Positions 1 through 64,000 of a stretch of DNA of 64,000 nt are shown here, one piece after another. A program made the position numbers and the translations under genes. Source of the stretch: Paenibacillus polymyxa M1. GTDB taxonomy: Bacteria; Bacillota; Bacilli; Paenibacillales; Paenibacillaceae. The notes beneath the pieces are model-generated. The model searched no databases. It was given only the letters and a program-made list of their open reading frames with translations, and was not told the DNA's origin. Positions within the stretch are counted from its first letter, which is position 1. Each line of letters begins with the position of its first letter. The stretch is from positions 363,001-427,000 of the forward strand of contig NC_017542.1 of NCBI RefSeq assembly GCF_000237325.1, written 5' to 3'.

Positions 1-1
1 T

Positions 2-232
2 AAGCTGCTCAAGGAAGGCTGGATTCGCAGAACCCAGCTGAATGACAACAAGAAAGAAATTTATTTTCGGCTAACCCCGTTAGGGAAAAAGCTCTTTCTT
101 GTACATGAGCGGCTGCATGCTAAGGTACAGCATCAGTTATTTCAATTTTTAGATCGTTATAGCTCGGAAGAACTACATGTCTTGAAGCGTCTGCTGTCCG
201 ATGGCGTAGGTTTCTTGGAAGCTATGGAGTAG
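2..232 (+). CDS. MarR family transcriptional regulator, C-terminal part
   Basis: The window opens inside this gene; only the last 76 codons are present, ending in TAG at 230-232. The visible protein begins with a winged-helix wing (KEGWIRR, DKKEIYF-like, RLTPLGKKL) and continues into the long C-terminal helix region used for dimerisation in MarR proteins. MarR regulators are cytoplasmic dimeric repressors, often sensing phenolics, oxidants or drugs. The target cannot be judged because the upstream neighbours lie outside the window. A rho-independent terminator follows at 280-337, so it ends its transcription unit. Another winged-helix family is possible, but the LTPLGKKL segment is typical of MarR. 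Confidence 0.7.
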   Translation, partial: KLLKEGWIRRTQLNDNKKEIYFRLTPLGKKLFLVHERLHAKVQHQLFQFLDRYSSEELHVLKRLLSDGVGFLEAME

Positions 233-279
233 CAGAACAAGAATCTTAATACAAGAGACATTTAAATCATCGACAATGT

Positions 280-337
280 GCACCTGTTTCGTCTCTGTGT
301 GATAGCCACATGGGGAGATGCAGGTGCTTTTCTTTTT
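280..337 (+). terminator. Rho-independent terminator after the MarR gene
   Basis: Outer stem GCACCTG (280-286) pairs with CAGGTGC (321-327), with further pairing inside, followed by TTTTCTTTTT. It overlaps the stop region of the convergent response regulator gene. Confidence 0.7.
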
Positions 338-1265
338 AATGCAATAGTCGTTTTGCTTCCATATAGAGCACCTGCACGAACTTTTTCGTATTAATGCGGG
401 CTTGGGACAGTGAAGGCTCCACATTGTTTTGCAACTCCAGCATTTTTTTGCGGATTTCAGTAAAATCAAAAAATTTGGATGCATAATTTTCAAACTTAGG
501 ATGGGTATAGTCGGTCAATCCGAGCGATACTATATGGCTTAATGTCTGGAAAATGGCGCGGCGGACACGCTGCTCCGATGCCTTGATTTCCTTGCTCAGC
601 TCTATTGCTGAGGCCGAGTCTCCTAATCGTTTGGACGCTATATTCGCAAATATATCCTTTAGCGAGGGAAACAGATAGGGCGATAGATTGCCGGTTTCTT
701 CCTCATATTGCTCCAGATATTCCAGCATATCCAGTAAATCCACACTTCCGGCTTCGCCGATCATTCCCATCTCGGAGAGCAGAAACTGCCCCGAACTGAC
801 AATGTTTCGGGTCGGTTCCAGTGTCGCTGATGGGCTATTCGATGTGAACATCGACAGTCCTTGCAGTGTGCGCTGGATATCTGTAATGGATTGTTGCATG
901 CGCAGGCGTTCGGTCACCTTTTGGATAACTGCGATAATTTCCAGTCGATTCAAGGGCTTGGCAATATAATATTCAATACCTAGCGAGTATGCCTCACCGA
1001 TCATGTTTTTGGATTCAATCCGAGAAATCATAATGATTTTTCCGCTAAATTGATCACCAAGTGCACGCACGGTCTGAATGCCGTCACGAAGCGGCATTAG
1101 CAGGTCAATCAGTAACACATCAATTCGGTTCAACTCCAGCAGGCTGCTATTCACGTAGGAACCGTCCTCCGCTTCCCCAACGACCTCCCCTAAACCCTCG
1201 TCTTCAATAATGTCTGCCAGCATAGAACGAATCCCCTGATCGTCATCTACTATATAAAAACGCAT
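336..1265 (-). CDS. Response regulator with YcbB/GlnL-type output domain
   Basis: Cytoplasmic response regulator of 309 residues. The N-terminal receiver domain has the acidic pocket D7-D9, probable phospho-acceptor D54 in LIDLLMP, and a KP lysine near residue 103. The C-terminal half (about 150-309) matches the YcbB/GlnL output domain, with segments such as GLTDYTHPKFENYASKFF and a final helix rich in K/E. B. subtilis GlnK-GlnL of this type controls glutamine uptake and use. It starts 5 nt after the stop of the histidine kinase gene, so the two are co-transcribed, and the pair lies divergent to a dicarboxylate/glutamate symporter. I infer control of that transporter. The family assignment is firm; the sensed signal is not known. 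Confidence 0.85.
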   Translation of the reverse strand: MRFYIVDDDQGIRSMLADIIEDEGLGEVVGEAEDGSYVNSSLLELNRIDVLLIDLLMPLRDGIQTVRALGDQFSGKIIMISRIESKNMIGEAYSLGIEYYIAKPLNRLEIIAVIQKVTERLRMQQSITDIQRTLQGLSMFTSNSPSATLEPTRNIVSSGQFLLSEMGMIGEAGSVDLLDMLEYLEQYEEETGNLSPYLFPSLKDIFANIASKRLGDSASAIELSKEIKASEQRVRRAIFQTLSHIVSLGLTDYTHPKFENYASKFFDFTEIRKKMLELQNNVEPSLSQARINTKKFVQVLYMEAKRLLH

Positions 1266-1270
1266 CCGGG

Positions 1271-2575
1271 CTATCTTCCTTTCTCCGTCAGTTTCCGTAA
1301 AGGCAATATGACTCTAAAAGTGGTCTGTGATCTATCTGTGTGCTCATCTTCATTTTGTAGTAGTTCAAGCGTTCCATCAAGGCTCTCCGCGACTTCACGC
1401 ACATAAAATAAACCCATGCCGGTCGAAGGTTGTCCTCCCTCATCATACTTGGTCGTGTATCCCGGTGTGAAGATCATTTCCCGTTTACGCTGAGGAATAC
1501 CTGGACCGTTATCGGTGACACTAAAGGATATTATATCCTCTTGTCCCGGTAGAAAATGAATGGAAACGTCAATCCTTCCGCTGTCCTTCATCGCTTCCAC
1601 TGAATTGGATGTAAGGTTGTTAATGAGAGTGAGAACTGTATAAACATGCAGTTTGGGCAACAAAGGATCGAAATTCAGCGTGAAACGGATAGACTTGCCC
1701 AGCGATTGGGCGTATTTGCTGTTCGTTCGGACGATCAGCTCGCCAAGTTCCTGTGAAGTCATGTAATGCACGTCGCTTTCCGAATCAATGAGCTTGGACA
1801 AACCGGCAAAGATCCGCTGGCTGTCTTTTTTAATCTCATGGACCTGTCCGGAAATACGTAGCGCCTGTTTGGCGTAATGCTCTCTATCTTTCAGAGATTC
1901 ATCCTGCTGCAGTTCACGGTAGAGCCCATAGCTTTCACGGGTAATTTGCTCTGCGTGCGATAGAGTTTTGCCTAACTGGACTGACTCCTCGTACAGGTCC
2001 GACACCAGAAGTAAAATTCGCTCTGTCTGCTGTCTTTGTGCCTCTTCATGCTGAACAGATTGATTTAATCGAATCATATTATAGAACCCAAGCACGAAGA
2101 AGCTGCGGATCATGGCCATAAAAGCCACTTTGCTGATCTTCATGATGTCCCAGAAATCGCCGTCAATGCTTCGCCGGACACTAAGTTCCGCCACACTTGC
2201 GGCAACCTCAATCCCCACCGAGAGGAGGCCTACGCGCAGTGCGCGGTAAGGCTCGGCATTAATGTTAAGGACCTGAAAGAGCAGGCCATAAACCATGTAA
2301 TAAAAAAAGGTAGGTCCATGCAAGGTCACCAACGCTTCAAAGGAAGACCCGGGATGGAGATAATGATTGAGTGAAATGCGAAAAGCGACTACTGCGATCC
2401 CGACAAGCACACCCGAGAGTGCAGGCGGAATTTGACGTATGGATAACAGAAAGAAAAAAAACACAGGCGTACCGAAGCTGAGACGAAATGTATTATCGAA
2501 CGGGTGAATATTTAACTCACCTGCCAGTGGTACAAAGATAAGCATCAGCAGGAAAAGAAGGGTATTTAGCTTCAT
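1271..2575 (-). CDS. Membrane sensor histidine kinase (GlnK/YcbA-like)
   Basis: 434-residue histidine kinase. Residues 1 to about 180 form roughly five or six hydrophobic segments with no large extracellular loop, so sensing is probably in or near the membrane. A coiled region leads to a probable phospho-acceptor His in HEIKKDSQRI (about 248). The C-terminal ATPase domain has an N-box (NNLTSNSVEA), G1 (DNGPGIP) and G2 (GMGLFYV). The ATG is preceded by GGAGGTGAATTGGG. It is the first gene of a two-gene operon with the response regulator. The symporter gene lies divergently across a 211-nt gap that contains a 10-bp inverted repeat. In the related GlnK-GlnL system the ligand is glutamine; dicarboxylates or glutamate are more likely here from context. 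Confidence 0.85.
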   Translation of the reverse strand: MKLNTLLFLLMLIFVPLAGELNIHPFDNTFRLSFGTPVFFFFLLSIRQIPPALSGVLVGIAVVAFRISLNHYLHPGSSFEALVTLHGPTFFYYMVYGLLFQVLNINAEPYRALRVGLLSVGIEVAASVAELSVRRSIDGDFWDIMKISKVAFMAMIRSFFVLGFYNMIRLNQSVQHEEAQRQQTERILLLVSDLYEESVQLGKTLSHAEQITRESYGLYRELQQDESLKDREHYAKQALRISGQVHEIKKDSQRIFAGLSKLIDSESDVHYMTSQELGELIVRTNSKYAQSLGKSIRFTLNFDPLLPKLHVYTVLTLINNLTSNSVEAMKDSGRIDVSIHFLPGQEDIISFSVTDNGPGIPQRKREMIFTPGYTTKYDEGGQPSTGMGLFYVREVAESLDGTLELLQNEDEHTDRSQTTFRVILPLRKLTEKGR

Positions 2576-2619
2576 CCCAATTCACCTCCGGATATTTGTT
2601 TCAGAAAGGCAATGTAAGA

Positions 2620-2656
2620 TAAATTCACAGGCTCAACATTAATGTTTGTGAATTTA
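2620..2656. promoter_or_regulatory. Inverted repeat between the two-component operon and the symporter gene
   Basis: TAAATTCACA (2620-2629) and TGTGAATTTA (2647-2656) form a perfect 10-bp inverted repeat with a 17-nt spacer, centred between divergent genes. It has no T-tract on the + strand. A binding site for the adjacent YcbB-type regulator is the obvious hypothesis. Confidence 0.5.
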
Positions 2657-2786
2657 TAGAAAAAAAGAAATACATGTGTAGATAACTGTCGGTTTTTATA
2701 GTTCGGATTGTAGTATAAATAACATCATTTGAATATTAAGAGCTGCATACTGCAAAAATATACAAACCAGCCAGGGGGGACATGAA

Positions 2787-4040
2787 GTGAAAAAGATTAA
2801 TTTAACAATGCAAATCTTTATCGGTCTGGCTTTAGGTATTATTGTTGGTGCCTTATTTTACGGCAATTCAGGGGTGGAAGTCTACTTAAAGCCGATCGGT
2901 GATATTTTCATCCGCTTAATTAAGATGATTGTCGTACCTATTGTGATCTCAACGCTCATTATCGGTGTAGCCGGCGTCGGAGATATGAAGAAACTGGGGA
3001 AACTCGGCGGGAAGTCGATTCTGTACTTTGAAATTGTAACAACCATTGCAATCCTGTTTGGTCTGCTTGTTGCCAATCTGGTTCGACCCGGTGAGGGCGT
3101 GGACATGTCCCACCTGGCCAAAAGCGATATCCATTCCTATGTGGAGACTGCAGAAAAGTCTGGCCATAACTTTATAGATACAATTGTGCATATTGTACCT
3201 ACCAATGTTATTCAAGCTCTGGGCGAAGGAGATATGCTGGCTATTATATTCTTCTCCGTGTTGTTTGGACTAGGAGTAGCTGCGATTGGTAACAAGGGCA
3301 AGCCTGTGCTGAACTTCTTTGAAGGTGTAGCCGACGCCATGTTCTGGGTAACCAATCAGGTTATGCGCTTGGCTCCGTTTGGCGTATTTGCACTGATTGG
3401 AACGACAGTGGCCAAGTTTGGATTAGCCTCGTTATGGCCGTTATTGAAGCTTGTCCTGTCAGTGTACGGCTCCATGTTACTGTTCATTGTGATTGTTTTT
3501 GGAATTATCGCCAAGCTTTGCGGTACCCGTCTCTGGACCATGGTTAAAATTTTGAAAAGTGAGCTGTTGCTTGCGTATTCGACGGCCAGCTCGGAAAGTG
3601 TCCTGCCTAAGATCATGGAGAAGATGGAGAAATTCGGATGTCCGAAGGGAATCACGTCCTTTGTCATTCCGATCGGATATTCTTTTAATCTGGACGGCTC
3701 CACTCTGTATCAGGCACTAGCTGCCATTTTTATTGCCCAAATGTATGGCATTGATATGCCGATCACGACCCAAATCACGCTTGTACTCGTACTGATTATT
3801 TCCTCCAAAGGGATTGCTGGTGTGCCGGGTGCTTCCTTTGTCGTGTTGCTCGCTACGCTGGGAGCAGTGAATATCCCGTTGGAAGGTCTGGCCTTTATCG
3901 CTGGTATTGATCGTATTCTGGATATGGCGCGTACGGTAGTCAATGTTTTAGGGAACTCGCTTGCGGCTGTAGTCATGTCCAAATGGGAAGGACAATATGA
4001 TAAAGAAAAAGGCGAGGAATACGTTGCTTCAATTAAATAA
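2787..4040 (+). CDS. Dicarboxylate/amino acid:cation symporter (DAACS family, DctA/GltP type)
   Basis: 417-residue secondary transporter that would take up C4-dicarboxylates, glutamate or aspartate with Na+ or H+. It has the expected hydrophobic segments plus the family's signature C-terminal half: a serine-rich TASSESVLPK hairpin, FNLDGSTLY, the SKGIAGVPGA second hairpin, and DRILDMARTVVNVLGNSLA. The start is GTG at 2787 with GGGGGGA upstream; the nearby ATG at 2782 stops after two codons. It is transcribed divergently from a histidine kinase/response regulator pair that probably controls it, as DctS-DctR does for DctP in B. subtilis. Substrate choice between glutamate and dicarboxylates cannot be settled from sequence alone. 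Confidence 0.9.
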   Translation: MKKINLTMQIFIGLALGIIVGALFYGNSGVEVYLKPIGDIFIRLIKMIVVPIVISTLIIGVAGVGDMKKLGKLGGKSILYFEIVTTIAILFGLLVANLVRPGEGVDMSHLAKSDIHSYVETAEKSGHNFIDTIVHIVPTNVIQALGEGDMLAIIFFSVLFGLGVAAIGNKGKPVLNFFEGVADAMFWVTNQVMRLAPFGVFALIGTTVAKFGLASLWPLLKLVLSVYGSMLLFIVIVFGIIAKLCGTRLWTMVKILKSELLLAYSTASSESVLPKIMEKMEKFGCPKGITSFVIPIGYSFNLDGSTLYQALAAIFIAQMYGIDMPITTQITLVLVLIISSKGIAGVPGASFVVLLATLGAVNIPLEGLAFIAGIDRILDMARTVVNVLGNSLAAVVMSKWEGQYDKEKGEEYVASIK

Positions 4041-4064
4041 GATACATTGACCCGTATAGTGGAT

Positions 4065-4110
4065 AACAAGAGCACCTTTGCGAAGTAATGCAGAGGTGTT
4101 CTTGTTGTTT
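4065..4110 (+). terminator. Terminator-like hairpin after the symporter gene
   Basis: AACAAGAGCACCTTTGC (4065-4081) pairs with GCAGAGGTGTTCTTGTT (4090-4106) with G-U pairs; a short T-rich tail follows. Confidence 0.6.
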
Positions 4111-4226
4111 CCAGACTTGTTAACACACTTCCTTTTTCGACATTTTTCGATGTTTTTTGTATGGATATATAGGTATATGGGCATGAAAAATAAGCCTTAG
4201 TACCTATGTGATTATAGAATTATTTA

Positions 4227-4253
4227 TAATGATTCTTAATAAAATACCGATAT
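4227..4253 (+). promoter_or_regulatory. Sigma-D-like promoter of the PAS/chemotaxis gene
   Basis: TAAT (4227-4230), 15 nt, ACCGATAT (4246-4253). The Bacillus sigma-D (motility) consensus is TAAA-N15-GCCGATAT. The site lies 45 nt before the start codon of a chemotaxis-type protein, which fits motility control. Confidence 0.5.
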
Positions 4254-4298
4254 TAAATTATACCGTTTTATATATTGGCTTAGAAGGGAAGATCATGC

Positions 4299-5810
4299 AT
4301 GTTTCTCAAGAAAAATGAGTCTCAATCACTTGCTCCTTTAGTAGAAGAAAGCCGCAAACTTTCACAGAGAATACAGCAAAAGGATTATGCTGCTGCAATA
4401 CAGGTTCCCTCAGCATCTCCTGAGGTTCAAGAAATCGCAAACAATGTTAACCAAGCGATAGAGTCCATGAAAAATGATGCTCAGCATGTTGATATCCGTT
4501 TGAAGCTTGTTACCAAGGCGATAGAGATTGGATTATGGGACATGGAGGTCATTGCGGGTGATCCTGTCAATCCCAATAATACGTTCACATGGTCGGAAGA
4601 ATTCCGTTCTATGCTGGGATATCAGAGCGAAAAGGAATTCCCCAATGTATTGGACAGCTGGTCATCTCGACTGCACCCCGAAGATTATGACAGGTCTTTG
4701 GCAGAATTGTCTGACCATTTGCTGGATTTTACGGGAAAGACGCCATATGACGTACAGTATCGTTTGAAGCTGAAGCATGGAGAATACCGCTGGTTCCGGG
4801 CTACCGGAACGACGATCCGCGACGAGAAGGGAGTGCCGCTTCGGATTGCAGGCGCTCTGCTGGATGTGCACGATCAGAAGATTAAGTCGGAGGAGCTTCA
4901 GGCGCTAGTTACAAGATACGACCTCATTAACCTCGTGTTGGTTGAAGCTCCTTACGATGTAAATATTATCGGAGGGGACATAGAGAATCCGGATAATACA
5001 TTTTGGTGGTCACCGCAATTCCGCGAAACGCTGGGTTTTAAGGACGAGCAGGATTTTCCAAGCAAGCTTAGCAGCTGGGCTTCAATCCTGTATCCTGAGG
5101 ATGCTGAAATGGCGATTAAAGTTTTGAATGATCATTTAAATGATTATACGGGGCGCACACCGTACGAAATGGAATGCCGTTTAGTGCGTAAGAATGGTGA
5201 ACATCGCTGGTACTATTGCAGTGGGAAAACATTGCGCGATAGTAAGGGAGTACCTATTCGCATTGCCGGAACAATCCGTGATATCACAGTAGAAAAGGAA
5301 AAGCAGGCTGTGGCGGATGAGCTTACGCTCAAAATCCAGCATCTCTCTGATTCCATTACAGAAATGGTGAACGGTGTTAACTCGGTTAGTAACCAGGCAC
5401 AGGAATTGGCTACCGCTCAAGAGCAATCGACAGAGGCAGCGAATCAAGCCAAAGTCAGTGCAGAAGAGACGCAAAATATTTCGAATTTCATTAAAGAAAT
5501 TGCGAATCAAACGAATCTGCTGGGTCTGAATGCTGCAATCGAGGCATCGCGAGCAGGCGAGCAGGGACGTGGTTTTGCAGTCGTTGCAGATGAAGTGAGA
5601 AAACTTGCCATCCATAGTGCTGATGCGACCGGGAATATCGAGACCAGCCTGGACGAAATGAAAACACTCATTGAGCGAATTCTGCACAACATCGGGAATA
5701 TGTCTACGCTGACACAAACACAAGCTGCGCTAACGCAGCAAGTGAATGCATCTACGGACGAGATCAACAGTATGTCCAAAGCTTTGTTGGATTTTGCGAG
5801 AACGATGTAA
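4299..5810 (+). CDS. Soluble methyl-accepting chemotaxis-type protein with two PAS domains
   Basis: 503 residues without a transmembrane segment, so a cytoplasmic sensor. Two tandem PAS_3/PAC units (about 65-195 and 208-335) are visibly duplicates: each carries NPNNTF/NPDNTF, W-S-x-x-FR, the FP-x-LDSW/LSSW motif, PED, TGKTPY/TGRTPY and a final RIAGA/RIAGT. The C-terminal part has the MCP signalling hairpin, [14 protein letters not shown] and [15 protein letters not shown] around 404-437, which binds CheA/CheW. The signalling domain is shorter than in membrane MCPs. ATG 4299 has GAAGGGA upstream; the nearby ATG 4295 stops quickly. PAS domains may bind a cofactor such as haem or flavin, but I see no diagnostic residues. 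A sigma-D-like promoter lies upstream. Confidence 0.9.
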
Positions 5811-5835
5811 GGTTTTAGATTTCAGGTGAATATTA

Positions 5836-5864
5836 GACCGGGCCATAGGCTCGGTCTCTTTACT
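5836..5864 (+). terminator. Terminator after the PAS/chemotaxis gene
   Basis: GACCGGGCC (5836-5844) pairs with GGCTCGGTC (5848-5856) across a 3-nt loop, followed by TCTTTACTG. Confidence 0.6.
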
Positions 5865-5946
5865 GTTTTTGGTAGATGAACTATACTTTTGACGATCGAT
5901 CTAAAAATGACCTCATAGTAACTTCATGTGGAAAAGAGGAAACGAT

Positions 5947-6309
5947 TTGAGCCTACTTAGTTCAATATTGGTTGGAATTGTAGCGCTGGAGCACGTGTAC
6001 ATTTTAGTGTTGGAAATGTTTCTGTGGACGACTCCACGCGCGATTCGTACGTTCGGTACCTCGAAGGAACTGGCAGGAGTGACCAAATCTCTGGCAGCCA
6101 ATCAGGGGCTGTATAACGGATTTCTGGCTGCTGGATTGGTCTGGGGCTTGTTCTATCCCGATCCTGTGATCGGGCGGCAAATCCAATTATTTTTTGTCTT
6201 TTGCGTGGTAGTGGCTGCGGTGTATGGTGCATTAACGGCCAATAAATCTATTTTACTAAAGCAAGGCTTGCCTGCCATTCTGGCATTAATCAGTTTGCTG
6301 GTCTTCTAA
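5947..6309 (+). CDS. DUF1304 family integral membrane protein
   Basis: Small membrane protein of 120 residues with about four hydrophobic segments. The family signature is clear: VGIVALEHVYILVLEMF near the N terminus, FGTSKELAG, ANQGLYNGFLAAGL, then a hydrophobic C terminus. Function is unknown in this family. I place the start at TTG 5947 because AAGAGGA lies 6 nt upstream and the result (MSLLSSILVGIVALEH) matches the usual family start. An in-frame ATG at 5926 would add seven polar residues and has no ribosome binding site. It is monocistronic, between two terminators. Confidence 0.8.
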   Translation: MSLLSSILVGIVALEHVYILVLEMFLWTTPRAIRTFGTSKELAGVTKSLAANQGLYNGFLAAGLVWGLFYPDPVIGRQIQLFFVFCVVVAAVYGALTANKSILLKQGLPAILALISLLVF

Positions 6310-6311
6310 AT

Positions 6312-6336
6312 GACACTCTTAACGGGTGTCTTTTTT
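6312..6336 (+). terminator. Terminator after the DUF1304 gene
   Basis: GACACTC (6312-6318), 5-nt loop, GGGTGTC (6324-6330), then six T. Confidence 0.8.
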
Positions 6337-6342
6337 GCTCAT

Positions 6343-6453
6343 TCGATCACATTTCGTTCATTAAAATGGGCATGGGACAAGGATAGCAGCGATACCGGCG
6401 AGCTGAAAGAAATTAGTCCCGGCCATTATGTGGCGTACCCGGTTGGCCGTTAG
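6343..6453 (+). pseudogene. Possible C-terminal remnant of an unidentified gene
   Basis: A short open frame ending in TAG at 6451-6453 encodes about 36 protein-like residues, including WDKDSSDTGELKEI and SPGHYVAYPVGR. Its only in-frame ATG (6310) sits inside the preceding terminator and has no ribosome binding site. It may be a gene tail left by a deletion. I do not recognise the family, and chance cannot be excluded. Confidence 0.25.
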
Positions 6454-6501
6454 GTTAAGATCGATGGTACGGTGCACATAACCCATAGGAGGTAAAAAAC
6501 G

Positions 6502-6951
6502 ATGACTGAATCGACGAAAAGAGTACGTATTTCCCAGTGGGACGCGCTCATGCTGGAATCTTTACGTTCATTAGGCTGGTCCCATGAGGAACTCATCCAT
6601 CGGGCGCAGCAAAATGAGCTGCCAACGGACGGACAGTTTGATTATACGGAACTGGCCACCGGGCTGGCGTCCAAAGAGCCGGAGGTGTTTGTCAACGCGG
6701 TAACAGACGGGTATCAGATCAAATATAATACGATCCGTGGCATTCGTTCGTGGATTGCCGTGGCGCTCGGACGTGAGCCTGAGCTGTCTCTGGAAGAAGG
6801 AAGCGAAGCTGTGACATCCGAACTGACGCAGGCTGAGTATGATCGGCTACAGCAGGTGCTGTCGCTAGGCTGGGTCATCCAGGAGGTACGGCCCGCGACT
6901 GGCGATACTGCAGGAATGTACCGAATTGTGCCTGCTGTACAGACGAATTAA
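6502..6951 (+). CDS. Hypothetical protein, 149 aa
   Basis: Not recognised. The gene has a strong AGGAGGT binding site, a normal coding bias and its own terminator, so it is probably real. The protein is soluble, acidic and without signal peptide or membrane segment. The N-terminal 60 residues (SQWDALMLESLRSLGWSHEE and following) look like a small helical bundle, and a second helical segment begins around ELTQAEYDRLQQVLSLGW. The two parts share an L-x-SLGW pattern (residues about 19-24 and 119-124), which suggests an internal duplication. Both neighbours are separated from it by terminators, so context gives no role. Confidence 0.7.
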   Translation: MTESTKRVRISQWDALMLESLRSLGWSHEELIHRAQQNELPTDGQFDYTELATGLASKEPEVFVNAVTDGYQIKYNTIRGIRSWIAVALGREPELSLEEGSEAVTSELTQAEYDRLQQVLSLGWVIQEVRPATGDTAGMYRIVPAVQTN

Positions 6952-6990
6952 ATCGTGGGGAGGGAGTAACCCACTTTACCAGAAATTGAA

Positions 6991-7022
6991 ACGAGCTGGC
7001 CAGGGAGGCCAGCTCGTTTTTT
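6991..7022 (+). terminator. Strong terminator after the 149-aa hypothetical gene
   Basis: ACGAGCTGGCC (6991-7001), 5-nt loop, GGCCAGCTCGT (7007-7017), then a T run. Confidence 0.9.
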
Positions 7023-7088
7023 AATGCAATTCTTCTTCATCATTTTCATACTTGAGAAGATACGGTTAGGGCTTGGCGCCTCATTCAC

Positions 7089-7142
7089 AACCTTTCTATC
7101 TTTTCTCATACGGATATCATCGATTGAATGATTAGAAAGGTT
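7089..7142. repeat. Perfect 10-bp inverted repeat upstream of the FecCD gene
   Basis: AACCTTTCTA (7089-7098) and TAGAAAGGTT (7133-7142), spaced by 34 nt, about 85 nt before the permease start. No T-tract follows. It could be an operator or leader structure; it is not a recognisable Fur box. Confidence 0.35.
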
Positions 7143-7226
7143 ACATTTTTCACCATATATGACCGATAAAAGTATAGTAGTATTTATATTTTATGGAAAA
7201 TGAGGAAAGGGGATATTTTAAAACTG

Positions 7227-8255
7227 ATGAGTGAACAAGAAATACATAGGAGTGAATGTGGAGGTGGGACGATCGTCGCTGAACCGAACGCAGTTTCACC
7301 ACGTCCACAAAGAATTGTTTTGACCCTGGTTGCAGGATTGGCTTTATTGATCTTTAGTTTCTTCCTTTCTCTAATCACAGGTATATTCCCTATCAGCTAT
7401 GCGGAGTTATGGGAAGTTTTGTTTTCTTCCAATCCCGATCCCATATTAAAGGAAGTTGTATACCAAACTCGTATGCCATTTGCCTTGGATATGTTGTTGC
7501 TCGGAGGATGTCTGGCCGTATCAGGAACTCTCTTACAATTACGAACAGCTAATGGATTTGCATCACCAACCTTAACCGGACTTATGCCTGGGGCAATGAC
7601 GGGGCTATGTGTTGTCCTTTTATTGGGATTAGACATAGACTCTTTTGGTAGTATGGCCCTTTGTATTGCAGGAGCGGTATTTGGGGGATTCATTGTATTT
7701 AAATTAAATAGAATCCGTTTCATTCGAGGGCGGTCTGCGGGAATTCATTTATTCATGATTGGTTTCATTATGGATGTAGCCCTTCGTTCAATCTCTGGGT
7801 TTATTGTGCTACTTGGAGAAAATCAGCAAGAGTGGGCAATTTCTGTGGGAGGCTGGGGAATAAGGGAAGGATCATTCACGTTTTGGCTTGCCTTGGTTAC
7901 ACTTCTCGTTGCAGGATCTGTCTCCGCATTCCCCAAGCAGCTTAGACCACTGTACATTCCCTTTGCAATGGTGTTGACCGCCGCTACGGTGTGGGCGTGT
8001 GGTGCCATCGGATATATAGGACTTATTGTGCCTTATTTCATGCGTTGTATGATAGGAAACCGTCCGCGGCTTCTCATTTTGGGCTCCATCCTTTGGGGGG
8101 GAGGCCTATTAATGCTGGCCAAAGTCATTTCCGCTAGAATCAACGAGCCGGTTGGGTTGCCCTTAACCCCGGTGCTGGCCTGCGTTGGCATACCCTTCTT
8201 GGTCTTTATGGTGCGGGGAGAATGGAAAAGAAGCTCTCTGCTTGAGAAGTACTAG
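7227..8255 (+). CDS. FecCD-type iron-siderophore ABC transporter permease
   Basis: Integral membrane permease of the FecCD/BtuC family that would pass ferric siderophore, haem or cobalamin across the membrane with a binding protein and ATPase. About 8-10 hydrophobic segments are visible. Family landmarks are RMPFALDMLLLGGCLAVSGT, NGFASPTLTG, the GYIGLIVPYFMR segment near the cytoplasmic coupling region, and the C-terminal EPVGLPLTPVLACVGIPF. ATG 7227 follows AAAGGGG at a rather long 14 nt; an alternative ATG at 7200 lacks a binding site. No second permease, ATPase or binding protein is adjacent, which is unusual for the family, so it must work with partners encoded elsewhere or is a relic. 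Confidence 0.85.
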   Translation: MSEQEIHRSECGGGTIVAEPNAVSPRPQRIVLTLVAGLALLIFSFFLSLITGIFPISYAELWEVLFSSNPDPILKEVVYQTRMPFALDMLLLGGCLAVSGTLLQLRTANGFASPTLTGLMPGAMTGLCVVLLLGLDIDSFGSMALCIAGAVFGGFIVFKLNRIRFIRGRSAGIHLFMIGFIMDVALRSISGFIVLLGENQQEWAISVGGWGIREGSFTFWLALVTLLVAGSVSAFPKQLRPLYIPFAMVLTAATVWACGAIGYIGLIVPYFMRCMIGNRPRLLILGSILWGGGLLMLAKVISARINEPVGLPLTPVLACVGIPFLVFMVRGEWKRSSLLEKY

Positions 8256-8380
8256 ATTATCAAACGTAATATTTACCGGACAGCTAGACTGTTATCATAC
8301 TGCTCTGCCAGCTCATCATACTCTCTTTTTTATGCTATATTTTATACATTAATAAAATAATCAGAGGGTTGAGGTGCAGC

Positions 8381-8938
8381 ATGACATCAATGACTATTGT
8401 CGATCCATCCGTCAAACCAGGATTAACAGCTTTTCAGGCAAGTGCTGAAGATCAGGCTGAGGTTCACGAATTAATTTTAAAGACGGCTAGATGGCTGCAC
8501 AGCAAGGGCTCCACGCAATGGGGCAAATTACTAAAAGGAGAAGATGATCACAATCTGGGTGGTGCTATTGCACGCGGAGAAGTGGTTATTTTCCGAACGT
8601 CAGAGGATCATCGCTTGGCAGGTGCAGTAATTTTGCAGCAGCAGCCCAGTGCTTGGGATAGTAGATTGTGGGGATTAGAGGAGACAGATTCTGAGGAAGG
8701 AACTTCCGTATATCTGCATCGTTTGGTTGTAGATCGAGATAATAGTGGGAAGGGACTGGGCCGTGAGCTCATGCAGTGGATTGAGCAAGGCATCCGTTTT
8801 GCAGGCAAGGATCGAATCCGTCTAGATTGTATTGCGGGCAATGACAAGCTTAGTGGGTTTTACAAACAATGCGGCTATACTTATATGGGCGAAACGAATG
8901 GCTATAACACTTTTGAAAAGATGCTAATAAAGTCATAG
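8381..8938 (+). CDS. GNAT family N-acetyltransferase
   Basis: 185-residue cytoplasmic acetyltransferase of the GNAT fold. Motif A for acetyl-CoA is visible as LHRLVVDRDNSGKGLGRELMQ (the R/Q-x-x-G-x-G/A loop is GKGLGR). The end of the fold has NDKLSGFYKQCGYTYMGE, the usual motif B pattern. ATG 8381 has GAGGTG upstream; an in-frame TTG at 8369 would lack room for a binding site. The substrate is not predictable; small amines, peptides or antibiotics are possible. A terminator follows at 8968-9004. Confidence 0.8.
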   Translation: MTSMTIVDPSVKPGLTAFQASAEDQAEVHELILKTARWLHSKGSTQWGKLLKGEDDHNLGGAIARGEVVIFRTSEDHRLAGAVILQQQPSAWDSRLWGLEETDSEEGTSVYLHRLVVDRDNSGKGLGRELMQWIEQGIRFAGKDRIRLDCIAGNDKLSGFYKQCGYTYMGETNGYNTFEKMLIKS

Positions 8939-8967
8939 AAAAACGAATCCTAATTGAAGGAATACAA

Positions 8968-9004
8968 AAGAAGGAAGCAGGTGATCTGCATTCTTCTTTT
9001 TTTG
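8968..9004 (+). terminator. Terminator after the GNAT gene
   Basis: AAGAAGGAAGCAG (8968-8980) pairs imperfectly with CTGCATTCTTCTT (8986-8998), followed by a run of T. Confidence 0.65.
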
Positions 9005-9148
9005 TTGTGCAGACCTTTACGTCCTCGTGAGAATGTCTTTCTTCTGGATTGCTGTCATATCAGATCCACTCAAAAGAAAAAAAATTATATAAAAATGAAA
9101 ATGGGGATATCGCGCTTTCTCCTTCTACATATGATGATAGGGAAAGTT

Positions 9149-9162
9149 TGTAAGCGCTTCAA
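9149..9162 (+). promoter_or_regulatory. cre-like (CcpA) site upstream of the sugar ABC operon
   Basis: TGTAAGCGCTTCAA resembles the cre consensus TGWAANCGNTNWCA with two mismatches at its right end. It lies 47 nt before the probable GTG start of the solute-binding protein, a position that fits catabolite repression. Confidence 0.45.
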
Positions 9163-9208
9163 ATGAAGGGTGATATACAACCATGCGAAGCTACAGGAGG
9201 CGGTTAAG

Positions 9209-10507
9209 GTGGATAATTACATGAGCTGGATAAAGATTGGATTTTTCCTCAGCGTTCTGTTTTTACTTGCAGCGGCATGCAGCACTTCTCCCAAGATAGA
9301 GAACACAGCTGGGCAAAAAGTGCGGCTTACGATGCAGGTTTGGGGTAATCCTGCGGAGGTGAAGGTGTATCAGCGGGCACTGGATGCATTTGAAAAAGAG
9401 AATCCGAATATCGAGGTTAAGCTGGTACCTGTACCAGGAGACCAATATGAGCAAAAGCTGTTGACACAGTTACAGGGAAGCCGCGGACCGGATGTCTTTT
9501 ATTCCTATGAATCGACGATGGCGCGTTTGATCGGAGCAAAACAGGTGCAGCCTTTGGGTGAATTTTTAAAAAGTGACGCAAGTGACGTGAAGGCCGAGCA
9601 TTTTCCGGAAGGATTATGGGGGCCGGCCAAGCGTGATGGGGAAATCTATGGAGTCACTCCTGACTCCAACCCGATGGTCATGTACTACAACAAAAAGGTA
9701 TTTAAGGAAGCAGGTGTGAAGACACCGCAGGAATACTATGATGAGGGCAAGTGGAACTGGGACGCCTTTGAGGAGGTTACATCTAAGCTGAAGGCCGCTG
9801 GAAAGCAGGGCTATATTGCGGAAAACTGGTGGGCTCACTGGTATTCATGGGTGTGGTCGAATGGTGGCCGGATCTTTGATGAACAAGGCAAATATGTGCT
9901 GGACCACAATGAAAAGGGTAAGGAAGCCTTCGCTTTCATGCACGATATGGTGAAAAAGGGAAATGCGGTATACCTTGGTTCGCTTCCGAAAGGGCAGGGG
10001 GCAGATGCCATGTTCATGTCCAACCAGGTCGGCATGCTGGCGGCGGGAAGATGGCTGGAGCCTTTGTTTAGCCAAAATAAAAGCCTTGACTTTGATTATA
10101 TCTACTGGCCCTCCAACACTGGTAAAAATGAGCCTGTCGCCATCCCGGTTGCATATGTAGCTGTAAACAAAAATAGTCCGCATGTGCAAGAGGCCATGAA
10201 GCTGGCAGCCTTCTATGTCTCTGTGAAAGGGCAGGAGGAGCGGCTGGTTGAAGGTGGCAATGCCATGGGTACGCTTGCTGCCGCAGACGAGAGCATCATG
10301 AAAAAGGCGACGATTGAGCACTCAGGCTATCTGACTGAGGGACGAGATAAAGGGCATGCTTATGGTTCTGCATTGGCGTATGATGCACAGGTGCCGGGGT
10401 TGAACTCCGATATCACGGAAACCATTGACCTGATGTTCCTGGGCAAGCAGGATGCTGCGACAACCATTGAAAAGTTGAATCAGATCATATCCAAGGCGGT
10501 CAAGTAA
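9209..10507 (+). CDS. Sugar ABC transporter solute-binding lipoprotein (family 1, CUT1)
   Basis: Extracellular lipid-anchored binding protein that captures an oligosaccharide for the two permeases encoded next. The N terminus is a lipoprotein signal with lipobox LAAAC (Cys24), followed by the family 1 core: LTMQVWGNPAEVKVY, FEKENPNIEVKLVPVPG, GPDVFYSYES, and later GMLAAGRW. The start is GTG 9209, with AGGAGG 8 nt upstream; a GTG at 9170 would place 13 extra residues before the signal and lacks a binding site. It begins a three-gene operon with no ATPase, so a shared MsmX-type ATPase probably energises it. The convergent AraC regulator and nearby Gfo/Idh dehydrogenase suggest a sugar or polyol pathway; the ligand is unknown. 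Confidence 0.88.
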   Translation: MDNYMSWIKIGFFLSVLFLLAAACSTSPKIENTAGQKVRLTMQVWGNPAEVKVYQRALDAFEKENPNIEVKLVPVPGDQYEQKLLTQLQGSRGPDVFYSYESTMARLIGAKQVQPLGEFLKSDASDVKAEHFPEGLWGPAKRDGEIYGVTPDSNPMVMYYNKKVFKEAGVKTPQEYYDEGKWNWDAFEEVTSKLKAAGKQGYIAENWWAHWYSWVWSNGGRIFDEQGKYVLDHNEKGKEAFAFMHDMVKKGNAVYLGSLPKGQGADAMFMSNQVGMLAAGRWLEPLFSQNKSLDFDYIYWPSNTGKNEPVAIPVAYVAVNKNSPHVQEAMKLAAFYVSVKGQEERLVEGGNAMGTLAAADESIMKKATIEHSGYLTEGRDKGHAYGSALAYDAQVPGLNSDITETIDLMFLGKQDAATTIEKLNQIISKAVK

Positions 10508-10545
10508 ACACGGGATCGGCCGTGACCAGGGAGGAAGGTGACAAG

Positions 10546-11418
10546 ATGCAGAAAAAGCATCAAGCGCTGTGGGGCTATCTGTTCATTGGCCCCCAGTTTC
10601 TTGGTCTGTTATGTTTTTCGCTGCTGCCCTTGCTGTATGCGTTTTACTTAAGTTTTGTAAATTGGGATGGTTTCGGGGTACCTTTGTTTGTCGGCTTGGA
10701 CAATTTTAAAGGTCAATTATCTGATCCTGATTTTTGGAAGGCACTTATCAATACGGTCTACTATATGGTGCTGGTCATCCCGGTGGGGATTGTGTTGGCT
10801 CTGCTCGTAGCCATCGTGCTCAATAAAGTAAAGGGCAGGGAAATCTATCGCTTGTTTTTTTTCATGCCTGTCGTAACCAGCTCGGTATCGGTTGGGGTCA
10901 TCTGGATGTGGATACTGAATGGTGAATTCGGCATTTTAAACCACTTGCTGCGAGCGATTGGGATTACAGGCCCAATGTGGCTTACCGATACGCATTGGGT
11001 GATCCCATCGATTGCTCTACTTAGCATATGGCTGGGACTGGGATACAACATGGTCATTTTTTTGGCAGGACTCCAGGGCATCTCCAAAAGCTATTACGAG
11101 GCAGCCGAAATTGACGGGGCCAGCAAGTTCCAGCAGCTAAGGTATATTACATTGCCGCTATTGTCACCAACGACCTTTTTTGTCACCATCATGATGGTTA
11201 TTAGCTCTTTTCAGGTATTCGATCAGGCGTTCGTCATGACGAACGGCGGACCGGCCAAAGCAAGCTATACGCTTGTGTATCACATTTACGATCAGGCATT
11301 CATAGATTTCACGATGGGAGAAAGTGCGGCAGCGGCGATGATTTTATTCGTGATCATTCTCATATTTACACTGCTGCAATTTAAAATGCAAAAGAGGTGG
11401 GTGCACTATGGAGATTAG
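10546..11418 (+). CDS. Sugar ABC transporter permease, MalF/UgpA type
   Basis: 290-residue inner-membrane permease of the CUT1 class with about six transmembrane segments. The cytoplasmic EAA loop that contacts the ATPase is visible as EAAEIDGASKFQQLRYITLPLL. The start ATG 10546 follows AGGGAGGAAGGTGA; a GTG at 10522 precedes that binding site and is not likely. The N terminus (KHQALWGYLFIGPQFLGLL) is typical of this subunit. It is the second gene of the operon and overlaps the next permease by 11 nt, implying translational coupling. It would form the heterodimeric channel with the following gene product. Confidence 0.9.
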   Translation: MQKKHQALWGYLFIGPQFLGLLCFSLLPLLYAFYLSFVNWDGFGVPLFVGLDNFKGQLSDPDFWKALINTVYYMVLVIPVGIVLALLVAIVLNKVKGREIYRLFFFMPVVTSSVSVGVIWMWILNGEFGILNHLLRAIGITGPMWLTDTHWVIPSIALLSIWLGLGYNMVIFLAGLQGISKSYYEAAEIDGASKFQQLRYITLPLLSPTTFFVTIMMVISSFQVFDQAFVMTNGGPAKASYTLVYHIYDQAFIDFTMGESAAAAMILFVIILIFTLLQFKMQKRWVHYGD

Positions 11419-12238
11419 TTGCAGAGGCAGGATGTTCCTGCGCCATGTGCTGCTCGCTGTCGGCTCTTTAATCATGTTTTTTCCATTTCTGTGGACCATC
11501 CTCAGTTCTCTAAAGGATATCTCTCAAATTTTTGTCGTTCCGCCGCAATGGATTCCCGATCCGTTTGTATGGAGTAACTATCCGGCTTCGCTGGAGGCCA
11601 TGCCCTTCGTGCAGGCGTACATGAATAGCTTTTACATTACGTTTATCATCGTGACAGCAACGTTGATTAGCGCTTCTATGGCGGCGTATGCTTTTGCTAA
11701 AATCCGTTTTCCAGGTTCGGATATATTGTTTATTTTGTTCCTCGCTACGATGATGGTGCCTAAGCAGGTAACGATGATTCCGTTATACTTGGTGATGGAT
11801 CGTATCGGTTGGCTGGATACGCATTGGTCGCTGATCGTACCTGGAGCCTTGTTTAATGCATTTGCGGTGTTTTTGCTCCGTCAATTCGTCATGGGTATTC
11901 CACGCGATCTGGAGGAAGCAGCAGTCATGGACGGGGCGGGATACATTCGCATTTACTGGAGTGTCATTCTGCCACTCGTTCGTCCAGCATTGGCGGCGAT
12001 CGGAATTTTCACCTTTTTGGGTGCCTGGAATAGCTTTCTTGATCCGCTGATCTATCTCAATACACCGGAGAAATTTACAGTTCCGCTTTTGCTCAACAAT
12101 TTCAAAGGACTATATACCGCCGATTGGTCACTGATGATGGCAGGCACCACCATCTCTGTCGTCCCGGTGCTCATCGTCTACATCATTGCCCAAAAGCAAA
12201 TTATTGAAGGCATTACCTTAACAGGCATCAAGGGGTAG
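11408..12238 (+). CDS. Sugar ABC transporter permease, MalG/UgpE type
   Basis: 276-residue partner permease. About six transmembrane segments are seen, with the EAA motif as EEAAVMDGAGYIRIYWSVILPL and the usual MalG features MMVPKQVTMIPLYLVM and GAWNSFLDPL. It starts at ATG 11408 inside the end of the upstream permease gene, with AGAGGTGG as binding site. The protein ends in the GITLTGIKG tail common to CUT1 MalG subunits. It completes the SBP-MalF-MalG operon. A bidirectional-looking terminator overlaps its stop codon, separating it from the convergent AraC gene. Confidence 0.9.
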   Translation: MEISCRGRMFLRHVLLAVGSLIMFFPFLWTILSSLKDISQIFVVPPQWIPDPFVWSNYPASLEAMPFVQAYMNSFYITFIIVTATLISASMAAYAFAKIRFPGSDILFILFLATMMVPKQVTMIPLYLVMDRIGWLDTHWSLIVPGALFNAFAVFLLRQFVMGIPRDLEEAAVMDGAGYIRIYWSVILPLVRPALAAIGIFTFLGAWNSFLDPLIYLNTPEKFTVPLLLNNFKGLYTADWSLMMAGTTISVVPVLIVYIIAQKQIIEGITLTGIKG

Positions 12239-12260
12239 GGGCGTTTCCCTACTCCTTTTT
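12232..12260 (+). terminator. Terminator at the end of the sugar ABC operon
   Basis: GGGGTAGGG (12232-12240), 6-nt loop, CCCTACTCC (12247-12255), then TTTTT. The stem overlaps the stop codons of both convergent genes. Confidence 0.75.
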
Positions 12261-13085
12261 GTGCGATTTCCGATACTGTAACGGAGTACGCCCGGTGAAA
12301 TGCTTGAATACACGGCCAAAGTGAGCAATGCTGTCAAAGCCCGTTTTTTCAGCAATGGCGGTCACTTTCCAGTTCGTTTCCTTCAAATACGCCCGAGCCT
12401 GCTGGACCCGTACATCTTGAAGATACTCGACCAGGGTAAAGCCTGTGGTCTGCTTGAAAATGCGGCACAGATATGTGCTGCTAATATAAAAATGTCCTGC
12501 CAGTTGCTCCAACGACAGCTTCTCGGCATAGTGGGCATGCAGGTACTCAATCACCGAGTACACACGTTGCTGCTGCTCGCTGCGTTCCGGCGCTATGGTG
12601 TCAGGAGCCGCTGATTGTATGCGGCGGATTCGGATCAGTAGCTGTAGCAACAGGCTTTGAAGATACATATGACGGTATGCATGCTCTTGATGGTATTCAT
12701 CCAGCATTTGCTGGAACAGATGCTCCAGCTCGCGTTGTTCTTCCGCGGAGGGGCGAAGCAAAAAGCTTTTTTCAGGCAAAAGCAGGTGGCTCTGATCGCT
12801 GGATGGAGTAACAGACGTGGACGAGGCTACAAACGCTTCATCAAAGTTGATTAAAATTCGCTCATGGCTGCCGCTCCCCTTGTTACTCGTACGGTGAAAA
12901 TCATGTTTGCTAATCCAGATCAGATCGCCCTTTTGTAGCGCGTATACACGCTGATTAATGTAGTAGTAGCGCTCTCCTGCCAGCAGATAATAGATTTCAT
13001 GCGCTTGATGGACATGGTCGGCAGACATGCTAAAAGGCACCATCCGAAGCGCTTGCTCGATGGCAAAAAGGGGTGTAGCGATCAT
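12249..13085 (-). CDS. AraC family transcriptional regulator with cupin sensor domain
   Basis: 278-residue regulator. The N-terminal half is a cupin-like sugar-sensing domain (HQAHEIYYLLAGERYYYINQ, LQKGDLIWISKHDFH). The C-terminal half carries the two AraC helix-turn-helix units, LSLEQLAGHFYISSTYLCRI and WKVTAIAEKTGFDSIAHFGR, ending in the family signature FKHFTGRTPLQYRK. The start is ATG 13085, with AAGGAGAAC upstream; a longer reading from 13151 has no such site. It converges on the sugar ABC operon and lies divergent to the Gfo/Idh gene, so it probably activates one or both when the transported sugar is present. The inducer is not known. Confidence 0.88.
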   Translation of the reverse strand: MIATPLFAIEQALRMVPFSMSADHVHQAHEIYYLLAGERYYYINQRVYALQKGDLIWISKHDFHRTSNKGSGSHERILINFDEAFVASSTSVTPSSDQSHLLLPEKSFLLRPSAEEQRELEHLFQQMLDEYHQEHAYRHMYLQSLLLQLLIRIRRIQSAAPDTIAPERSEQQQRVYSVIEYLHAHYAEKLSLEQLAGHFYISSTYLCRIFKQTTGFTLVEYLQDVRVQQARAYLKETNWKVTAIAEKTGFDSIAHFGRVFKHFTGRTPLQYRKSHKKE

Positions 13086-13222
13086 AGCAGCGTTCTCCTT
13101 TATGAAAGCATTCATGAGAATAATATATGCATACTTTTTGGATGAATTCACAATAAAAGCGAAGATTTTGCTCTTTCTTATACTATAAAATATAAGTAAT
13201 TCATGTAAAGGGTGTGAACCAA

Positions 13223-14509
13223 TTGGCTAAAATCAAATATGCGCTTGTGGGCACCGGAGGAAGAGCTGAATTTTTTTACGGTGAAGTTGTTACCGTTTTC
13301 AAAGATACATCAGAGCTGGTCGCGTTCTGTGACGTCAATCAGACGAGAATGGATTATGCCAATCGGCTGTTGCAGGAGAAATACGAACACCATCCGATTC
13401 CAACCTATAAAGCCCACGAATTTGACCGAATGATCGCGGAGACGAAGCCGGATATCGTCATCGTCACCACCATTGACCGGGTGCATCATCATTATATTAT
13501 CCGGGCGATGGAGTTGGGCTGTGATGTCATTTCCGAGAAGCCGATGACGGTCGACGAAGACAAATGCCAAGACATTCTGGATGCCATAGACCGCACGGGA
13601 CGAAAGCTGCGCGTCACCTTTAACTATCGCTATGCCCCGCATAATACGAAAATCCGTGAGGTTATCATGGACGGGACGCTGGGTGACATCTTGTCAGTCA
13701 ATTTTGAATGGCTGCTGAATACCCAGCATGGCGCAGATTATTTCCGCCGCTGGCACCGGGACAAGCGCAATAGCGGCGGTCTGCTGGTGCATAAATCGAC
13801 GCATCATTTTGATCTGATGAACTTCTGGCTTGGCTCAAAGCCGGAGACGGTATATGCGATGGGCGACTTGAAATTTTACGGCCGGGAAAATGCGGAGCAG
13901 CGTGGCGTGACGGAGTTCTATCAACGCGCTTACGGCAGCAAGGCGGCGGAAAATGACCCATTTGCCTTACACCTGGATCGTAACGAACATCTAAAAAACA
14001 TGTATCTGGATGCGGAGCATGAGGATGGGTACGTGCGGGACCAAAGCGTATTTGGCGACAATATCAGTATCGAGGATACGCTGAGTGTCATGGTGAAGTA
14101 TCAGAATAAAACGGTAATGAACTACTCACTGAACGCTTATATGCCTTGGGAGGGCTTTATCATCGTATTTAACGGCACCAAGGGACGGATGGAAGTTCGG
14201 GTATCCGAGCAATCCTATGTCAATTCCGGTGGCAGCAAGGCAGATGAGGGGGCGTTAAAAGAGAAAACCATCACGATCTATCCTCACTTTGCAGCACCTT
14301 ACGAGGTCGAAGTAGAGGAAGGCGTGGGGGGACATGGCGGAGGAGATCCGGTCATGCTACGGGATATTTTCGATAAGCCGGCAGAGGATCGGTTTCATCG
14401 TGCGGCCTCTCATATCGACGGCGCGTGGTCCATTTTAACAGGCATCGCCGCCAACCGCTCTATGCGTACAGGCCAGCCGGTGAAGGTGGAGCAACTGGTG
14501 CGATTATAA
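13223..14509 (+). CDS. Gfo/Idh/MocA family NAD(P)-dependent oxidoreductase
   Basis: About 428 residues, cytoplasmic. The Rossmann fold opens with KYALVGTGGRAEFFYG, and the catalytic EKP motif appears as SEKPMTVDED. DIVIVTTIDRVHHHY and NYRYAPHN also match the family. Members oxidise or epimerise sugars, inositols or glycosides; the substrate is unknown here. I favour TTG 13223, with AAAGGGTG 9 nt upstream, giving the compact start MAKIKYALVG; GTG 13214 overlaps the binding site. It is divergent from the AraC regulator and downstream of the sugar importer, which suggests work on the imported sugar. It is longer than the common 340-380 residues because of inserts in the C-terminal half. Confidence 0.85.
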   Translation: MAKIKYALVGTGGRAEFFYGEVVTVFKDTSELVAFCDVNQTRMDYANRLLQEKYEHHPIPTYKAHEFDRMIAETKPDIVIVTTIDRVHHHYIIRAMELGCDVISEKPMTVDEDKCQDILDAIDRTGRKLRVTFNYRYAPHNTKIREVIMDGTLGDILSVNFEWLLNTQHGADYFRRWHRDKRNSGGLLVHKSTHHFDLMNFWLGSKPETVYAMGDLKFYGRENAEQRGVTEFYQRAYGSKAAENDPFALHLDRNEHLKNMYLDAEHEDGYVRDQSVFGDNISIEDTLSVMVKYQNKTVMNYSLNAYMPWEGFIIVFNGTKGRMEVRVSEQSYVNSGGSKADEGALKEKTITIYPHFAAPYEVEVEEGVGGHGGGDPVMLRDIFDKPAEDRFHRAASHIDGAWSILTGIAANRSMRTGQPVKVEQLVRL

Positions 14510-14537
14510 CGATTGTAAGCTAGGAAGCACCTTTAAT

Positions 14538-14582
14538 AACAAGAAGCCCCTCTATTCAGATGAACAGAGGAGGCTTCTTGTT
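14538..14582. terminator. Terminator between Gfo/Idh and carbonic anhydrase genes
   Basis: AACAAGAAGCCCCTCT pairs with AGAGGAGGCTTCTTGTT around a 12-nt loop. It sits between convergent genes and could serve both. Confidence 0.75.
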
Positions 14583-14628
14583 TGTATTAGATATAAATGC
14601 ACTTTACATCGTAGGGCACTATATTTTA

Positions 14629-15465
14629 TTATTTATCGGCCTTCAGCTCACGGGTTCCCAGTTGTTGTACAGGACGATGGTTATCGGGAAAAATGGCAGC
14701 AAACTGTTTAATTTGGTCTGCCGACATTTCAATAGGCTGTTCCAATACCGTCCAATTCACATGTTCTGTGCATGGCGGGGTAGTCAGCGACCCGTTGTAG
14801 CGAACGGAGTGCAGGTCTTTTGGCAGCAGCGCAGCGAGATTTACATCCTCATCCAGAACCGCCTCTTGGGAAATATCTTTCGGCAGTTTGGACCAGATGC
14901 GATTGAAAGCCTTGTTTTCTTTGCCGCTTTGAATAAGAACGCCTAAGACGGCTGTGCTTCCGGTGTCGCTTTGATGAACAAAATGAAGCTCCATTTCAGC
15001 ATTTTTACCATCTATTTGGTGTTCACTTGGATGATGAAAATGAAACTGCTTTAGAGTGAATTTTGTGCCGTCCACGACAATATCATTGCTGGGACTAGCT
15101 GCATTGACTTGGACGGTGTGTCCATTATTCAGTATGGATACTTTAGTGGTTGAATAATGAACCTGTAGCGGTTGCTGCGTATGCGAAGCTTCCAGATGGG
15201 AATGCTCTATGTTGATGGGAGATTGTTCCTGACCATTACCACAAGCGACAAAATCCTTTTCCAGCTCCCCCCAATGCTCGGGTCCTTCATCCCCTTCGTA
15301 GGACCAGTGCGGGCTTTTCTGAACAACTGCATGTACGTTGTTAGCGGATGATGATGATGTTGCGCTAGTAGTACTAGAAGTGGCGGATGGTGTACATCCT
15401 GTTACCGACAATGCCAAGATGATGGAAAATATGCTGAACAAGCAACCTCTCCAGTGTTTTTTCAT
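14629..15465 (-). CDS. Alpha-class carbonic anhydrase, lipoprotein
   Basis: Zinc enzyme catalysing CO2 + H2O to bicarbonate + H+, placed outside the membrane. The N terminus is a lipoprotein signal with lipobox VTGC (Cys24), followed by a Ser/Thr/Ala-rich linker. The catalytic zinc ligands are H142 and H144 in QFHFHHPSEH and H161 in ELHFVH. The substrate-loop GSLTTPPCTE is present, and C75 with C232 are the expected disulphide pair. Total length 278 is normal for bacterial alpha-CAs plus linker. Binding site AAGGA precedes the ATG. It is monocistronic. Lipid anchoring keeps it on the cell surface, where it could supply bicarbonate or buffer the wall. Confidence 0.93.
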   Translation of the reverse strand: MKKHWRGCLFSIFSIILALSVTGCTPSATSSTTSATSSSSANNVHAVVQKSPHWSYEGDEGPEHWGELEKDFVACGNGQEQSPINIEHSHLEASHTQQPLQVHYSTTKVSILNNGHTVQVNAASPSNDIVVDGTKFTLKQFHFHHPSEHQIDGKNAEMELHFVHQSDTGSTAVLGVLIQSGKENKAFNRIWSKLPKDISQEAVLDEDVNLAALLPKDLHSVRYNGSLTTPPCTEHVNWTVLEQPIEMSADQIKQFAAIFPDNHRPVQQLGTRELKADK

Positions 15466-15609
15466 GTTTCTTTATCCTTCTTCCAAATAGATTATGTGAA
15501 ACTTTTTACATTGTAAATTATTGTACAAAGTTCCTGCAAGGGTACAAGGACTTAGGAAAAAGGTAGAACTGGTTGCTTATTATTACCGGGTGTAGAGAGA
15601 ATAATGGAG

Positions 15610-15653
15610 TGGTGAAATATTTGTTTGTCCTCTTTGGGGGAAGTAACTATAAT
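15610..15653 (+). promoter_or_regulatory. Promoter of the alcohol dehydrogenase gene with Rex-like overlap
   Basis: TTGTCC (15625-15630), 17 nt, TATAAT (15648-15653). The -35 region overlaps GTGAAATATTTGTTT (15612-15626), which partly resembles the Rex redox operator TTGTGAA-N4-TTCACAA; the left half is good and the right half is weak. Confidence 0.4.
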
Positions 15654-15706
15654 AGTGGGGTGTGCATTACAAAATAATTCCATATCCACTCAAAGGAGAG
15701 ATCTAC

Positions 15707-16723
15707 ATGAAAGCAGCGATTGTTACAAAAGACAAGAAAGTTAGTGTAGAAGAGAAACCTTTGCGCTCCCTGAAACATGGGGAAGCGTTAGTCCAAGTTG
15801 AATATTGCGGGGTTTGCCACACAGATTTACACGTAAAAAATGCAGATTTCGGTGATGTCACAGGCAGAGTTCTGGGACATGAAGGTATTGGGAAAGTCAT
15901 TGAATTAGGTGAAGGAGTAACCAGCCTTAAAGTTGGCGATCGCGTAAGTATTGCCTGGATGTTCGAAAGCTGCGGTCACTGCGAATATTGTTTAACCGGA
16001 CGAGAAACTTTGTGTCGTGAAGTTAAAAATGCCGGATACACGGTAGATGGTGCAATGGCAGAACAATGTATTGTCACAGCTGACTATGCGGTCAAAGTAC
16101 CAGATAATCTTGATCCTGCTGCTGCAAGCAGTGTAACTTGCGCAGGGGTTACAACCTATAAAGCTGTTAAAGTGAGTGATATCAGACCAGGACAATGGAT
16201 CGGTATCTTTGGTATTGGCGGTTTGGGTAACCTGGCTGTACAATACGCAAAAAATGTGTTCAATGCTAAAGTTGTAGCCTTTGACATCAGTGATGAAAAA
16301 CTCGAACTGGCCAAAAAAATTGGTGCTGACTATATTGTTAACAGCATGAAAGAAGATCCAGTCGCCCGAGCTAAGGAATTAACGAACGGTGCTGGTCTGG
16401 ATGCAACCGTAGTTACTGCTGTTGCCAAAACACCTTTCAACCAAGCCATTGACGTTGTAAAGGCTGGCGCGCGTGTCGTAGCTGTAGGTCTTCCAACTGA
16501 TAAGATGGATCTCGACATTCCGCGTCTGGTTCTGGACGGCATTCAAGTAATCGGCTCCTTGGTCGGTACTCGTGAAGACCTTAAAGAAGCATTCCAGTTC
16601 GCTGCAGAAGGTAAAGTTGTACCTCTTGTACAAAAACGTCCGCTTGAAGACATCAATGAGATCTTCGAAGAGATGGAGCATGGCAAAATCCAAGGACGTA
16701 TGGTCATTGATTTCACAAAATAA
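15707..16723 (+). CDS. Zinc-dependent alcohol dehydrogenase (AdhP/AdhA type)
   Basis: Cytoplasmic medium-chain alcohol dehydrogenase, about 338 residues, interconverting primary alcohols and aldehydes with NAD. Catalytic zinc ligands are C37 (GVCHTD), H58-E59 (GHEG) and C145. The structural zinc lobe is C89, C92, C95 and C103. The cofactor loop GIGGLG is at 169-174, followed by an acidic residue in [10 protein letters not shown] that favours NAD over NADP. The start is ATG 15707 after AAAGGAGAG; a GTG at 15662 precedes this site. It is monocistronic with its own promoter and terminator. In Firmicutes such genes often respond to NADH/NAD through Rex; a partial Rex-like site overlaps the -35. 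Confidence 0.92.
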
Positions 16724-16765
16724 AATGATGTCCAATTCGTAACTCTTGGAATTCTAAGAGAGAGA

Positions 16766-16801
16766 AAGCGCCTGCTGATCTATTGCAGACGCTTTTTTTT
16801 A
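16766..16801 (+). terminator. Terminator after adh
   Basis: AAGCGCCTGC pairs with GCAGACGCTT (one mismatched pair) around a 9-nt loop, followed by eight T. Confidence 0.8.
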
Positions 16802-16803
16802 CT

Positions 16804-17169
16804 TTACAGCTTATTCAGAATATTATCCTCCAAAACCGCGGATTTATCCCCGTATTCTTTAATAATATGTCTTTCTCCCCAGGCACAAAGTGAATCCAAA
16901 ATGCTTTTCAAACTACATCCATATTCACTAAGCTCGTACTCCACTTTGGGTGGAACCTGATTATAGCTAATTCGATTGACAATGCCGTCTTCCTCTAATT
17001 CACGAAGCTGTTGAGTCAGCATTTTTTGTGTTATAGAAGGCATCATTCGCTTTAATTCACTTGTCCGCATTTTTCCATGGGTCAAATGACACAGAATCAC
17101 ACACTTCCATTTTCCCCCGATTACCTCTAATGTCGCCTCAACAGAGATATTGTATTTTTTCTTTCCCAA
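16804..17169 (-). CDS. HxlR family transcriptional regulator
   Basis: Small winged-helix regulator of about 121 residues. The family pattern is complete: YNISVEATLEVIGGKWKCVI, LCHLTHGKMRTSELKRMMP, TQKMLTQQLRELEEDGIVNR, and VEYELSEYG. HxlR proteins sense aldehydes, quinones or oxidants; some use an N-terminal Cys, which here could be in KWKCVILCHL. I place the start at TTG 17169, with GGAGGG 7 nt upstream; a GTG at 17193 would put the binding site inside the gene. It is divergent from an MFS exporter and aldo/keto reductase pair and shares with them an intergenic inverted repeat, so it most likely represses both itself and that operon. Confidence 0.88.
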   Translation of the reverse strand: MGKKKYNISVEATLEVIGGKWKCVILCHLTHGKMRTSELKRMMPSITQKMLTQQLRELEEDGIVNRISYNQVPPKVEYELSEYGCSLKSILDSLCAWGERHIIKEYGDKSAVLEDNILNKL

Positions 17170-17200
17170 GGCCGATCCCTCCGTGTATGTCACCAGTAGG

Positions 17201-17233
17201 GTACTTTTTGGTACCTATATCACTAAAAAGTAC
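17201..17233. promoter_or_regulatory. Probable HxlR operator
   Basis: GTACTTTTT (17201-17209) and AAAAAGTAC (17225-17233) form a perfect 9-bp inverted repeat with a 15-nt spacer, midway between the divergent HxlR and MFS genes. Confidence 0.6.
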
Positions 17234-17309
17234 GTACTGTTCATAATTGATTGAATAACTCATAATAACATCTGCTGGTCGAAGATTACTATAGATAGGA
17301 GTGAAAAAC

Positions 17310-18506
17310 ATGTCGCCAGAATCCAAGCGAAGTATCTGGCCATTACTGGCTTTAGCCGTAAGCGCCTTTGCCATTGGGACAACTGAGTTCATCAGTGTAG
17401 GACTGCTTCCCCTGATCGCTGAAGACTTGCACATATCCGTAACGATGTCCGCACTAACCGTAACGCTGTATGCATTAGGGGTTACCATTGGGGCACCTGT
17501 GTTGACCTCATTAACATCGAGTGTTCCTCGTAAAACGCTGGTGCTGTGGATCATGATTGTATTTATAGCAGGCAACAGCCTTGCAGCGGTTTCTAGCGGA
17601 ATCACCCTGCTGCTGATTGCACGTGTAATCTCGGCGTTCTCCCATGGGGTGTTCATGTCCATCGGGTCCACCATCGCGGCCGACCTTGTTCCCGATGATC
17701 GGCGGGCGAGTGCTATTTCTATTATGTTCTCTGGCTTGACCGTTGCCACCGTCACAGGGGTACCGTTGGGCACCTACGTTGGGCAGCAATGGGGTTGGCG
17801 GGCTGCATTTATGGCCATTGTGGTCGTCGGTGTTGTGGCCCTCATTGCCAATCTGATTCTGCTGCCCTCTACGCTTCGAAAAGGAAATAAGACTCCTTTC
17901 AGCGAGCAGGTCAAACTGGTTACGAATGGTCGCTTGCTACTTGCATTTATCATTACTGCCTTGGGATATGGTGGCACATTCGTCGTGTTTACTTATTTAT
18001 CTCCATTACTTCATGACATAACCGGTTTTGGACAAAATACGGTAACGCTCATTCTTTTATTGTATGGAATCGCCATTGCTATCGGGAATGTTATCGGTGG
18101 AAAAGCTGCGAATCGCAGACCGCTTTCAGCTTTATTTTATATGTTTCTCATTCAAGCCGTGATCCTGTTTCTGCTGTGGTTTACCGTGCCATTTCAAACA
18201 GCAGGCCTGATAACGATTTTCTTTATGGGATTGCTTGCGTTTATGAATGTGCCTGGTCTACAGGTATATGTAGTCATGTTAGCCGAACGTTTTGCACCCA
18301 AAGCTGTCGATGTCGCCTCTGCTGTTAATATTGCGGCCTTCAACGCAGGGATCGCAATTGGAGCATATGTGGGAGGAATGGTGACGGATTCACTGGGTCT
18401 TATGCATACGACTTGGGTCGGTGGGGTAATGGTTTTTGTTGCGGTTCTACTGACAGCCTGGAGTCGTATGCTCGAAAAAAGGGATACAACCGCCTTGGTA
18501 GGCTAA
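17310..18506 (+). CDS. MFS transporter, DHA1 drug/sugar efflux type
   Basis: About 398 residues, 12 predicted membrane segments, proton-driven exporter. The N-terminal half has the AraJ/YdhP-type hallmarks FAIGTTEFISVGLLPLIAEDL, the loop 2-3 motif A region as LTSSVPRKTLVLW, and the motif C segment GVPLGTYVGQQWGWRAAF. ATG 17310 is 8 nt after TAGGAG; the GTG at 17301 abuts the binding site. It forms a two-gene operon with the aldo/keto reductase 31 nt downstream, divergent from the HxlR gene. Together these suggest a detoxification unit for a reactive carbonyl or similar compound. The exported substrate is unknown. Confidence 0.88.
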   Translation: MSPESKRSIWPLLALAVSAFAIGTTEFISVGLLPLIAEDLHISVTMSALTVTLYALGVTIGAPVLTSLTSSVPRKTLVLWIMIVFIAGNSLAAVSSGITLLLIARVISAFSHGVFMSIGSTIAADLVPDDRRASAISIMFSGLTVATVTGVPLGTYVGQQWGWRAAFMAIVVVGVVALIANLILLPSTLRKGNKTPFSEQVKLVTNGRLLLAFIITALGYGGTFVVFTYLSPLLHDITGFGQNTVTLILLLYGIAIAIGNVIGGKAANRRPLSALFYMFLIQAVILFLLWFTVPFQTAGLITIFFMGLLAFMNVPGLQVYVVMLAERFAPKAVDVASAVNIAAFNAGIAIGAYVGGMVTDSLGLMHTTWVGGVMVFVAVLLTAWSRMLEKRDTTALVG

Positions 18507-18537
18507 AACTTTTAAAAAATAGAGAGGAAGATACACA

Positions 18538-19380
18538 ATGATACAAAACCTACAAAGCACAACAACATTGCACAACGGAGTTCGCATGCCTTGGTTTGGC
18601 ATCGGAGTATTTAAAGTGGAAGAAGGTTCAGAGCTGGTCAATGCTGTAAAGGCTGCTGTAAAGCATGGCTACCGCAGTATAGATACAGCGGCAATCTATG
18701 CGAATGAAAACAGTGTAGGACAGGCTATTCAGGAAGCCCTCTTGGAGAATAATCTGTCGAGAGAAGATCTGTTCGTCACGTCCAAAGTGTGGAATGCAGA
18801 TTTAGGCTATGAAGAGACACGAGCCGCTTATGAAGCAAGCCTAGACAAGTTGGGACTGGACTATCTGGATCTATATCTGATTCATTGGCCGGTTCAAGGG
18901 AAGTACAAAGAAGCATGGAGAGCTTTGGAGTCGTTGTATAAAGAAGGACGGATTAAGGCAATTGGAGTCAGCAACTTCCAAATTCATCATTTGGAAGATC
19001 TCATGAAGGATGCAGAAATCAAGCCAATGGTCAATCAGGTGGAATTCCACCCGCAATTAACTCAATCCGAGCTGCTGCAATTCTGTCAAAAGAACAACAT
19101 CCAAATGGAAGCCTGGTCCCCGCTCATGCAAGGCCAATTGCTCGATCATCCGGTACTACAAGACATAGCGAACAAGTACGGTAAATCGGTGGCTCAAGTG
19201 ATTTTACGCTGGGATGTACAGCAGGGAGTCGTCACTATTCCCAAGTCCACCAAGGCACATCGAATCGTCGAAAATGCCGATATTTTTGACTTTGAATTGA
19301 CGCGTGAGGATATGGATCGAATTCAGTCGTTAAATGCCAATCTTCGGGTAGGTCCAGATCCGGATAACTTCGATTTTTAA
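18538..19380 (+). CDS. Aldo/keto reductase (YvgN/AKR5 type)
   Basis: 280-residue NADPH-dependent reductase with a TIM-barrel fold. The catalytic tetrad is visible: D49, Y54 (DTAAIY), K83 (TSKVW) and H116 (LIHWP). The cofactor-binding region includes IGVSNFQIHH and the C-terminal IPKSTKAHRIVENADIFDF. Enzymes of this subgroup reduce methylglyoxal, glyoxal and other aldehydes or ketones. GAGAGGAAG precedes the ATG. It is the second gene of the HxlR-controlled pair with the MFS exporter. A terminator follows at 19400-19433. Confidence 0.92.
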   Translation: MIQNLQSTTTLHNGVRMPWFGIGVFKVEEGSELVNAVKAAVKHGYRSIDTAAIYANENSVGQAIQEALLENNLSREDLFVTSKVWNADLGYEETRAAYEASLDKLGLDYLDLYLIHWPVQGKYKEAWRALESLYKEGRIKAIGVSNFQIHHLEDLMKDAEIKPMVNQVEFHPQLTQSELLQFCQKNNIQMEAWSPLMQGQLLDHPVLQDIANKYGKSVAQVILRWDVQQGVVTIPKSTKAHRIVENADIFDFELTREDMDRIQSLNANLRVGPDPDNFDF

Positions 19381-19399
19381 ATTCAGTTCATCATGAACC

Positions 19400-19433
19400 G
19401 CCGTTTCCTTCTTCATGGAGGGGACGGCTTTTT
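19400..19433 (+). terminator. Terminator after the aldo/keto reductase gene
   Basis: GCCGTTTCCTTC (19400-19411) pairs through G-U pairs with GGAGGGGACGGC (19417-19428), followed by five T. Confidence 0.7.
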
Positions 19434-19546
19434 GTGTATGATGAGTTTGGAGCTACAGCAATCCAATCCCGCCATATGGTATTATAGATTTATATAAAAT
19501 GAGAAGTTTTGGACACTTATGAAAATGAAAATCTCCGGGGGACCTC

Positions 19547-20569
19547 ATGAATAAGACGATTGCAGATATAGCCCAAATGGCTGGTGTATCCAAGAGCACG
19601 GTATCCCGTTTTTTGAACGGTGGGTCTGTCAGCCTGGATACGAGACGTAAAATTGAAAAGGTGGTCAAAGCCACGGGGTATGTGCCCAATACCTTTGCCC
19701 AGAGTCTAAAGGCAAAACGAACCAACATTATCGGAACCGTCGTGCCACGGCTGGATTCTTTTGCCACATCCCATACGTTAATGGGGATTGACGAGGAGCT
19801 GCGTTCCCAGCATTACCAGATGTTGATCTCTAATACGAGTCAGGATGTAAAACGTGAAATCGAAGCGATCTATGAGTTCGCACGGCAAAAAATTTCAGGT
19901 ATCATTCTGCTGGCTGCTCAAATTACAGACGACCATCTGACCGCGATTCGAGACATCAGTATTCCGGTATTGCTGGTGGGCCAACAACATGAGCAGATCC
20001 ATAGCCTTATCCATGATGATTATCGTGCCGGATATGATATCGGTGCATATGTCCTGTCACAGGGCCACCGTGAAATTGCCTATGTCGGTGTGACTGAAAG
20101 GGATGTTGCTGTCGGTGTACAACGCAAAGAGGGCTTTAGGCAGGCTGTTCACGATGCATTACCTGCTGCGTGTTATACGGACGAGGCGATGCGAGCCGCA
20201 GGATATGATATCAGATACTATGAGACCGGGTTTAAAATGTCCGATGCACGGATTGCTGCATCCGCTATTTTGGACAAATTCAAACCATCGTTAATGGTGT
20301 GTGCTACAGATAATATCGCGCTTGGGGTAATCAACGCAGCTTATTCCAGAGGAATTACCATTCCGTCGGATTTGTCGGTAACTGGCTTTGGGGGATACGA
20401 TATTACGGAGGTCATTCACCCTGCGCTAACAACTGTTCAATATCCGTATATGGAGGCTGGACGTGTAGCAGCACAAAATATTGTACGGCTGGTAGAACAT
20501 AAAACGGTAGAGCAAGTGACAGTCATGGATTATTCCCTTATTGAAAGAGAAAGCGTTGACAAACGTTAA
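19547..20569 (+). CDS. scrR: LacI family repressor of the sucrose locus
   Basis: 340-residue DNA-binding repressor. The N-terminal LacI helix-turn-helix (TIADIAQMAGVSKSTVSRFLNG) and hinge (YVPNTFAQSLK) precede a periplasmic-binding-protein-like effector domain (about 60-330). It lies directly upstream of, and in the same direction as, sucrose-6-phosphate hydrolase and a sucrose PTS gene. The 181-nt gap contains four copies of a GGAACCGGTTCC-type palindrome, the expected kind of target for a LacI repressor. The inducer is probably sucrose 6-phosphate or fructose. The start ATG follows GGGGGAC. The name scrR rests on context and operator type, not on a specific sequence signature. Confidence 0.85.
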   Translation: MNKTIADIAQMAGVSKSTVSRFLNGGSVSLDTRRKIEKVVKATGYVPNTFAQSLKAKRTNIIGTVVPRLDSFATSHTLMGIDEELRSQHYQMLISNTSQDVKREIEAIYEFARQKISGIILLAAQITDDHLTAIRDISIPVLLVGQQHEQIHSLIHDDYRAGYDIGAYVLSQGHREIAYVGVTERDVAVGVQRKEGFRQAVHDALPAACYTDEAMRAAGYDIRYYETGFKMSDARIAASAILDKFKPSLMVCATDNIALGVINAAYSRGITIPSDLSVTGFGGYDITEVIHPALTTVQYPYMEAGRVAAQNIVRLVEHKTVEQVTVMDYSLIERESVDKR

Positions 20570-20591
20570 ACAAGTGGATTATAATTTCTTC

Positions 20592-20716
20592 GAAACCGGT
20601 TCCATTTTACTCTTGCACAATTGGAATCGGTTGCAACTCCATGGATGAGTATTTTTTTTAATCGTATAGGAACCGGTTCCGTTATAATATTTTTTCGTTA
20701 ATTTGGAACCGGTTCC
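20592..20716 (+). promoter_or_regulatory. Sucrose promoter with four ScrR-type operator boxes
   Basis: Boxes: GAAACCGGTTCC (20592-20603), GGAATCGGTTGC (20623-20634), GGAACCGGTTCC (20669-20680), GGAACCGGTTCC (20705-20716). The last two are perfect 12-bp palindromes. A -10 TATAAT lies at 20683-20688, so box 3 touches the promoter core and box 4 covers early transcribed sequence. Repression by the upstream LacI-family protein is expected. Confidence 0.8.
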
Positions 20717-20750
20717 CTAAATCTAAGTTTTTAAAAAATGAGGTACACCT

Positions 20751-22226
20751 ATGAAAATGACAAAAGAACAAAAGTATCGATTGATCGAGCAGGCAGAGCC
20801 CGGTGAAATAGCGAGCTTGCAGAAAAAGGTGGAGCAATGTCAGTGGCGACAGTCGTTTCATATCCAGCCACCGACAGGTTTACTCAATGATCCGAATGGA
20901 TTTTCATATTATCAAGGTGAATACCATTTATTTTATCAGTGGTTCCCGCTCGGAACCGATCATGGGATGAAATATTGGTATCATTTGAAATCCAAAGATT
21001 TGGTCACATGGCATAGTGCAGGCATTGGCATCACACCTGGGGACGATTTCGACTCGCATGGGGCTTATTCCGGCAGCGCGCTAGAGCATGAGGACAAGTT
21101 ATACATGATGTATACAGGAAATACAAGAGACGAAAACTGGATTAGACATCCTTATCAATGCATGGCTGTGATGGATGAGAGCGGTCGCATTACCAAGTGG
21201 GAGCATCCTGTTATTGACCATGTACCAGAAGGCTATACAGATCATTTTCGTGATCCCAAGCTGTGGAAGGACGGCGATAGTTTCTATTGTGTGATTGGTG
21301 CCCAGAGAACGAATTCAACAGGCTGCGTTGTCCTTTATCGTTCAACCGATCTTCATACTTGGCAGTTCGAGGGGGAACTGAACACCGGGCTGGAATCGTT
21401 TGGATATATGTGGGAATGTCCGGATTATTTTGAACTGAACGGAGCAGGGGTCTTGGTCTTTTCTCCACAGGGCTTGGAGCCCTCAGGGGACGAAAACCAA
21501 AACATTTATCAATCGGGCTACGTCATCGGCAAACTGCTGAATACAGAGACAAGAACACTGGAGCATGGCGCATTCCACGAGCTCGATAGAGGCTTTGATT
21601 TCTATGCACCACAGACGATGATTGACCCGCAGGGGCGGCGTATTATGGTGGCCTGGATGGGGCTGCCGGATATCGAATACCCGACAGATCCGAACGGATG
21701 GGCCCATTGTCTGACGTTACCGAGAGAACTTACGCTTCATGAGGGGAAACTCTTGCAGCGGCCAATCCCAGAACTAACCACATTGCGTAGAAATAGTGAG
21801 GATCGGGTAGCTGATACGTTATCTTCAGAGAGCAAAACCTATGAAGGATTTAAAGGTACAGCGTATGAGCTGATCTGTGAAGTAGATCTTTTGGATGCGA
21901 AGGCATTTGGTATCGAATTCCGTGCGAGTGAGACGGAGAAAACGGTGATAAAATATAACGCCGTCAGCCGCAAACTTGTATTGGACCGTTCGCAATCGGG
22001 TGAGCCTGTAGCCGCTGAGTATGGTGAAGTGCGGCAGTGTGCATGGGATAAGGATCATATCAAACTTCATCTGTTTGTGGATACATCTTCGGTTGAGATT
22101 TTCATCAATGATGGGGAAGAAGTGTTCACCAGTCGTATTTTTCCGCACCCAGAGAGTGACGAAATACGCTTTTTTGCCGACAAGGGAGAGGCTCTCTTCC
22201 AAGCGGTAAAATGGAATTTTACATGA
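20751..22226 (+). CDS. scrB: Sucrose-6-phosphate hydrolase (GH32)
   Basis: 491-residue cytoplasmic glycosidase splitting sucrose 6-phosphate into glucose 6-phosphate and fructose. GH32 landmarks: nucleophile D47 in LLNDPNG, transition-state D168 in FRDPK, acid/base E222 in ECPD. The five-bladed catalytic domain spans about 32-350, and the C-terminal beta-sandwich includes FVDTSSVEIFINDGEEVFTSRIFP. No signal peptide is present, which supports a PTS-coupled intracellular role rather than levanase. ATG 20751 has GAGGT upstream. It is followed 67 nt later by the sucrose-type PTS gene. Confidence 0.93.
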   Translation: MKMTKEQKYRLIEQAEPGEIASLQKKVEQCQWRQSFHIQPPTGLLNDPNGFSYYQGEYHLFYQWFPLGTDHGMKYWYHLKSKDLVTWHSAGIGITPGDDFDSHGAYSGSALEHEDKLYMMYTGNTRDENWIRHPYQCMAVMDESGRITKWEHPVIDHVPEGYTDHFRDPKLWKDGDSFYCVIGAQRTNSTGCVVLYRSTDLHTWQFEGELNTGLESFGYMWECPDYFELNGAGVLVFSPQGLEPSGDENQNIYQSGYVIGKLLNTETRTLEHGAFHELDRGFDFYAPQTMIDPQGRRIMVAWMGLPDIEYPTDPNGWAHCLTLPRELTLHEGKLLQRPIPELTTLRRNSEDRVADTLSSESKTYEGFKGTAYELICEVDLLDAKAFGIEFRASETEKTVIKYNAVSRKLVLDRSQSGEPVAAEYGEVRQCAWDKDHIKLHLFVDTSSVEIFINDGEEVFTSRIFPHPESDEIRFFADKGEALFQAVKWNFT

Positions 22227-22293
22227 GTAGGCTAATTCATCAAGTGGATCGTTAATCATCAAACATAACGGAATGAACGAGGGGATGAACATC

Positions 22294-23712
22294 ATGGCGG
22301 AAAACAGAGAGATAGCTAAAGAAGTGATCGAGGCGATCGGTGGAAAGGAAAATATCGCTTCGTTTGCTCACTGTGCAACGCGCTTACGAATTATGGTGCA
22401 TGATAAGGAGAAGATTGATCAGAAAAAAGTTGAAGAGATCGACAAGGTTAAGGGTGCTTTCTTCAATTCAGGTCAATATCAGATTATTTTTGGTACAGGA
22501 ACGGTAAATCGGATTTTTGAAGAGGTTGAGAAGCTTGGCGTGACGGGTTCATCTAAAGAAGAGGTGAAGAGTCAGGCGAAAAAGGAGGGCAACGTCTTCC
22601 AGCGGTCCATTCGTACCTTTGGCGATGTGTTTGTACCGATTATTCCAGTGCTGGTCGCTACGGGGTTGTTCATGGGACTGCGCGGTTTGCTTACTCAGCC
22701 GCAAATTCTCGCTCTGCTCGGTATGACGCCGCAGGATATTTCACCTAACTTTTTATTATATACACAGGTATTAACGGATACGGCTTTTGCCTTTCTGCCT
22801 GCGTTAGTCGCATGGTCAGCCTTTAGAGTATTCGGCGGTAGTCCGGTGCTGGGTATCGTTCTCGGTCTGATGCTGGTAAACCCGGCTCTCCCTAACGCGT
22901 ATAGTGTTGCGGACGGCTCAGCTCATCCGTTGACGATGTTCGGATTCATTCCAGTGGTGGGCTATCAGGGCTCAGTATTGCCAGCCTTCTTCGTGGGTTT
23001 GATCGGAGCCAAACTGGAGCGTGCGCTGCGTAAACGGGTGCCTGAAGCGCTGGATCTGATTCTGACACCGTTTTTAACACTGTTGATTATGATCACTTTG
23101 GGACTGTTTGCTATCGGTCCAGTGTTCCATTCACTTGAAGAATGGGTGCTGCACGGAACAATATTTGTACTTGATTTGCCTTTCGGTATTGCAGGGATCG
23201 TCATCGGCTTTTTGCATCAGATTATCGTCGTTACAGGTGTGCATCATATATTTAATTTTCTGGAGATCCAACTGCTTGAAAAGAACGGCGTAAATGCCTT
23301 CAATGCTATTATTACCTGCGCAATGGCTGCACAGGGAGCTGCCTGCCTGGCGGTTGGTCTGAAAACGAAGGACAGCAAGCTGAAAGCGTTGGCGCTTCCT
23401 TCTTCGTTCTCTGCTTTCTTGGGGATTACAGAGCCGGCTATCTTCGGAGTCAATCTGAGATATATGAAGCCTTTTGTCATGGGTCTCATCGGCGGAGCGG
23501 TTGGTGGTTTTATTGCTTCAGTCTTCCATTTGGCGGCTACAGGGATGGCGGTTACAGTTATTCCGGGTACGTTGCTCTACATGAACCATCAGCTTCCGCT
23601 TTACATTTTGGCGAACTTGGCTGCTATGGCTGTATCTTTTGTCCTGACTTGGATGTTTGGCTTTAGCGATAAAATGCTGGATAAAGTCAAAACAGCGGGT
23701 TCCTCCAAATAA
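22294..23712 (+). CDS. scrA: PTS sucrose-type EIIBC component
   Basis: About 472 residues. It imports and phosphorylates sucrose. The N-terminal EIIB domain has phosphorylated Cys27 in SFAHCATRLR. The EIIC membrane domain begins near GDVFVPIIPVLVATGLF and includes GVHHIFNFLEIQLLE, and GITEPAIFGVNLRY, which is the typical GITEPAI motif. There is no EIIA domain, so EIIA must come from another PTS, as is usual for ScrA/SacP. The start is ATG 22294, nine nt after GAGGGG; upstream in-frame ATGs at 22273 and 22285 overlap or precede that site. It is the last gene of the sucrose operon. Confidence 0.9.
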   Translation: MAENREIAKEVIEAIGGKENIASFAHCATRLRIMVHDKEKIDQKKVEEIDKVKGAFFNSGQYQIIFGTGTVNRIFEEVEKLGVTGSSKEEVKSQAKKEGNVFQRSIRTFGDVFVPIIPVLVATGLFMGLRGLLTQPQILALLGMTPQDISPNFLLYTQVLTDTAFAFLPALVAWSAFRVFGGSPVLGIVLGLMLVNPALPNAYSVADGSAHPLTMFGFIPVVGYQGSVLPAFFVGLIGAKLERALRKRVPEALDLILTPFLTLLIMITLGLFAIGPVFHSLEEWVLHGTIFVLDLPFGIAGIVIGFLHQIIVVTGVHHIFNFLEIQLLEKNGVNAFNAIITCAMAAQGAACLAVGLKTKDSKLKALALPSSFSAFLGITEPAIFGVNLRYMKPFVMGLIGGAVGGFIASVFHLAATGMAVTVIPGTLLYMNHQLPLYILANLAAMAVSFVLTWMFGFSDKMLDKVKTAGSSK

Positions 23713-23765
23713 TATCATCCAGTCAGCCCAAATACACGCAGATTTATCGCGTAAGTATAATGATA

Positions 23766-23809
23766 ATGGTCGCTTTTACATGAATTCCATGTAGGGCGAC
23801 CATTTTTTT
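23766..23809. terminator. Terminator between scrA and the convergent AraC gene
   Basis: ATGGTCGC...ACATG (23766-23782) pairs with CATGT...CGACCAT (23788-23803) around a short loop, followed by seven T. The stem would work on both strands. Confidence 0.8.
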
Positions 23810-23839
23810 ATCTATGATATTCCGCTTCAGGCTATCAGA

Positions 23840-24628
23840 TTAGACGATGGAGGAACGTTCATCCAGAAATTCGGACGGCGAGCAGCCTGTTAAGCGTTTG
23901 AAGATCCGATGAAAATAGGAAACATCGCTATAGCCCACATACTCCGAAATTTCACGAATCGTTAGCCGCGACTCGGTTAGCATGTAGATGGCGGTTTTAA
24001 TACGTTGCGTATGTACATGCTCGCTAATCGTTTGGCGTGTGACCTCACGCAGCAGTGTCGCCGCATAGTTGGGGGTTTTGCGGATGGCGTCGCCAAGCTC
24101 TTCTTTGGTTACCTTTTCCCTGTAGTGATTCTGAATATACTGTTTCATGTGTTCCACATGCCGCTCTTTATCGCAAGAAATGGCGCCTTTGTCCCATTCC
24201 TGGTTCACATAAATCATGGCCTCGGTCAGCAGACAGTCAGCCATCAGAGTATAGTAGCTTGGGTGTTCTGTCCATTGATAATACATCGATTTGATCCGTT
24301 CATGCAGCATATCGTAGCATCCTGGTTTGATTAATAACGGCTTGTTTGTGTTCAGTATAGGAAGTGTACTGTTCGTACATGTTTTGCGGCAATGTATCAC
24401 ATACTTGGTATGGAAAAGCGTAGGAATACTCTTTCCATAGTAGTTCAGATGAGCGGGTAAAAGCAGTGCTTCACCCTTGCCAAGAATGAACTTGCAATCG
24501 TTCACCCAATATACACATTTGCCAAAGGTGACCAAGATGAACAGTAAGTCATCGTGGCTGCTATTTGTGCCAGCCTTTTCATACCAGTCCACACCGTTGT
24601 CCTGCCGTATATCCATCAATGTAATCAC
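23840..24628 (-). CDS. AraC family transcriptional regulator
   Basis: 262-residue regulator. The N-terminal region is a cupin-like sensor (HDDLLFILVTFGKCVYWVN, GKGEALLLPAHLNYYG). The C-terminal DNA-binding part has VTKEELGDAIRKTPNYAATLL and LTIREISEYVGYSDVSYFHR, ending with FKRLTGCSPSEFLDER. GTG 24628 lies 8 nt after GGGGAG; a GTG at 24637 overlaps it. The gene is divergent from the pyruvate kinase gene. The 178-nt gap contains two similar segments, TATACTGTAGTACATTCAT and CATACTATAGTTCAT (24660-24695), which could be AraC half-sites. I infer that it may regulate the pyruvate kinase gene. The effector is unknown. Confidence 0.85.
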   Translation of the reverse strand: MITLMDIRQDNGVDWYEKAGTNSSHDDLLFILVTFGKCVYWVNDCKFILGKGEALLLPAHLNYYGKSIPTLFHTKYVIHCRKTCTNSTLPILNTNKPLLIKPGCYDMLHERIKSMYYQWTEHPSYYTLMADCLLTEAMIYVNQEWDKGAISCDKERHVEHMKQYIQNHYREKVTKEELGDAIRKTPNYAATLLREVTRQTISEHVHTQRIKTAIYMLTESRLTIREISEYVGYSDVSYFHRIFKRLTGCSPSEFLDERSSIV

Positions 24629-24806
24629 GAAACTCACTCCCCGATGTCTTCAACATTCACTATACTGTAGTACATTCATCATACTATAGTTCATAGTCTT
24701 GGTGCACGGGTACAGGTAGAATAGAAGCATATAAGTTTAATGTAGATAGAGAAGCAAAGTGGAATAGAAACCATACAGTAAAGACATTCAGGAGGATGAC
24801 ATTACT

Positions 24807-26222
24807 ATGCTTAAAACGAAAATTATTTGTACTATGGGACCTGCCTGTGACTCCATTGATTTGTTAAAAGAAATGATCCAGGCTGGTATGACGGTAGCTC
24901 GCTTAAACATGGCTCATGGGGAGCTGGAGGATCATGTTAAACGTATTGAAAATGTAAGACAGGCAGCGAAGGAAATGAATACCTGTATCCCTGTCATGAT
25001 GGATATTAAAGGACCGGAAATACGGATTGGCAAGCTGAAAGAGGCATCTGTTCTACTGAAGCCAGGCAGCCAGCTCATTCTGACCACGGAAGAGATTTTG
25101 GGGGACGAGCATCGTATTTCGGTGAATTACCCAGATATGCCGAAGGATATCAAAACAGGTGACCGCATTCTCATCGACGACGGTTTGGTTGATTTGACTG
25201 TAACCTCCATCGAAGGAACCGAGATGATTTGTAATATCGTAAGCGGCGGTATTTTGAAGCCGAGAAAAGGTGTGAATCTGCCAGGGATTCATACAACTCT
25301 TCCAGGCGTAACAGAGCGCGACGTGAAGCACATTCAATTTGGGGTGGAGCAGCGTATCGAGCTTATTGCGGCTTCTTTTGTGCGTAAAGGCGACGACATC
25401 CGTGAAATCCGTGAGATTTTGAAGGGACATCATGCCGAGCACGTACAGATTTATTCCAAAATTGAAAATGCCGAAGGCATGGAAAACCTGGATGATATCA
25501 TCGAAGCTTCGGACGGTATTATGGTAGCTCGTGGCGACCTGGGCGTGGAAGTGCCGATTCAAGACGTGCCTGTGATGCAAAAAGAAATGATCGACAAGTG
25601 TAATCTGGTCGGTAAGCCCGTTATTGTCGCTACTCACATGTTGGAGTCCATGCAGGTGAACCCGCGTCCGACGAGAGCTGAAGTTAGTGACGTGTTCAAT
25701 GCCGTTATGCAGGGAGCTGACGTAGTGATGCTGTCGGGCGAATCTGCTGCAGGTAAATACCCTGTTGAATCCGTACGGACCATGGCTGCGGTAGCTGCCA
25801 GTGCAGAATCCCAATTGGATTACCAGGAGCAGTTCGATAAGCGCAGAGCACGCCAAAGCACCAACATTACTGAAGTCATTAGTCAGGGTGCGGTGAGTTC
25901 GTCTCTGGAGCTGGATGCCAAAGCGATTATTACCTCGACTGCCAGTGGATTCACGGCTCGTATGGTGTCCAAATATCGTCCGAAGGCACCGATCATTGCG
26001 GTTACTCCGAATAACACAGTATTCGCTAAAATTTGCCTCTTGTCCGGTGTATTCCCGATTAAAGGGGATAAGGTAGCCACAACGGATGAAATGTTCGAAT
26101 CTTCCATCCGTAACGCGCTGAATGCAGGCTATATCCAAAAAGGAGATACTGTAGTCCTGTCAGCAGGTGTTCCTGTAGCTGAGGCGGGCACTACCAATCT
26201 GATTCGGGTATATCAAGCGTAA
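24807..26222 (+). CDS. pyk: Divergent pyruvate kinase
   Basis: 471-residue glycolytic enzyme, phosphoenolpyruvate + ADP to pyruvate + ATP. Family motifs are present: ARLNMAHGE (R32, N34), MDIKGPEIRIG, SKIENAEGMENLDDI, DGIMVARGDLGVEVP, and NPRPTRAEVSDV. Several positions differ from ordinary Pyk: the usual NFSHG reads NMAHG, DTKGPE reads DIKGPE, and ATQMLE reads ATHMLE. It lacks the extra C-terminal phosphohistidine-like domain of the 580-residue Bacillus enzyme. AGGAGG precedes the ATG. It stands alone, without pfkA, and is divergent from an AraC regulator. It is probably a second, specially regulated pyruvate kinase rather than the housekeeping one. Confidence 0.9.
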   Translation: MLKTKIICTMGPACDSIDLLKEMIQAGMTVARLNMAHGELEDHVKRIENVRQAAKEMNTCIPVMMDIKGPEIRIGKLKEASVLLKPGSQLILTTEEILGDEHRISVNYPDMPKDIKTGDRILIDDGLVDLTVTSIEGTEMICNIVSGGILKPRKGVNLPGIHTTLPGVTERDVKHIQFGVEQRIELIAASFVRKGDDIREIREILKGHHAEHVQIYSKIENAEGMENLDDIIEASDGIMVARGDLGVEVPIQDVPVMQKEMIDKCNLVGKPVIVATHMLESMQVNPRPTRAEVSDVFNAVMQGADVVMLSGESAAGKYPVESVRTMAAVAASAESQLDYQEQFDKRRARQSTNITEVISQGAVSSSLELDAKAIITSTASGFTARMVSKYRPKAPIIAVTPNNTVFAKICLLSGVFPIKGDKVATTDEMFESSIRNALNAGYIQKGDTVVLSAGVPVAEAGTTNLIRVYQA

Positions 26223-26238
26223 GTTACATCAAATACAG

Positions 26239-26275
26239 AAAAGGCGCTGATCCTCTATGGGTTCAGCGCCTTTTT
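26239..26275 (+). terminator. Terminator after pyk
   Basis: AAAGGCGCTGA pairs with TCAGCGCCTTT around a 12-nt loop; a run of T follows. Confidence 0.85.
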
Positions 26276-26297
26276 GATGTTCGGTTGTGTCCTAGGC

Positions 26298-26696
26298 TTA
26301 AAGGCCGAACACACTTTTGGCAACGACTTGTGTCAGTTCTGCCTTATGGGCTTGGTATTGCTCAAGGGTAATGCTCTTATTGGCCAGTCGTTGATCCAAC
26401 TGCTCCGTCAACTGAGCTACCTGTAAATCAACGATAGCCTGAGCATCCTGATTATGGGTTTGTGCAATATCAGCCAAGGTTTGACCATTATATAACGCAT
26501 CATATAATTGCTCATCAGAGGATATACCCAGTGTTTTCAACAAGTCATCATCCTTGGAAGCTTCATTGTCCTGTACATGAAGGGCTCTCTCTGGAGCCAG
26601 TGCAGCAGCATTAGTCCGACTTCCCCAAGTGGATGACTGCCCAATAGATAACGCCAGCAACAGTGTGCAGATGACCAACATTCGTTTTCGATTCAT
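26298..26696 (-). CDS. Small secreted protein with helical repeat module
   Basis: 132 residues. A signal peptide is clear (MNRKRMLVICTLLLALSIGQ, cleavage probably near TNAAA). The mature part is alpha-helical and acidic. It contains the pattern DLLKTLGISSDEQLYDALYN, GQTLADIAQTHNQD, a QAIVDLQVAQL helix, and a final KSITLEQYQAHKAELTQ. The same pattern occurs in the secreted protein at 33410-33982, so the two are paralogues. The GxSLAxIA segment recalls short repeats in Bacillales cell-envelope proteins, but I cannot assign a function. ATG 26696 follows AAAGGAGAT; a longer reading from 26762 has no binding site. Confidence 0.7.
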   Translation of the reverse strand: MNRKRMLVICTLLLALSIGQSSTWGSRTNAAALAPERALHVQDNEASKDDDLLKTLGISSDEQLYDALYNGQTLADIAQTHNQDAQAIVDLQVAQLTEQLDQRLANKSITLEQYQAHKAELTQVVAKSVFGL

Positions 26697-26940
26697 AAGT
26701 GTAAATCTCCTTTTGTGTTTCATTAAATTTCTGACGGGGTGGAACGGTATATGGATATCCAACGGGAGTGATGTTTATGCCTTTAGCCCATCCGGCCTAT
26801 GTAGTTACCAGATTCTTAAATACATCATACACGCCCAATCTTAGCGCCAGCTTAATACTCGTTTAAAATAAACTAAAAGAGAAGATTGTAAACAGGTAGC
26901 GCTAAAAAAATTCGCAGATGACAAAAAGAGGATATGAAAA

Positions 26941-26971
26941 AAACCTCCTTCACAAAAGTGAAAGAGGTTTT
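26941..26971. terminator. Bidirectional-looking terminator after the DUF805 gene
   Basis: AAACCTCCTTCAC and GTGAAAGAGGTTT pair (one bulge) around a short AAAA loop. On the minus strand the stem is followed by a T-rich tail, so it most likely ends the DUF805 transcript. The 290-nt region 26697-26987 holds no other gene I can support. Confidence 0.65.
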
Positions 26972-26987
26972 AGACAACTACATCAAA

Positions 26988-27329
26988 TTACAATTTAGGG
27001 TTTTGCCCATACTTATTGTCGCCAGGCTGACTGTCTAGACATGTGAATACAAGCAGCACAATGCTCCCAAAAGGAACCAAAGCGATCAGAATCCACCACC
27101 CGGTTTTGCCCGTGTCGTGTAGTCTGCGGAAAAGAACTGCCAGAGACGGTAACAAAACAGCCAAGCCATAGATAAATGACAATACGAAAGGAAGTCCTAA
27201 GAGGAAATCCAACAAGTATAATACCAGGCCAGCTATCGCATTGAACAAAGTAAACATCCAGTATTCTGTACGTCTTGCTCTACCTTGGAATCCTACATAG
27301 TTTTGCAGCACTTTTAAATACCATTGCAT
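26988..27329 (-). CDS. DUF805 family membrane protein
   Basis: 113-residue integral membrane protein. DUF805 landmarks are present: the N-terminal [17 protein letters not shown], a central hydrophobic hairpin, [15 protein letters not shown], and a C-terminal polar tail with GDNKYGQNP. Three to four transmembrane segments are likely. The family is widespread and uncharacterised; the arginine-rich amphipathic start suggests membrane-surface contact. A strong GAGGAGGTG binding site precedes the ATG. It is monocistronic. Confidence 0.88.
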
Positions 27330-27580
27330 AAATTTTCACCTCCTCATAAAATGTAAATATTTGTATTACAATTATCATAAAACAGTTATTTTTAAATATA
27401 TCGGCAGGTAACATATAGGATTTTACTTGTCAAATTATAACTTTAAACTAGGAATTAAAGCAACACATTTATTAATGTTAATAATTAAATGAATTATTTA
27501 TAAAAATATAAAATTACATATTGAATTTTCTATACCCATTGAATAATATAGAGATACGATTACCATCTGGTTTGAATCGT

Positions 27581-27632
27581 CCTTCTTAATAGAAGGAGGT
27601 TTTATTTTTCGAATTATTTGAAAGCGCTTTAA
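27581..27632 (+). promoter_or_regulatory. Leader of the arabinanase gene: hairpin and cre site
   Basis: CCTTCT (27581-27586) and AGAAGG (27591-27596) form a tight hairpin followed by AGGTTTTATTTTT, terminator-like. Next comes TGAAAGCGCTTTAA (27619-27632), a near-perfect cre site with one mismatch to TGWAANCGNTNWCA. AAAGGAGGAG with a five-codon frame (ATG 27646, stop 27658-27660) follows and has no gene. The rest of 27330-27758 is AT-rich without a supported gene. Confidence 0.6.
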
Positions 27633-27758
27633 TACAAAGGAGGAGATGATCAACATTTAATTTGAGAGTGAGGAAGTTAATACAAACATAATCCTGACCG
27701 TCTTATTCATTGTTGTTTTATGTTATCAGGAATGTTCAAAACGAGAGGAGATTGATTT

Positions 27759-30194
27759 ATGAAGCAATTATTTGTTCGTAAAGTAACGGCCGCTTCTCTG
27801 GCAGGTGCGCTGTTGTTGCCTGCTTCTCTGGTGGGCGCCGAGTCAACACTCAATTCAGATACAGCTGGGATTCAAAGTGTAGAGCAAACTTCCCTTCAAG
27901 CTCAAGGTCTGGAAAATGTTTTAAGCCAAAGTAAAAAGGCCGTCTCCTTCAAGGAGACTTCCGTACATGATCCATCCATCCTGAAAGTGAAAGACATATT
28001 TTACATTTTTGGCTCACATCTGGCGGCTGCCAAGTCCAAGGACCTTATGAATTGGGATACAATTGCGACAGGTGTGGCAAATGGTAATGCATTGATTCCC
28101 AACGTCAAAGAGGAATTAAAGGAAGCGCTGGATTGGGCGCAGACAGACACGCTGTGGGCAGCGGATGTCATTCAACTGGCGGATGGCAAGTTCTATATGT
28201 ACTATAACGCTTGCAAAGGTGACTCCCCGCGTTCAGCTATGGGCCTAGCAGTTGCTGATAAAATTGAAGGACCTTATAAGAATAAAGGGATTTTTCTGAA
28301 ATCCGGCATGTGGGATCAACCGAGTGAAGATGGGACGATCTATGACGCAACCAAGCATCCCAATGCCGTAGACCCTGACACTTTCTATGATAAGAACGGC
28401 AAGCTGTGGATGGTATATGGCTCCTACTCCGGAGGCATTTTCATTATGCAGATGGATGAAAAAACAGGGAAGCCTCTGCCAGGCCAAAGCTACGGGAAAA
28501 AGCTGACGGGCGGTAACCATGCTCGTATGGAGGGGCCGTACATACAATACAGTCCACAAACGGACTACTATTACTTGTTCCTATCCTATGGCGGATTGTC
28601 AGCGGATGGCGGATACAACCTGCGTGTGGCTCGGTCCAAAACACCAGATGGCCCTTTCTACGATGCTGAGGGCAACGACATGATCAAGGTTAAAGCGAAT
28701 CCTGATAAACCTCTTTTTGATGACGCTTCCATTGAGCCATATGGTGTCAAGTTAATAGGTAATTACTTGATTCCAAGAGAAATTGGCGATCCGGGAACAG
28801 GGCTGGGTACGGGCTATGTGTCGCCTGGACACAACTCGGCTTATTATGATCCCAAGACGAAAAAGCATTTTGTCATTTTTCACTCCCGTTTTCCGGGGAG
28901 AGGCGAGCAGTTTGAAGTGCGTGTACATGAAATGTTCATGAACGCCGACGGTTGGCCTGTCGTTGCTCCTTATCGCTATACAGGAGATGAGGATTCACTG
29001 AAAAAGCTGTCAGAGAAGGATGTCATCGGTCAATACTCGTATGTAAATCATGGGAAGGAAATTTCGGCCAATATTAAGCAAGCTGTTACCGTCAATCTGG
29101 ATCGCGGTGGCAAACTGTCTGGCGGAGTGAACGGTACATGGAAGCTGGGGGCAGACAATCAGCTGGAAATTACAGCAGATGGTGCGAAATACAAAGGGGT
29201 ATTCCTGCGGCACCGTGATCCAGACACGGGAGCCAAGACGCTTGCTTTTACCGCATTGTCCTCCAAGGGTGTTGCGGTATGGGGTTCGCTAAAGCCTGAC
29301 CTGAAGGCCAGCAAGATTGTAGCTGCGGTGCAGAAGGATTTGAGTCTAGGCGATACGAGCAACGTTTTTTATGATCTCACGTTACCTACTCAAGCTGCAC
29401 AAGATACTACTATTTCGTGGGAATCTTCCCGTCCCGAGATTATTTCTGTCACTGGTGAAGTGTACCGTCCAGAAGCCGGTTCTCAGCCTGCAGCAGTTAC
29501 ATTGACAGCGACTATTAAAAAGGACAAAGCGACTGCAAAGAAAAGCTTTACAGCCATTGTTCCTGAACAGGCTCAGGGTCCTCAACTCGCACGTTACTCG
29601 TGGAGTGAGGATCAAGGAACCTCGGTTGTCGACAGCACATACAACCAACTCGACGGTAAGACCTATGGCGGTGCCACATGGGACAAAGACGGGAAGCTTG
29701 GCGGTGCTCTTAGCCTGAACGGCAAAGATGGTTACGTGCAGCTGCCCAATACGGTAACCGATGCGAAGGACTTTACCTTTTCCGCTTGGGTGAACTGGAA
29801 GGGCGGAGCAGCTTGGCAACGGATTTTTGACTTCGGCAACGGCCAGGCTCGCCATATGTTCCTCACCCCTTCCCAAGGAAGCGGTGTACTCCAGTTTACA
29901 ATCCATGAAGGTACGGATCAGAGCTTGCTTTCCAAATCATCATTACCGCTAAACCAGTGGACCCATGTGGCGGTTACACTGGAGGGGAATACAGGGAAGC
30001 TGTATGTAAATGGTGAAGAAGTAGCTGTAAATGACGGTATTACCTTTAACCCCAATGAGTTGCTGACGAACGAGGCGTATCTCGGTAAAAGCCGCTTTGT
30101 TGCCGATGCTTACTTTAACGGTAGCCTGGATGAGGTACAGTTATATAACAAAGCGCTGACAGCAGAGGAAATTAAAGCACTGGCGGATTTGTAA
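27759..30194 (+). CDS. Secreted multidomain GH43 endo-arabinanase
   Basis: 811-residue extracellular enzyme, most likely cutting 1,5-alpha-L-arabinan. A signal peptide covers residues 1 to about 27. The GH43 five-bladed propeller spans about 65-430: catalytic base D71 (HDPSI), modulator D205 (NAVDPDTFYD), acid E258 (RMEGPYI). A small beta-barrel region typical of long arabinanases follows (about 430-510). An Ig-like module comes next (about 525-605, with TISWESSRPEIISVTGEV), then a LamG/concanavalin-like domain (about 615-805, ending FNGSLDEVQLYNKALTAEEI) that could bind polysaccharide. AGAGGAG precedes the ATG. The GH51 arabinofuranosidase at 56369 would finish the degradation. A cre site lies upstream. 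Confidence 0.9.
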   Translation: MKQLFVRKVTAASLAGALLLPASLVGAESTLNSDTAGIQSVEQTSLQAQGLENVLSQSKKAVSFKETSVHDPSILKVKDIFYIFGSHLAAAKSKDLMNWDTIATGVANGNALIPNVKEELKEALDWAQTDTLWAADVIQLADGKFYMYYNACKGDSPRSAMGLAVADKIEGPYKNKGIFLKSGMWDQPSEDGTIYDATKHPNAVDPDTFYDKNGKLWMVYGSYSGGIFIMQMDEKTGKPLPGQSYGKKLTGGNHARMEGPYIQYSPQTDYYYLFLSYGGLSADGGYNLRVARSKTPDGPFYDAEGNDMIKVKANPDKPLFDDASIEPYGVKLIGNYLIPREIGDPGTGLGTGYVSPGHNSAYYDPKTKKHFVIFHSRFPGRGEQFEVRVHEMFMNADGWPVVAPYRYTGDEDSLKKLSEKDVIGQYSYVNHGKEISANIKQAVTVNLDRGGKLSGGVNGTWKLGADNQLEITADGAKYKGVFLRHRDPDTGAKTLAFTALSSKGVAVWGSLKPDLKASKIVAAVQKDLSLGDTSNVFYDLTLPTQAAQDTTISWESSRPEIISVTGEVYRPEAGSQPAAVTLTATIKKDKATAKKSFTAIVPEQAQGPQLARYSWSEDQGTSVVDSTYNQLDGKTYGGATWDKDGKLGGALSLNGKDGYVQLPNTVTDAKDFTFSAWVNWKGGAAWQRIFDFGNGQARHMFLTPSQGSGVLQFTIHEGTDQSLLSKSSLPLNQWTHVAVTLEGNTGKLYVNGEEVAVNDGITFNPNELLTNEAYLGKSRFVADAYFNGSLDEVQLYNKALTAEEIKALADL

Positions 30195-30212
30195 TTAAAA
30201 TGAGCAAATAAA

Positions 30213-30251
30213 GCAGGAGATGAACTTTTTCTCAAGAAGTTCATCTCCTGC
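30213..30251 (+). terminator. Long hairpin after the arabinanase gene
   Basis: GCAGGAGATGAACTT and AAGTTCATCTCCTGC form a near-perfect 15-bp stem around a short loop. There is no T-tract, so it may be a 3' stabiliser or a factor-assisted terminator. Confidence 0.6.
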
Positions 30252-30413
30252 GCAACGTTGTGTATATTTATTTCTTGATTACTGGTATAATAGGAGGTAA
30301 TTGCGGATATAATGTTTTAAGTAGGCGTTGATGATTCACTCTTGTCTGATGAAGACAGGTTGAAGCAGCAATAGATGACATGAGCACTCTGCATAAATTA
30401 AATTCTCCAGTGC

Positions 30414-30442
30414 TTGCGTTTTCAATACACTTATGGTAATAT
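30414..30442 (+). promoter_or_regulatory. Probable promoter of the cold-shock gene
   Basis: TTGCGT (30414-30419), 17 nt, TAATAT (30437-30442). It would give a leader of about 130 nt before the csp start codon. Confidence 0.5.
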
Positions 30443-30467
30443 GAGTATATTGAAATTGTGACCTGAG

Positions 30468-30535
30468 ATTCACATATTGTAGAGGGTTATTGTTTTAGGT
30501 TGAAATAACCTTGTGCAATATGTGAATTTTTATTT
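30468..30535 (+). promoter_or_regulatory. Terminator-like long hairpin in the csp leader
   Basis: ATTCACATATTG (30468-30479) pairs perfectly with CAATATGTGAAT (30516-30527). Inside, AGGGTTATT (30483-30491) pairs with AATAACCTT (30504-30512). The stem is followed by TTTTTATTT. It sits between the promoter and the csp gene, so it could act as an attenuator or temperature-sensitive leader. Confidence 0.65.
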
Positions 30536-30578
30536 GTAAAAAATAAAGGTCATATAAATATATTTTGGAGGTAATTCC

Positions 30579-30779
30579 ATGCAAACAGGTACAGTTAAAT
30601 GGTTTAACGCAGAAAAAGGTTTCGGTTTCATCGAAGTTGAAGGTGGAAGCGATGTATTCGTACACTTCTCCGCAATCCAAGGCGAAGGTTTCAAATCTTT
30701 GGACGAAGGCCAACGCGTAGAATTCAACGTAGTTGAAGGAAACCGTGGACCACAAGCTGAGAACGTTGTAAAACTGTAA
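30579..30779 (+). CDS. Cold-shock protein, CspB family
   Basis: 66-residue single cold-shock domain that binds single-stranded RNA or DNA and melts RNA structure. Start [20 protein letters not shown] with RNP1 KGFGFI at 13-18 and RNP2 VFVHF at 26-30. Length and composition are standard. GGAGG precedes the ATG. The gene has a long leader with a strong terminator-like hairpin and its own terminator. It is followed by a ydjO-like gene, a pairing that suggests a shared cold response. Confidence 0.95.
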
Positions 30780-30802
30780 TTTTAAATTACAGCCTACTTC
30801 AG

Positions 30803-30837
30803 ATGCCCCGAACATAGCGTTTGGGGCATTTGTTTTT
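30803..30837 (+). terminator. Terminator after csp
   Basis: ATGCCCC (30803-30809) with GGGGCAT (30823-30829), extended by GAAC/GTTT, then TTGTTTTTA. Confidence 0.8.
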
Positions 30838-30910
30838 ATCTGTTCACAAGACCGTTTTTGAACTGATTACATCTTATCGCTTTATAAATCATGAAGAAAG
30901 AGGGATGTTT

Positions 30911-31126
30911 ATGTACAATTCACGGAAAAAGCCAATGGATGAAATTCCTGAGGAAATAACAACAGTTTGGAATTGCGCCAGTGATACATGCAACGGCTGG
31001 ATGCGGGATAACTTCGCTTTTTCTGTCGAGCCGACATGCCCCATTTGCGGTTCTGCCATGGTGAAGGGCGAGAAAAAGCTGGCTGTTTTGAATAATACGA
31101 GCTTTAATCATACCAAACAATCCTAA
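30911..31126 (+). CDS. YdjO-like cold-inducible zinc-ribbon protein
   Basis: 71-residue soluble protein. Four cysteines in two pairs, C22 and C27 (WNCASDTCNGWM) and C43 and C46 (PTCPICGSAM), form a likely zinc ribbon. The pattern matches the Bacillus YdjO family, described as cold-inducible; its molecular role is unknown. ATG 30911 lies 7 nt after AAAGAGGGA; in-frame ATGs at 30821 and 30905 are less well placed. Its position immediately after a cold-shock gene supports the assignment. Confidence 0.82.
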   Translation: MYNSRKKPMDEIPEEITTVWNCASDTCNGWMRDNFAFSVEPTCPICGSAMVKGEKKLAVLNNTSFNHTKQS

Positions 31127-31148
31127 GCGGATAGATGTTTGTAGTGAA

Positions 31149-31188
31149 AGATGCCCCATAGCCATAACGGCGCTGAGGCGTCTTTTTT
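31149..31188 (+). terminator. Terminator after the ydjO-like gene
   Basis: AGATGCC (31149-31155) with GGCGTCT (31177-31183), extended by an internal GC-rich stem, followed by TTTTTT. Confidence 0.65.
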
Positions 31189-31208
31189 GTTTTTCTGAGA
31201 ACAGGCTT

Positions 31209-32033
31209 TCAATTAGGGTGTAAAGAGGATGGGGATAGTATGCTCAGTAAGGTGGAATTAAATTCAGGTAGTGCTTCATAAAATACACTGTGACCACTTC
31301 GTTCGAAAGGAATAAGCCTGGAACCGGCAATTCCTTTTTGAGTTTGGATCGCTAGGGGGAAGGGGCAGACTCGATCCAGCTTGCCGTGCAGAATCCACGT
31401 AGGCACGTGTATACATGGCAAATCGGGCCGTAAATCAGAGTCACGCAGTGAATACAAAGTACAAGCCATGCTATGAACCGAAGCCGCAAAGCCCTGATCA
31501 CGTAACCAGTCACGTAAACTCTGGCTGACAGGATTGGCGAACAACATTTCGCCAAATGATGTTACCAGTTGCGGGCGATCTGTATAGGCTTGTTTGATGA
31601 GTTTATCTACCTCAGCGACAGGAGTACCGTAAGGAAAGTCGCTGGTAGGGGTAAACCGAGGCGTGGCAGCTCCGATCAAAATCAGCTGGTCAACCCCCCA
31701 TCCCCGGTGCCTACTCATGTAGCGCGTAACAATAGCTCCCCCCATGGAAAAGCCGATCAGTCGTATATGGCTTAATTGAAGGGCCTGTATAACAGCCAGA
31801 AGATCGTCTGCCAGTCGATCATAATGGTAGCCATGCCATGGTCGATCAGACTTCCCGAACCCCCTAAGATCTACTTGAATACAGCGGTATCCGTAAGCAG
31901 GCAACAGGGCAACCTGGTATTCGTACATTCGATGGTCCAGCGGCCAGCCGTGCACCATCAGAACAGGGATGCCTTCTCCTATATCTTCTACATACAGCTT
32001 AACGCCACGTTCCACTTCAATATAATATCCCAT
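31209..32033 (-). CDS. Alpha/beta hydrolase
   Basis: 274-residue cytoplasmic hydrolase of the alpha/beta fold. The oxyanion region HGWPLDHRMYEYQ is at about 28-40, the nucleophile S96 in GFSMGG, the acid probably in LHGKLDRVCPF, and the catalytic His in FERSGHSVFYE. VDLRGFGKSDRPW is also typical. The group includes esterases, haloperoxidase-like enzymes and epoxide hydrolases; the substrate is not predictable. ATG 32033 follows AAAGGGGGGAG. It is monocistronic. Confidence 0.88.
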   Translation of the reverse strand: MGYYIEVERGVKLYVEDIGEGIPVLMVHGWPLDHRMYEYQVALLPAYGYRCIQVDLRGFGKSDRPWHGYHYDRLADDLLAVIQALQLSHIRLIGFSMGGAIVTRYMSRHRGWGVDQLILIGAATPRFTPTSDFPYGTPVAEVDKLIKQAYTDRPQLVTSFGEMLFANPVSQSLRDWLRDQGFAASVHSMACTLYSLRDSDLRPDLPCIHVPTWILHGKLDRVCPFPLAIQTQKGIAGSRLIPFERSGHSVFYEALPEFNSTLLSILSPSSLHPN

Positions 32034-32219
32034 GATGCTCCCCCCTTTAAAAATCACGAAATTTCGTTCTCTCTCACATATATGTAGCCAGGGCTTAGCT
32101 CATTCGAAAAAGGGGTGAGATCGTCGCTATGCAGGTATGAAATTGGTAAAATATGTATGTCATCCTGCATGGGGATAGGATATACTTATGGAATGAAACA
32201 GCATTGGGAGAGTGGAACA

Positions 32220-32552
32220 ATGACACCATCAAAAACATTAAAATGGATCACAGGCGGATTGGAGCTATTTTTTGCTATTCCTGTTCTGGGCGGGCTGCTC
32301 GTCATAAATTCTGCGTATACTGTATTGTTCTTTATGTTGATTTTCCACATTGTTACGTTGGTGCTATCGGTGACTAATAAAGAGGCGTATTATGGATCTG
32401 TTTTAGGGATTGTAACCTCAGTTATTGGGTGGATCCCATTTGTGGGCTGGTTAATGCACTTGATTTCAGGCATATTTTTGATGATTACCGCAGCCCAACA
32501 GCCGCGGGATCAGTATCGCAATCGCAACCCCTACGATGATTATCGCTACTAG
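32220..32552 (+). CDS. Hypothetical membrane protein, 110 aa
   Basis: Three or four hydrophobic segments separated by short loops: ITGGLELFFAIPVLGGLLVI, a second around LFFMLIFHIVTLVL, and a pair near VTSVIGWIPFVGWLMHLIS. The C-terminal tail is polar and rich in Tyr, Arg and Asn (RNRNPYDDYRY). I do not recognise a named family with confidence. The start ATG 32220 follows GGAGAG; a longer frame from 32115 would add 35 residues with many Cys and Met and no binding site. It has its own terminator. Confidence 0.7.
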   Translation: MTPSKTLKWITGGLELFFAIPVLGGLLVINSAYTVLFFMLIFHIVTLVLSVTNKEAYYGSVLGIVTSVIGWIPFVGWLMHLISGIFLMITAAQQPRDQYRNRNPYDDYRY

Positions 32553-32576
32553 GGCAAATACCGCGCTGAAATGATG

Positions 32577-32605
32577 AAAGATCCTGTGGACAGGATCTTT
32601 TTTTA
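32577..32605 (+). terminator. Terminator after the 110-aa membrane protein gene
   Basis: AAAGATCCTG (32577-32586), 4-nt loop, CAGGATCTTT (32591-32600), then more T. It abuts the convergent GNAT stop codon. Confidence 0.85.
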
Positions 32606-33148
32606 GTTATGAATTCTTCCCATGAGTATGGTGTTGTAGTATTGACCATCTGAAAGAATCTTGTCGTTTTTTAACACCCCTTCGATTTCGAATCCATGCT
32701 TTTTATAAAGCGCAATAGCTTTATTATTGGTTTCCAAAACTTGTAGAGTCATTTTCTGGATACCGTTGGAGTCTGCCCAGGAAATAGATTTTTTCAAAAG
32801 ATTCGTACCGATTCCATAACCCCAGAAATCCTTTAGTACACACACACCGAATTCAACTTTATGAGCGAATCGACGCAGAAGATGACCTTCACATCTTGAA
32901 AATCCAACGACTTTATCATGAACGACAGCAACTAAAAATAGATTTTTGGCATGCTCTGTATCGGCTTTAATAAGCTGTTCAAAACCGGATGTACTTATGA
33001 ATGCTTCTCCCTTCTCTCTGTCTAAATTTTCAGTCTCTCCATCAATTAGCACGCGGATTTCCGACAAGTTCATCGCATCCTGAATCATAGCCGATCTGAT
33101 GGTATAGCTTACTCCTTCTACATTAAATTCCTGTTTATTTATTTTCAT
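32603..33148 (-). CDS. GNAT family N-acetyltransferase
   Basis: 181-residue acetyltransferase. After a 13-residue lead, the GNAT fold begins at YTIRSAMIQDAMNLSEIR. The acetyl-CoA loop is FWGYGIGTNLLKK (motif Q/R-x-x-G-x-G), preceded by VEFGVCVLKD. Motif B is LETNNKAIALYKKHGFEIEG. The sequence resembles RimI/YnaD-type and spermidine or ribosomal-protein acetyltransferases, but the substrate cannot be fixed. Its stop codon overlaps the terminator of the convergent gene. Confidence 0.85.
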   Translation of the reverse strand: MKINKQEFNVEGVSYTIRSAMIQDAMNLSEIRVLIDGETENLDREKGEAFISTSGFEQLIKADTEHAKNLFLVAVVHDKVVGFSRCEGHLLRRFAHKVEFGVCVLKDFWGYGIGTNLLKKSISWADSNGIQKMTLQVLETNNKAIALYKKHGFEIEGVLKNDKILSDGQYYNTILMGRIHN

Positions 33149-33234
33149 TACATACTCCCTTTACCTGAATCAGGATAAAAAATGTGATCTCTGGTTTATG
33201 TTAGTTTACCACATATTGTATGGAATGCATGAAA

Positions 33235-33282
33235 AATAAGCCTGTCCTCTTCTGTTGTATCGCAGTAGAGGACAGGCTTATT
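33235..33282 (-). terminator. Perfect 16-bp hairpin, probably a minus-strand terminator
   Basis: AATAAGCCTGTCCTCT (33235-33250) pairs perfectly with AGAGGACAGGCTTATT (33267-33282). On the minus strand the stem ends in ...CTTATTTTTC, a T-rich tail, so it would end the transcript of the secreted-protein gene at 33410. The rest of 33149-33378 has nothing I can support. Confidence 0.6.
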
Positions 33283-33378
33283 CATTCTCGATCCGTACAG
33301 GGAAGCCGGATGGAGATTTTATTATTATGGAGTGGCTGTATCAGATTAACAAATGGTTTTTACGAATATGACTTATCG

Positions 33379-33411
33379 AGCTACAGCTTTTGGAAAACAG
33401 AAGCTGTAGCT
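33379..33411. terminator. Hairpin overlapping the stop codon of the secreted-protein gene
   Basis: AGCTACAGCTT (33379-33389) pairs with AAGCTGTAGCT (33401-33411). The plus strand carries ATTTTTG after it. The minus-strand gene ends exactly at the stem, so it may protect the transcript 3' end. Confidence 0.45.
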
Positions 33412-33982
33412 ATTTTTGCTTAGCAGAGGCTTTAGCTGTATTTGTTTTGGCGGGAGCCTTGGCCGCCGCATCTGTTTTAGCAGGAGCTTTACCTGTTTCT
33501 CCTTTAGCCCCGTCTACTGGTGGCTTAGAGGGCTTAACGCCATTCACCATATCGGTAATCATTTGCTTTAGGTTGGAAACACGTTGATTATATTCGCTTG
33601 CGGTAATCTTGCCGTTTTGTTTTTCCGTAGCGAGTTTTGACTTCATATCCGAAACCATCACATCAATCACGGAGTTTACACTCACGCCTTGTGCTGTGGC
33701 GATCGTAGCAAGGGATTTACCGGCTTTCAGCTGTGTATCCAACTGACTGGAGGACAATTTTAATAGTTTCAGGAGAGCCTTGTTCTCAGCATAGTTTCCT
33801 CCTGCGATTTGTGGACCGTTAGCATCGCCGGGGTTTCCCTTAGGTGCCTGTGCTTTGTTTGCAGTGGAAGCATCAGGTGTAGTTGAAGCAGCATGGGCTG
33901 CGCTTGTGGAGTACAGCGCTCCGCCTCCTAAAAATGCCAACGCCAACGTTCCGGCCAAAATTGCTTTCTTGGTGCTCTTCAT
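33410..33982 (-). CDS. Secreted protein with Lys/Ala/Thr-rich tail
   Basis: 190 residues. Signal peptide MKSTKKAILAGTLALAFLGG with probable cleavage at AHAA. A short disordered linker rich in Pro, Asn and Gly follows. The folded core has LLKLLKLSSSQLDTQLKAGKS, LATIATAQGVSVNSVIDVM, and KQNGKITASEYNQRVSNLKQ; this is the same module as in the 132-residue secreted protein at 26298-26696. The C-terminal 45 residues are a low-complexity Lys/Ala/Thr/Pro tail with APAKT repeats, suited to wall or polyanion contact. I choose ATG 33982, 8 nt from AAGGTGGA; ATG 33988 is too close. Function unknown. Confidence 0.72.
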   Translation of the reverse strand: MKSTKKAILAGTLALAFLGGGALYSTSAAHAASTTPDASTANKAQAPKGNPGDANGPQIAGGNYAENKALLKLLKLSSSQLDTQLKAGKSLATIATAQGVSVNSVIDVMVSDMKSKLATEKQNGKITASEYNQRVSNLKQMITDMVNGVKPSKPPVDGAKGETGKAPAKTDAAAKAPAKTNTAKASAKQK

Positions 33983-34126
33983 CTTCATTTTCCACCTTTC
34001 AGTTATGGTTTGTTTGGTACGTGATACATCATAAGGGATCAACTTGAATGCTATCTGAGCGCAAGCTGAGCATTTACTGAATGAAATTTGGATGGCAGGA
34101 CTAACTAACATTTTAACGAATTGTAC

Positions 34127-34158
34127 TTGTATTAAGTGTATTAAGTGATATAATACAC
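34127..34158 (+). promoter_or_regulatory. Promoter and operator of the GntR/ABC operon
   Basis: TTGTAT (34127-34132), 16 nt, TATAAT (34149-34154). The palindrome GTGTATTA (34136-34143) / TAATACAC (34151-34158) covers the spacer and the -10. This is the expected arrangement for autorepression by the YtrA-type regulator encoded next. Confidence 0.65.
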
Positions 34159-34200
34159 TACAGGCACGATAGATACAGCTGAATTAGGGGGAAAACACCC

Positions 34201-34614
34201 ATGGAAGAACAACGGGTTGGCTCGTTCCGATTTTTAATTGACTTTAGCCAGCCATTATATGAACAAATATTAAATCAAGTACGAAGCTCCATTGCTAAAG
34301 GGGAGATCGAAATGGGAAGCAAAATGCCATCTGTTCGTGATCTGGCGCAGGAATTGCGTATGAATCCGAATACCGTGATGCGGGCGTATCAGGAGTTGGA
34401 GCGGGACGGATTGACTGAGAAGCGGCGCGGCCTGGGTACATATGTAACTTCGTCCAGTGAGCGGATTGCCAGCTTTCGGGAACAACTGGCTATGACGTAT
34501 ATAGATCAGTTTCTCGGACAGATGAGCAGCCTGGGATTATCCTGGGAAGATGTACAGCAATATATAAGAAACCGACAGGACGGAGATCACGAGGAAGGAG
34601 GCGAAAAGGCATGA
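34201..34614 (+). CDS. GntR family regulator, YtrA subfamily
   Basis: 137-residue repressor. The GntR winged helix covers most of it: QPLYEQILNQVRSSIAKGEI, KMPSVRDLAQELRMNPNTVM, RAYQELERDGLTEKRRGLGT. The C-terminal tail (about 80-137) is short, as in the YtrA subfamily, with no large effector domain. YtrA-type regulators control linked ABC transporters, usually induced by cell-wall antibiotics or osmotic change. The stop codon overlaps the ATG of the next gene (ATGA), so translation is coupled. The promoter carries an 8-bp inverted repeat over the -10. Confidence 0.9.
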   Translation: MEEQRVGSFRFLIDFSQPLYEQILNQVRSSIAKGEIEMGSKMPSVRDLAQELRMNPNTVMRAYQELERDGLTEKRRGLGTYVTSSSERIASFREQLAMTYIDQFLGQMSSLGLSWEDVQQYIRNRQDGDHEEGGEKA

Positions 34615-35324
34615 CAGAGTCTGTGGTAACCGCAAAGAAGCTGATAAAGCAATATGGAAATAAAAAAGCATTAGACCAACTGGATGTCGTCATTCCGACA
34701 GGACGTATTGTAGGTGTGCTTGGGCCCAATGGCTGCGGGAAGTCCAGCTTCTTTCGAGCCATCACGGGGTTAATTCAGCCGGACGGGGGCGAGCTTCAGG
34801 TGCTGGGCCAACAGCCTGGCTGGGAAACCAACCGGAATATATCCTATCTTCCTGACCGGGCACGCTGGTATCCCAATCATACAGTTCAGCAGACGCTGGA
34901 ATGGGGGAAGTCCTTTTTGCCTGGCTTCAATATAGAGGATGCCTATAAACTTGCTGACCATATGGATGTGGAATTGGAGCTAAAGATGGCCGGGTTGAGT
35001 CGCGGACAGGAGGCACGTGTGCTGCTGATTCTGTGCCTGGCACGAGAAGTACCGCTTATGATCCTGGATGAACCTTTTGTAGGCATTGATGTCCTCTCTA
35101 GAGAAGCGATCGTAGCTGGGATTATTGATTATTTGGAGGATCGTCAACAATCTATACTCATTAGCACACATGATATTCAGGAAGTGGAAGGCTTGTTTGA
35201 TTACACGGTCATGATGGACCGCGGGCGAGTGATATGGTCTGGTGAATCGGATGATCTGCGTGCAGAGCATGGCTCGCTGAACCAGGTGTTCCGCAATTTG
35301 TACAAAAGGGAGTGGAAGGCGTGA
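34611..35324 (+). CDS. ABC transporter ATP-binding protein (YtrB-like)
   Basis: 237-residue cytoplasmic ATPase. Walker A is GPNGCGKSS (about residues 38-46), the signature reads LSRGQE instead of LSGGQ, Walker B is LMILDEPFVGID, and the H-loop is STHD. Shortened signature loops like this occur in YtrB/EcsA-like and bacitracin-type ATPases. It follows the GntR gene by a 4-nt overlap and overlaps the permease gene by a GTGA, so all three are translationally coupled. It would drive the membrane subunit encoded next, probably in export or envelope stress relief. The transported compound is unknown. Confidence 0.9.
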   Translation: MTESVVTAKKLIKQYGNKKALDQLDVVIPTGRIVGVLGPNGCGKSSFFRAITGLIQPDGGELQVLGQQPGWETNRNISYLPDRARWYPNHTVQQTLEWGKSFLPGFNIEDAYKLADHMDVELELKMAGLSRGQEARVLLILCLAREVPLMILDEPFVGIDVLSREAIVAGIIDYLEDRQQSILISTHDIQEVEGLFDYTVMMDRGRVIWSGESDDLRAEHGSLNQVFRNLYKREWKA

Positions 35325-36088
35325 ATTCATCCGGGCTGTTCAAAGATTTAATACGCCATGAATTTCGAAATAAAGGAAGCTGGAGAAAGCAAAGCCGCAA
35401 TCGACTGCCCAGATCGTGGAGACTTGTATATTTCTCACTATTTCTAATTGCGGCGTTCGCGATTTCCTTGTACTTCGCTCTTCACAACCAACTCGAATTG
35501 ACAAGGCTGTGGTACGTCACTCTGGGCTTGCCGTACATGATTGTTTTCATGGGTGTGGGAATGCTGAGAAGAGAATGGGAAAATGACACCTACGGATGGT
35601 GGCTGACCCTTCCCTATCCGCGTATGTGGCTAATTAGCGCCAAATGGATTGCTGCTATTTTACAAACCATTGTCGTGATATTGCTCTTGTTTGTAGTAGG
35701 TTCTCTATACGCGCTATTTATCTCATCGACCATACAGGCTTATACGTTTGCTGATGCAGCGTCTTTTATGATAGCCGGCTTAAACTGGTTTGTAATGATT
35801 ATTGGTTTTACTCCATTGGTTATTGCGCTGGGTCTGCTGACGGCTAGTACCAAATACAGCACTTTGCGGCCACTTAGCCCGATTCTGTGGATTCTTTTGA
35901 TGGGTGGAGGGAGTATCTTTTATTGGTCAGGCGATCAGCGGATTTATGAGCAGTTTGATCGTGTCCAAAACGGACATTGGTTTCCTTTTACCTGGCATTT
36001 CCCGGTTGCGGTGTTGATTAGTTGGGTTGCTGCATATGCATTGATCCGCTTGAACGCTTATTTGCTGGAGAAAAAGCTGTCGATTTAA
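35321..36088 (+). CDS. ABC transporter membrane subunit
   Basis: About 255 residues with six hydrophobic segments, starting after a basic cytoplasmic lead (FKDLIRHEFRNKGSWRKQSR). The order of segments, with a long first hydrophobic stretch at LVYFSLFLIAAFAISLYF and the charged LRREWENDTYGWWLTLPYPR loop, fits ABC-2-type permeases. GTG 35321 overlaps the ATPase stop and lies 9 nt from GGGAG; GTG 35312 lies inside that spacing. It is the third gene of the YtrA-type operon. No close named homologue is recognisable from sequence alone. Confidence 0.8.
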   Translation: MNSSGLFKDLIRHEFRNKGSWRKQSRNRLPRSWRLVYFSLFLIAAFAISLYFALHNQLELTRLWYVTLGLPYMIVFMGVGMLRREWENDTYGWWLTLPYPRMWLISAKWIAAILQTIVVILLLFVVGSLYALFISSTIQAYTFADAASFMIAGLNWFVMIIGFTPLVIALGLLTASTKYSTLRPLSPILWILLMGGGSIFYWSGDQRIYEQFDRVQNGHWFPFTWHFPVAVLISWVAAYALIRLNAYLLEKKLSI

Positions 36089-36127
36089 ATTAGGATAAAT
36101 GACTATATATTAGAAAGGAATTTCACC

Positions 36128-36613
36128 ATGACGACAATCTTTATTTATGCGTTGATGGCTGTTCTGGTGGGGCTAATGATCTGGTTGAGAACCAAGAGAC
36201 GAAGGGGCCCGGTAAAAGGAAATGGATTCCGGATTTTGCTTCCCATGTTTATTGCTTTCCCAGCTATGATGATATCGGTATATCAATTGATGCATATTCC
36301 TGGTCAAACGTACGCGCTCCCCGCCTTTTGGGAACTGTTGGTTGCTGGGTTATTAGGGGCTCTGTTTGGCTACGTTGTTTTGCTGCATACGGCGTATGAA
36401 AGACGGGATGACGGTCTCATCTATCCCAAGCCGAACCAATATTTTAAATATATTATTATCGCTATTATTTTGATTCGCGTTGTTCTGACCCAATACCTCA
36501 GTAGTCTGGGTACGACCGAAATTAGCATGCTGGCTATTACGATGGCGCTGGTATATATCTCAATCTGGCGAATTGGGAGCTTTATCAAGTTCCGGAGAAC
36601 GTTGTCCGTATAA
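36128..36613 (+). CDS. CcdC-like membrane protein
   Basis: 161 residues with four to five hydrophobic segments. A basic loop RTKRRRGPVKGNGFRILLP follows the first segment, and YERRDDGLIYPKPNQYFKYI lies between segments. This layout and length resemble CcdC/DUF1453 proteins of Bacillus, which are linked by name to cytochrome c maturation but have no proven role. It lies 39 nt after the ABC permease, with AAAGGAA before the ATG, and may belong to the same transcript. A terminator follows. Confidence 0.65.
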   Translation: MTTIFIYALMAVLVGLMIWLRTKRRRGPVKGNGFRILLPMFIAFPAMMISVYQLMHIPGQTYALPAFWELLVAGLLGALFGYVVLLHTAYERRDDGLIYPKPNQYFKYIIIAIILIRVVLTQYLSSLGTTEISMLAITMALVYISIWRIGSFIKFRRTLSV

Positions 36614-36634
36614 CAATATTAATGAGGTTAATAG

Positions 36635-36687
36635 CGGCTTTCTATTCAAAAAGCGTCTATTCGCTTGGTGATAGGAGCCGTTTTTTT
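36635..36687 (+). terminator. Terminator after the YtrA-type operon
   Basis: CGGCT (36635-36639) with AGCCG (36676-36680), an inner AAGCG/CGCTT stem, and seven T. The rest of 36688-36968 contains a possible promoter, TTAACT (36895-36900), 18 nt, TAAAAT (36919-36924), and nothing else I can support. Confidence 0.7.
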
Positions 36688-36968
36688 GAGCTAACTTTAT
36701 TAGTGCATGTTATTCATAATAAAATTATGGAGAGTATCATACATTGTTATTGCTTTCCATATCCTTTATTCTAAGGTTTGTGGTTTGCGTGGCAACAGTC
36801 ATAAGTATAAAAATTCAAAGGAGGGTTATTAAGGTTTCAAATGATTTAAATGGGGTTTAAAGTTAGATAGGGGGGAATGTTTATACTTCCGCGGTTAACT
36901 GCAACTATATTGGTTACATAAAATTTCATTTCATACTCTATTTTACAGGTTGAGAGGGGCTTACATTC

Positions 36969-38186
36969 ATGAAAAAACATACGGTTACTGCTGCGCTTGC
37001 TGGCTTGCTTGTTCTGTCTTCTGCTGTACCGGCTTTAGCAGCCGACGTAAAACCTGCCACGGGTATTCAGGTTTGGGTAGATGGCAAGAAGGAGGCTTAC
37101 AAAATTGCGCCTATCGTGAGAAACAAGCAGGTGTTGATCCCCCTGAGACAGTTGGCCACCAGTTTAGGAATTCCACTGGACGCCAAGCATATTACATTCA
37201 ATACGGCGCGTCAAAGTACGACGATTCGTTATGATCAAGCGACGGTTGTACTAGTATCCGGCAGTCCGGAAGCACAAATCAACGGGATTAAGGTACCACT
37301 GTCCACCTCGACCATCTTGACCAAGCAAGGGGTAACCTATGTGCCGGTCGATGTCGTCAAAGAAGCGTGGGGCAAGCAAGTGATTTGGGATCCGGCCAGC
37401 CAAACCTTGCAAATCGGGGTGAGTAATAAGGATAAGGTTGTAGAGATTCTGAAAAGCTTTGAAACGGGTAATACGAAAGCAGCTGAGGCTTGGATCAGCA
37501 AAGATCAGTACATTCAGCATAATCCGAGCTTTGCTAGCGGGAGAGATGCCTTTTTGCAAGGGATTAGCCATTCGAAGGGAGCCAACGTACTGGTTGAAGT
37601 CCAGCGGGTTATTCAGGATGGCAATGATGTAGCAGTACATTATAAAAAGTCCATTGCAGGGAAAACGAGTATTGGTTTTGATATTTTCCGCTTCGATAGC
37701 AATGGTAAAATTGTTGAGCATTGGGACAACATGCAGGACTCAGCTCCAACCAATCCAAGTGGACATACCATGATTGACGGAACAACACAAATCACGGATC
37801 TCAACCAAACCGAGACGAACAAAACGCTGATCCGCAAGTTTGTAGATGATGTGCTGGTTGGCAAAAATCGTGCAGCATTGGAAAGCTATTATAATGGGGA
37901 TCAGTATATTCAGCATAATCCTCTTTTTGGTGATGGTGTATCCAGTCTGAAGCAAGCATTATCGGCAGCAGGTCAGGGAGCTTCTATTGGATATGATCAG
38001 GTGCATATGGTTCTTGGAGAAGGCAACTTCGTGCTGGTTGTAAGTGAATTGAAATCTCCTAAGGGGACCTCAGCCGCTGTCTATGATCTGTTCCGTGTGG
38101 AGAACGGCAAAATAGCCGAGCATTGGGATGTAGTTAAGGAGATCCCAGCTAAAACAGAGTGGAAAAATACGAACGGTAAATTTTAA
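36969..38186 (+). CDS. Secreted protein: copper-amine-oxidase N-terminal domain plus two SnoaL-like domains
   Basis: 405 residues. The signal peptide ends near PALAA (about 25). Residues 30-155 match the stalk-like copper amine oxidase N-terminal domain common in Paenibacillus surface proteins: VLIPLRQLATSLGI, NGIKVPLSTSTILTKQGVTYVPVDVV and VIWDPASQTLQI. Two SnoaL/NTF2-like domains follow (about 158-265 and 285-395); each has DQYIQHNP, an F-x-x-G-x-x-x-(F/L)-x-x turn, and an ending G-KI(V/A)EHWD. The tandem copies are clear internal duplications. SnoaL domains often bind small hydrophobic ligands. No enzymatic role can be assigned. GAGAGG precedes the ATG. Confidence 0.82.
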   Translation: MKKHTVTAALAGLLVLSSAVPALAADVKPATGIQVWVDGKKEAYKIAPIVRNKQVLIPLRQLATSLGIPLDAKHITFNTARQSTTIRYDQATVVLVSGSPEAQINGIKVPLSTSTILTKQGVTYVPVDVVKEAWGKQVIWDPASQTLQIGVSNKDKVVEILKSFETGNTKAAEAWISKDQYIQHNPSFASGRDAFLQGISHSKGANVLVEVQRVIQDGNDVAVHYKKSIAGKTSIGFDIFRFDSNGKIVEHWDNMQDSAPTNPSGHTMIDGTTQITDLNQTETNKTLIRKFVDDVLVGKNRAALESYYNGDQYIQHNPLFGDGVSSLKQALSAAGQGASIGYDQVHMVLGEGNFVLVVSELKSPKGTSAAVYDLFRVENGKIAEHWDVVKEIPAKTEWKNTNGKF

Positions 38187-38278
38187 AAAATGCACATATA
38201 GTGCGAGCTGATTGGCACTTTCCAGACCGTCCGGTTCCTGTTAAAATGATGCAAACATAGATCAGGGGGATGGAAGGT

Positions 38279-38947
38279 TTGAAGGAACGTGTGGGTTGCC
38301 TGCATGCGCATCACTCGAATATAGCTTATGTGGAACGGGCTTTTGCTTCTTATGAGGTGGAACTGGTACATTTTGTGGAACCGGGACTTATGCGCCGGGT
38401 CTCGTCGGACCCTCATTTTTCTGCGGATGATGCCAGTCGCAAGGTAGAAGAGCAATTGAGTTGGATGTCTCAAAGCGATCTAGACGTTATTTTGATAACG
38501 TGCACGAATTATATTGCTTTGGCGGAGAAGGCTCAAGGGGCCATGTCTACACCAATAGTCGCACTGGATGAACCCTTTTTTCATGAAATGTGCGATGATT
38601 TGCTGCCACGAACCTTGGTATTCACGAATCCAGCTACTGTAGAGGGCACGATGAAGCGTCTTTATCATACGGCCACTCTATTAGGCAAGCCGGAACTCTC
38701 TTCACTGATAGAGGTCAAGGTGGTGGAGAGCGCTTTTGAACTGATTATGCAGGGACGTAAAGATGAGTATGAGGAATTGCTGATTCGTTCATTGCATGAA
38801 TTGAGGAATGCTGATCCAAGCAGAGAGCTGGCTGTCGCACAGTTATCCATGGTTGATGCTGCTTTGCAGGTGGAGCTGGAGACAGGGCGAACGATTGGAA
38901 ACCCCCTACGGTCGCTGGCGAATTTAATTAAGGTTTTGTTAGGTTAA
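38279..38947 (+). CDS. Asp/Glu racemase superfamily-like protein
   Basis: About 222 residues, cytoplasmic. The N-terminal RVGCLHAHHSNIAYVERAF and VHFVEPGL, and the central ITCTNYIALAEKAQ, follow the pattern of the aspartate/glutamate/hydantoin racemase superfamily, in which two Cys act as bases. Here Cys in LITCTNY is conserved; the usual N-terminal Cys could be that in GCLHAHH. PIVALDEPFF and the later FTNPATVEGTMKRLYH also fit. TTG 38279 lies 9 nt after AGGGGG; ATG 38270 abuts it. The substrate is unknown and a non-catalytic member is possible. It is monocistronic with a terminator at 38961. Confidence 0.6.
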   Translation: MKERVGCLHAHHSNIAYVERAFASYEVELVHFVEPGLMRRVSSDPHFSADDASRKVEEQLSWMSQSDLDVILITCTNYIALAEKAQGAMSTPIVALDEPFFHEMCDDLLPRTLVFTNPATVEGTMKRLYHTATLLGKPELSSLIEVKVVESAFELIMQGRKDEYEELLIRSLHELRNADPSRELAVAQLSMVDAALQVELETGRTIGNPLRSLANLIKVLLG

Positions 38948-38960
38948 ATAAGTATAGCTA

Positions 38961-39005
38961 AAAGAACTTCCAACCCATTTTTGGGACAGTGGAAGTTCTT
39001 TTTTT
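38961..39005 (+). terminator. Terminator after the racemase-like gene
   Basis: AAGAACTTCC and GGAAGTTCTT pair perfectly around a 19-nt loop that itself pairs (CCCA/TGGG), followed by more T. Confidence 0.85.
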
Positions 39006-39040
39006 GGAGTGGGTGGGTGGGGCACCTCTTTTGCTGTTCA

Positions 39041-40045
39041 TCAGAGATTCTGTTGGTCTTGGGTGATGAATGCTGCGCCTGCCGATTCTCTTTGAACAAG
39101 CGTAACGTATAACCGTTCATGTTCCACGTCTTCCCCGGCAATAATTTTGAGAACCTGTTCGGCGGCTACAGCGCCCCATTTTCGTTTGGAATAGTCAATC
39201 GTTGTCAGCCGGGGCTGAATATATTGCGCCAGCTCGATATTATCAAAGCCGACGATATGAACATCCTTGCCAATGGTAAGCTCTGACTGAGCCATTCGAT
39301 TGTAAAAGCCTACGGCCATTTCATCATTGAGACAAAATACGGCTACAGGCTTCGAATCCGGGTCAGCTTGCTGCTGTAAAATGATTTCAGCCGCCTGCTC
39401 GCCGCCCGATTTCTCGAAATTGCCGCCTATTTCAATCATCTCGGCGACGCCGCTACGCTCAATGGTTTGCTTGACCGCCTGCATCCGCTGCCAGGAATCA
39501 TAAGAACCTTCGGGTCCGGTCACAACATATAACTTGCGGTGTCCCAATTCCAATAGATGCTCTATTGCAAGCGCGGCACCTGCTTTGTTATCCAGCAGCA
39601 CCTGGTTAATGTTAGGATGATTCAGTTCACGGTCCAATACGACAATTTTATGTCCCCGCTCGGCGTAGTTCAGCAGCTCCTGACTATCAAACGTCTGATC
39701 CAGTACAATGGCTCCGTCAATCATGCGTTCTGGCAGCATTCGATGTGATTGCTTTCCGCTGCATACAATGAGGTCATAGCCCTTGCGGTTCAAAATTTCC
39801 TTGATGCCGTACAGCAAATCTCCATAAACATCTCCGCGAAAATCAGTCAGGAATACGCCAATAATTTTGGTTTGCCTTTTTTTGAGATTCCGTGCGGCGG
39901 CATTTGGCACATAGTTAAGCTCTTTGGCAATGGCCAAAATACGTGCGCAAGTCTCTTCTGTTACCTTATCGCTACCGTTCAAAGCATATGAAACGGTAGA
40001 TATGGAAACGCCCGCCTGTTTGGCGATATCTTTAATGCTGACCAC
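39041..40045 (-). CDS. LacI family regulator of the beta-glucan locus
   Basis: 334-residue repressor. The N-terminal helix-turn-helix is SIKDIAKQAGVSISTVSYAL, with hinge NYVPNAAARNLKKRQTKIIG, followed by the sugar-binding PBP-like domain (about 58-330). GTG 40045 lies 7 nt after AAGGAGG; the longer frame from 40102 has no such site. It lies downstream of the GH94 and GH3 genes on the same strand, separated by a hairpin. Two identical palindromes centred on GAAACGTTTC in the divergent promoter region at 45980-46190 are the expected operator type for a LacI protein, so I infer this protein binds them. The inducer may be sophorose or a related oligosaccharide. Confidence 0.85.
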   Translation of the reverse strand: MVSIKDIAKQAGVSISTVSYALNGSDKVTEETCARILAIAKELNYVPNAAARNLKKRQTKIIGVFLTDFRGDVYGDLLYGIKEILNRKGYDLIVCSGKQSHRMLPERMIDGAIVLDQTFDSQELLNYAERGHKIVVLDRELNHPNINQVLLDNKAGAALAIEHLLELGHRKLYVVTGPEGSYDSWQRMQAVKQTIERSGVAEMIEIGGNFEKSGGEQAAEIILQQQADPDSKPVAVFCLNDEMAVGFYNRMAQSELTIGKDVHIVGFDNIELAQYIQPRLTTIDYSKRKWGAVAAEQVLKIIAGEDVEHERLYVTLVQRESAGAAFITQDQQNL

Positions 40046-40136
40046 AGCGTCACCTCCTTGTGTCCGTCTTATATCTGCTATTGTATATTCATTATTAACC
40101 ACATATCTATTCCAAATGTCGTAGTTCTACATGCAA

Positions 40137-40178
40137 GCAGCAAAGGGCGATCCCGCAAGATCGCCATCCCTTTGTTGC
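40137..40178 (-). terminator. Hairpin after the GH94 gene
   Basis: GGCGATC/GATCGCC core with flanking AAAGGG/CCCTTT pairing. It lies between the GH94 stop and the regulator gene, both on the minus strand, and could limit read-through. No strong T-tract. Confidence 0.5.
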
Positions 40179-40211
40179 CTATACCAGATTTCGCTTATGC
40201 ATCATTCGATT

Positions 40212-43200
40212 TTATAAAATAATCTCCAGGCAGTGTACACCATCATGTTCTGCTAACGCCTGCTCGAAAGTCTCGCGTTTGATGCGCAGGGCACCGGAAC
40301 GGTAGCGATTATCATCGGCTGGCTCGCTTTCCAGAGGGGCACCGTTCAATACTGTACGGCCTTGCTCACCGCTCGTATGCTCTTGCAGCATGCGGTAGAC
40401 GAAGGTGATTGGCTTCCCTGCAAAGGAAAATTTAAATTCCAATCCGTCGAGATCGTCTGGCAGCACAGGGTCCAGGATTAGGTCCTCGCCTGACTGACGA
40501 ATACCAAGGACATTCGATATGAGCTGATTCATGTAGATTCCCGGACCGCTGGAATAGATTCTCCAGCCACCCTTGACGGGCACGGCTCCTTCCCGCAGTT
40601 CACCAAAACGTTCCTGTGCTTCATAGCGGGTGTTAAATTTACCGTCCGAGCTGCTGAAATACGCGTTGCTTTGGCGCCATTCGGCATTCGGTACGGTCGC
40701 ACGGATGCCGACCGGATTGATGAGCTTCAGGCTATGCCAAGCGTCATCCTTGCGTCCTAATTTGGCCATAGCTTCCACAAAGCGGATATGAGCATGCACA
40801 TATTGCAGCCCGACTTCACGTCCGAAGTTGGCCGCTTGCTCTGCGCGCTTGAAGTGCGAACTCACACCGCCGTCATATTGTGCAGGGCGGTTCATCAGAC
40901 GCACACCATCCGGGCAGAGAAACTGCTCGCGGATGAGCTGCTCGTGAGCCAATGCTTGCTCAGGCGTGAGCAACTGGCTAATCATGCTGCGTGTCATCGG
41001 CAGCAAGCGGTAGTGGATTCCCGTCTCGGTGTCGGACGGATGGAGCATCAGCTTGGGTTGACCGGGCTCTTCCATATATACGAAGCCTGGAATAATTCCA
41101 CTCTCCAGCATGTAGCGATTGAAGTCTTTACGGATGCCGTTCGCCATCTGATGTAGATCTTGTGCGATCTTATCAGCTTCGCTTACTACATCTGCAGGAG
41201 CTTGCTCCAACGCAGCAGCAAAGTTACGAACCACTTGGTAGGTGAGGGCAACCGTCCAGCTGCTCGCCATGTATTGCTTCAGCTGCGCATTGGCTGGCTG
41301 GAGCGTGTCGTCCCAATCGCCATCGCCATAAGCCGATAAGTACGTGTCATGCAGGAAATTTTCCCGAATATATTCGATTTCCTTCAGGGCATGTTCCATA
41401 AGGGTCGCAGTCTGCTTGGTATAATCGAAAGTATGCCGATGAGTGTAAGGCACATTTTCTCCCAGAATACTGTAATCACGGGTAGCGGTCAAATAATCGC
41501 CCAGTACCTTGAGTGGCCAAACGATAATATCCCCATGGCTTTCTTCTTGCTGCACGTGAGTATAGTTGTCAAACATAAACCATTGCGGCCAGTTTCCGCT
41601 GTCTTCATACTGATGGCTGAATACAGTTAACAAAATGGAACGAACCTCATCAAACTTTTGCACCGCCGAAAAATATTCCACAGGCCCCTGACATACATCG
41701 CGTGTTCCCCAGGCTGCTCCGCCGTATTGCTCCAGACCGTGAGGCACAGAGTAGTGGACGAGCATATTGTGGGTGTACCACCAAGCCACTGCGTTCACAC
41801 GGAATAGCTCGCTGGTTTCCTGTTGGCCAAGCGTCAGATGGAAGCCATTCATAAGCTCGGCAAAATATTCCCGGTAGCGCTCACGCTCATCTTCAAAGGA
41901 GGCGTGAAGCTCTTTATGTGCTCGGTCCTTCCCGGTCGAACGGCCATGCAGCCAGCCCTGTACAGTGCAGGTCCATTCGCTGCTGTCGCCCAGTTCCAAA
42001 ACGACCAGTGACGCATCAGGAGAGGCTCCACCCTGTAGCAGTGCTTGAGCATCACTCACCTGCTGTAACGAAGCGCCTGCTACGTGCATGCGGTACAAAA
42101 GGTCCGGATAAGCCTCGGCGCTTAGGGAGGCGGAATCAGCTCTAAAGAGCAGGTCGTCACCTTCGCGTTCCATATGAAACGGAAGCTCATATTCGTTCAC
42201 ATGCATACACATTTGCTGAGTGATCAGAAATGGGTAAGCTTTACCACTTGCCGAACGCATGTGAAGTCGCACTTCTGGGCTATCGGCATTCGTATGATTT
42301 GTAATAATGAATGTATCGTCAGCCGTTTTGTAATACCAGCGCACATAATTAAAGCCAATCTCGAACAGGGAGGGCATGGTGAGCAGGCGGTATTTTCCTT
42401 GAATTCCGACGTAGATACGTTGACCGGATGTCTTGGGAATGTTGAGCGCATTACGCACGTTGGTGATCATTTTGTTGAAATTGGTATTACCGATCACGAG
42501 TTGGGAATTGAATACCCCGTACATATAGGAGGTGGTTGTAATGGTTTCTTCCTTACCTCCAGAGTAATGCCCACCCATTAAAATGTGCCCGTGAGGACGC
42601 TCTACACGAAGCTCTTTGGATTTGAGTACAACATGCTCATAGCTATCCGTAAAAAAGGAAAGTAGTTCATCGCCATCCCGTTCTTCTTCCTGGCGTTTCG
42701 GGAAAAGCTGATCCACTTCGGCATCGGTCAAGTCCAGCGTGCGCAGCGGTTCACCGATGGTTTGCGCTGTAGCTACACGTTCTGCCTGGAAGTCACTTGC
42801 GATGCGCGCTGGTATGATGGTCGCGGAAGCGTCCGCTAGAACGCCAACTACTTCATCGCGTGCTTTGGTTACCAGGTCCTGATACTCCAGCTTCGTCACT
42901 GCAGCCGGATGGCTCGGCTGGAACAGACCGTAAAACGTAAAGCGTGCTTCCCCGGCGAGTTTTACCCGCTCAGATTGCAGCGCTGTATAAGCGAATTCGT
43001 ATTGATACACTTCATTGGCGAGCGAGTCGCGGCGCAGTGCTTCCGGCTCATTCGTTTCCTTGTAAGAAAGTCCAAAGAACTGAAATCCGTCAGTCGAGTA
43101 TCCGACAGTACGAGTTAACGAGCCTTGTTGAATGTAAGGGAATGCCTGGCTTTGCGGCTGATTCTGACGTGAGCAAACGGTATAGCCTCTTTGTTCATCA

Positions 43201-43652
43201 TGATAGACAGTATGGTCAATATATTGAGACAAATAAGCTTCATTACTGCGCACAGCAGCGGTATCGGCAATACCGATATCCTGACCGTACACAATATCTG
43301 CTTCAACGTCATCGCCCTGTAGGGTTACATCCCAGAACCATACTCCCAGGCGGCTTAGTGTGAAGGTCACCTGATAGCCTACACCGGCGGTGAAGCCTTC
43401 CCAAATAATCTGCTGATCCGTTTGTCTGATTACGCCGGGCGAACGAACTCCAAGCAGTGGAGTGATGCTTACGCCAGAAGGACGATACAGTCTCAGGTAC
43501 AGATTATTCAAGGAACCATCGACTGAATTGGTCAACAGCTGGTTGATCATCGTTGAGCCGTGAGCGATCTTGTACACATCACCGCTGCTTAAGAAGGTAA
43601 AAGACAGGTCTCCGGCTCGCAGCAAAATATTTTGATCTAGACTTGTATTCAT
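40212..43652 (-). CDS. GH94 phosphorylase, probable 1,2-beta-oligoglucan phosphorylase
   Basis: About 1146 residues, cytoplasmic, no signal peptide. It is expected to phosphorolyse 1,2-beta-glucooligosaccharides to glucose 1-phosphate. The N-terminal third is a beta-sandwich; the (alpha/alpha)6 barrel carries NAVAWWYTHNMLVHYSVPHG, GGAAWGTRDVCQGP, and GDGDWDDTLQP around 777-787, where GH94 enzymes have the catalytic acid. Length and motifs resemble the sophorooligosaccharide phosphorylase of Listeria innocua (Lin1839), longer than cellobiose phosphorylase (about 800). ATG 43652 is 13 nt after the GH3 stop; TTG 43655 is possible. Partners are the GH3 beta-glucosidase and the divergent importer. 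Cellobiose or laminaribiose specificity cannot be fully excluded from sequence alone. Confidence 0.8.
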   Translation of the reverse strand: MNTSLDQNILLRAGDLSFTFLSSGDVYKIAHGSTMINQLLTNSVDGSLNNLYLRLYRPSGVSITPLLGVRSPGVIRQTDQQIIWEGFTAGVGYQVTFTLSRLGVWFWDVTLQGDDVEADIVYGQDIGIADTAAVRSNEAYLSQYIDHTVYHDEQRGYTVCSRQNQPQSQAFPYIQQGSLTRTVGYSTDGFQFFGLSYKETNEPEALRRDSLANEVYQYEFAYTALQSERVKLAGEARFTFYGLFQPSHPAAVTKLEYQDLVTKARDEVVGVLADASATIIPARIASDFQAERVATAQTIGEPLRTLDLTDAEVDQLFPKRQEEERDGDELLSFFTDSYEHVVLKSKELRVERPHGHILMGGHYSGGKEETITTTSYMYGVFNSQLVIGNTNFNKMITNVRNALNIPKTSGQRIYVGIQGKYRLLTMPSLFEIGFNYVRWYYKTADDTFIITNHTNADSPEVRLHMRSASGKAYPFLITQQMCMHVNEYELPFHMEREGDDLLFRADSASLSAEAYPDLLYRMHVAGASLQQVSDAQALLQGGASPDASLVVLELGDSSEWTCTVQGWLHGRSTGKDRAHKELHASFEDERERYREYFAELMNGFHLTLGQQETSELFRVNAVAWWYTHNMLVHYSVPHGLEQYGGAAWGTRDVCQGPVEYFSAVQKFDEVRSILLTVFSHQYEDSGNWPQWFMFDNYTHVQQEESHGDIIVWPLKVLGDYLTATRDYSILGENVPYTHRHTFDYTKQTATLMEHALKEIEYIRENFLHDTYLSAYGDGDWDDTLQPANAQLKQYMASSWTVALTYQVVRNFAAALEQAPADVVSEADKIAQDLHQMANGIRKDFNRYMLESGIIPGFVYMEEPGQPKLMLHPSDTETGIHYRLLPMTRSMISQLLTPEQALAHEQLIREQFLCPDGVRLMNRPAQYDGGVSSHFKRAEQAANFGREVGLQYVHAHIRFVEAMAKLGRKDDAWHSLKLINPVGIRATVPNAEWRQSNAYFSSSDGKFNTRYEAQERFGELREGAVPVKGGWRIYSSGPGIYMNQLISNVLGIRQSGEDLILDPVLPDDLDGLEFKFSFAGKPITFVYRMLQEHTSGEQGRTVLNGAPLESEPADDNRYRSGALRIKRETFEQALAEHDGVHCLEIIL

Positions 43653-43665
43653 CAAAGGGAACGCC

Positions 43666-45840
43666 TCACTTTCCTGTTTCTTTTACTAACCGAAAACGGC
43701 CTTCTGTAGTATCTCGGCTGTTAGGTCCTGTAAAGACGGCAAATTCACCGCTGTCACTGTCGAAGCTCAAATCTGCATGATGATAGCGCAGCTGAGGCTC
43801 GGTCACTGTAAATTCCACTTCCTGGCTTTCGCCTGGGGCAAGCAGGACTTTGCAGAAATCTTTCAGTTCTTTCATTGGACGAACCGTATCACCGCTGATA
43901 TCACGGACATAGAACTGAACCGTTTCCTCGACTGGACGTGTTCCTGTGTTCGTTACCTGTACTCTAACAGTCAGTTCTTGACCGGGAATAAGGGTATCGC
44001 CGGAAAGCTGTAAGCTGTCATAGGCTACATCGGTGTAGCTCAGGCCATAGCCGAACGGGAATAAAGGTTCGTTCGGTATATCTAGATACTGGGACACATA
44101 GCGTTCTGTCGTGTTCGGATCTAACTGTGGACGTCCTGTATTAAAATGATTGTAATACACAGGCACCTGCCCGACCGATTGCGGGAAGGACATCGTCAGA
44201 CGACCCGTAGGTTCGGCATCACCGTATAACAAATCGGCAATTGCTGCGCCGCCTTCGCCACCAGGGAACCAGGCTTCCAGTACAGCGTCTGCTTCTTCGA
44301 TGACACCGTGCAGATCCAATGGACGACCATTAAACAGTACGGCTACCATTGGCTTATTCAGTGTCTTCAGGCGCTTCACCAATTCCAATTGGGCCTGTGG
44401 CAGGCGAATATTCGAACGGCTGCCTGCTTCACCACTCATATCCGAGCGCTCACCAAGCGCTAATACGATGACCTCTGCTTGACTGGCAGCATGCAGAGCT
44501 TCTGCATATTGCTCCTCTGTTATGTCGTCTACAGAGCATCCTGCCGCTACGGTGAGCAGCGAGGAGGATATTTTCGAATGGAACCCGTCGACAACACGAA
44601 TGGCTTCCTCTTGTGAACCGCTCCACGACCAAGAACCCAAAATATCGCCGCTCTCTGCAAAAGGTCCGATCAATGCAATACGTTGATTGCGATTCAATGG
44701 AAGCACGGAATCATTTTTGAGCAGCACGCATGATTTAATGGCTAGTTCTTTGGCAACCGCACGATGGGCTTCGCAGAACACAACTTCACGTTCACGCTCA
44801 GGGTCTGCGCCGCGTAGCGGATTCTCGAACAAGCCCAGCTTTTGCTTGAGCTTCAATATACGCATCACTGCTTCATCAACGAGTGCTTCATCCAGCTGTC
44901 CGCTGCGAATCAGCTCAGGCAGGTGTCCATTATAGCAGGAGGTCATCATTTCAATATCTACGCCTGCCAGTAATGCTTTCTTTGCTGCCTCCCGCTCATC
45001 TTCGGCGATGCCATGAGGAATAAGCTCTTTGATCGCGGCCCAATCCGAAATGAGTACACCGTCAAATCCCCATTCATCACGAAGCAGATCACGCATCAGG
45101 CGCTTATTGCCCGATGCCGCTACGCCTTCTACGGTATTGAAGGACGTCATCACCATTTCGCAGCCTTCATCTAAAGCAGCTTTGTAGGAGGGGAGATAAT
45201 ACTCTCGCAGCTGCCATGCGGATACATCTACGGTATTGTAATCTCGTCCGCCTTCACCGGCTCCATAGGCAGCAAAGTGCTTCACGCATGCGGCTACCCG
45301 CTCGGTATCATTCGTCAGATCTTTACCCTGAAATCCGCGCACAAACGCACGGGCAAATTGACTGTTGAGATAAGGGTCTTCCCCAGTGGATTCCATTACA
45401 CGACCCCAGCGGGGGTCACGTACCAGATCGACCATAGGAGCGAATGTGACGTGAACACCAGATACGGCTGCTTCCCGGGCAGCGATAGTAGCGCTCTCTT
45501 CTGCAAGTTCCATATCCCATGAGCAACCAATAGCCAGCGGGATCGGGAAAATCGTTTTGAAGCCGTGTACAATATCTGCCATAATTAAAAGCGGAATACC
45601 CAGACGATTTTTACTCAAATGAGCCTGCTGAACACGAATCGCTTCCTGAGCTCCTGCAAGGCCGAGCACGGAACCAACATTGTGAACCGTTTGCTCGGTA
45701 ATGCCGAGAGAAGCCATAGGACCCGTAATTTGGCCCTCTGTACCCGCTTCTTCAAAAAAGCCACCCACAAGCTGTAGCAGTTGGTCAACTTTTTCTTCAA
45801 GCGTCATGTTTTGTAGATAGGAATTCAGGTGTTGTTCCAT
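43666..45840 (-). CDS. GH3 family beta-glucosidase, cytoplasmic
   Basis: 724-residue glycosidase without signal peptide. The GH3 N-terminal barrel has LLIMADIVHGFKTIFPIPLA, DPRWGRVMESTGEDPY, ACVKHFAAYGAGEGGRDYN, and the nucleophile D266 in GVLISDWAA. The second domain is a alpha/beta sandwich (about 380-580, with LGERSDMSGEAGSR). A fibronectin-III-like C-terminal domain includes VTNTGTRPVEETVQFYVRD. ATG 45840 sits 6 nt from GGAGG. It would remove glucose from short oligosaccharides, including the sophorose left by the phosphorylase downstream. The gene pair is divergent from the ABC importer. Confidence 0.92.
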   Translation of the reverse strand: MEQHLNSYLQNMTLEEKVDQLLQLVGGFFEEAGTEGQITGPMASLGITEQTVHNVGSVLGLAGAQEAIRVQQAHLSKNRLGIPLLIMADIVHGFKTIFPIPLAIGCSWDMELAEESATIAAREAAVSGVHVTFAPMVDLVRDPRWGRVMESTGEDPYLNSQFARAFVRGFQGKDLTNDTERVAACVKHFAAYGAGEGGRDYNTVDVSAWQLREYYLPSYKAALDEGCEMVMTSFNTVEGVAASGNKRLMRDLLRDEWGFDGVLISDWAAIKELIPHGIAEDEREAAKKALLAGVDIEMMTSCYNGHLPELIRSGQLDEALVDEAVMRILKLKQKLGLFENPLRGADPEREREVVFCEAHRAVAKELAIKSCVLLKNDSVLPLNRNQRIALIGPFAESGDILGSWSWSGSQEEAIRVVDGFHSKISSSLLTVAAGCSVDDITEEQYAEALHAASQAEVIVLALGERSDMSGEAGSRSNIRLPQAQLELVKRLKTLNKPMVAVLFNGRPLDLHGVIEEADAVLEAWFPGGEGGAAIADLLYGDAEPTGRLTMSFPQSVGQVPVYYNHFNTGRPQLDPNTTERYVSQYLDIPNEPLFPFGYGLSYTDVAYDSLQLSGDTLIPGQELTVRVQVTNTGTRPVEETVQFYVRDISGDTVRPMKELKDFCKVLLAPGESQEVEFTVTEPQLRYHHADLSFDSDSGEFAVFTGPNSRDTTEGRFRLVKETGK

Positions 45841-45979
45841 CATAATCCTCCATAAGCTGTATGGTTGGTAGAACAGCTCTCTTTTTCAAATTCATGAGAT
45901 TTTTTGGATAAGTTGATTCAAAAAAGTGCTGAACAGGCTAATAGCTAGTATAGAAGCATAATATTCTGTTGTATTATTA

Positions 45980-45997
45980 ATCGAAACGTTTCTATTG
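45980..45997. promoter_or_regulatory. LacI-type operator, GH3/GH94 side
   Basis: ATCGAAACGTTTCTATTG; the core GAAACGTTTC is a perfect 10-bp palindrome. An identical 18-bp copy lies at 46173-46190. The 500-nt gap 45845-46344 holds these sites and promoters and no gene I can support. Confidence 0.8.
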
Positions 45998-46139
45998 TTG
46001 AACTCAGTTGGATTATATACGCTTTCAAATGGAGAGTCAAATGCAAAACGGAGGTCTTTTTATAGGATGAGTAGCGTAATAAAGATAAAATAAATGAAAA
46101 AAAGATGCGATTCTAAGTAAACAAAAAATAATATCCCTA

Positions 46140-46190
46140 TTGAATACGGTTTCAATTTGTTCTATAATGACTATCGAAACGTTTCTATTG
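46140..46190 (+). promoter_or_regulatory. Promoter and operator of the ABC importer operon
   Basis: TTGAAT (46140-46145), 17 nt, TATAAT (46163-46168), then the operator ATCGAAACGTTTCTATTG (46173-46190) at the expected transcription start. Binding there would block initiation. The copy at 45980 would serve the divergent enzymes. Confidence 0.75.
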
Positions 46191-46344
46191 ATGAGTATGG
46201 TCCTTAGGCTTTAAACATAATTGTTATAACGGTATGCTTTAACTGCTATGTATTTGCATGTATCAGAATTTTGCAAAACTCATGTATTTGAATCCGTTAT
46301 TATATTGCATGATCGGTAAACAGATCATCTCGGGAGGAATTCGT

Positions 46345-47598
46345 ATGATGAAAAGAACATTGGGGATCATTTTGGCAAGCACCTTATTACTGGGGGGGGC
46401 GTTGGCAGGCTGTTCATCCAAGGATGATTCGTCAGGCAAAGATGCAAATGGCAAGACGACCATCACCATGTGGGGCATGGGAGCGGAAGGAAAGCTGCTG
46501 CCTGAAATTGTAAAAGATTTTGAGAAAGAAAATCCGGATATTCACGTTGATGTACAGGCGTTGCCTTGGGATAACGCTCACGATAAGCTGCTGACAGCAG
46601 TTGCTTCAAAATCCGGGCCGGACGTGGTTCAGTTAGGTACATCATGGGTTCCCGAACTTGCGTCTGCGGGTGCACTAACAGACATCACACCTTATATCAG
46701 CAAATACCCTGAGCTTGAAGCGAAAAATTTCTTCGAGGGCGCTGTGGGTACGGCCCAATTTGAAGGTAAGCCAGTCGCTGTACCTTGGTACACTGAAACG
46801 AGAGTCTTATTCTATCGTTCGGACCTACTGAAACAAGTCGGATATAATGAAGCACCTAAAACGTGGGAGGAACTTTCCGATGCTGCTCAAAAGCTAGCGG
46901 CTCGGGGTAAAGGCAAATATGGTATCTCCTTTAGTGCAAAGGAGCAGTCCATGGGCTTTATGTTTGCTCTCCAGAACGGTTCCAAATTGGTTGACGAGCA
47001 GGGCAATCCGCTGTTCAACCAACCACCGTTTGTAGATGCTGTGAAGTATGTGAATACCTTTTTCCAAAATGGCTCTAACGCAGTGGATATTGGAATTGAT
47101 TCCGTTCAAGGTTTGCAAGGCGAGGGTATCGTTCCAATGTTTATCAGCGGTCCTTTCATGATTAAAGAAATCAAGAGCAAGGCACCAGAATTGGAAGGTA
47201 AGTGGAATATAGCGGAGCTTCCTGGCAAAGTAAACAACCTGTCCGTTTTGGGTGGAGCCAACCTTTCAATTATGAAATTCAGCAAGCACCCAGAGGAGTC
47301 GGCCAAATTCCTGGCTTACATGAGCAAACCAGAAACACAGCTGAAATGGATGGATCTGTCCAGTAACTTGCCTGCGACTACTAAATCGTGGGAAGATGCC
47401 AAACTGAAGAGTGATCCGATGCTTCGGACGATTCGCAAACAGTTGGATCATTCCGCAGCATTGCCGCAACTGGCCGCATGGGAAGAGGTTTCTCAACAAT
47501 TCATCAAGAGCTTCGAACGTATTTACCGCGGTCATGCCGATGTACAGAAGGAAATGGATGACTTTAATCAGCAGGCTGCAAGTATAATGAAAAAATAA
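46345..47598 (+). CDS. Sugar ABC transporter solute-binding lipoprotein, beta-glucan locus
   Basis: 417-residue extracellular lipoprotein. Signal with lipobox LAGC (Cys23), followed by a Ser/Asp/Lys linker and the family 1 binding fold: TTITMWGMGAEGKLLPEIVK, KENPDIHVDVQALPWDNAHD, GPDVVQLGTSWVPELA, and VPMFISGPFMIKEI. ATG 46345 follows GGGAGGAA; the frame from 46258 lacks a binding site. It heads an operon with two permeases, divergent from the GH3/GH94 enzymes and controlled by a matching operator. By analogy with the Listeria locus, whose binding protein prefers sophorooligosaccharides of three or more units, that is the predicted ligand. Confidence 0.88.
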   Translation: MMKRTLGIILASTLLLGGALAGCSSKDDSSGKDANGKTTITMWGMGAEGKLLPEIVKDFEKENPDIHVDVQALPWDNAHDKLLTAVASKSGPDVVQLGTSWVPELASAGALTDITPYISKYPELEAKNFFEGAVGTAQFEGKPVAVPWYTETRVLFYRSDLLKQVGYNEAPKTWEELSDAAQKLAARGKGKYGISFSAKEQSMGFMFALQNGSKLVDEQGNPLFNQPPFVDAVKYVNTFFQNGSNAVDIGIDSVQGLQGEGIVPMFISGPFMIKEIKSKAPELEGKWNIAELPGKVNNLSVLGGANLSIMKFSKHPEESAKFLAYMSKPETQLKWMDLSSNLPATTKSWEDAKLKSDPMLRTIRKQLDHSAALPQLAAWEEVSQQFIKSFERIYRGHADVQKEMDDFNQQAASIMKK

Positions 47599-47634
47599 TG
47601 ATCCATATCCGTCATTGTCAAAGGGAGTGAAGGC

Positions 47635-48519
47635 ATGAAAGGAAGCTCGCAGAAGCTTGCGCCATACTTGTTTATCGGTCCCTCCATCATCCTGTTAACG
47701 CTGTTTTCGTTGTTGCCGATACTACTGGCGCTCGTGATCAGCTTCACGGATATGGATCTGTCCGGACTCGTTAATTATGAAAGTATTCGCTTTATAGGAT
47801 TGGAAAATTACACGAACGTGCTTTTGGACCCTTCCTTTTTGAAGTCCATTGGTAATACGTTGTTCTTTGTCATCATTGGTGTTCCGTTGGTGCTGATATT
47901 TTCGCTCAGCATCGCGATCCTGATTAACATGGGTAAATCACGTGCTTTCAAAATATTCCGCGTCGTGTTCTATCTGCCGTCCGTAACGAATGTAGTTGCG
48001 GTCGCAGTCGTTTGGAGCTATCTGTATAATCCGACGCTTGGATTATTCAACTACGTACTTGGTCTGATGAATTTAGGTCCCGTCCCATGGCTGACCGATC
48101 CAACAGTAGCGAAAATTTCGCTGATTGTGTTAGCGGTTTGGCGGGGCATCGGCTTAAACATGATTATTTTTATTGCGGCTATTAAAGGGATTCCGGGCTC
48201 TTATTATGAAGCGGCACAGCTTGACGGGGCCAATACATGGCAGCAAATTCGTTATATTACGCTTCCGCAGCTTCGTTACGCTATTTTCTTCGTGTCCATC
48301 ACAACGATGATCGGCTGGCTGCAATTTTTCGAGGAACCTTTTGTCATGACCAAAGGGAAACCGCTGGACGGCACGCTAACGGCATCCTTGTTCATTTACA
48401 ATAACGGCTTCCAATTTAGTAAATTCGGGTATGCCGCGGCGGGATCGTTCATTCTGTTCTTTGCGATCATCGCGGTAACGCTGATTCAGTTCCGTTTGCA
48501 AAATAAAGCGGAGTCCTGA
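47635..48519 (+). CDS. Sugar ABC permease, MalF type, beta-glucan locus
   Basis: 294-residue membrane protein, about six transmembrane segments. The EAA loop is YEAAQLDGANTWQQIRYITL. N-terminal KLAPYLFIGPSIILLTLFSL and later WYLLYNP-like SYLYNPTLGLFNY are typical for CUT1. AAAGGGAG precedes the ATG; the gene is 36 nt after the binding-protein gene. It pairs with the next permease. No ATPase gene is in the operon, so a shared ATPase is needed. Confidence 0.9.
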   Translation: MKGSSQKLAPYLFIGPSIILLTLFSLLPILLALVISFTDMDLSGLVNYESIRFIGLENYTNVLLDPSFLKSIGNTLFFVIIGVPLVLIFSLSIAILINMGKSRAFKIFRVVFYLPSVTNVVAVAVVWSYLYNPTLGLFNYVLGLMNLGPVPWLTDPTVAKISLIVLAVWRGIGLNMIIFIAAIKGIPGSYYEAAQLDGANTWQQIRYITLPQLRYAIFFVSITTMIGWLQFFEEPFVMTKGKPLDGTLTASLFIYNNGFQFSKFGYAAAGSFILFFAIIAVTLIQFRLQNKAES

Positions 48520-48537
48520 TAGAGAGAGGTGATGAAC

Positions 48538-49392
48538 GTGAAAACAGCTGTTCAGCAAGCCCGCGCCAATACGCGCAGTGGTGAAAAAACATTTCAATGG
48601 TTCGTGGCGATTCTCCTGACTGTGGGAGGTCTGTTGATGGTGCTGCCTTTTGCGTGGATGATTTTATCCTCCTTTAAGACAGAGGGCGAGGTAACCAAAA
48701 TTCCTCCAACCATCTGGCCGGAGCATTTTACACTGGATAATTTTAAAATCCTATTCGATAGCATGGCGTTTGGAACCTATCTGACGAATACGCTGATCAT
48801 TGTCCTAGCTTCCTTCTTCGGATTATTCCTTAACGCCATGGCGGGTTATGGTTTTGCTAAATTCCAGTTTAAGGGCAAGGGCTTCCTGTTCTATTTGGTG
48901 CTGGCAACCATGATGATTCCAGGTCAAGTGACGATGATTCCCGTCTATTTGATTCTGAACCAGATGGGGTTGACCAACTCTATGCTGGGGATTGTCCTTC
49001 CTGGATTGGTGGGCGCGTTTGCGATCTTCCTCTTCCGGCAGTTCATGTCCGATATCCCAGAAGAACTGCTGGAGGCGACCCGTCTTGATGGAGCAGGTGA
49101 GTTCCGCACTTTTTTACAAATCGTGCTACCCATTTCGACGCCGATTATCGCGGTACAGGCCATCCTGACCTTCATCGGTGGCTGGAACAGCTTCTTATGG
49201 CCGCTCATTATTGCGAACGATGAAAAGCTGTACACCTTGTCCGTCGGTCTGTCACTGCTCAAGGGACAGAACGAAAGTCAATTTGCTCTGCAAATGGCGG
49301 GCTCGACCTTCATGGTCGTTCCGATCATGATTATCTTCATTATTTTCCAAAAGTATATTATCGAGAATTATACGATTTCGGGGATTAAGTAG
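48538..49392 (+). CDS. Sugar ABC permease, MalG type, beta-glucan locus
   Basis: About 284 residues with six transmembrane segments. The EAA loop is EELLEATRLDGAGEFRTFLQ; MMIPGQVTMIPVYLIL and GGWNSFLWPLI are MalG landmarks, and the tail ends YTISGIK. I place the start at GTG 48538, 8 nt after AGAGAGG; ATG 48532 and GTG 48529 are too close to it. It is the last gene of the importer operon, followed by a strong terminator at 49420. Confidence 0.9.
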   Translation: MKTAVQQARANTRSGEKTFQWFVAILLTVGGLLMVLPFAWMILSSFKTEGEVTKIPPTIWPEHFTLDNFKILFDSMAFGTYLTNTLIIVLASFFGLFLNAMAGYGFAKFQFKGKGFLFYLVLATMMIPGQVTMIPVYLILNQMGLTNSMLGIVLPGLVGAFAIFLFRQFMSDIPEELLEATRLDGAGEFRTFLQIVLPISTPIIAVQAILTFIGGWNSFLWPLIIANDEKLYTLSVGLSLLKGQNESQFALQMAGSTFMVVPIMIIFIIFQKYIIENYTISGIK

Positions 49393-49419
49393 GGGGATAA
49401 TAGGTGAATTGATAAAAAC

Positions 49420-49472
49420 ACAAAAACGGAGGACTTCCTAGTTTGAGCAAAAGAAGTCCTCCGTTTTTTGTG
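49420..49472 (+). terminator. Strong terminator ending the importer operon
   Basis: ACAAAAACGGAGGACTTC pairs with GAAGTCCTCCGTTTTTTGT around a 15-nt loop. It also marks the left edge of the AT-rich island that follows. Confidence 0.9.
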
Positions 49473-49554
49473 TATAAAAAAAATTCCTGGTCAGCTCATA
49501 TTCATTCTTAGAGAAGTTGCATCAGGATTTTGTTTATATATGGGGAACGGAAAT

Positions 49555-49623
49555 ATGAAAAAGTTAGAATTCAGATTGAGTGTTACGAAGGTGAATAAAA
49601 GTTTCGGTCTCCAGAATCATTAG
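49555..49623 (+). CDS. Very short open frame, possible peptide remnant
   Basis: 22 codons, ATG 49555 to TAG 49621-49623, with GGGGAACGGAAAT upstream. The peptide is basic (starts MKKLEFRLSVTKVNKSF) and lies about 130 nt before a degenerate peptide-maturase gene, where a precursor gene would be expected. It has no Cys, Ser or Gly-rich core. It may be a leader remnant or chance. Nothing else is supported between 49473 and 49752. Confidence 0.25.
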   Translation: MKKLEFRLSVTKVNKSFGLQNH

Positions 49624-49752
49624 GGTATGCATTACATTAACAACGATCGGCTTTTTTCAGCAAAGTGAACTATACTTTTTTTATATTTATTTGAAAATAT
49701 TTTAAAATAATAGGTTAACAAAATTTATATAATTACTTCACAAAAAGTATAG

Positions 49753-50306
49753 AGGGTAACGAATACATATAGTATGACAACGAACGGCACCTTGATTTCC
49801 AAAGAAATTGAAAACTTCTTATTAGATCATCATGTTTCTATTCAGATAGGTCTACATGGTGATCAAATGACGCACGATTTCAATCGATATTATCAGAACA
49901 GAAAAGGTGTGGAGCGGTCTCGCATATGCTTGCCGTTGATGTGCATGGTAATCTTTATCCTTGTCAACGATTTGTTAATGAAAAGGATTACTCTTTAGGA
50001 AATGTAAGGGAAGGGATGGATGTAAGAAAGAAGAGTGGCATGCTTAGTGAGATGCGTTTAGAGAAGAGAACTGTATGCGGAGAATGTTGGGCTAAGAATC
50101 TATGTGGTGGAGGTTGTCCTCAAGAAAATATGGTGCTTAGTGGTTCAATTAATGAGCCAGTGGATAAATACTGTAACTTTACTCGTAGTGCAATAATGGA
50201 TTGTATGAAATTGTATTTACGATTAACTAAAGAAGACAAGAAAAACCTGTTCTCTGCTAAGCGGCAGCGAGAGCAACTATTGGAGGATGCCTCATTTGAC
50301 AATTGA
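49753..50306 (+). pseudogene. Radical SAM/SPASM peptide maturase, degenerate
   Basis: Remnant of an iron-sulphur enzyme that modifies ribosomal peptides. The first frame encodes an internal strand-helix of the radical SAM barrel (YSMTTNGTLISKEIENFLLD, IQIGLHGDQMTHDFNRYYQN). The N-terminal CxxxCxxC cluster is absent. After about 49905 the reading switches frame and continues as a SPASM domain: CGAVSHMLAVDVHGNLYPCQ, SLGNVREGMD, then CGECWAKNLCGGGCPQ and a terminal Cys pair. The middle of the barrel, perhaps 150 residues, is missing at the join, so a deletion removed it. The protein cannot be active. It overlaps the start of the ATPase gene that follows, as in a formerly coupled operon. Confidence 0.82.
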
Positions 50307-51174
50307 TATTCAAGCTTTAAGTAAGTCATATGGTTCTCACCAAGTACTTAACGAGCTTCATTTTCACATTGATAATGGTATATTCGGACTGCTCGGAGAC
50401 AATGGAGCGGGTAAGACCACTTTAATGAAAATTCTTGCCACTTTACTTAGATTCGACCGAGGGGAAGTTGAAATATTCGGACATTCTTTGAAAAAAGAAC
50501 CTGATGCTATTCGTTCTTTACTAGGTTACTTGCCTCAGTATTTTGATTTTTTTCCAAATGTGACTATTTTGGAATCCATGAACTATTTTGCGGCTTTAAA
50601 AGGTATTCAAGGTAAACATCATATTCAAGAGGAGACATCACAGCGATTAATTGAGGTGGGACTTATCGATCAAGTTGATAAAAAAATAAAACAGCTGTCT
50701 GGGGGAATGAAGCAGCGCTTAGGAATTGCTCAAGCTATGTTAGGACAGCCTAAGTTGTTAATTGTTGATGAGCCTACGGTTGGACTGGACCCCAAAGAAC
50801 GAATTGCTTTTCGAAACTTGCTTCAAAATTATGGAGAAGACAGGATTATATTGTTATCTACTCATATTGTTCCTGACGTTTCAAGCACATGTGACAAACT
50901 ACTCGTTTTAAAAGAAGGCCGTTGTCTGTACCAAGGGGCTATAGACGATATGATTCGAACTGTCGAGGGTAAAGTGTGGTTGGTTGATGTTGGAAAGCGT
51001 CAATTGGAACAATTAAGCCAACAAGCTCGAATCACTTCCATTGTGCGGAAGGAAGGAAGAGTTCAGGCTCGATTATTGTGTAACTACCCTCCAGATTGTT
51101 GTACAGAAGTCACACCCGAAACGGCTAATCTTGAGGATGCGTATCTGTACATTTCCGATCCGGAGGAGAGTTAG
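50296..51174 (+). CDS. ABC transporter ATP-binding protein, peptide-cluster type
   Basis: 292-residue ATPase of the BcrA/ABC-2 class. Walker A GDNGAGKTT (34-42), Q-loop GYLPQYFDFFP, signature LSGGMKQR, Walker B LLIVDEPTVGLD, H-loop STHIV. The C-terminal 80 residues form the regulatory tail usual for this class. TTG 50296 is 9 nt after GGAGG; ATG 50287 abuts the site. It overlaps the end of the broken radical SAM gene by 11 nt and is followed, 4 nt later, by the first membrane subunit. The frame is intact, so transport or immunity may still work although peptide maturation is lost. Confidence 0.88.
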   Translation: MTIDIQALSKSYGSHQVLNELHFHIDNGIFGLLGDNGAGKTTLMKILATLLRFDRGEVEIFGHSLKKEPDAIRSLLGYLPQYFDFFPNVTILESMNYFAALKGIQGKHHIQEETSQRLIEVGLIDQVDKKIKQLSGGMKQRLGIAQAMLGQPKLLIVDEPTVGLDPKERIAFRNLLQNYGEDRIILLSTHIVPDVSSTCDKLLVLKEGRCLYQGAIDDMIRTVEGKVWLVDVGKRQLEQLSQQARITSIVRKEGRVQARLLCNYPPDCCTEVTPETANLEDAYLYISDPEES

Positions 51175-51178
51175 CAGA

Positions 51179-51868
51179 ATGGGACAAGTAATCAGAGCCC
51201 TAGTTCAATTTGAAGTTTTGCTTATGAAAAAGAGTGTAGTGTTTTTTATAGCACTAACGTTCTCTTGTTTTTTAATTCCTTTATTTTTATATCTAGGAGC
51301 AGGAAATAAGAATAACACGTTATGGATATTTTTGCATCATGGACAAATGTTCTTTACCATATTACTAATGCCGTTAATGTATTCTGTTCTTTATGATGGC
51401 GAGAAGCAAAAAATGATCTCTTCTGTTATTATGCCTAAATTGCCTAAAGGAGCCCAATATTTTTATTGTAAGAGTTGTGTATTATGGGGAGTGGTTTGCT
51501 TATTTCAATTTGTCGCTTTAGCTATATTTTGTGTGGTTCAATGGACGACTCATGGTAAGGCTCCATTCTTGATACTGCTTCATCTAACAGTAGCAGGTGT
51601 AGCAACTATGGGATATTCTGTTCAAATTACTGTCATATTGAACTTGCTCTTACGTAAACAACTGTATGTGAACATTGTAATGCTCGTTTACCTTTTAATC
51701 AGTATTACTATCAACTTGCCTTACATTTCAATCTGGTTTAATCCAGATTGGATTATTTCCAATTTCTTCACACAGTCGTTTGCTTTTGGGCGAGTATTCC
51801 TATTTTTGCTTATGTGGGTATTGATGAAAGTCAGTAATCATCTATGGATGGCGAGGGTACAAGAATGA
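51179..51868 (+). CDS. ABC-2-type membrane protein, first subunit
   Basis: 229 residues, six hydrophobic segments, no signal peptidase site. The first half has VVFFIALTFSCFLIPLFLYL and the polar stretch YDGEKQKMISSVIMPKLPKG, which fits the cytoplasmic loop of ABC-2 permeases. ATG 51179 follows GGAGGAGAG. The gene ends in an ATGA overlap with the next one. No close named relative is recognised. Codon use is clearly AT-richer than in the sugar operons on either side. Confidence 0.72.
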   Translation: MGQVIRALVQFEVLLMKKSVVFFIALTFSCFLIPLFLYLGAGNKNNTLWIFLHHGQMFFTILLMPLMYSVLYDGEKQKMISSVIMPKLPKGAQYFYCKSCVLWGVVCLFQFVALAIFCVVQWTTHGKAPFLILLHLTVAGVATMGYSVQITVILNLLLRKQLYVNIVMLVYLLISITINLPYISIWFNPDWIISNFFTQSFAFGRVFLFLLMWVLMKVSNHLWMARVQE

Positions 51869-53010
51869 ATGGAATTATAGTTCGTTTCTGGCTACAGCTT
51901 TTACTTCGAAGAGAACAAGCAGTAACCTTGCTGGTTTCCTTTAGTGTGGTTCTTTTATTCAATTTAATAATGAATGAAGGTATTGCAATAACTTATAGTG
52001 TTAACTTGTTATTTGTAGCTTTTTTTTCTTTACAGATTGCGAGTATACACAATCGTAATCATACAGAACCGTATATATATATTTCTGTCTTTCCTAATTA
52101 TCGTCTAATCGCTTACCAGCTTTATGTTTCTTTAATTCTTTCGTTTCCTCTCTTGCTCATGATGGTAGGACTTTTATGGAAATCATTCGCTGATGTATCA
52201 TTATGGAATTTGGTTATCATTGTATTTTTTTCTAGTGTTTTTTCATCGATGTTGGGTCTCTTCCTGGGGCAGGTAGTAAAGCATTATGGGTTGGCCTTCA
52301 CTTTTCTCATTGCTTTTTACCTTCCTATAGGTTTAGTTTCCTGGTCTTTTAATGAAAAGTTACGTTACATATCTCCTGTAGTGAATATATTCAACCCCTA
52401 TATGATCAACTGGCGAAATCTCTTTGGACTCTTAGGCTGTAGTTTATTATTTTACGGATTAGGCACATTGTTATCCAGTCGGCGCGGAGGCGGCAAAAAG
52501 TCTATAATCCCTTGGATTAGTACGGTCCTTGCTTGTAGTATATTGATGGGCGTATGGGGATATGAGAGGCTATTTAATGAGAATGTACAGACATCGTCGT
52601 TTCAAAAAATAACTGTGGGACAAACACAAGTAGAGTATAAGGGGATTAGTTCGTATCAGGCTAGGCAATTTGCCACCCTTTTTGAAACGCTGTATCAAGT
52701 GGCTAAGAAAAAGGAGACACACCCGATTCACTATACCTTGGAAATCACCCGAATACACTCCATGTCATCGTTCGAGCCGAAAATAATAGTGCAAAATCAT
52801 AATAAACTTCAAATCAATATTTATTCAAATAAGCTTTTAGAGTTTAATTTCGGAATGGATTGGGCGAGTAAGTGGATTGATTACATTTTGCCACAATTGA
52901 CCCACTTGTCCAATGAGCAAGTTGATGCTTTTAAACGCCTCAAAAATGAAATTATTTTGGAAGTTAGAGAAAAAAATCCCGAAAATATCTATACAATTCA
53001 GGGTGACTGA
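51865..53010 (+). CDS. Membrane protein with extracytoplasmic C-terminal domain
   Basis: 381 residues. About six hydrophobic segments (residues 20-215) resemble an ABC-2 permease. A further segment at IIPWISTVLACSILMGVWGY leads into a soluble domain of roughly 130 residues (about 250-381), probably outside the membrane. That domain starts FQKITVGQTQVEYKGISSYQ and contains two beta-rich halves and a final helix LSNEQVDAFKRLKNEIILEV. I do not recognise it. ATG 51865 overlaps the preceding stop. The three genes ATPase, permease, permease-plus-domain form one coupled unit. Confidence 0.7.
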   Translation: MNGIIVRFWLQLLLRREQAVTLLVSFSVVLLFNLIMNEGIAITYSVNLLFVAFFSLQIASIHNRNHTEPYIYISVFPNYRLIAYQLYVSLILSFPLLLMMVGLLWKSFADVSLWNLVIIVFFSSVFSSMLGLFLGQVVKHYGLAFTFLIAFYLPIGLVSWSFNEKLRYISPVVNIFNPYMINWRNLFGLLGCSLLFYGLGTLLSSRRGGGKKSIIPWISTVLACSILMGVWGYERLFNENVQTSSFQKITVGQTQVEYKGISSYQARQFATLFETLYQVAKKKETHPIHYTLEITRIHSMSSFEPKIIVQNHNKLQINIYSNKLLEFNFGMDWASKWIDYILPQLTHLSNEQVDAFKRLKNEIILEVREKNPENIYTIQGD

Positions 53011-53073
53011 GAGCTAAAATAGTGAGATTTCATGAAGAACGAATAATAGTAGATAAAGAAAGGGATGGAATGC

Positions 53074-54919
53074 ATGGAACGTGAGGCAGACCATTTGAAT
53101 ATAAGAGCTATATTTCATTCATTCCAATATTGGCCGAAGTTAACTAAGTTACTATGGAGTACAGAACCTATCTACTTTATTATCATTATTTTTGGCTATC
53201 TACTAAAAGGAACACTCCCGATTGCTAACCTTCTTTCCATACAGTATTTGGTTTCTGAATTTGAGACTAACACGGTATGGCATAAGCTTCAAATCAGCGC
53301 AGTTTTCCCTGTAATTATCGTGATGTTTTCTAGTTTGCTTATTTCAAGTTTAATTGAATACTCTGATAAATTGTTCCAAATTTCACTGATAAATAAATTA
53401 CAAACATTAATAGTATCACAAGCATCAACATTTAATCTTGCGGATTTTGAGTCCGCAAGTACACAATCAGCTCAAAAGAGTACAGAACGACTCAATAGAT
53501 AGACCTATTCAGATCTATAAAGAACTCATTAATTTGTTAAGTTCCATGGTTACGTTATGCTCTAGTATTGCCATTTTAATAGCATTCAGATGGTGGATAT
53601 TACTCATTCTTGTTGTTTCCCCCCTGGCATCTTTTTATTCTTTATTGAGATTCACACAAATTCAATATGTAGCCAAGAAAAAACGGGCTCCTTTACAACG
53701 TAAATCCAGGTATATTAATTACTTATTGACTAATGAGAAGTCTTTTAAAGAAATCCTATTGTATCAACTTAGTGACTACTTTACAGCAAAATATAAGGAC
53801 ATTTTTGATGTTTTCTACAAAGAGGATAAGTATTTAGCCAAAAAACGTATTGCGTTATATTTGTCTTTTCAAGTAATAAGTACATTATTTATAGCCATTG
53901 CTTTGATTATGATTATACAAATATCATGGAAAGAAGAATTTCTCGTTGGCAGCATTTATGCATTAGTTCAAGCAGTATTATTAGCTAATCAAAATATTAA
54001 CACAGTATCTCAAGGATTGATTTCATTGTGTGATCATAATCTGTATCTAGATGAATTATTCGCTTTTTTTAACATAAAACCTAAACAAGACAGTTCTAGA
54101 ATGTTGCTAAGAGAGTCAGGTATACAAGCTGATTCAACGATAGAATGCATAGAATTTAAGAATGTTTCATTTGCTTACCCAGATCAAAAAGAATTGGCTC
54201 TCAAAGATATAAGTTTTAAAATGAAACGTGGTGAATCTCTTGCTCTAGTGGGCAGGAATGGATCAGGGAAAACAACAGTGATAAAACTTTTAACGGGGTT
54301 ATATGAAGACTTTGAAGGAGATATTTTAATCAATTCTATCTCGGTTCGAAATTACAATAAAGAAATGCTTTACAAGAAAGTAGGTGTTATATTTCAAGAT
54401 TTTGTCCAATTTGATTTTTCAGTAAGAGAAAATATAGGTTTTGGCAGTATAGGGGATCTTGAACTTGATACCAGGATGTGGGAATCGGCGCAACATACAG
54501 GAGTAGATTCGGTAATACGAGATTTGCCTAATCAATTAGAACAACAGCTAGGAAGAAACTTCGAAGGGGGGATACAGCTTTCAGGAGGGCAGTGGCAAAA
54601 GATTGCTATATCGAGAGCGCTCTTCAAAGATGCTGACGTTTATGTATTAGATGAGCCTAGTTCATTTCTTGATCCAGAATCGGAAAAACAAGTATTTAAA
54701 CAATTTCAAAAATTCGTTGATAATAGACTATGCCTCTACATATCTCATCGCTATACCTCTGTTTTATATGCAGATAAAATTTTAGTTATGGAAAAGGGTC
54801 AGATAGTAGAAGGAGGAACCCACCAAGAACTAATTGAAAATAGAGGGTTTTACTATAATTTATTTTCTGACGAAATTCATACATTCCAGAAAGCGCTAGT
54901 TATTAATGATGTACGCTAA
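53074..54919 (+). pseudogene. ABC exporter (TMD-NBD) split by a frameshift
   Basis: Two overlapping frames encode one ABC half-transporter of about 610 residues. The first (53074-53502) carries the N-terminal membrane part to LADFESAST; the second resumes at NQLKRVQNDSIDRPIQIYKE and holds the remaining membrane helices plus the ATPase domain: Walker A VGRNGSGKTT, signature LSGGQWQK, Walker B VYVLDEPSSFLD, H-loop ISHR. The join is near 53461 in AGTACACAATC. Adding one AC unit (ACAC to ACACAC) would restore the usual spacing FE-8 residues-QL seen in exporters, so loss of a dinucleotide repeat is the likely cause. ATG 53074 has AAAGGG upstream. There is no peptidase domain. Programmed shifting or a sequencing error are alternatives. 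Confidence 0.8.
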
Positions 54920-54988
54920 CTGTGTATTAAGATTCTGGCAAATAGTGAGACTGCGAACAGAATTGTTTTTTACCTTATGAGAAGTAGA

Positions 54989-55257
54989 CTATAACAAAAA
55001 AGCGGAGCTTCCCTTTGAGAGGCCCTGCTTTTGGGCTTCACATTGGACATTTTCTATATGAGTTAGCCAATATTGATGGGATAGTGCACGAATCTTTCTT
55101 TTCAGTCTGTAGATGCGGGTCGTTATCGCCGTAACTGAAATATTATATTTGTCAGCGAGGAAGGACATAGACAGCGGAGGTTGCTTACATATAACAAATT
55201 GATAGACGATAAAGGACTGCTTAACAGTGAAAAAGGAATGAAGAATTTGTGAAAAGC
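54989..55257 (-). pseudogene. C-terminal fragment of an HTH regulator-like protein
   Basis: The minus strand has an open frame ending in TAG (54991-54989) with a protein-like stretch: SFIVYQFVICKQPPLSMSFL, then ADKYNISVTAITTRIYRLKR, KIRALSHQYWL. It resembles a helix-turn-helix and its C-terminal flank. Only a Met at 55168 is available as start, giving 59 residues without a ribosome binding site, so this is more likely a truncated gene. It marks the right end of the AT-rich island. The exact family is not recognised. Confidence 0.45.
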
Positions 55258-55269
55258 GATGATAAAATA

Positions 55270-55296
55270 TACAAAAACATACAAAAAAACCGATAT
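55270..55296 (+). promoter_or_regulatory. Sigma-D-like promoter of the FlxA-like gene
   Basis: TACA (55270-55273), 15 nt, ACCGATAT (55289-55296). The same ACCGATAT -10 with 15-nt spacing precedes the chemotaxis-type gene at 4299. E. coli flxA is a flagellar sigma-factor gene, which fits. Confidence 0.45.
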
Positions 55297-55338
55297 ACCT
55301 CTAGAATTACTATTTAGAAAAGAAATGGAGGTTTTAAG

Positions 55339-56121
55339 ATGAATGTATCTTTTACATCATCTCACCAATCGTCGTTCCATACCACAGATAACAACCGACT
55401 TGAACTACGGCATCCCCTTTCCCCTCAGGCTGAAAGGAAGAGTATAGGCAAGCCGCAAAACAAGATTATTAAGCAATTGATAGAGCAGAAGCAAAATCTG
55501 ATGGAGAGGCGTTCGGACTATATAAGTAATGCTCTAAAACGTGGCCTCGGTTCGGAAGCTGTAAAAGCCGAAATGGAAAAGATAGATAAGCAGATTCAAC
55601 AAATTGACGAGAATATTCAGAAGCAATCAATAGAAGAACAAAAAAAAGCATTTGGAATGGATGAGGAAAGTAAAAAAGAAGCCCAGGAAGATAAAAAGGA
55701 ACAATATACGCACAAGACTGCAGAGGAGCAGAAGCAAAGTCTCATGACTTATACGATGCATAGTATTGTATCAGCAAACAACCAGCTAAAGAATTCCAAA
55801 ATCACTAAAAGGGCACAAATTACATTAGAAAGCGAAGCTAAAGGTTGGGAAAACACTAACCCTTCAAGATCAACTACTTTGCGTGAGAAGGCAGAAGGCC
55901 TTAATGGGAAAATTATGGAGATTGCCTCAAATATCAATGAGTGCATTAGAAAAGCAGTGAATGAGGAAGCGACGATAATAGATCGAGATGAATCAAAGGA
56001 TGAGAAAGAATCAAGTATAGAGGTTGGTAGGGTGTGGACTGAACAAGAGATCAATGCCTATGTGGATTCGGCTAAAGACGAAGCTAAGAATGCAGGTGTG
56101 AAGATTAATATTGCAGTTTAA
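55339..56121 (+). CDS. FlxA-like coiled-coil protein
   Basis: 260 residues, highly charged, no signal peptide or membrane segment. Residues 35-110 form a long coiled coil with FlxA-like spacing: KIIKQLIEQKQNLMERRSDY, a short acidic turn, then EKIDKQIQQIDENIQKQSIE. A second helical region (about 135-205) and an acidic C terminus follow. FlxA-like proteins are small coiled-coil proteins of unknown function associated with motility regulons. GGAGG lies before the ATG. The preceding promoter has the sigma-D -10 element. The gene is AT-rich like its left neighbours, but intact. Confidence 0.6.
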   Translation: MNVSFTSSHQSSFHTTDNNRLELRHPLSPQAERKSIGKPQNKIIKQLIEQKQNLMERRSDYISNALKRGLGSEAVKAEMEKIDKQIQQIDENIQKQSIEEQKKAFGMDEESKKEAQEDKKEQYTHKTAEEQKQSLMTYTMHSIVSANNQLKNSKITKRAQITLESEAKGWENTNPSRSTTLREKAEGLNGKIMEIASNINECIRKAVNEEATIIDRDESKDEKESSIEVGRVWTEQEINAYVDSAKDEAKNAGVKINIAV

Positions 56122-56263
56122 TCGGACTATTATTGCTATTTAGTAAAGAGGCTATTTGCTCAATAGGTTTGTTTATAAAATGAAGTGTTCAAAAATACGT
56201 AACCAAATGCTTATCGTTTATTATTAAATAGTTAATACATATATTAAGTATTTAATAATAATA

Positions 56264-56292
56264 TTGACTATGCTAATTACGGTGTGTTATAT
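56264..56292 (+). promoter_or_regulatory. Probable promoter of the arabinofuranosidase gene
   Basis: TTGACT (56264-56269), 17 nt, TTATAT (56287-56292). TGGAAGCGTTAATA, a cre-like site with two mismatches, follows at 56293-56306. The remaining 56122-56368 is AT-rich and holds no gene. Confidence 0.5.
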
Positions 56293-56368
56293 TGGAAGCG
56301 TTAATAAAATGGCTTGTTAATTTTAGGTACAACAAATTTTATTTTCGCATTCAGAGAGGATGGTTTAG

Positions 56369-57883
<1,515 letters not shown>

Positions 57884-57919
57884 TTCTCTTTCTAAAAGGA
57901 ACGGACTGAGTTATATCTA

Positions 57920-57974
57920 AAAAGCCCGCATTCTCTCTTGTAAGGCTACTACAAGAGCAGGAATGCGGGTTTTT
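57920..57974 (+). terminator. Terminator after abfA
   Basis: AAAGCCCGCATTC and GAATGCGGGTTTTT form the outer stem, with an inner CTCTTGTA/TACAAGAG stem. Confidence 0.9.
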
Positions 57975-58035
57975 GTATAAAAATGAGCCATTTGTCCCTC
58001 CATCGATATAGTGCTCAAAAGGAAGAGGTAATTCC

Positions 58036-58055
58036 AATAAATATTAATATTTATT
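58036..58055. repeat. 20-bp AT-only palindrome between abfA and the Hsp90-like gene
   Basis: AATAAATATT followed by AATATTTATT is a perfect palindrome. A second hairpin ACCCAG/CTGGGT lies at 58132-58154. No gene is supported between 57975 and 58298. Confidence 0.5.
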
Positions 58056-58298
58056 CCTAAATTTAACTAGGCAAAGATGATCCTTAATCACTAAGTGTTC
58101 GTGCCTCGTACATTTTTATGAAGTTAATTAGACCCAGTGTCCACACTCCTGGGTGAAAAAAGACCCTGTTATACCGTTGTCAATGAATTGATATCTGAAA
58201 TGAAGGTGTGTAATCCGACTTAAATCCACGTTATACTTTAAAAGATAGCTATTCTAAATAAAAGATGGCTGTAGCATTTCGTGAAAGGAATGATCTCT

Positions 58299-60194
58299 AT
58301 GAGTCAAACAGACGAATATCGTTTTCAAGTAAATTTGGGCGGCATGATTGATATTTTGGCCAATCATTTATATAGCAGTCCACGGGTGTTTATACGTGAA
58401 ATACTACAAAATGCAACAGATGCGATCACGGCTCGCAAGGAGCTACGAAAGACTGAAGCTGAAAGTAGATCATTGAAAGAAGACAATACCCTTGAAGATA
58501 CAGTTTCTGAGAGTAACGACTATGAAGGCAAAGTCATCGTAGAGCTATCCGGTGCCGGGGATCAGCAGGTATTGATGATTCAGGATAACGGTATTGGATT
58601 GTCTGAAGAAGACATTCACCGGTTTCTGTCGATCATCGGGCAGTCTTCCAAGAAGGGGGCTGATTTGCTAACCTCGGAGACTTCATTTATCGGGCGTTTT
58701 GGGATTGGCTTGCTGTCTTGTTTTATGGTGAGCGATGAAATTGTAGTACTGACCCGTTCGGTGAAGGAAGGCATCTCTATGGAATGGAGAGGGAAGCCGG
58801 ATGGGACGTATACGATTCGTCGATTAGAGACTGAGCTGCCTATAGGGACGCAAATTTATTTGCGCTGTAAGCCGGGGAGCGAGTTTTATTATGAGCCAGC
58901 GCAGGTGAAAGACTCCTTATTTTATTATGGAGCCTTGCTGCCATATCCTGTCCTGCTGTCTGTAGACGGGGAGACTAAGCAGGTCAATCTTCCATCGACA
59001 AGCTGGATGCAGGACCCGGAACAATTACGGAGTCGACGCGGTGAGGTGCTGGATTTAGGCTATCGCCTAATGGGTGAGCGCTTCAGTGATTTTATACCGC
59101 TGCGGACGGCATCGGGCAGAACAGGCGGGATTGCATTCATTTTGCCTCGCAGTGTTAATCTGAACAGCAAGCGGCTGCATCGGGTGTATCTGAAGCATAT
59201 GCTCGTGTCCGACAAAGCGGAAAATGTATTGCCAGAATGGGCATTTTTCATTAAAAGCCTGATTTGGACAGACGAATTGCAACCAACGGCATCTCGTGAA
59301 TACTTTTATGAAAATGAGCAGCTTGATGCGGTTCGTTCCGAATTGGGAACCTGTATTCGAGAAGAACTGCTTCGCATGGCGGAATATGAGCCAGACCGCT
59401 TGCAGCACTGGATTCGTTTGCACGAGCTATCCATGAAGGCGCTCGCGGTCGAGGATGATGAATTTCTGCGGATTATGCACCGCTGGTTTTCCTTCGAAAG
59501 TACTTTTGGGCGGCGCGAGCTGAGTGAACTGATCCGAGAGGCGGGCGGGCGTCCGCTCCATTACACGGCGACCGTGGATGAGTATCGCCAGATTACGCAT
59601 GTGGCGGCAGCGCAATCGATGCTGGTGATCAACGGCGGATATATCTATGATTCAGAAATTTTGGATAAGCTGCACTGGATCGACGCTACCCTGCAAACAG
59701 AGCGACTCAGCCCTGAGGATGTATCTTTATCATTTACCGGGTTGACGCAGGAAGAGCACACCAAGTATTACGATGTGCTACGTGTGATGGATGCTGCTTT
59801 GCAGCCGATGCGCTGCCGTGCTGAGTTGAAGCGTTTTGAGCCTGCGAGCTTGCCTGTGCTTTACACCATTTCACAGGATGCACTAACCTTGCGCTCCATG
59901 GAACACACAGTTGAAGAGACCACTTCGCTTTTTTCCAATGTGCTCGATAGTCTAAAAGCGGGAGTCCAGCAGAACGCGGGCTATTCGACCTTGTATTTTA
60001 ATTTAAGCAACCCGGTAGTGGCGCGGATTTTTGAAGCTACCGATACACAGATGATTACGGCTGCAACAGAAATGATGTATGTGAATGCGCTTATGATGGG
60101 TCACTATCCGATGAACCGCAGTGAGCTAGGGCTGATGAACCGGAGTGTGCTGCATTTTATCAATTGGGGATTAGGGAACGGACAGAATACGTAA
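58299..60194 (+). CDS. Divergent Hsp90 family chaperone
   Basis: About 631 residues. The N-terminal GHKL ATPase domain has E34 and N38 (FIREILQNATDAITA), D96 (QDNGIGLSEEDI), and GRFGIGLLSCFM at 132-143, as in HtpG/Hsp90. The middle domain follows (LGYRLMGERFSDFIPLRTA, then LNSKRLHRVYLKHMLVSD, and SREYFYE with a conserved Arg). The C-terminal dimerisation part is shorter and unlike ordinary HtpG, ending FINWGLGNGQN. The usual NSSDAxDK reads NATDAITA. It is probably not the housekeeping HtpG but the second Hsp90-like type seen in some Gram-positives. ATG 58299 follows GAAAGGA. The TPR-like gene starts 24 nt downstream. Confidence 0.88.
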   Translation: MSQTDEYRFQVNLGGMIDILANHLYSSPRVFIREILQNATDAITARKELRKTEAESRSLKEDNTLEDTVSESNDYEGKVIVELSGAGDQQVLMIQDNGIGLSEEDIHRFLSIIGQSSKKGADLLTSETSFIGRFGIGLLSCFMVSDEIVVLTRSVKEGISMEWRGKPDGTYTIRRLETELPIGTQIYLRCKPGSEFYYEPAQVKDSLFYYGALLPYPVLLSVDGETKQVNLPSTSWMQDPEQLRSRRGEVLDLGYRLMGERFSDFIPLRTASGRTGGIAFILPRSVNLNSKRLHRVYLKHMLVSDKAENVLPEWAFFIKSLIWTDELQPTASREYFYENEQLDAVRSELGTCIREELLRMAEYEPDRLQHWIRLHELSMKALAVEDDEFLRIMHRWFSFESTFGRRELSELIREAGGRPLHYTATVDEYRQITHVAAAQSMLVINGGYIYDSEILDKLHWIDATLQTERLSPEDVSLSFTGLTQEEHTKYYDVLRVMDAALQPMRCRAELKRFEPASLPVLYTISQDALTLRSMEHTVEETTSLFSNVLDSLKAGVQQNAGYSTLYFNLSNPVVARIFEATDTQMITAATEMMYVNALMMGHYPMNRSELGLMNRSVLHFINWGLGNGQNT

Positions 60195-60218
60195 TTGCGT
60201 AATTAAAGGAGGATTCAA

Positions 60219-61280
60219 ATGGAAGAGACGATATATGAAATGATGGAGCAGGCGCAGGATATGCCCGGAGGGGCGGCAAAGCTGGCGATTCTGGAAGAGG
60301 CTGTTCGCCTGGCGGATACCTCAGGTTTGAAGGAGCTCGCTTATGAAATTCGGGGAGAGATTGTAGACTGTGCTATTTTTAACGGATATCCATTGAAGTC
60401 GCTGATTGCTTTTTCATGGCAGCTGGGTCAATTTGACCAAAATCCAGAGGAATACGACCCCGTTGAGCTGTTGTGGAACTATAAATGGATACTTGGAAAG
60501 GTGTGCAGTTTTCCGAATATATCAAAAACTCAAATCGAGGATCTGGTAGAGGATATGCGCAGACGTTATGCTGAATACGGGTATAATGAGCGACCATATT
60601 ACTATTATAAGTTCCGCATCGCGATGGACATGGGTGAACTGGATGAAGCACGGCGGTATCTGGATATGTTCCGCGTAATTGAGCCAGACAGTATGAGTGA
60701 TTGTGAAGCCTGTGAGCAGAGCCAGATGGTGCGATTCTATTACTTGACCGGAGAAGACGAGCAGGCGCTTGCCGTGGCAAAACCGATTTTATCGGGACGG
60801 ATGAGATGTGCAGAAGTGCCGCATGTGACGCTCTCGCAGGTGCTATTGCCGCTGTATCGTCAAGGCGAGGTTGATCAGGCGAAGGAGCAGTATCGCAAAG
60901 GCTATCGCCTGGTTCGTGATGACCGTGACTTCCTGAAAACGATAGCAGAGCATATTGAGTATTTGACGGTTGCAAATCCGATTGAAGGAATCGGAGTGGT
61001 GGAACGTCATTTGCACATCGCATTGGACTATGAGAGCGGATTGGAGCAAATGTATTTTTACGCAGCGATGGTAGGGCTGCTGCAAAAGCTGGATACTTCG
61101 AGAAAACTTCGTTTGATTCGGATGCCTGCATCTTTTGAATGGGGCAAACAGGAACGTACGTTAGAAGAGATCATTGCGTACTTCAGACCACTGGCAGAGT
61201 CTGCGGCAGCTGAATTTGACCGACGGAATGGGAATGCATTTTATTCGAAATGGATTGGGAAGATTGTTCAACCGGCGTAG
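60219..61280 (+). CDS. TPR-like protein linked to the Hsp90-like gene
   Basis: 353 residues, cytoplasmic, all helical. Repeated helix-turn-helix units of about 34-40 residues are visible: AKLAILEEAVRLADTSGLKE, ELDEARRYLDMFRVIEPDSM, VRFYYLTGEDEQALAVAKPI, LPLYRQGEVDQAKEQYRKGY and VVERHLHIALDYESGLEQMY. AAAGGAGG precedes the ATG, 24 nt after the chaperone gene, so they form an operon. TPR proteins are the usual Hsp90 co-chaperones in eukaryotes; here the pairing suggests a dedicated client adaptor. No C-terminal MEEVD-like docking motif is seen in the chaperone, so the mode of contact would differ. Confidence 0.8.
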   Translation: MEETIYEMMEQAQDMPGGAAKLAILEEAVRLADTSGLKELAYEIRGEIVDCAIFNGYPLKSLIAFSWQLGQFDQNPEEYDPVELLWNYKWILGKVCSFPNISKTQIEDLVEDMRRRYAEYGYNERPYYYYKFRIAMDMGELDEARRYLDMFRVIEPDSMSDCEACEQSQMVRFYYLTGEDEQALAVAKPILSGRMRCAEVPHVTLSQVLLPLYRQGEVDQAKEQYRKGYRLVRDDRDFLKTIAEHIEYLTVANPIEGIGVVERHLHIALDYESGLEQMYFYAAMVGLLQKLDTSRKLRLIRMPASFEWGKQERTLEEIIAYFRPLAESAAAEFDRRNGNAFYSKWIGKIVQPA

Positions 61281-61370
61281 AAGAACAGGCGACTGTGGCG
61301 AATATTTTATACAGCCCAAACAATGAACGAGTAGAATATTCTTGTTTGAAATGACAGGAGGGATGATATC

Positions 61371-62117
61371 GTGACTATGACCCAGAAGGTAATTAATTTT
61401 GCGCATCGCGGAGCTTCCGGGGTATGTCCTGAAAATACAATGGCGGCTTTCCGCCACGCGTTGGAACTGGGAGCAACAGGCATTGAAACGGATGTGCAGC
61501 GTACCCAAGATGGGCATTTGGTGCTGATTCACGATGAGTCGCTGGAGCGCACGACAGGTTGCCCGCTGGATGTAAGAGATATCACGCTGGAAGAATTAAA
61601 TAAACTGGATGCAGGCAGTTGGTTTGATGAGAAATTTCGAGGCGAGCGGGTACCGATGCTGGGTGAGTTACTGGAACTGGCACAGTCCTCGGATACCATT
61701 ATTAATCTGGAACTGAAAAATAGCATTCATCTCTATCCGGGGATGGAGGAAGAGGTCATTGCCGCTGTGAAGCGCTTTGGATTGGAAAAGCGGGTGATCT
61801 TATCCAGCTTCAATCATGAATCGCTCGCGCTCTGTGCGCAGATTGCCCCCGAGATCAAGACGGGAGCGCTCTATATTGAGATTATGGTTCGCCCATCGGA
61901 GTATGCAACCCAATTCGGGGCTACAGCACTTCATGCCTACAAGCAAGTGGTTACACCGGAAGCGGTGTCCGAGGCTTTGGCATTAGGCGTTGTCTACCAC
62001 CCATGGACGGTGAATGAGCCGGAGGAAATGGAGCGTCTGCTGGAGGCCGGAGTGAACGGCATCATCACAGACTATCCTGATCGGTTGGCGCACATTCTAG
62101 CTGTCCACTCTTCCTAA
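61371..62117 (+). CDS. Glycerophosphodiester phosphodiesterase
   Basis: 248-residue cytoplasmic enzyme splitting glycerophosphodiesters into glycerol 3-phosphate and an alcohol. The TIM-barrel catalytic set is complete: H12 and R13 (FAHRGASG), E21 (PENT), E39 and D41 (ETDVQRT), H54 (LIHDESLERTTG), and the later NLELKNS and HPWTVNEP. GTG 61371 follows GGAGGG. No signal peptide, so it resembles UgpQ rather than GlpQ. It may be co-transcribed with the Hsp90/TPR pair, though a 90-nt gap separates them. Confidence 0.92.
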   Translation: MTMTQKVINFAHRGASGVCPENTMAAFRHALELGATGIETDVQRTQDGHLVLIHDESLERTTGCPLDVRDITLEELNKLDAGSWFDEKFRGERVPMLGELLELAQSSDTIINLELKNSIHLYPGMEEEVIAAVKRFGLEKRVILSSFNHESLALCAQIAPEIKTGALYIEIMVRPSEYATQFGATALHAYKQVVTPEAVSEALALGVVYHPWTVNEPEEMERLLEAGVNGIITDYPDRLAHILAVHSS

Positions 62118-62185
62118 GAGGAAGACGCAGTAAACCTACAGCTAAGGATTGTAGGGAAGTAGATGTAGCTATGTATTAAAAGAAA

Positions 62186-62231
62186 AAAGACTCTCCTACG
62201 TACTCGCTTTCACGAGACAAGGAGAGTCTTT
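62186..62231 (+). terminator. Terminator after the phosphodiesterase gene
   Basis: AAAGACTCTCC and GGAGAGTCTTT pair around a loop containing ACTCG/CGAGA; eight or more T follow. Confidence 0.9.
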
Positions 62232-62282
62232 TTTTTTGGTTTGAGCCGAAGTGAATGTCATCACGACGATTTTGATTCCGTT

Positions 62283-63110
62283 CTACTTGATGCCGATTCT
62301 CATACGATAGCTAAACAGGATATCCAGTGTTCTGCCTTCAAAATGATTCTCAACCAGCTTCACGAAGCGGGCTATATCGTCGTCAAGCGTTCGATTGCCA
62401 AGTTTGAACAGGCTCTGAATTCCTCCCTGGCTAAGAGCGAGCCCAGTATAACGAGCAGCGTCACATTGCTCACGATTGTGGAAGACAATCTCCCGAATAT
62501 AGCGGAATTGCCCGCTATGGTGCAGATTAGCTAGATGCTGATCCTTGCTCCATTTATGAGCCTGTTGCTCTACAGGAGCTTCCTGTTCCAAAACGGTATC
62601 AGCTTTGGTGATAAGCTCTGTATAAGCTTGCTCGATCTGCCATTGCAGCACAGGAGGCCAGTCACAGTCAAAGGCTGCGAACACGCCGCCTTGTGCCAAG
62701 ACCCTGCCTGCTTCCTGGAGTGTGCTCTCGGGGTCCATCCAGTGAAAGGATTGAGAGCAGGTGATGACATCTACAGTGCCGTCCTCAAAGGGCAGGTTGT
62801 TGGAGAACCCGCTTTCGAAGGAAATGGTACCTGTCATTGTCGTTCCTGCTCTCTCCAGCTTGCGCTGCGCTATTCCTCTCATGTCCGGGTTAGGCTCGAT
62901 GCCGACGATTCGACGAGCGGTGTCTTTCCATATGAAAGTAGAGAGCCCAGTACCGCAGCCAATATCGGCAACTAGCGCTACGTTCCGATCCAGATAGCGG
63001 CTGATGATTTCCACGACGAGTGATGGCGCTTCTGGACGGTGTTGATCGTAGTTGTCGGCAAAGCCATTGAAACGATCCACATTACTTTGCAGATTTCCCT
63101 CAGGTATCAT
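62283..63110 (-). CDS. Class I SAM-dependent methyltransferase
   Basis: 275-residue methyltransferase. Motif I DIGCGTG at 49-55, acidic loop GIEPNPDMRGIA (motif II), VDVITCSQSFHWMDPE (motif IV) and GRVLAQGGVFAAFDCDW. The lead NVDRFNGFADNYDQHRPEAP is common in the methyltransferase_11 group that includes UbiE-like and natural-product enzymes. The substrate is not predictable. AAGGAGGAAAAG precedes the ATG. It is monocistronic and converges on the phosphodiesterase gene. Confidence 0.88.
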   Translation of the reverse strand: MIPEGNLQSNVDRFNGFADNYDQHRPEAPSLVVEIISRYLDRNVALVADIGCGTGLSTFIWKDTARRIVGIEPNPDMRGIAQRKLERAGTTMTGTISFESGFSNNLPFEDGTVDVITCSQSFHWMDPESTLQEAGRVLAQGGVFAAFDCDWPPVLQWQIEQAYTELITKADTVLEQEAPVEQQAHKWSKDQHLANLHHSGQFRYIREIVFHNREQCDAARYTGLALSQGGIQSLFKLGNRTLDDDIARFVKLVENHFEGRTLDILFSYRMRIGIK

Positions 63111-63252
63111 AGAGGCTTTTCCTCCTTAGTTTCGGCCGGGCGACCGCGTAAATTCCGATGCTCTGTACTTTTACATTGTACAAGTTTATGTGCTTAACCA
63201 GCTACTTTCGTGATTTCACAACATGATTGGATTTCGGTAGGAGGAAATTTGC

Positions 63253-64000
63253 CTATTTTATCATTGAAGCAAGTGCCCACTCACGCATCATGGAGTCAAG
63301 CATTGGACGCAAATCTTCGCGCTGCATGCCCATGTGGAGCACTGCTTCCAGATAGCCAGCTTTATCACCAATATCGTAGCGTGTGCCCTCCAGTTCCAAT
63401 GCAAGCAGTTGGTTCTGCAATGCTACTTGATGCAGAGCATCTGTCAATTGGTATTCACCGCCCGCTCCAGTGGACATGTTCTCCAATATGGAGAAAATAG
63501 AAGGCTCCAATACATAGCGACCAATGACAGCCTGCCGCGAAGGAGCATCTGCCGGGGATGGTTTTTCAACAAGTCCGCCGACTTCATGAATAAGGCCATT
63601 TTGGTGAGTGGAGCCAATAATGCCGTATTTACTTACATCCTGTTCTTCTACCGTACGCACGCCGACCACTTGCTTGCCAGTGGCTTCGTATACATCCATC
63701 ATCTGACGAATCGCCGGAGTGGAGGAATTCATAATATCATCGCCCAATAACACGGCGAAGGGCTCATCGCCAATGAACTGACGGGCGCAGCGTACCGCAT
63801 GTCCCAAGCCGAGCGGTTCTTTTTGACGGATATAGTGGATGACTGCCTTGCCTCCGATGCTTTGAACTTCACGCAGAAGATCATATTTTCCCTTGCTCTC
63901 CAGTACTTGCTCCAGCTCTACAGACTTGTCAAAATGGTCTTCGATGGCTTTTTTATTACGCCCCGTAACGATAATGATGCTCTCAATTCCAGATTTGATG
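63253..64000 (-). CDS. UTP-glucose-1-phosphate uridylyltransferase, C-terminal part
   Basis: The window cuts the N-terminal part. About 248 residues are visible, from IKSGIESIIIVTGRNKKAIE to the stop. Family motifs: KEPLGLGHAVRCA (glucose-1-phosphate loop), FAVLLGDDIM (metal site), GLVEKPSPADAP, GRYVLEP, and GGEYQLTDAL. It makes UDP-glucose for wall and exopolysaccharide synthesis. The missing start probably includes the nucleotide-binding GxGTR motif. The C terminus is normal for GalU/GtaB. No operon partner is visible on its 3' side; 63111-63252 contains nothing I can support. Confidence 0.9.
   Translation of the reverse strand, partial: IKSGIESIIIVTGRNKKAIEDHFDKSVELEQVLESKGKYDLLREVQSIGGKAVIHYIRQKEPLGLGHAVRCARQFIGDEPFAVLLGDDIMNSSTPAIRQMMDVYEATGKQVVGVRTVEEQDVSKYGIIGSTHQNGLIHEVGGLVEKPSPADAPSRQAVIGRYVLEPSIFSILENMSTGAGGEYQLTDALHQVALQNQLLALELEGTRYDIGDKAGYLEAVLHMGMQREDLRPMLDSMMREWALASMIK

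Follow-up and report, generated by a model that had tools for sequence, protein, structure and literature searches.

The AT-rich ruin of a radical-SAM peptide cluster with an intact ATPase/permease trio in Paenibacillus polymyxa M1

An AT-rich island with broken producer genes

The window, which is the whole 64,000-nucleotide stretch of Paenibacillus polymyxa M1 analysed here, contains at 49.6-54.9 kb an island of 35% GC that is the AT-rich ruin of a radical-SAM peptide cluster. The shift to A/T noticed in a preliminary description made from the sequence alone was confirmed, with a GC content of 0.353 over 49400-55330 against 0.483 (40000-49400) and 0.477 (56369-64000) on the flanks. Profiling in 1-kb segments across the window placed the end of the low-GC stretch at about 56.2 kb. 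Other isolated 1-kb segments are as low as 0.362 GC (27.0-28.0 kb), so the distinctive feature is the 6-7 kb extent of the low GC. Low composition as a mark of decay was rejected because the intact clusters of the three relatives measured are equally low (0.355-0.363), which makes it a property of the cluster. The features of the island and its border are as follows.

49597-49763, no strand: region upstream of the former precursor gene, kept as far as the first deletion; aligns to 5799-5965 of the G027 locus (L044), stopping about 56 bp short of the precursor start (6022)
49763-49764, no strand: first deletion junction; 878 bp absent relative to G027
49764-49908, plus strand: middle fragment of a PapB-type maturase, 145 bp (NF047865 match; comparison with relatives)
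49908-49909, no strand: second deletion junction; 325 bp absent relative to G027, frame shifted
49909-50306, plus strand: C-terminal SPASM fragment of the maturase (ORF 49926-50306; NF047865, 96.1 bits; PF13186)
50287-51174, plus strand: ABC ATPase of the trio, intact, without internal stop (PF00005)
51179-51868, plus strand: permease 1 of the trio, intact, 90-97% identity in four same-genus relatives
51844-53010, plus strand: permease 2 of the trio, intact, with an ABC-2-like membrane part
52576-53007, plus strand: C-terminal domain of permease 2, putative M1-peptidase-like fold, motif YSNKxx[ED]FNxG
53065-54919, plus strand: TMD-NBD ABC exporter, frameshifted (ORFs 53065-53502 and 53438-54919)
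55055-55168, minus strand: C-terminal stub of a sigma factor, 38 aa, 84% identity to residues 158-195 of the full G045 protein
55339-56121, plus strand: FlxA-like gene, which flanks the other side of a CcpM-type cluster in relatives

Nothing at 49000-56500 reached an Rfam gathering threshold. A phage-defence reading was dropped, as the PADLOC matches are generic ATPase and radical-SAM parts.

The first deletion, sized like the second against G027, took out the precursor together with codons 1-184 of the maturase, among them those for the CxxxCxxC motif of the iron-sulphur core, and the second removed further maturase sequence. Both surviving maturase pieces have NF047865 (rSAM_PapB) as their best NCBIfam match (51.5 bits for the middle piece), and the C-terminal fragment shares 98% and 97% identity with the maturases of G019 and G027. 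Compared with relatives, the exporter is broken by a small frameshifting deletion near 53460, and it is one uninterrupted frame of 615-618 aa in G019, G027, G045 and G061. No Cys-rich precursor ORF (C-x3-D/E) was found at 48-57 kb, the G019 precursor DNA matched the window only at chance level (18 bp, E 0.58, at 10.6 kb), and a second PapB-type maturase was not found among the matches listed for this genome. With the precursor absent and the maturase and exporter broken, production has clearly been lost, as the preliminary description proposed; its view of the trio as intact was also borne out by open frames free of internal stops.

Intact clusters in relatives

The whole cluster is carried at the same site by four of the 74 same-genus genomes compared (G019, P. 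ottowii; G027; G045, Paenibacillus sp. BJ-4; G061), and comprises a 51-aa precursor, a maturase, the ATPase/two-permease trio and an ABC exporter. The precursor encoded beside the maturase has six Cys, five of these in C-x3-D/E, in all four. Intact relatives thus exist and encode peptide maturases with an adjacent Cys-rich precursor; among the genomes compared, one per species, the truncated genes were not seen as conserved units, nor were the intact versions something other than peptide maturases, and the assignment to a radical SAM peptide cluster is supported.

The G019 maturase, the one tested, scored 434.2 bits, above the NF047865 cut-off of 340. In a scan that required at least three C-x3-D/E Cys, all 15 precursor ORFs listed had 5 or 6 of their 6 Cys in this arrangement. 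The window-type precursors were below the NF037957 (freyrasin_like) cut-off of 30 bits (22.3 for G019, 23.3 for G027), against 65.2, 62.3 and 54.4 bits for the freyrasin-type precursors. A full cluster was also detected in Lysinibacillus boronitolerans, from the named collection. Across the three types compared, the trio and a separate TMD-NBD exporter were each present in 13 of 13 intact clusters. The trio was absent beside three full-length PapB-like maturases (G205, G127 and G232). One maturase survey counted matches above 500 bits (next score, 264); the survey searches scored at most 4-6 candidates per genome and listed a part of the misses or weak matches.

A second cluster at the same site

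The maturase remnant, ATPase, two membrane proteins and exporter of the preliminary gene set all stand, but its "HTH fragment" of 38 aa is what is left, at the C-terminal end, of a sigma factor that belongs to a second radical-SAM cluster, of CcpM type; Sigma70_r2 was found in the G025 homologue. CcpM-type clusters occupy the same site in G007, G018, G025, G062, G063 and G045, and by gene order the FlxA-like gene borders them in the first five. In G007, the CcpM maturase (598 against 500 bits), the TIGR04066 protein (422 against 200) and the CLI_3235 precursor (37.3 against 26) exceed their cut-offs; none of these three is present in the window.

Fate of the trio in damaged clusters

An open trio is kept in four of the six damaged clusters with producer remnants, where trio-only loci were listed by searching with the trio as bait. 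Besides the window, these are G010, G020 and G007, none with an internal stop in the trio. In G020 the region upstream of the precursor now adjoins the final ~57 bp of the exporter gene; in G010 a 70-bp upstream piece adjoins its final ~13 bp. Both deletions stop just short of the trio. G007 has lost the precursor and the maturase N-terminus and has kept the exporter and trio. The other two clusters kept the precursor gene: G018 lost the trio at the window site, and in G008 the ATPase and permease 1 are broken.

The window trio has 7 synonymous and 5 nonsynonymous private changes (pN/pS 0.20), close to the 0.25 of the dead exporter. The loss is thus too recent to show selection, and dN/dS in the window was rejected as proof of kept immunity because the dead exporter looks alike.

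Orphan trios and joint divergence at the freyrasin-type site

A freyrasin-type trio stands alone, open and without stops, at another site (site F) in the window genome and in G019, G027 and G045. These orphan trios have pairwise omega of 0.08-0.28 at dS of 0.08-0.54, with P from 1.2e-4 to 1.1e-7 in a private-substitution test, and so bear sequence signs of purifying selection. Their junction is common to the orphans and no producer remnant was found at it; an origin by loss is therefore not proven, and reading them as proven losses was rejected. At the freyrasin site, one permease is broken in G018 and mere scraps of the trio are left in G059. Among at least 10 freyrasin-type trio loci above 380 bits, three have a full-length maturase, one a truncated maturase and six none. 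Weaker matches, for the most part to generic ABC-2 permeases and seen at E<=0.001 in at least 165 of the 394 genomes, fall below this threshold.

The precursor and trio diverge jointly at this type of cluster. Between G025 and G026, the maturase and exporter share 97% (dS 0.05) and 96% (dS 0.12) identity, whereas dS is 1.30 for the precursor, 0.59 for the ATPase, 0.45 for q and 0.69 for p, with an abrupt step at the start of the maturase. Permease p falls into two allele clades, each with one producer and several orphans.

The trio proteins against immunity-transporter models

An ATPase gene and two separate permease genes adjoin the peptide genes, a LanFEG-like arrangement. None of the trio proteins attains the cut-off of a curated immunity model (TIGR03740, TIGR03732, TIGR03733): the window ATPase scored 142.2 against 309.75 bits, the window permeases had no match to these models, and freyrasin-type permease p scored 32.2 against 117.2 and 25.8 against 145.2 bits, its NCBIfam matches being MutG and MutE, permeases of lantibiotic immunity. 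Permease 1 has no Pfam or NCBIfam match. In LanFEG immunity ATPases an E-loop replaces the Q-loop, whereas the translated window ATPase, inspected by eye, has Gln where the Q-loop is expected.

The C-terminal domain of permease 2 is probably extracellular, and the HExxH zinc motif was found in 0 of 14 sequences. Neither model gave a Foldseek match at E<=0.001. Beyond its family, the only outside match of permease 2 among those listed from 392 evenly drawn genomes of the order was weak and partial (G411, 1.5e-9).

Proposed explanation and alternatives

We consider it probable that the island derives from a PapB-type (freyrasin-like) ranthipeptide cluster wrecked not long ago, that its peptide was antagonistic and that its trio is immunity kept as resistance. 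The maturase of the intact relatives would link precursor Cys to Asp or Glu four positions on, which we take to be the PapB chemistry; the product would leave the cell through the TMD-NBD transporter, and the trio would shield the producer by excluding the peptide from its membrane. In the window genome, the deletions would have ended production and left the trio behind. To our knowledge, the cellular role of freyrasin-type ranthipeptides has not been established. Repeated producer loss with the trio kept, together with precursor/trio co-divergence, points to a toxin-immunity relation, and the recurrent wrecks suggest that such peptides may be weapons.

Plain continuing decay, with the entire cluster dying and the trio open merely for want of time, is an unlikely account, though it fits the small number of private changes that the window trio has, the similar ratio of the dead exporter, the broken or lost trios of G008 and G018 and the trio pieces that G018 and G059 are losing at the freyrasin site. 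It sits poorly with open trios in most damaged clusters, with the G010 and G020 deletions that end just before the trio, and with site-F orphans open in four species at pairwise dS of up to 0.54 and omega no higher than 0.28. It is still more improbable that the trio serves as an accessory exporter or a general transporter found in peptide clusters by chance: the separate exporter in every intact cluster compared, and a precursor and trio that, unlike the exporter, vary jointly, argue against this, even if freyrasin-type trio loci without a whole producer exceed producers and the permease 2 fold is also seen in exporters such as PmtCD. Assembly or sequencing errors are hardly credible as the source of the lesions; the exporter frameshift is small, but the assembly comprises two contigs and was rated 100% complete by the tool used, the junctions of the 878- and 325-bp losses are clean, and the middle maturase piece carries two private nonsynonymous changes, both inside an SLDGD motif common to the four relatives.

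The interpretation given in the preliminary description is thus supported. As to its suggestion of kept immunity, the trio is retained, likewise in three other wrecks and as the freyrasin-type orphan of the same genome, and joint divergence accords with the claim, but constraint on the window trio does not exceed that on the dead exporter and two clusters broke or lost theirs; we infer both a harmful effect of the peptide on relatives and a role of the trio in immunity, retained for resistance. A tentative extension, which could well be wrong, is that PapA-type ranthipeptides are antagonistic among close relatives with allele-specific immunity. The precursor and trio would be swapped as a module against an unchanging maturase and exporter, non-producers, among them the window genome at two loci, would keep matched orphan trios as resistance, and window-type permease 2 might catch the cross-linked peptide through its extracellular, catalytically dead M1-peptidase-like domain. 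The genes singled out are the two permease allele classes with one producer each, whose natural orphan carriers are predicted to be resistant strains.

Comparison with known systems

CcpM/CLI_3235-type bacteriocin clusters occupy the window site in relatives, and that of G007 passes TIGR04068, TIGR04066 and TIGR04065, whereas all that the window retains is the end of the sigma factor and the FlxA-like gene at the border. The solved ABC-2 transporters PmtCD and NosFY are only remotely similar in fold, and the putative M1-like domain of permease 2 lies outside the matched range in nearly all rows. LanFEG-type lantibiotic immunity transporters (MutF/E/G, EpiE) resemble the trio in pairing a single ATPase with two separate permeases next to genes for peptide biosynthesis and in the MutG and MutE matches of freyrasin-type permease p; they differ in that every score is under the curated cut-offs, permease 2 ends in an added domain of about 140 residues and the window's permease 1 is without a match. 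Freyrasin/PapA-PapB clusters (NF037957, NF047865) differ in that the window-type trio is downstream and co-oriented instead of divergent, its permeases had no match to freyrasin-type permeases in the searches made, the window-type precursors are under the freyrasin model cut-off and the producer genes are broken in the window. They share with the window type a maturase family, whose curated cut-off is exceeded in the tested intact relative, a Cys-x3-Asp/Glu precursor, an ABC exporter, and an ATPase with two permeases nearby.

A recently damaged PapB-type cluster with intact relatives at the same site

In the genome of Paenibacillus polymyxa M1 (6.23 Mb, two contigs), GC content is 0.353 between the importer genes and the FlxA-like gene, compared with 0.48 in the flanks, which bears out the shift to A/T noted in the preliminary description; the low GC extends to ~56.2 kb. 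The gene set it listed, a maturase remnant, an ATPase, two membrane proteins and an exporter, is all present, in the order of two maturase pieces, an open ATPase gene and two open permease genes (together, the trio), and a split exporter. The trio is thus intact beside a damaged maturase and exporter, as described.

Features at the window site
49764-49908, middle piece of the maturase; best NCBIfam match NF047865 (rSAM_PapB)
49909-50306, C-terminal piece of the maturase; best NCBIfam match NF047865 (rSAM_PapB)
55055-55168, sigma-factor stub; last 38 residues, 84% identity to a protein of Paenibacillus sp. BJ-4 (G045)
55339-56121, FlxA-like gene; flanks a CcpM/CLI_3235-type radical-SAM cluster in relatives

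The proposed comparison with related Paenibacillus genomes recovered the whole cluster at the same site in four of 74 other genomes of the genus, P. ottowii MS2379 (G019), G027, G045 and G061, and it also occurs in G222 and G240, both of another genus. The precursor gene sought in strains with a full maturase was found in all four as a Cys-rich ORF of 51 aa with a TTG start, six Cys, and Asp/Glu four places after five of the six. It is followed by the maturase (462-474 aa), the trio and the exporter (615-618 aa); in G045 a stop removes the last ~12 maturase codons.

With G027 as reference, 878 bp are absent from the window at 49763/49764, comprising the precursor and the first 184 codons of the maturase, CxxxCxxC motif included, and 325 bp are absent at 49908, where the frame is shifted. 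The exporter has a small frameshifting deletion near 53460. In the middle maturase fragment, two nonsynonymous changes, both private, fall in a motif common to the four intact relatives. The DNA upstream of the precursor is still present, so the window trio may still be transcribed. Private changes were alike in the trio (7 synonymous, 5 nonsynonymous; pN/pS 0.20) and the dead exporter (15 and 14; pN/pS 0.25), indicating that the loss is recent, too recent to judge selection there.

A second radical-SAM cluster at the window site

The HTH fragment assigned to this gene set is present but belongs elsewhere, being the sigma-factor tail of a second radical-SAM cluster. The full sigma gene adjoins that cluster at the same site in G007, G018, G025, G062, G063 and G045 (its ABC gene is split in G025), and a distant version occurs in G013. 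In G007, CcpM scored 598 bits (cut-off 500), the TIGR04066 protein 422 (cut-off 200) and the CLI_3235 precursor 37.3 (cut-off 26). As the sigma stub and the FlxA-like gene border this other cluster, the window carries stubs bordering two different radical-SAM clusters. Among relatives, peptide clusters of two different types occur at this site.

The importer flank is shared at ≥85% identity by 14 genomes. Five of them (G000, the window's own genome, with G019, G027, G045 and G061) carry the window-type cluster, whole or wrecked, and G018 has a different wreck. No remnant of the window-type cluster was found in the stretches fetched from the other eight (blastn, E ≤ 1e-5).

Trio retention in damaged clusters

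A search of 394 genomes of the family gave permease 2 homologues in 14. Nine of these have a full-length PapB-type maturase (G011, G019, G027, G041, G045, G055, G061, G222, G240) and five lack one (G000, G008, G010, G020, G387). The C-terminal domain of permease 2 (52576-53007) may resemble M1 aminopeptidase catalytic domains, and the zinc motif is absent in all 14 sequences.

A sister type is intact in Paenibacillus sp. JJ-223 (G011), G041 and G055 and damaged in G010, G020 and G008. The G020 junction runs from the precursor's upstream region straight into the final ~57 bp of the exporter. In G010, a 70-bp upstream piece is joined to no more than the exporter's final ~13 bp, which is weaker evidence alone. 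Both losses end just before the trio. G007, of the freyrasin type, no longer has the precursor or 141 of the maturase codons and keeps the exporter and trio. There are two counterexamples: G008 kept a precursor, with the ATPase and permease 1 broken, and G018 at the window site kept a precursor gene and lost the trio. Of the six damaged clusters that retain producer remnants, four therefore have an open trio (G000, G010, G020 and G007), a count that leaves out G387 and G140, which have a trio without producer genes. In the three types compared, the trio is open in every one of the 13 intact clusters, including that of Lysinibacillus boronitolerans.

Orphan trios and joint divergence at the freyrasin site

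Freyrasin-type permeases above 380 bits occurred at 10 loci in nine genomes, with a full-length maturase at three, a truncated one at one (G007) and none at six. At the freyrasin site, the producer genes of G025 and G026 have an oxidoreductase gene on one side and the trio on the other. The trio alone occupies this site in G000, G019, G027 and G045 (in G000 at C1:5631000-5650000, with no precursor, maturase or exporter); in G018 one permease of the trio is broken, and scraps are present in G059. A single upstream region is common to the orphan junctions, and no producer remnant was found at them, so loss in the orphans and gain in G025 and G026 both fit. An orphan freyrasin-type trio in another genus (G140:C1:496000-515000) lies beside what appears by eye to be a CRISPR repeat array with cas genes.

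The four open orphan trios have no stops (pairwise dS 0.08-0.54, omega 0.08-0.28). Neutrality is rejected for their private changes (P = 6.6e-5 in G000, 9.9e-6 in G027, 1.1e-7 in G019 and 1.2e-4 in G045) by a simple site-count test, which takes no account of transition bias or recombination and in which the producers score similarly.

Between the producers G025 and G026, the maturase is 97% identical (dS 0.05) and the exporter 96% (dS 0.12), while dS reaches 1.30 for the precursor, 0.59 for the ATPase, 0.45 for permease q and 0.69 for permease p. Identity steps up from 69-75% over the 600 columns that precede the maturase to 93-100% inside it. The permease p tree has two supported clades (98/99 and 97/96). 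G025 is the producer in one, grouped with the orphans of G000 and G019, and G026 is the producer in the other, grouped with those of G018, G027 and G045; these clades are not repeated in the ATPase tree, which is mostly without resolution. Since precursor and trio adjoin, exchange of a single block explains their joint divergence, and this is the block predicted by a peptide-immunity pair.

Relation to known maturases and precursors

A reciprocal maturase search of the 394 genomes gave 16 loci above 500 bits (next score 264), of which 15 carry a full-length or nearly full-length maturase, and the trio is present at 12 of the 15. The other three (G205, G127 and G232) form a branch at ~40% identity, with two TMD-NBD transporters and without such a trio. 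Two neighbouring PapA-like precursor genes with similar cores lie ahead of one maturase in Paenibacillus caseinilyticus (L058, 7491-7826). In Oceanirhabdus sp. W0125-5 (L061, 9555-10762), a PapB-like maturase is followed by three consecutive Cys-rich PapA-like precursor ORFs, and then by exporter and ATPase/permease genes. The G019 precursor scored 22.3 bits, below the freyrasin_like cut-off of 30. The maturase that follows this Cys-rich precursor scored 434.2 bits, above the PapB equivalog cut-off of 340, in agreement with the expectation that the intact relatives encode peptide maturases.
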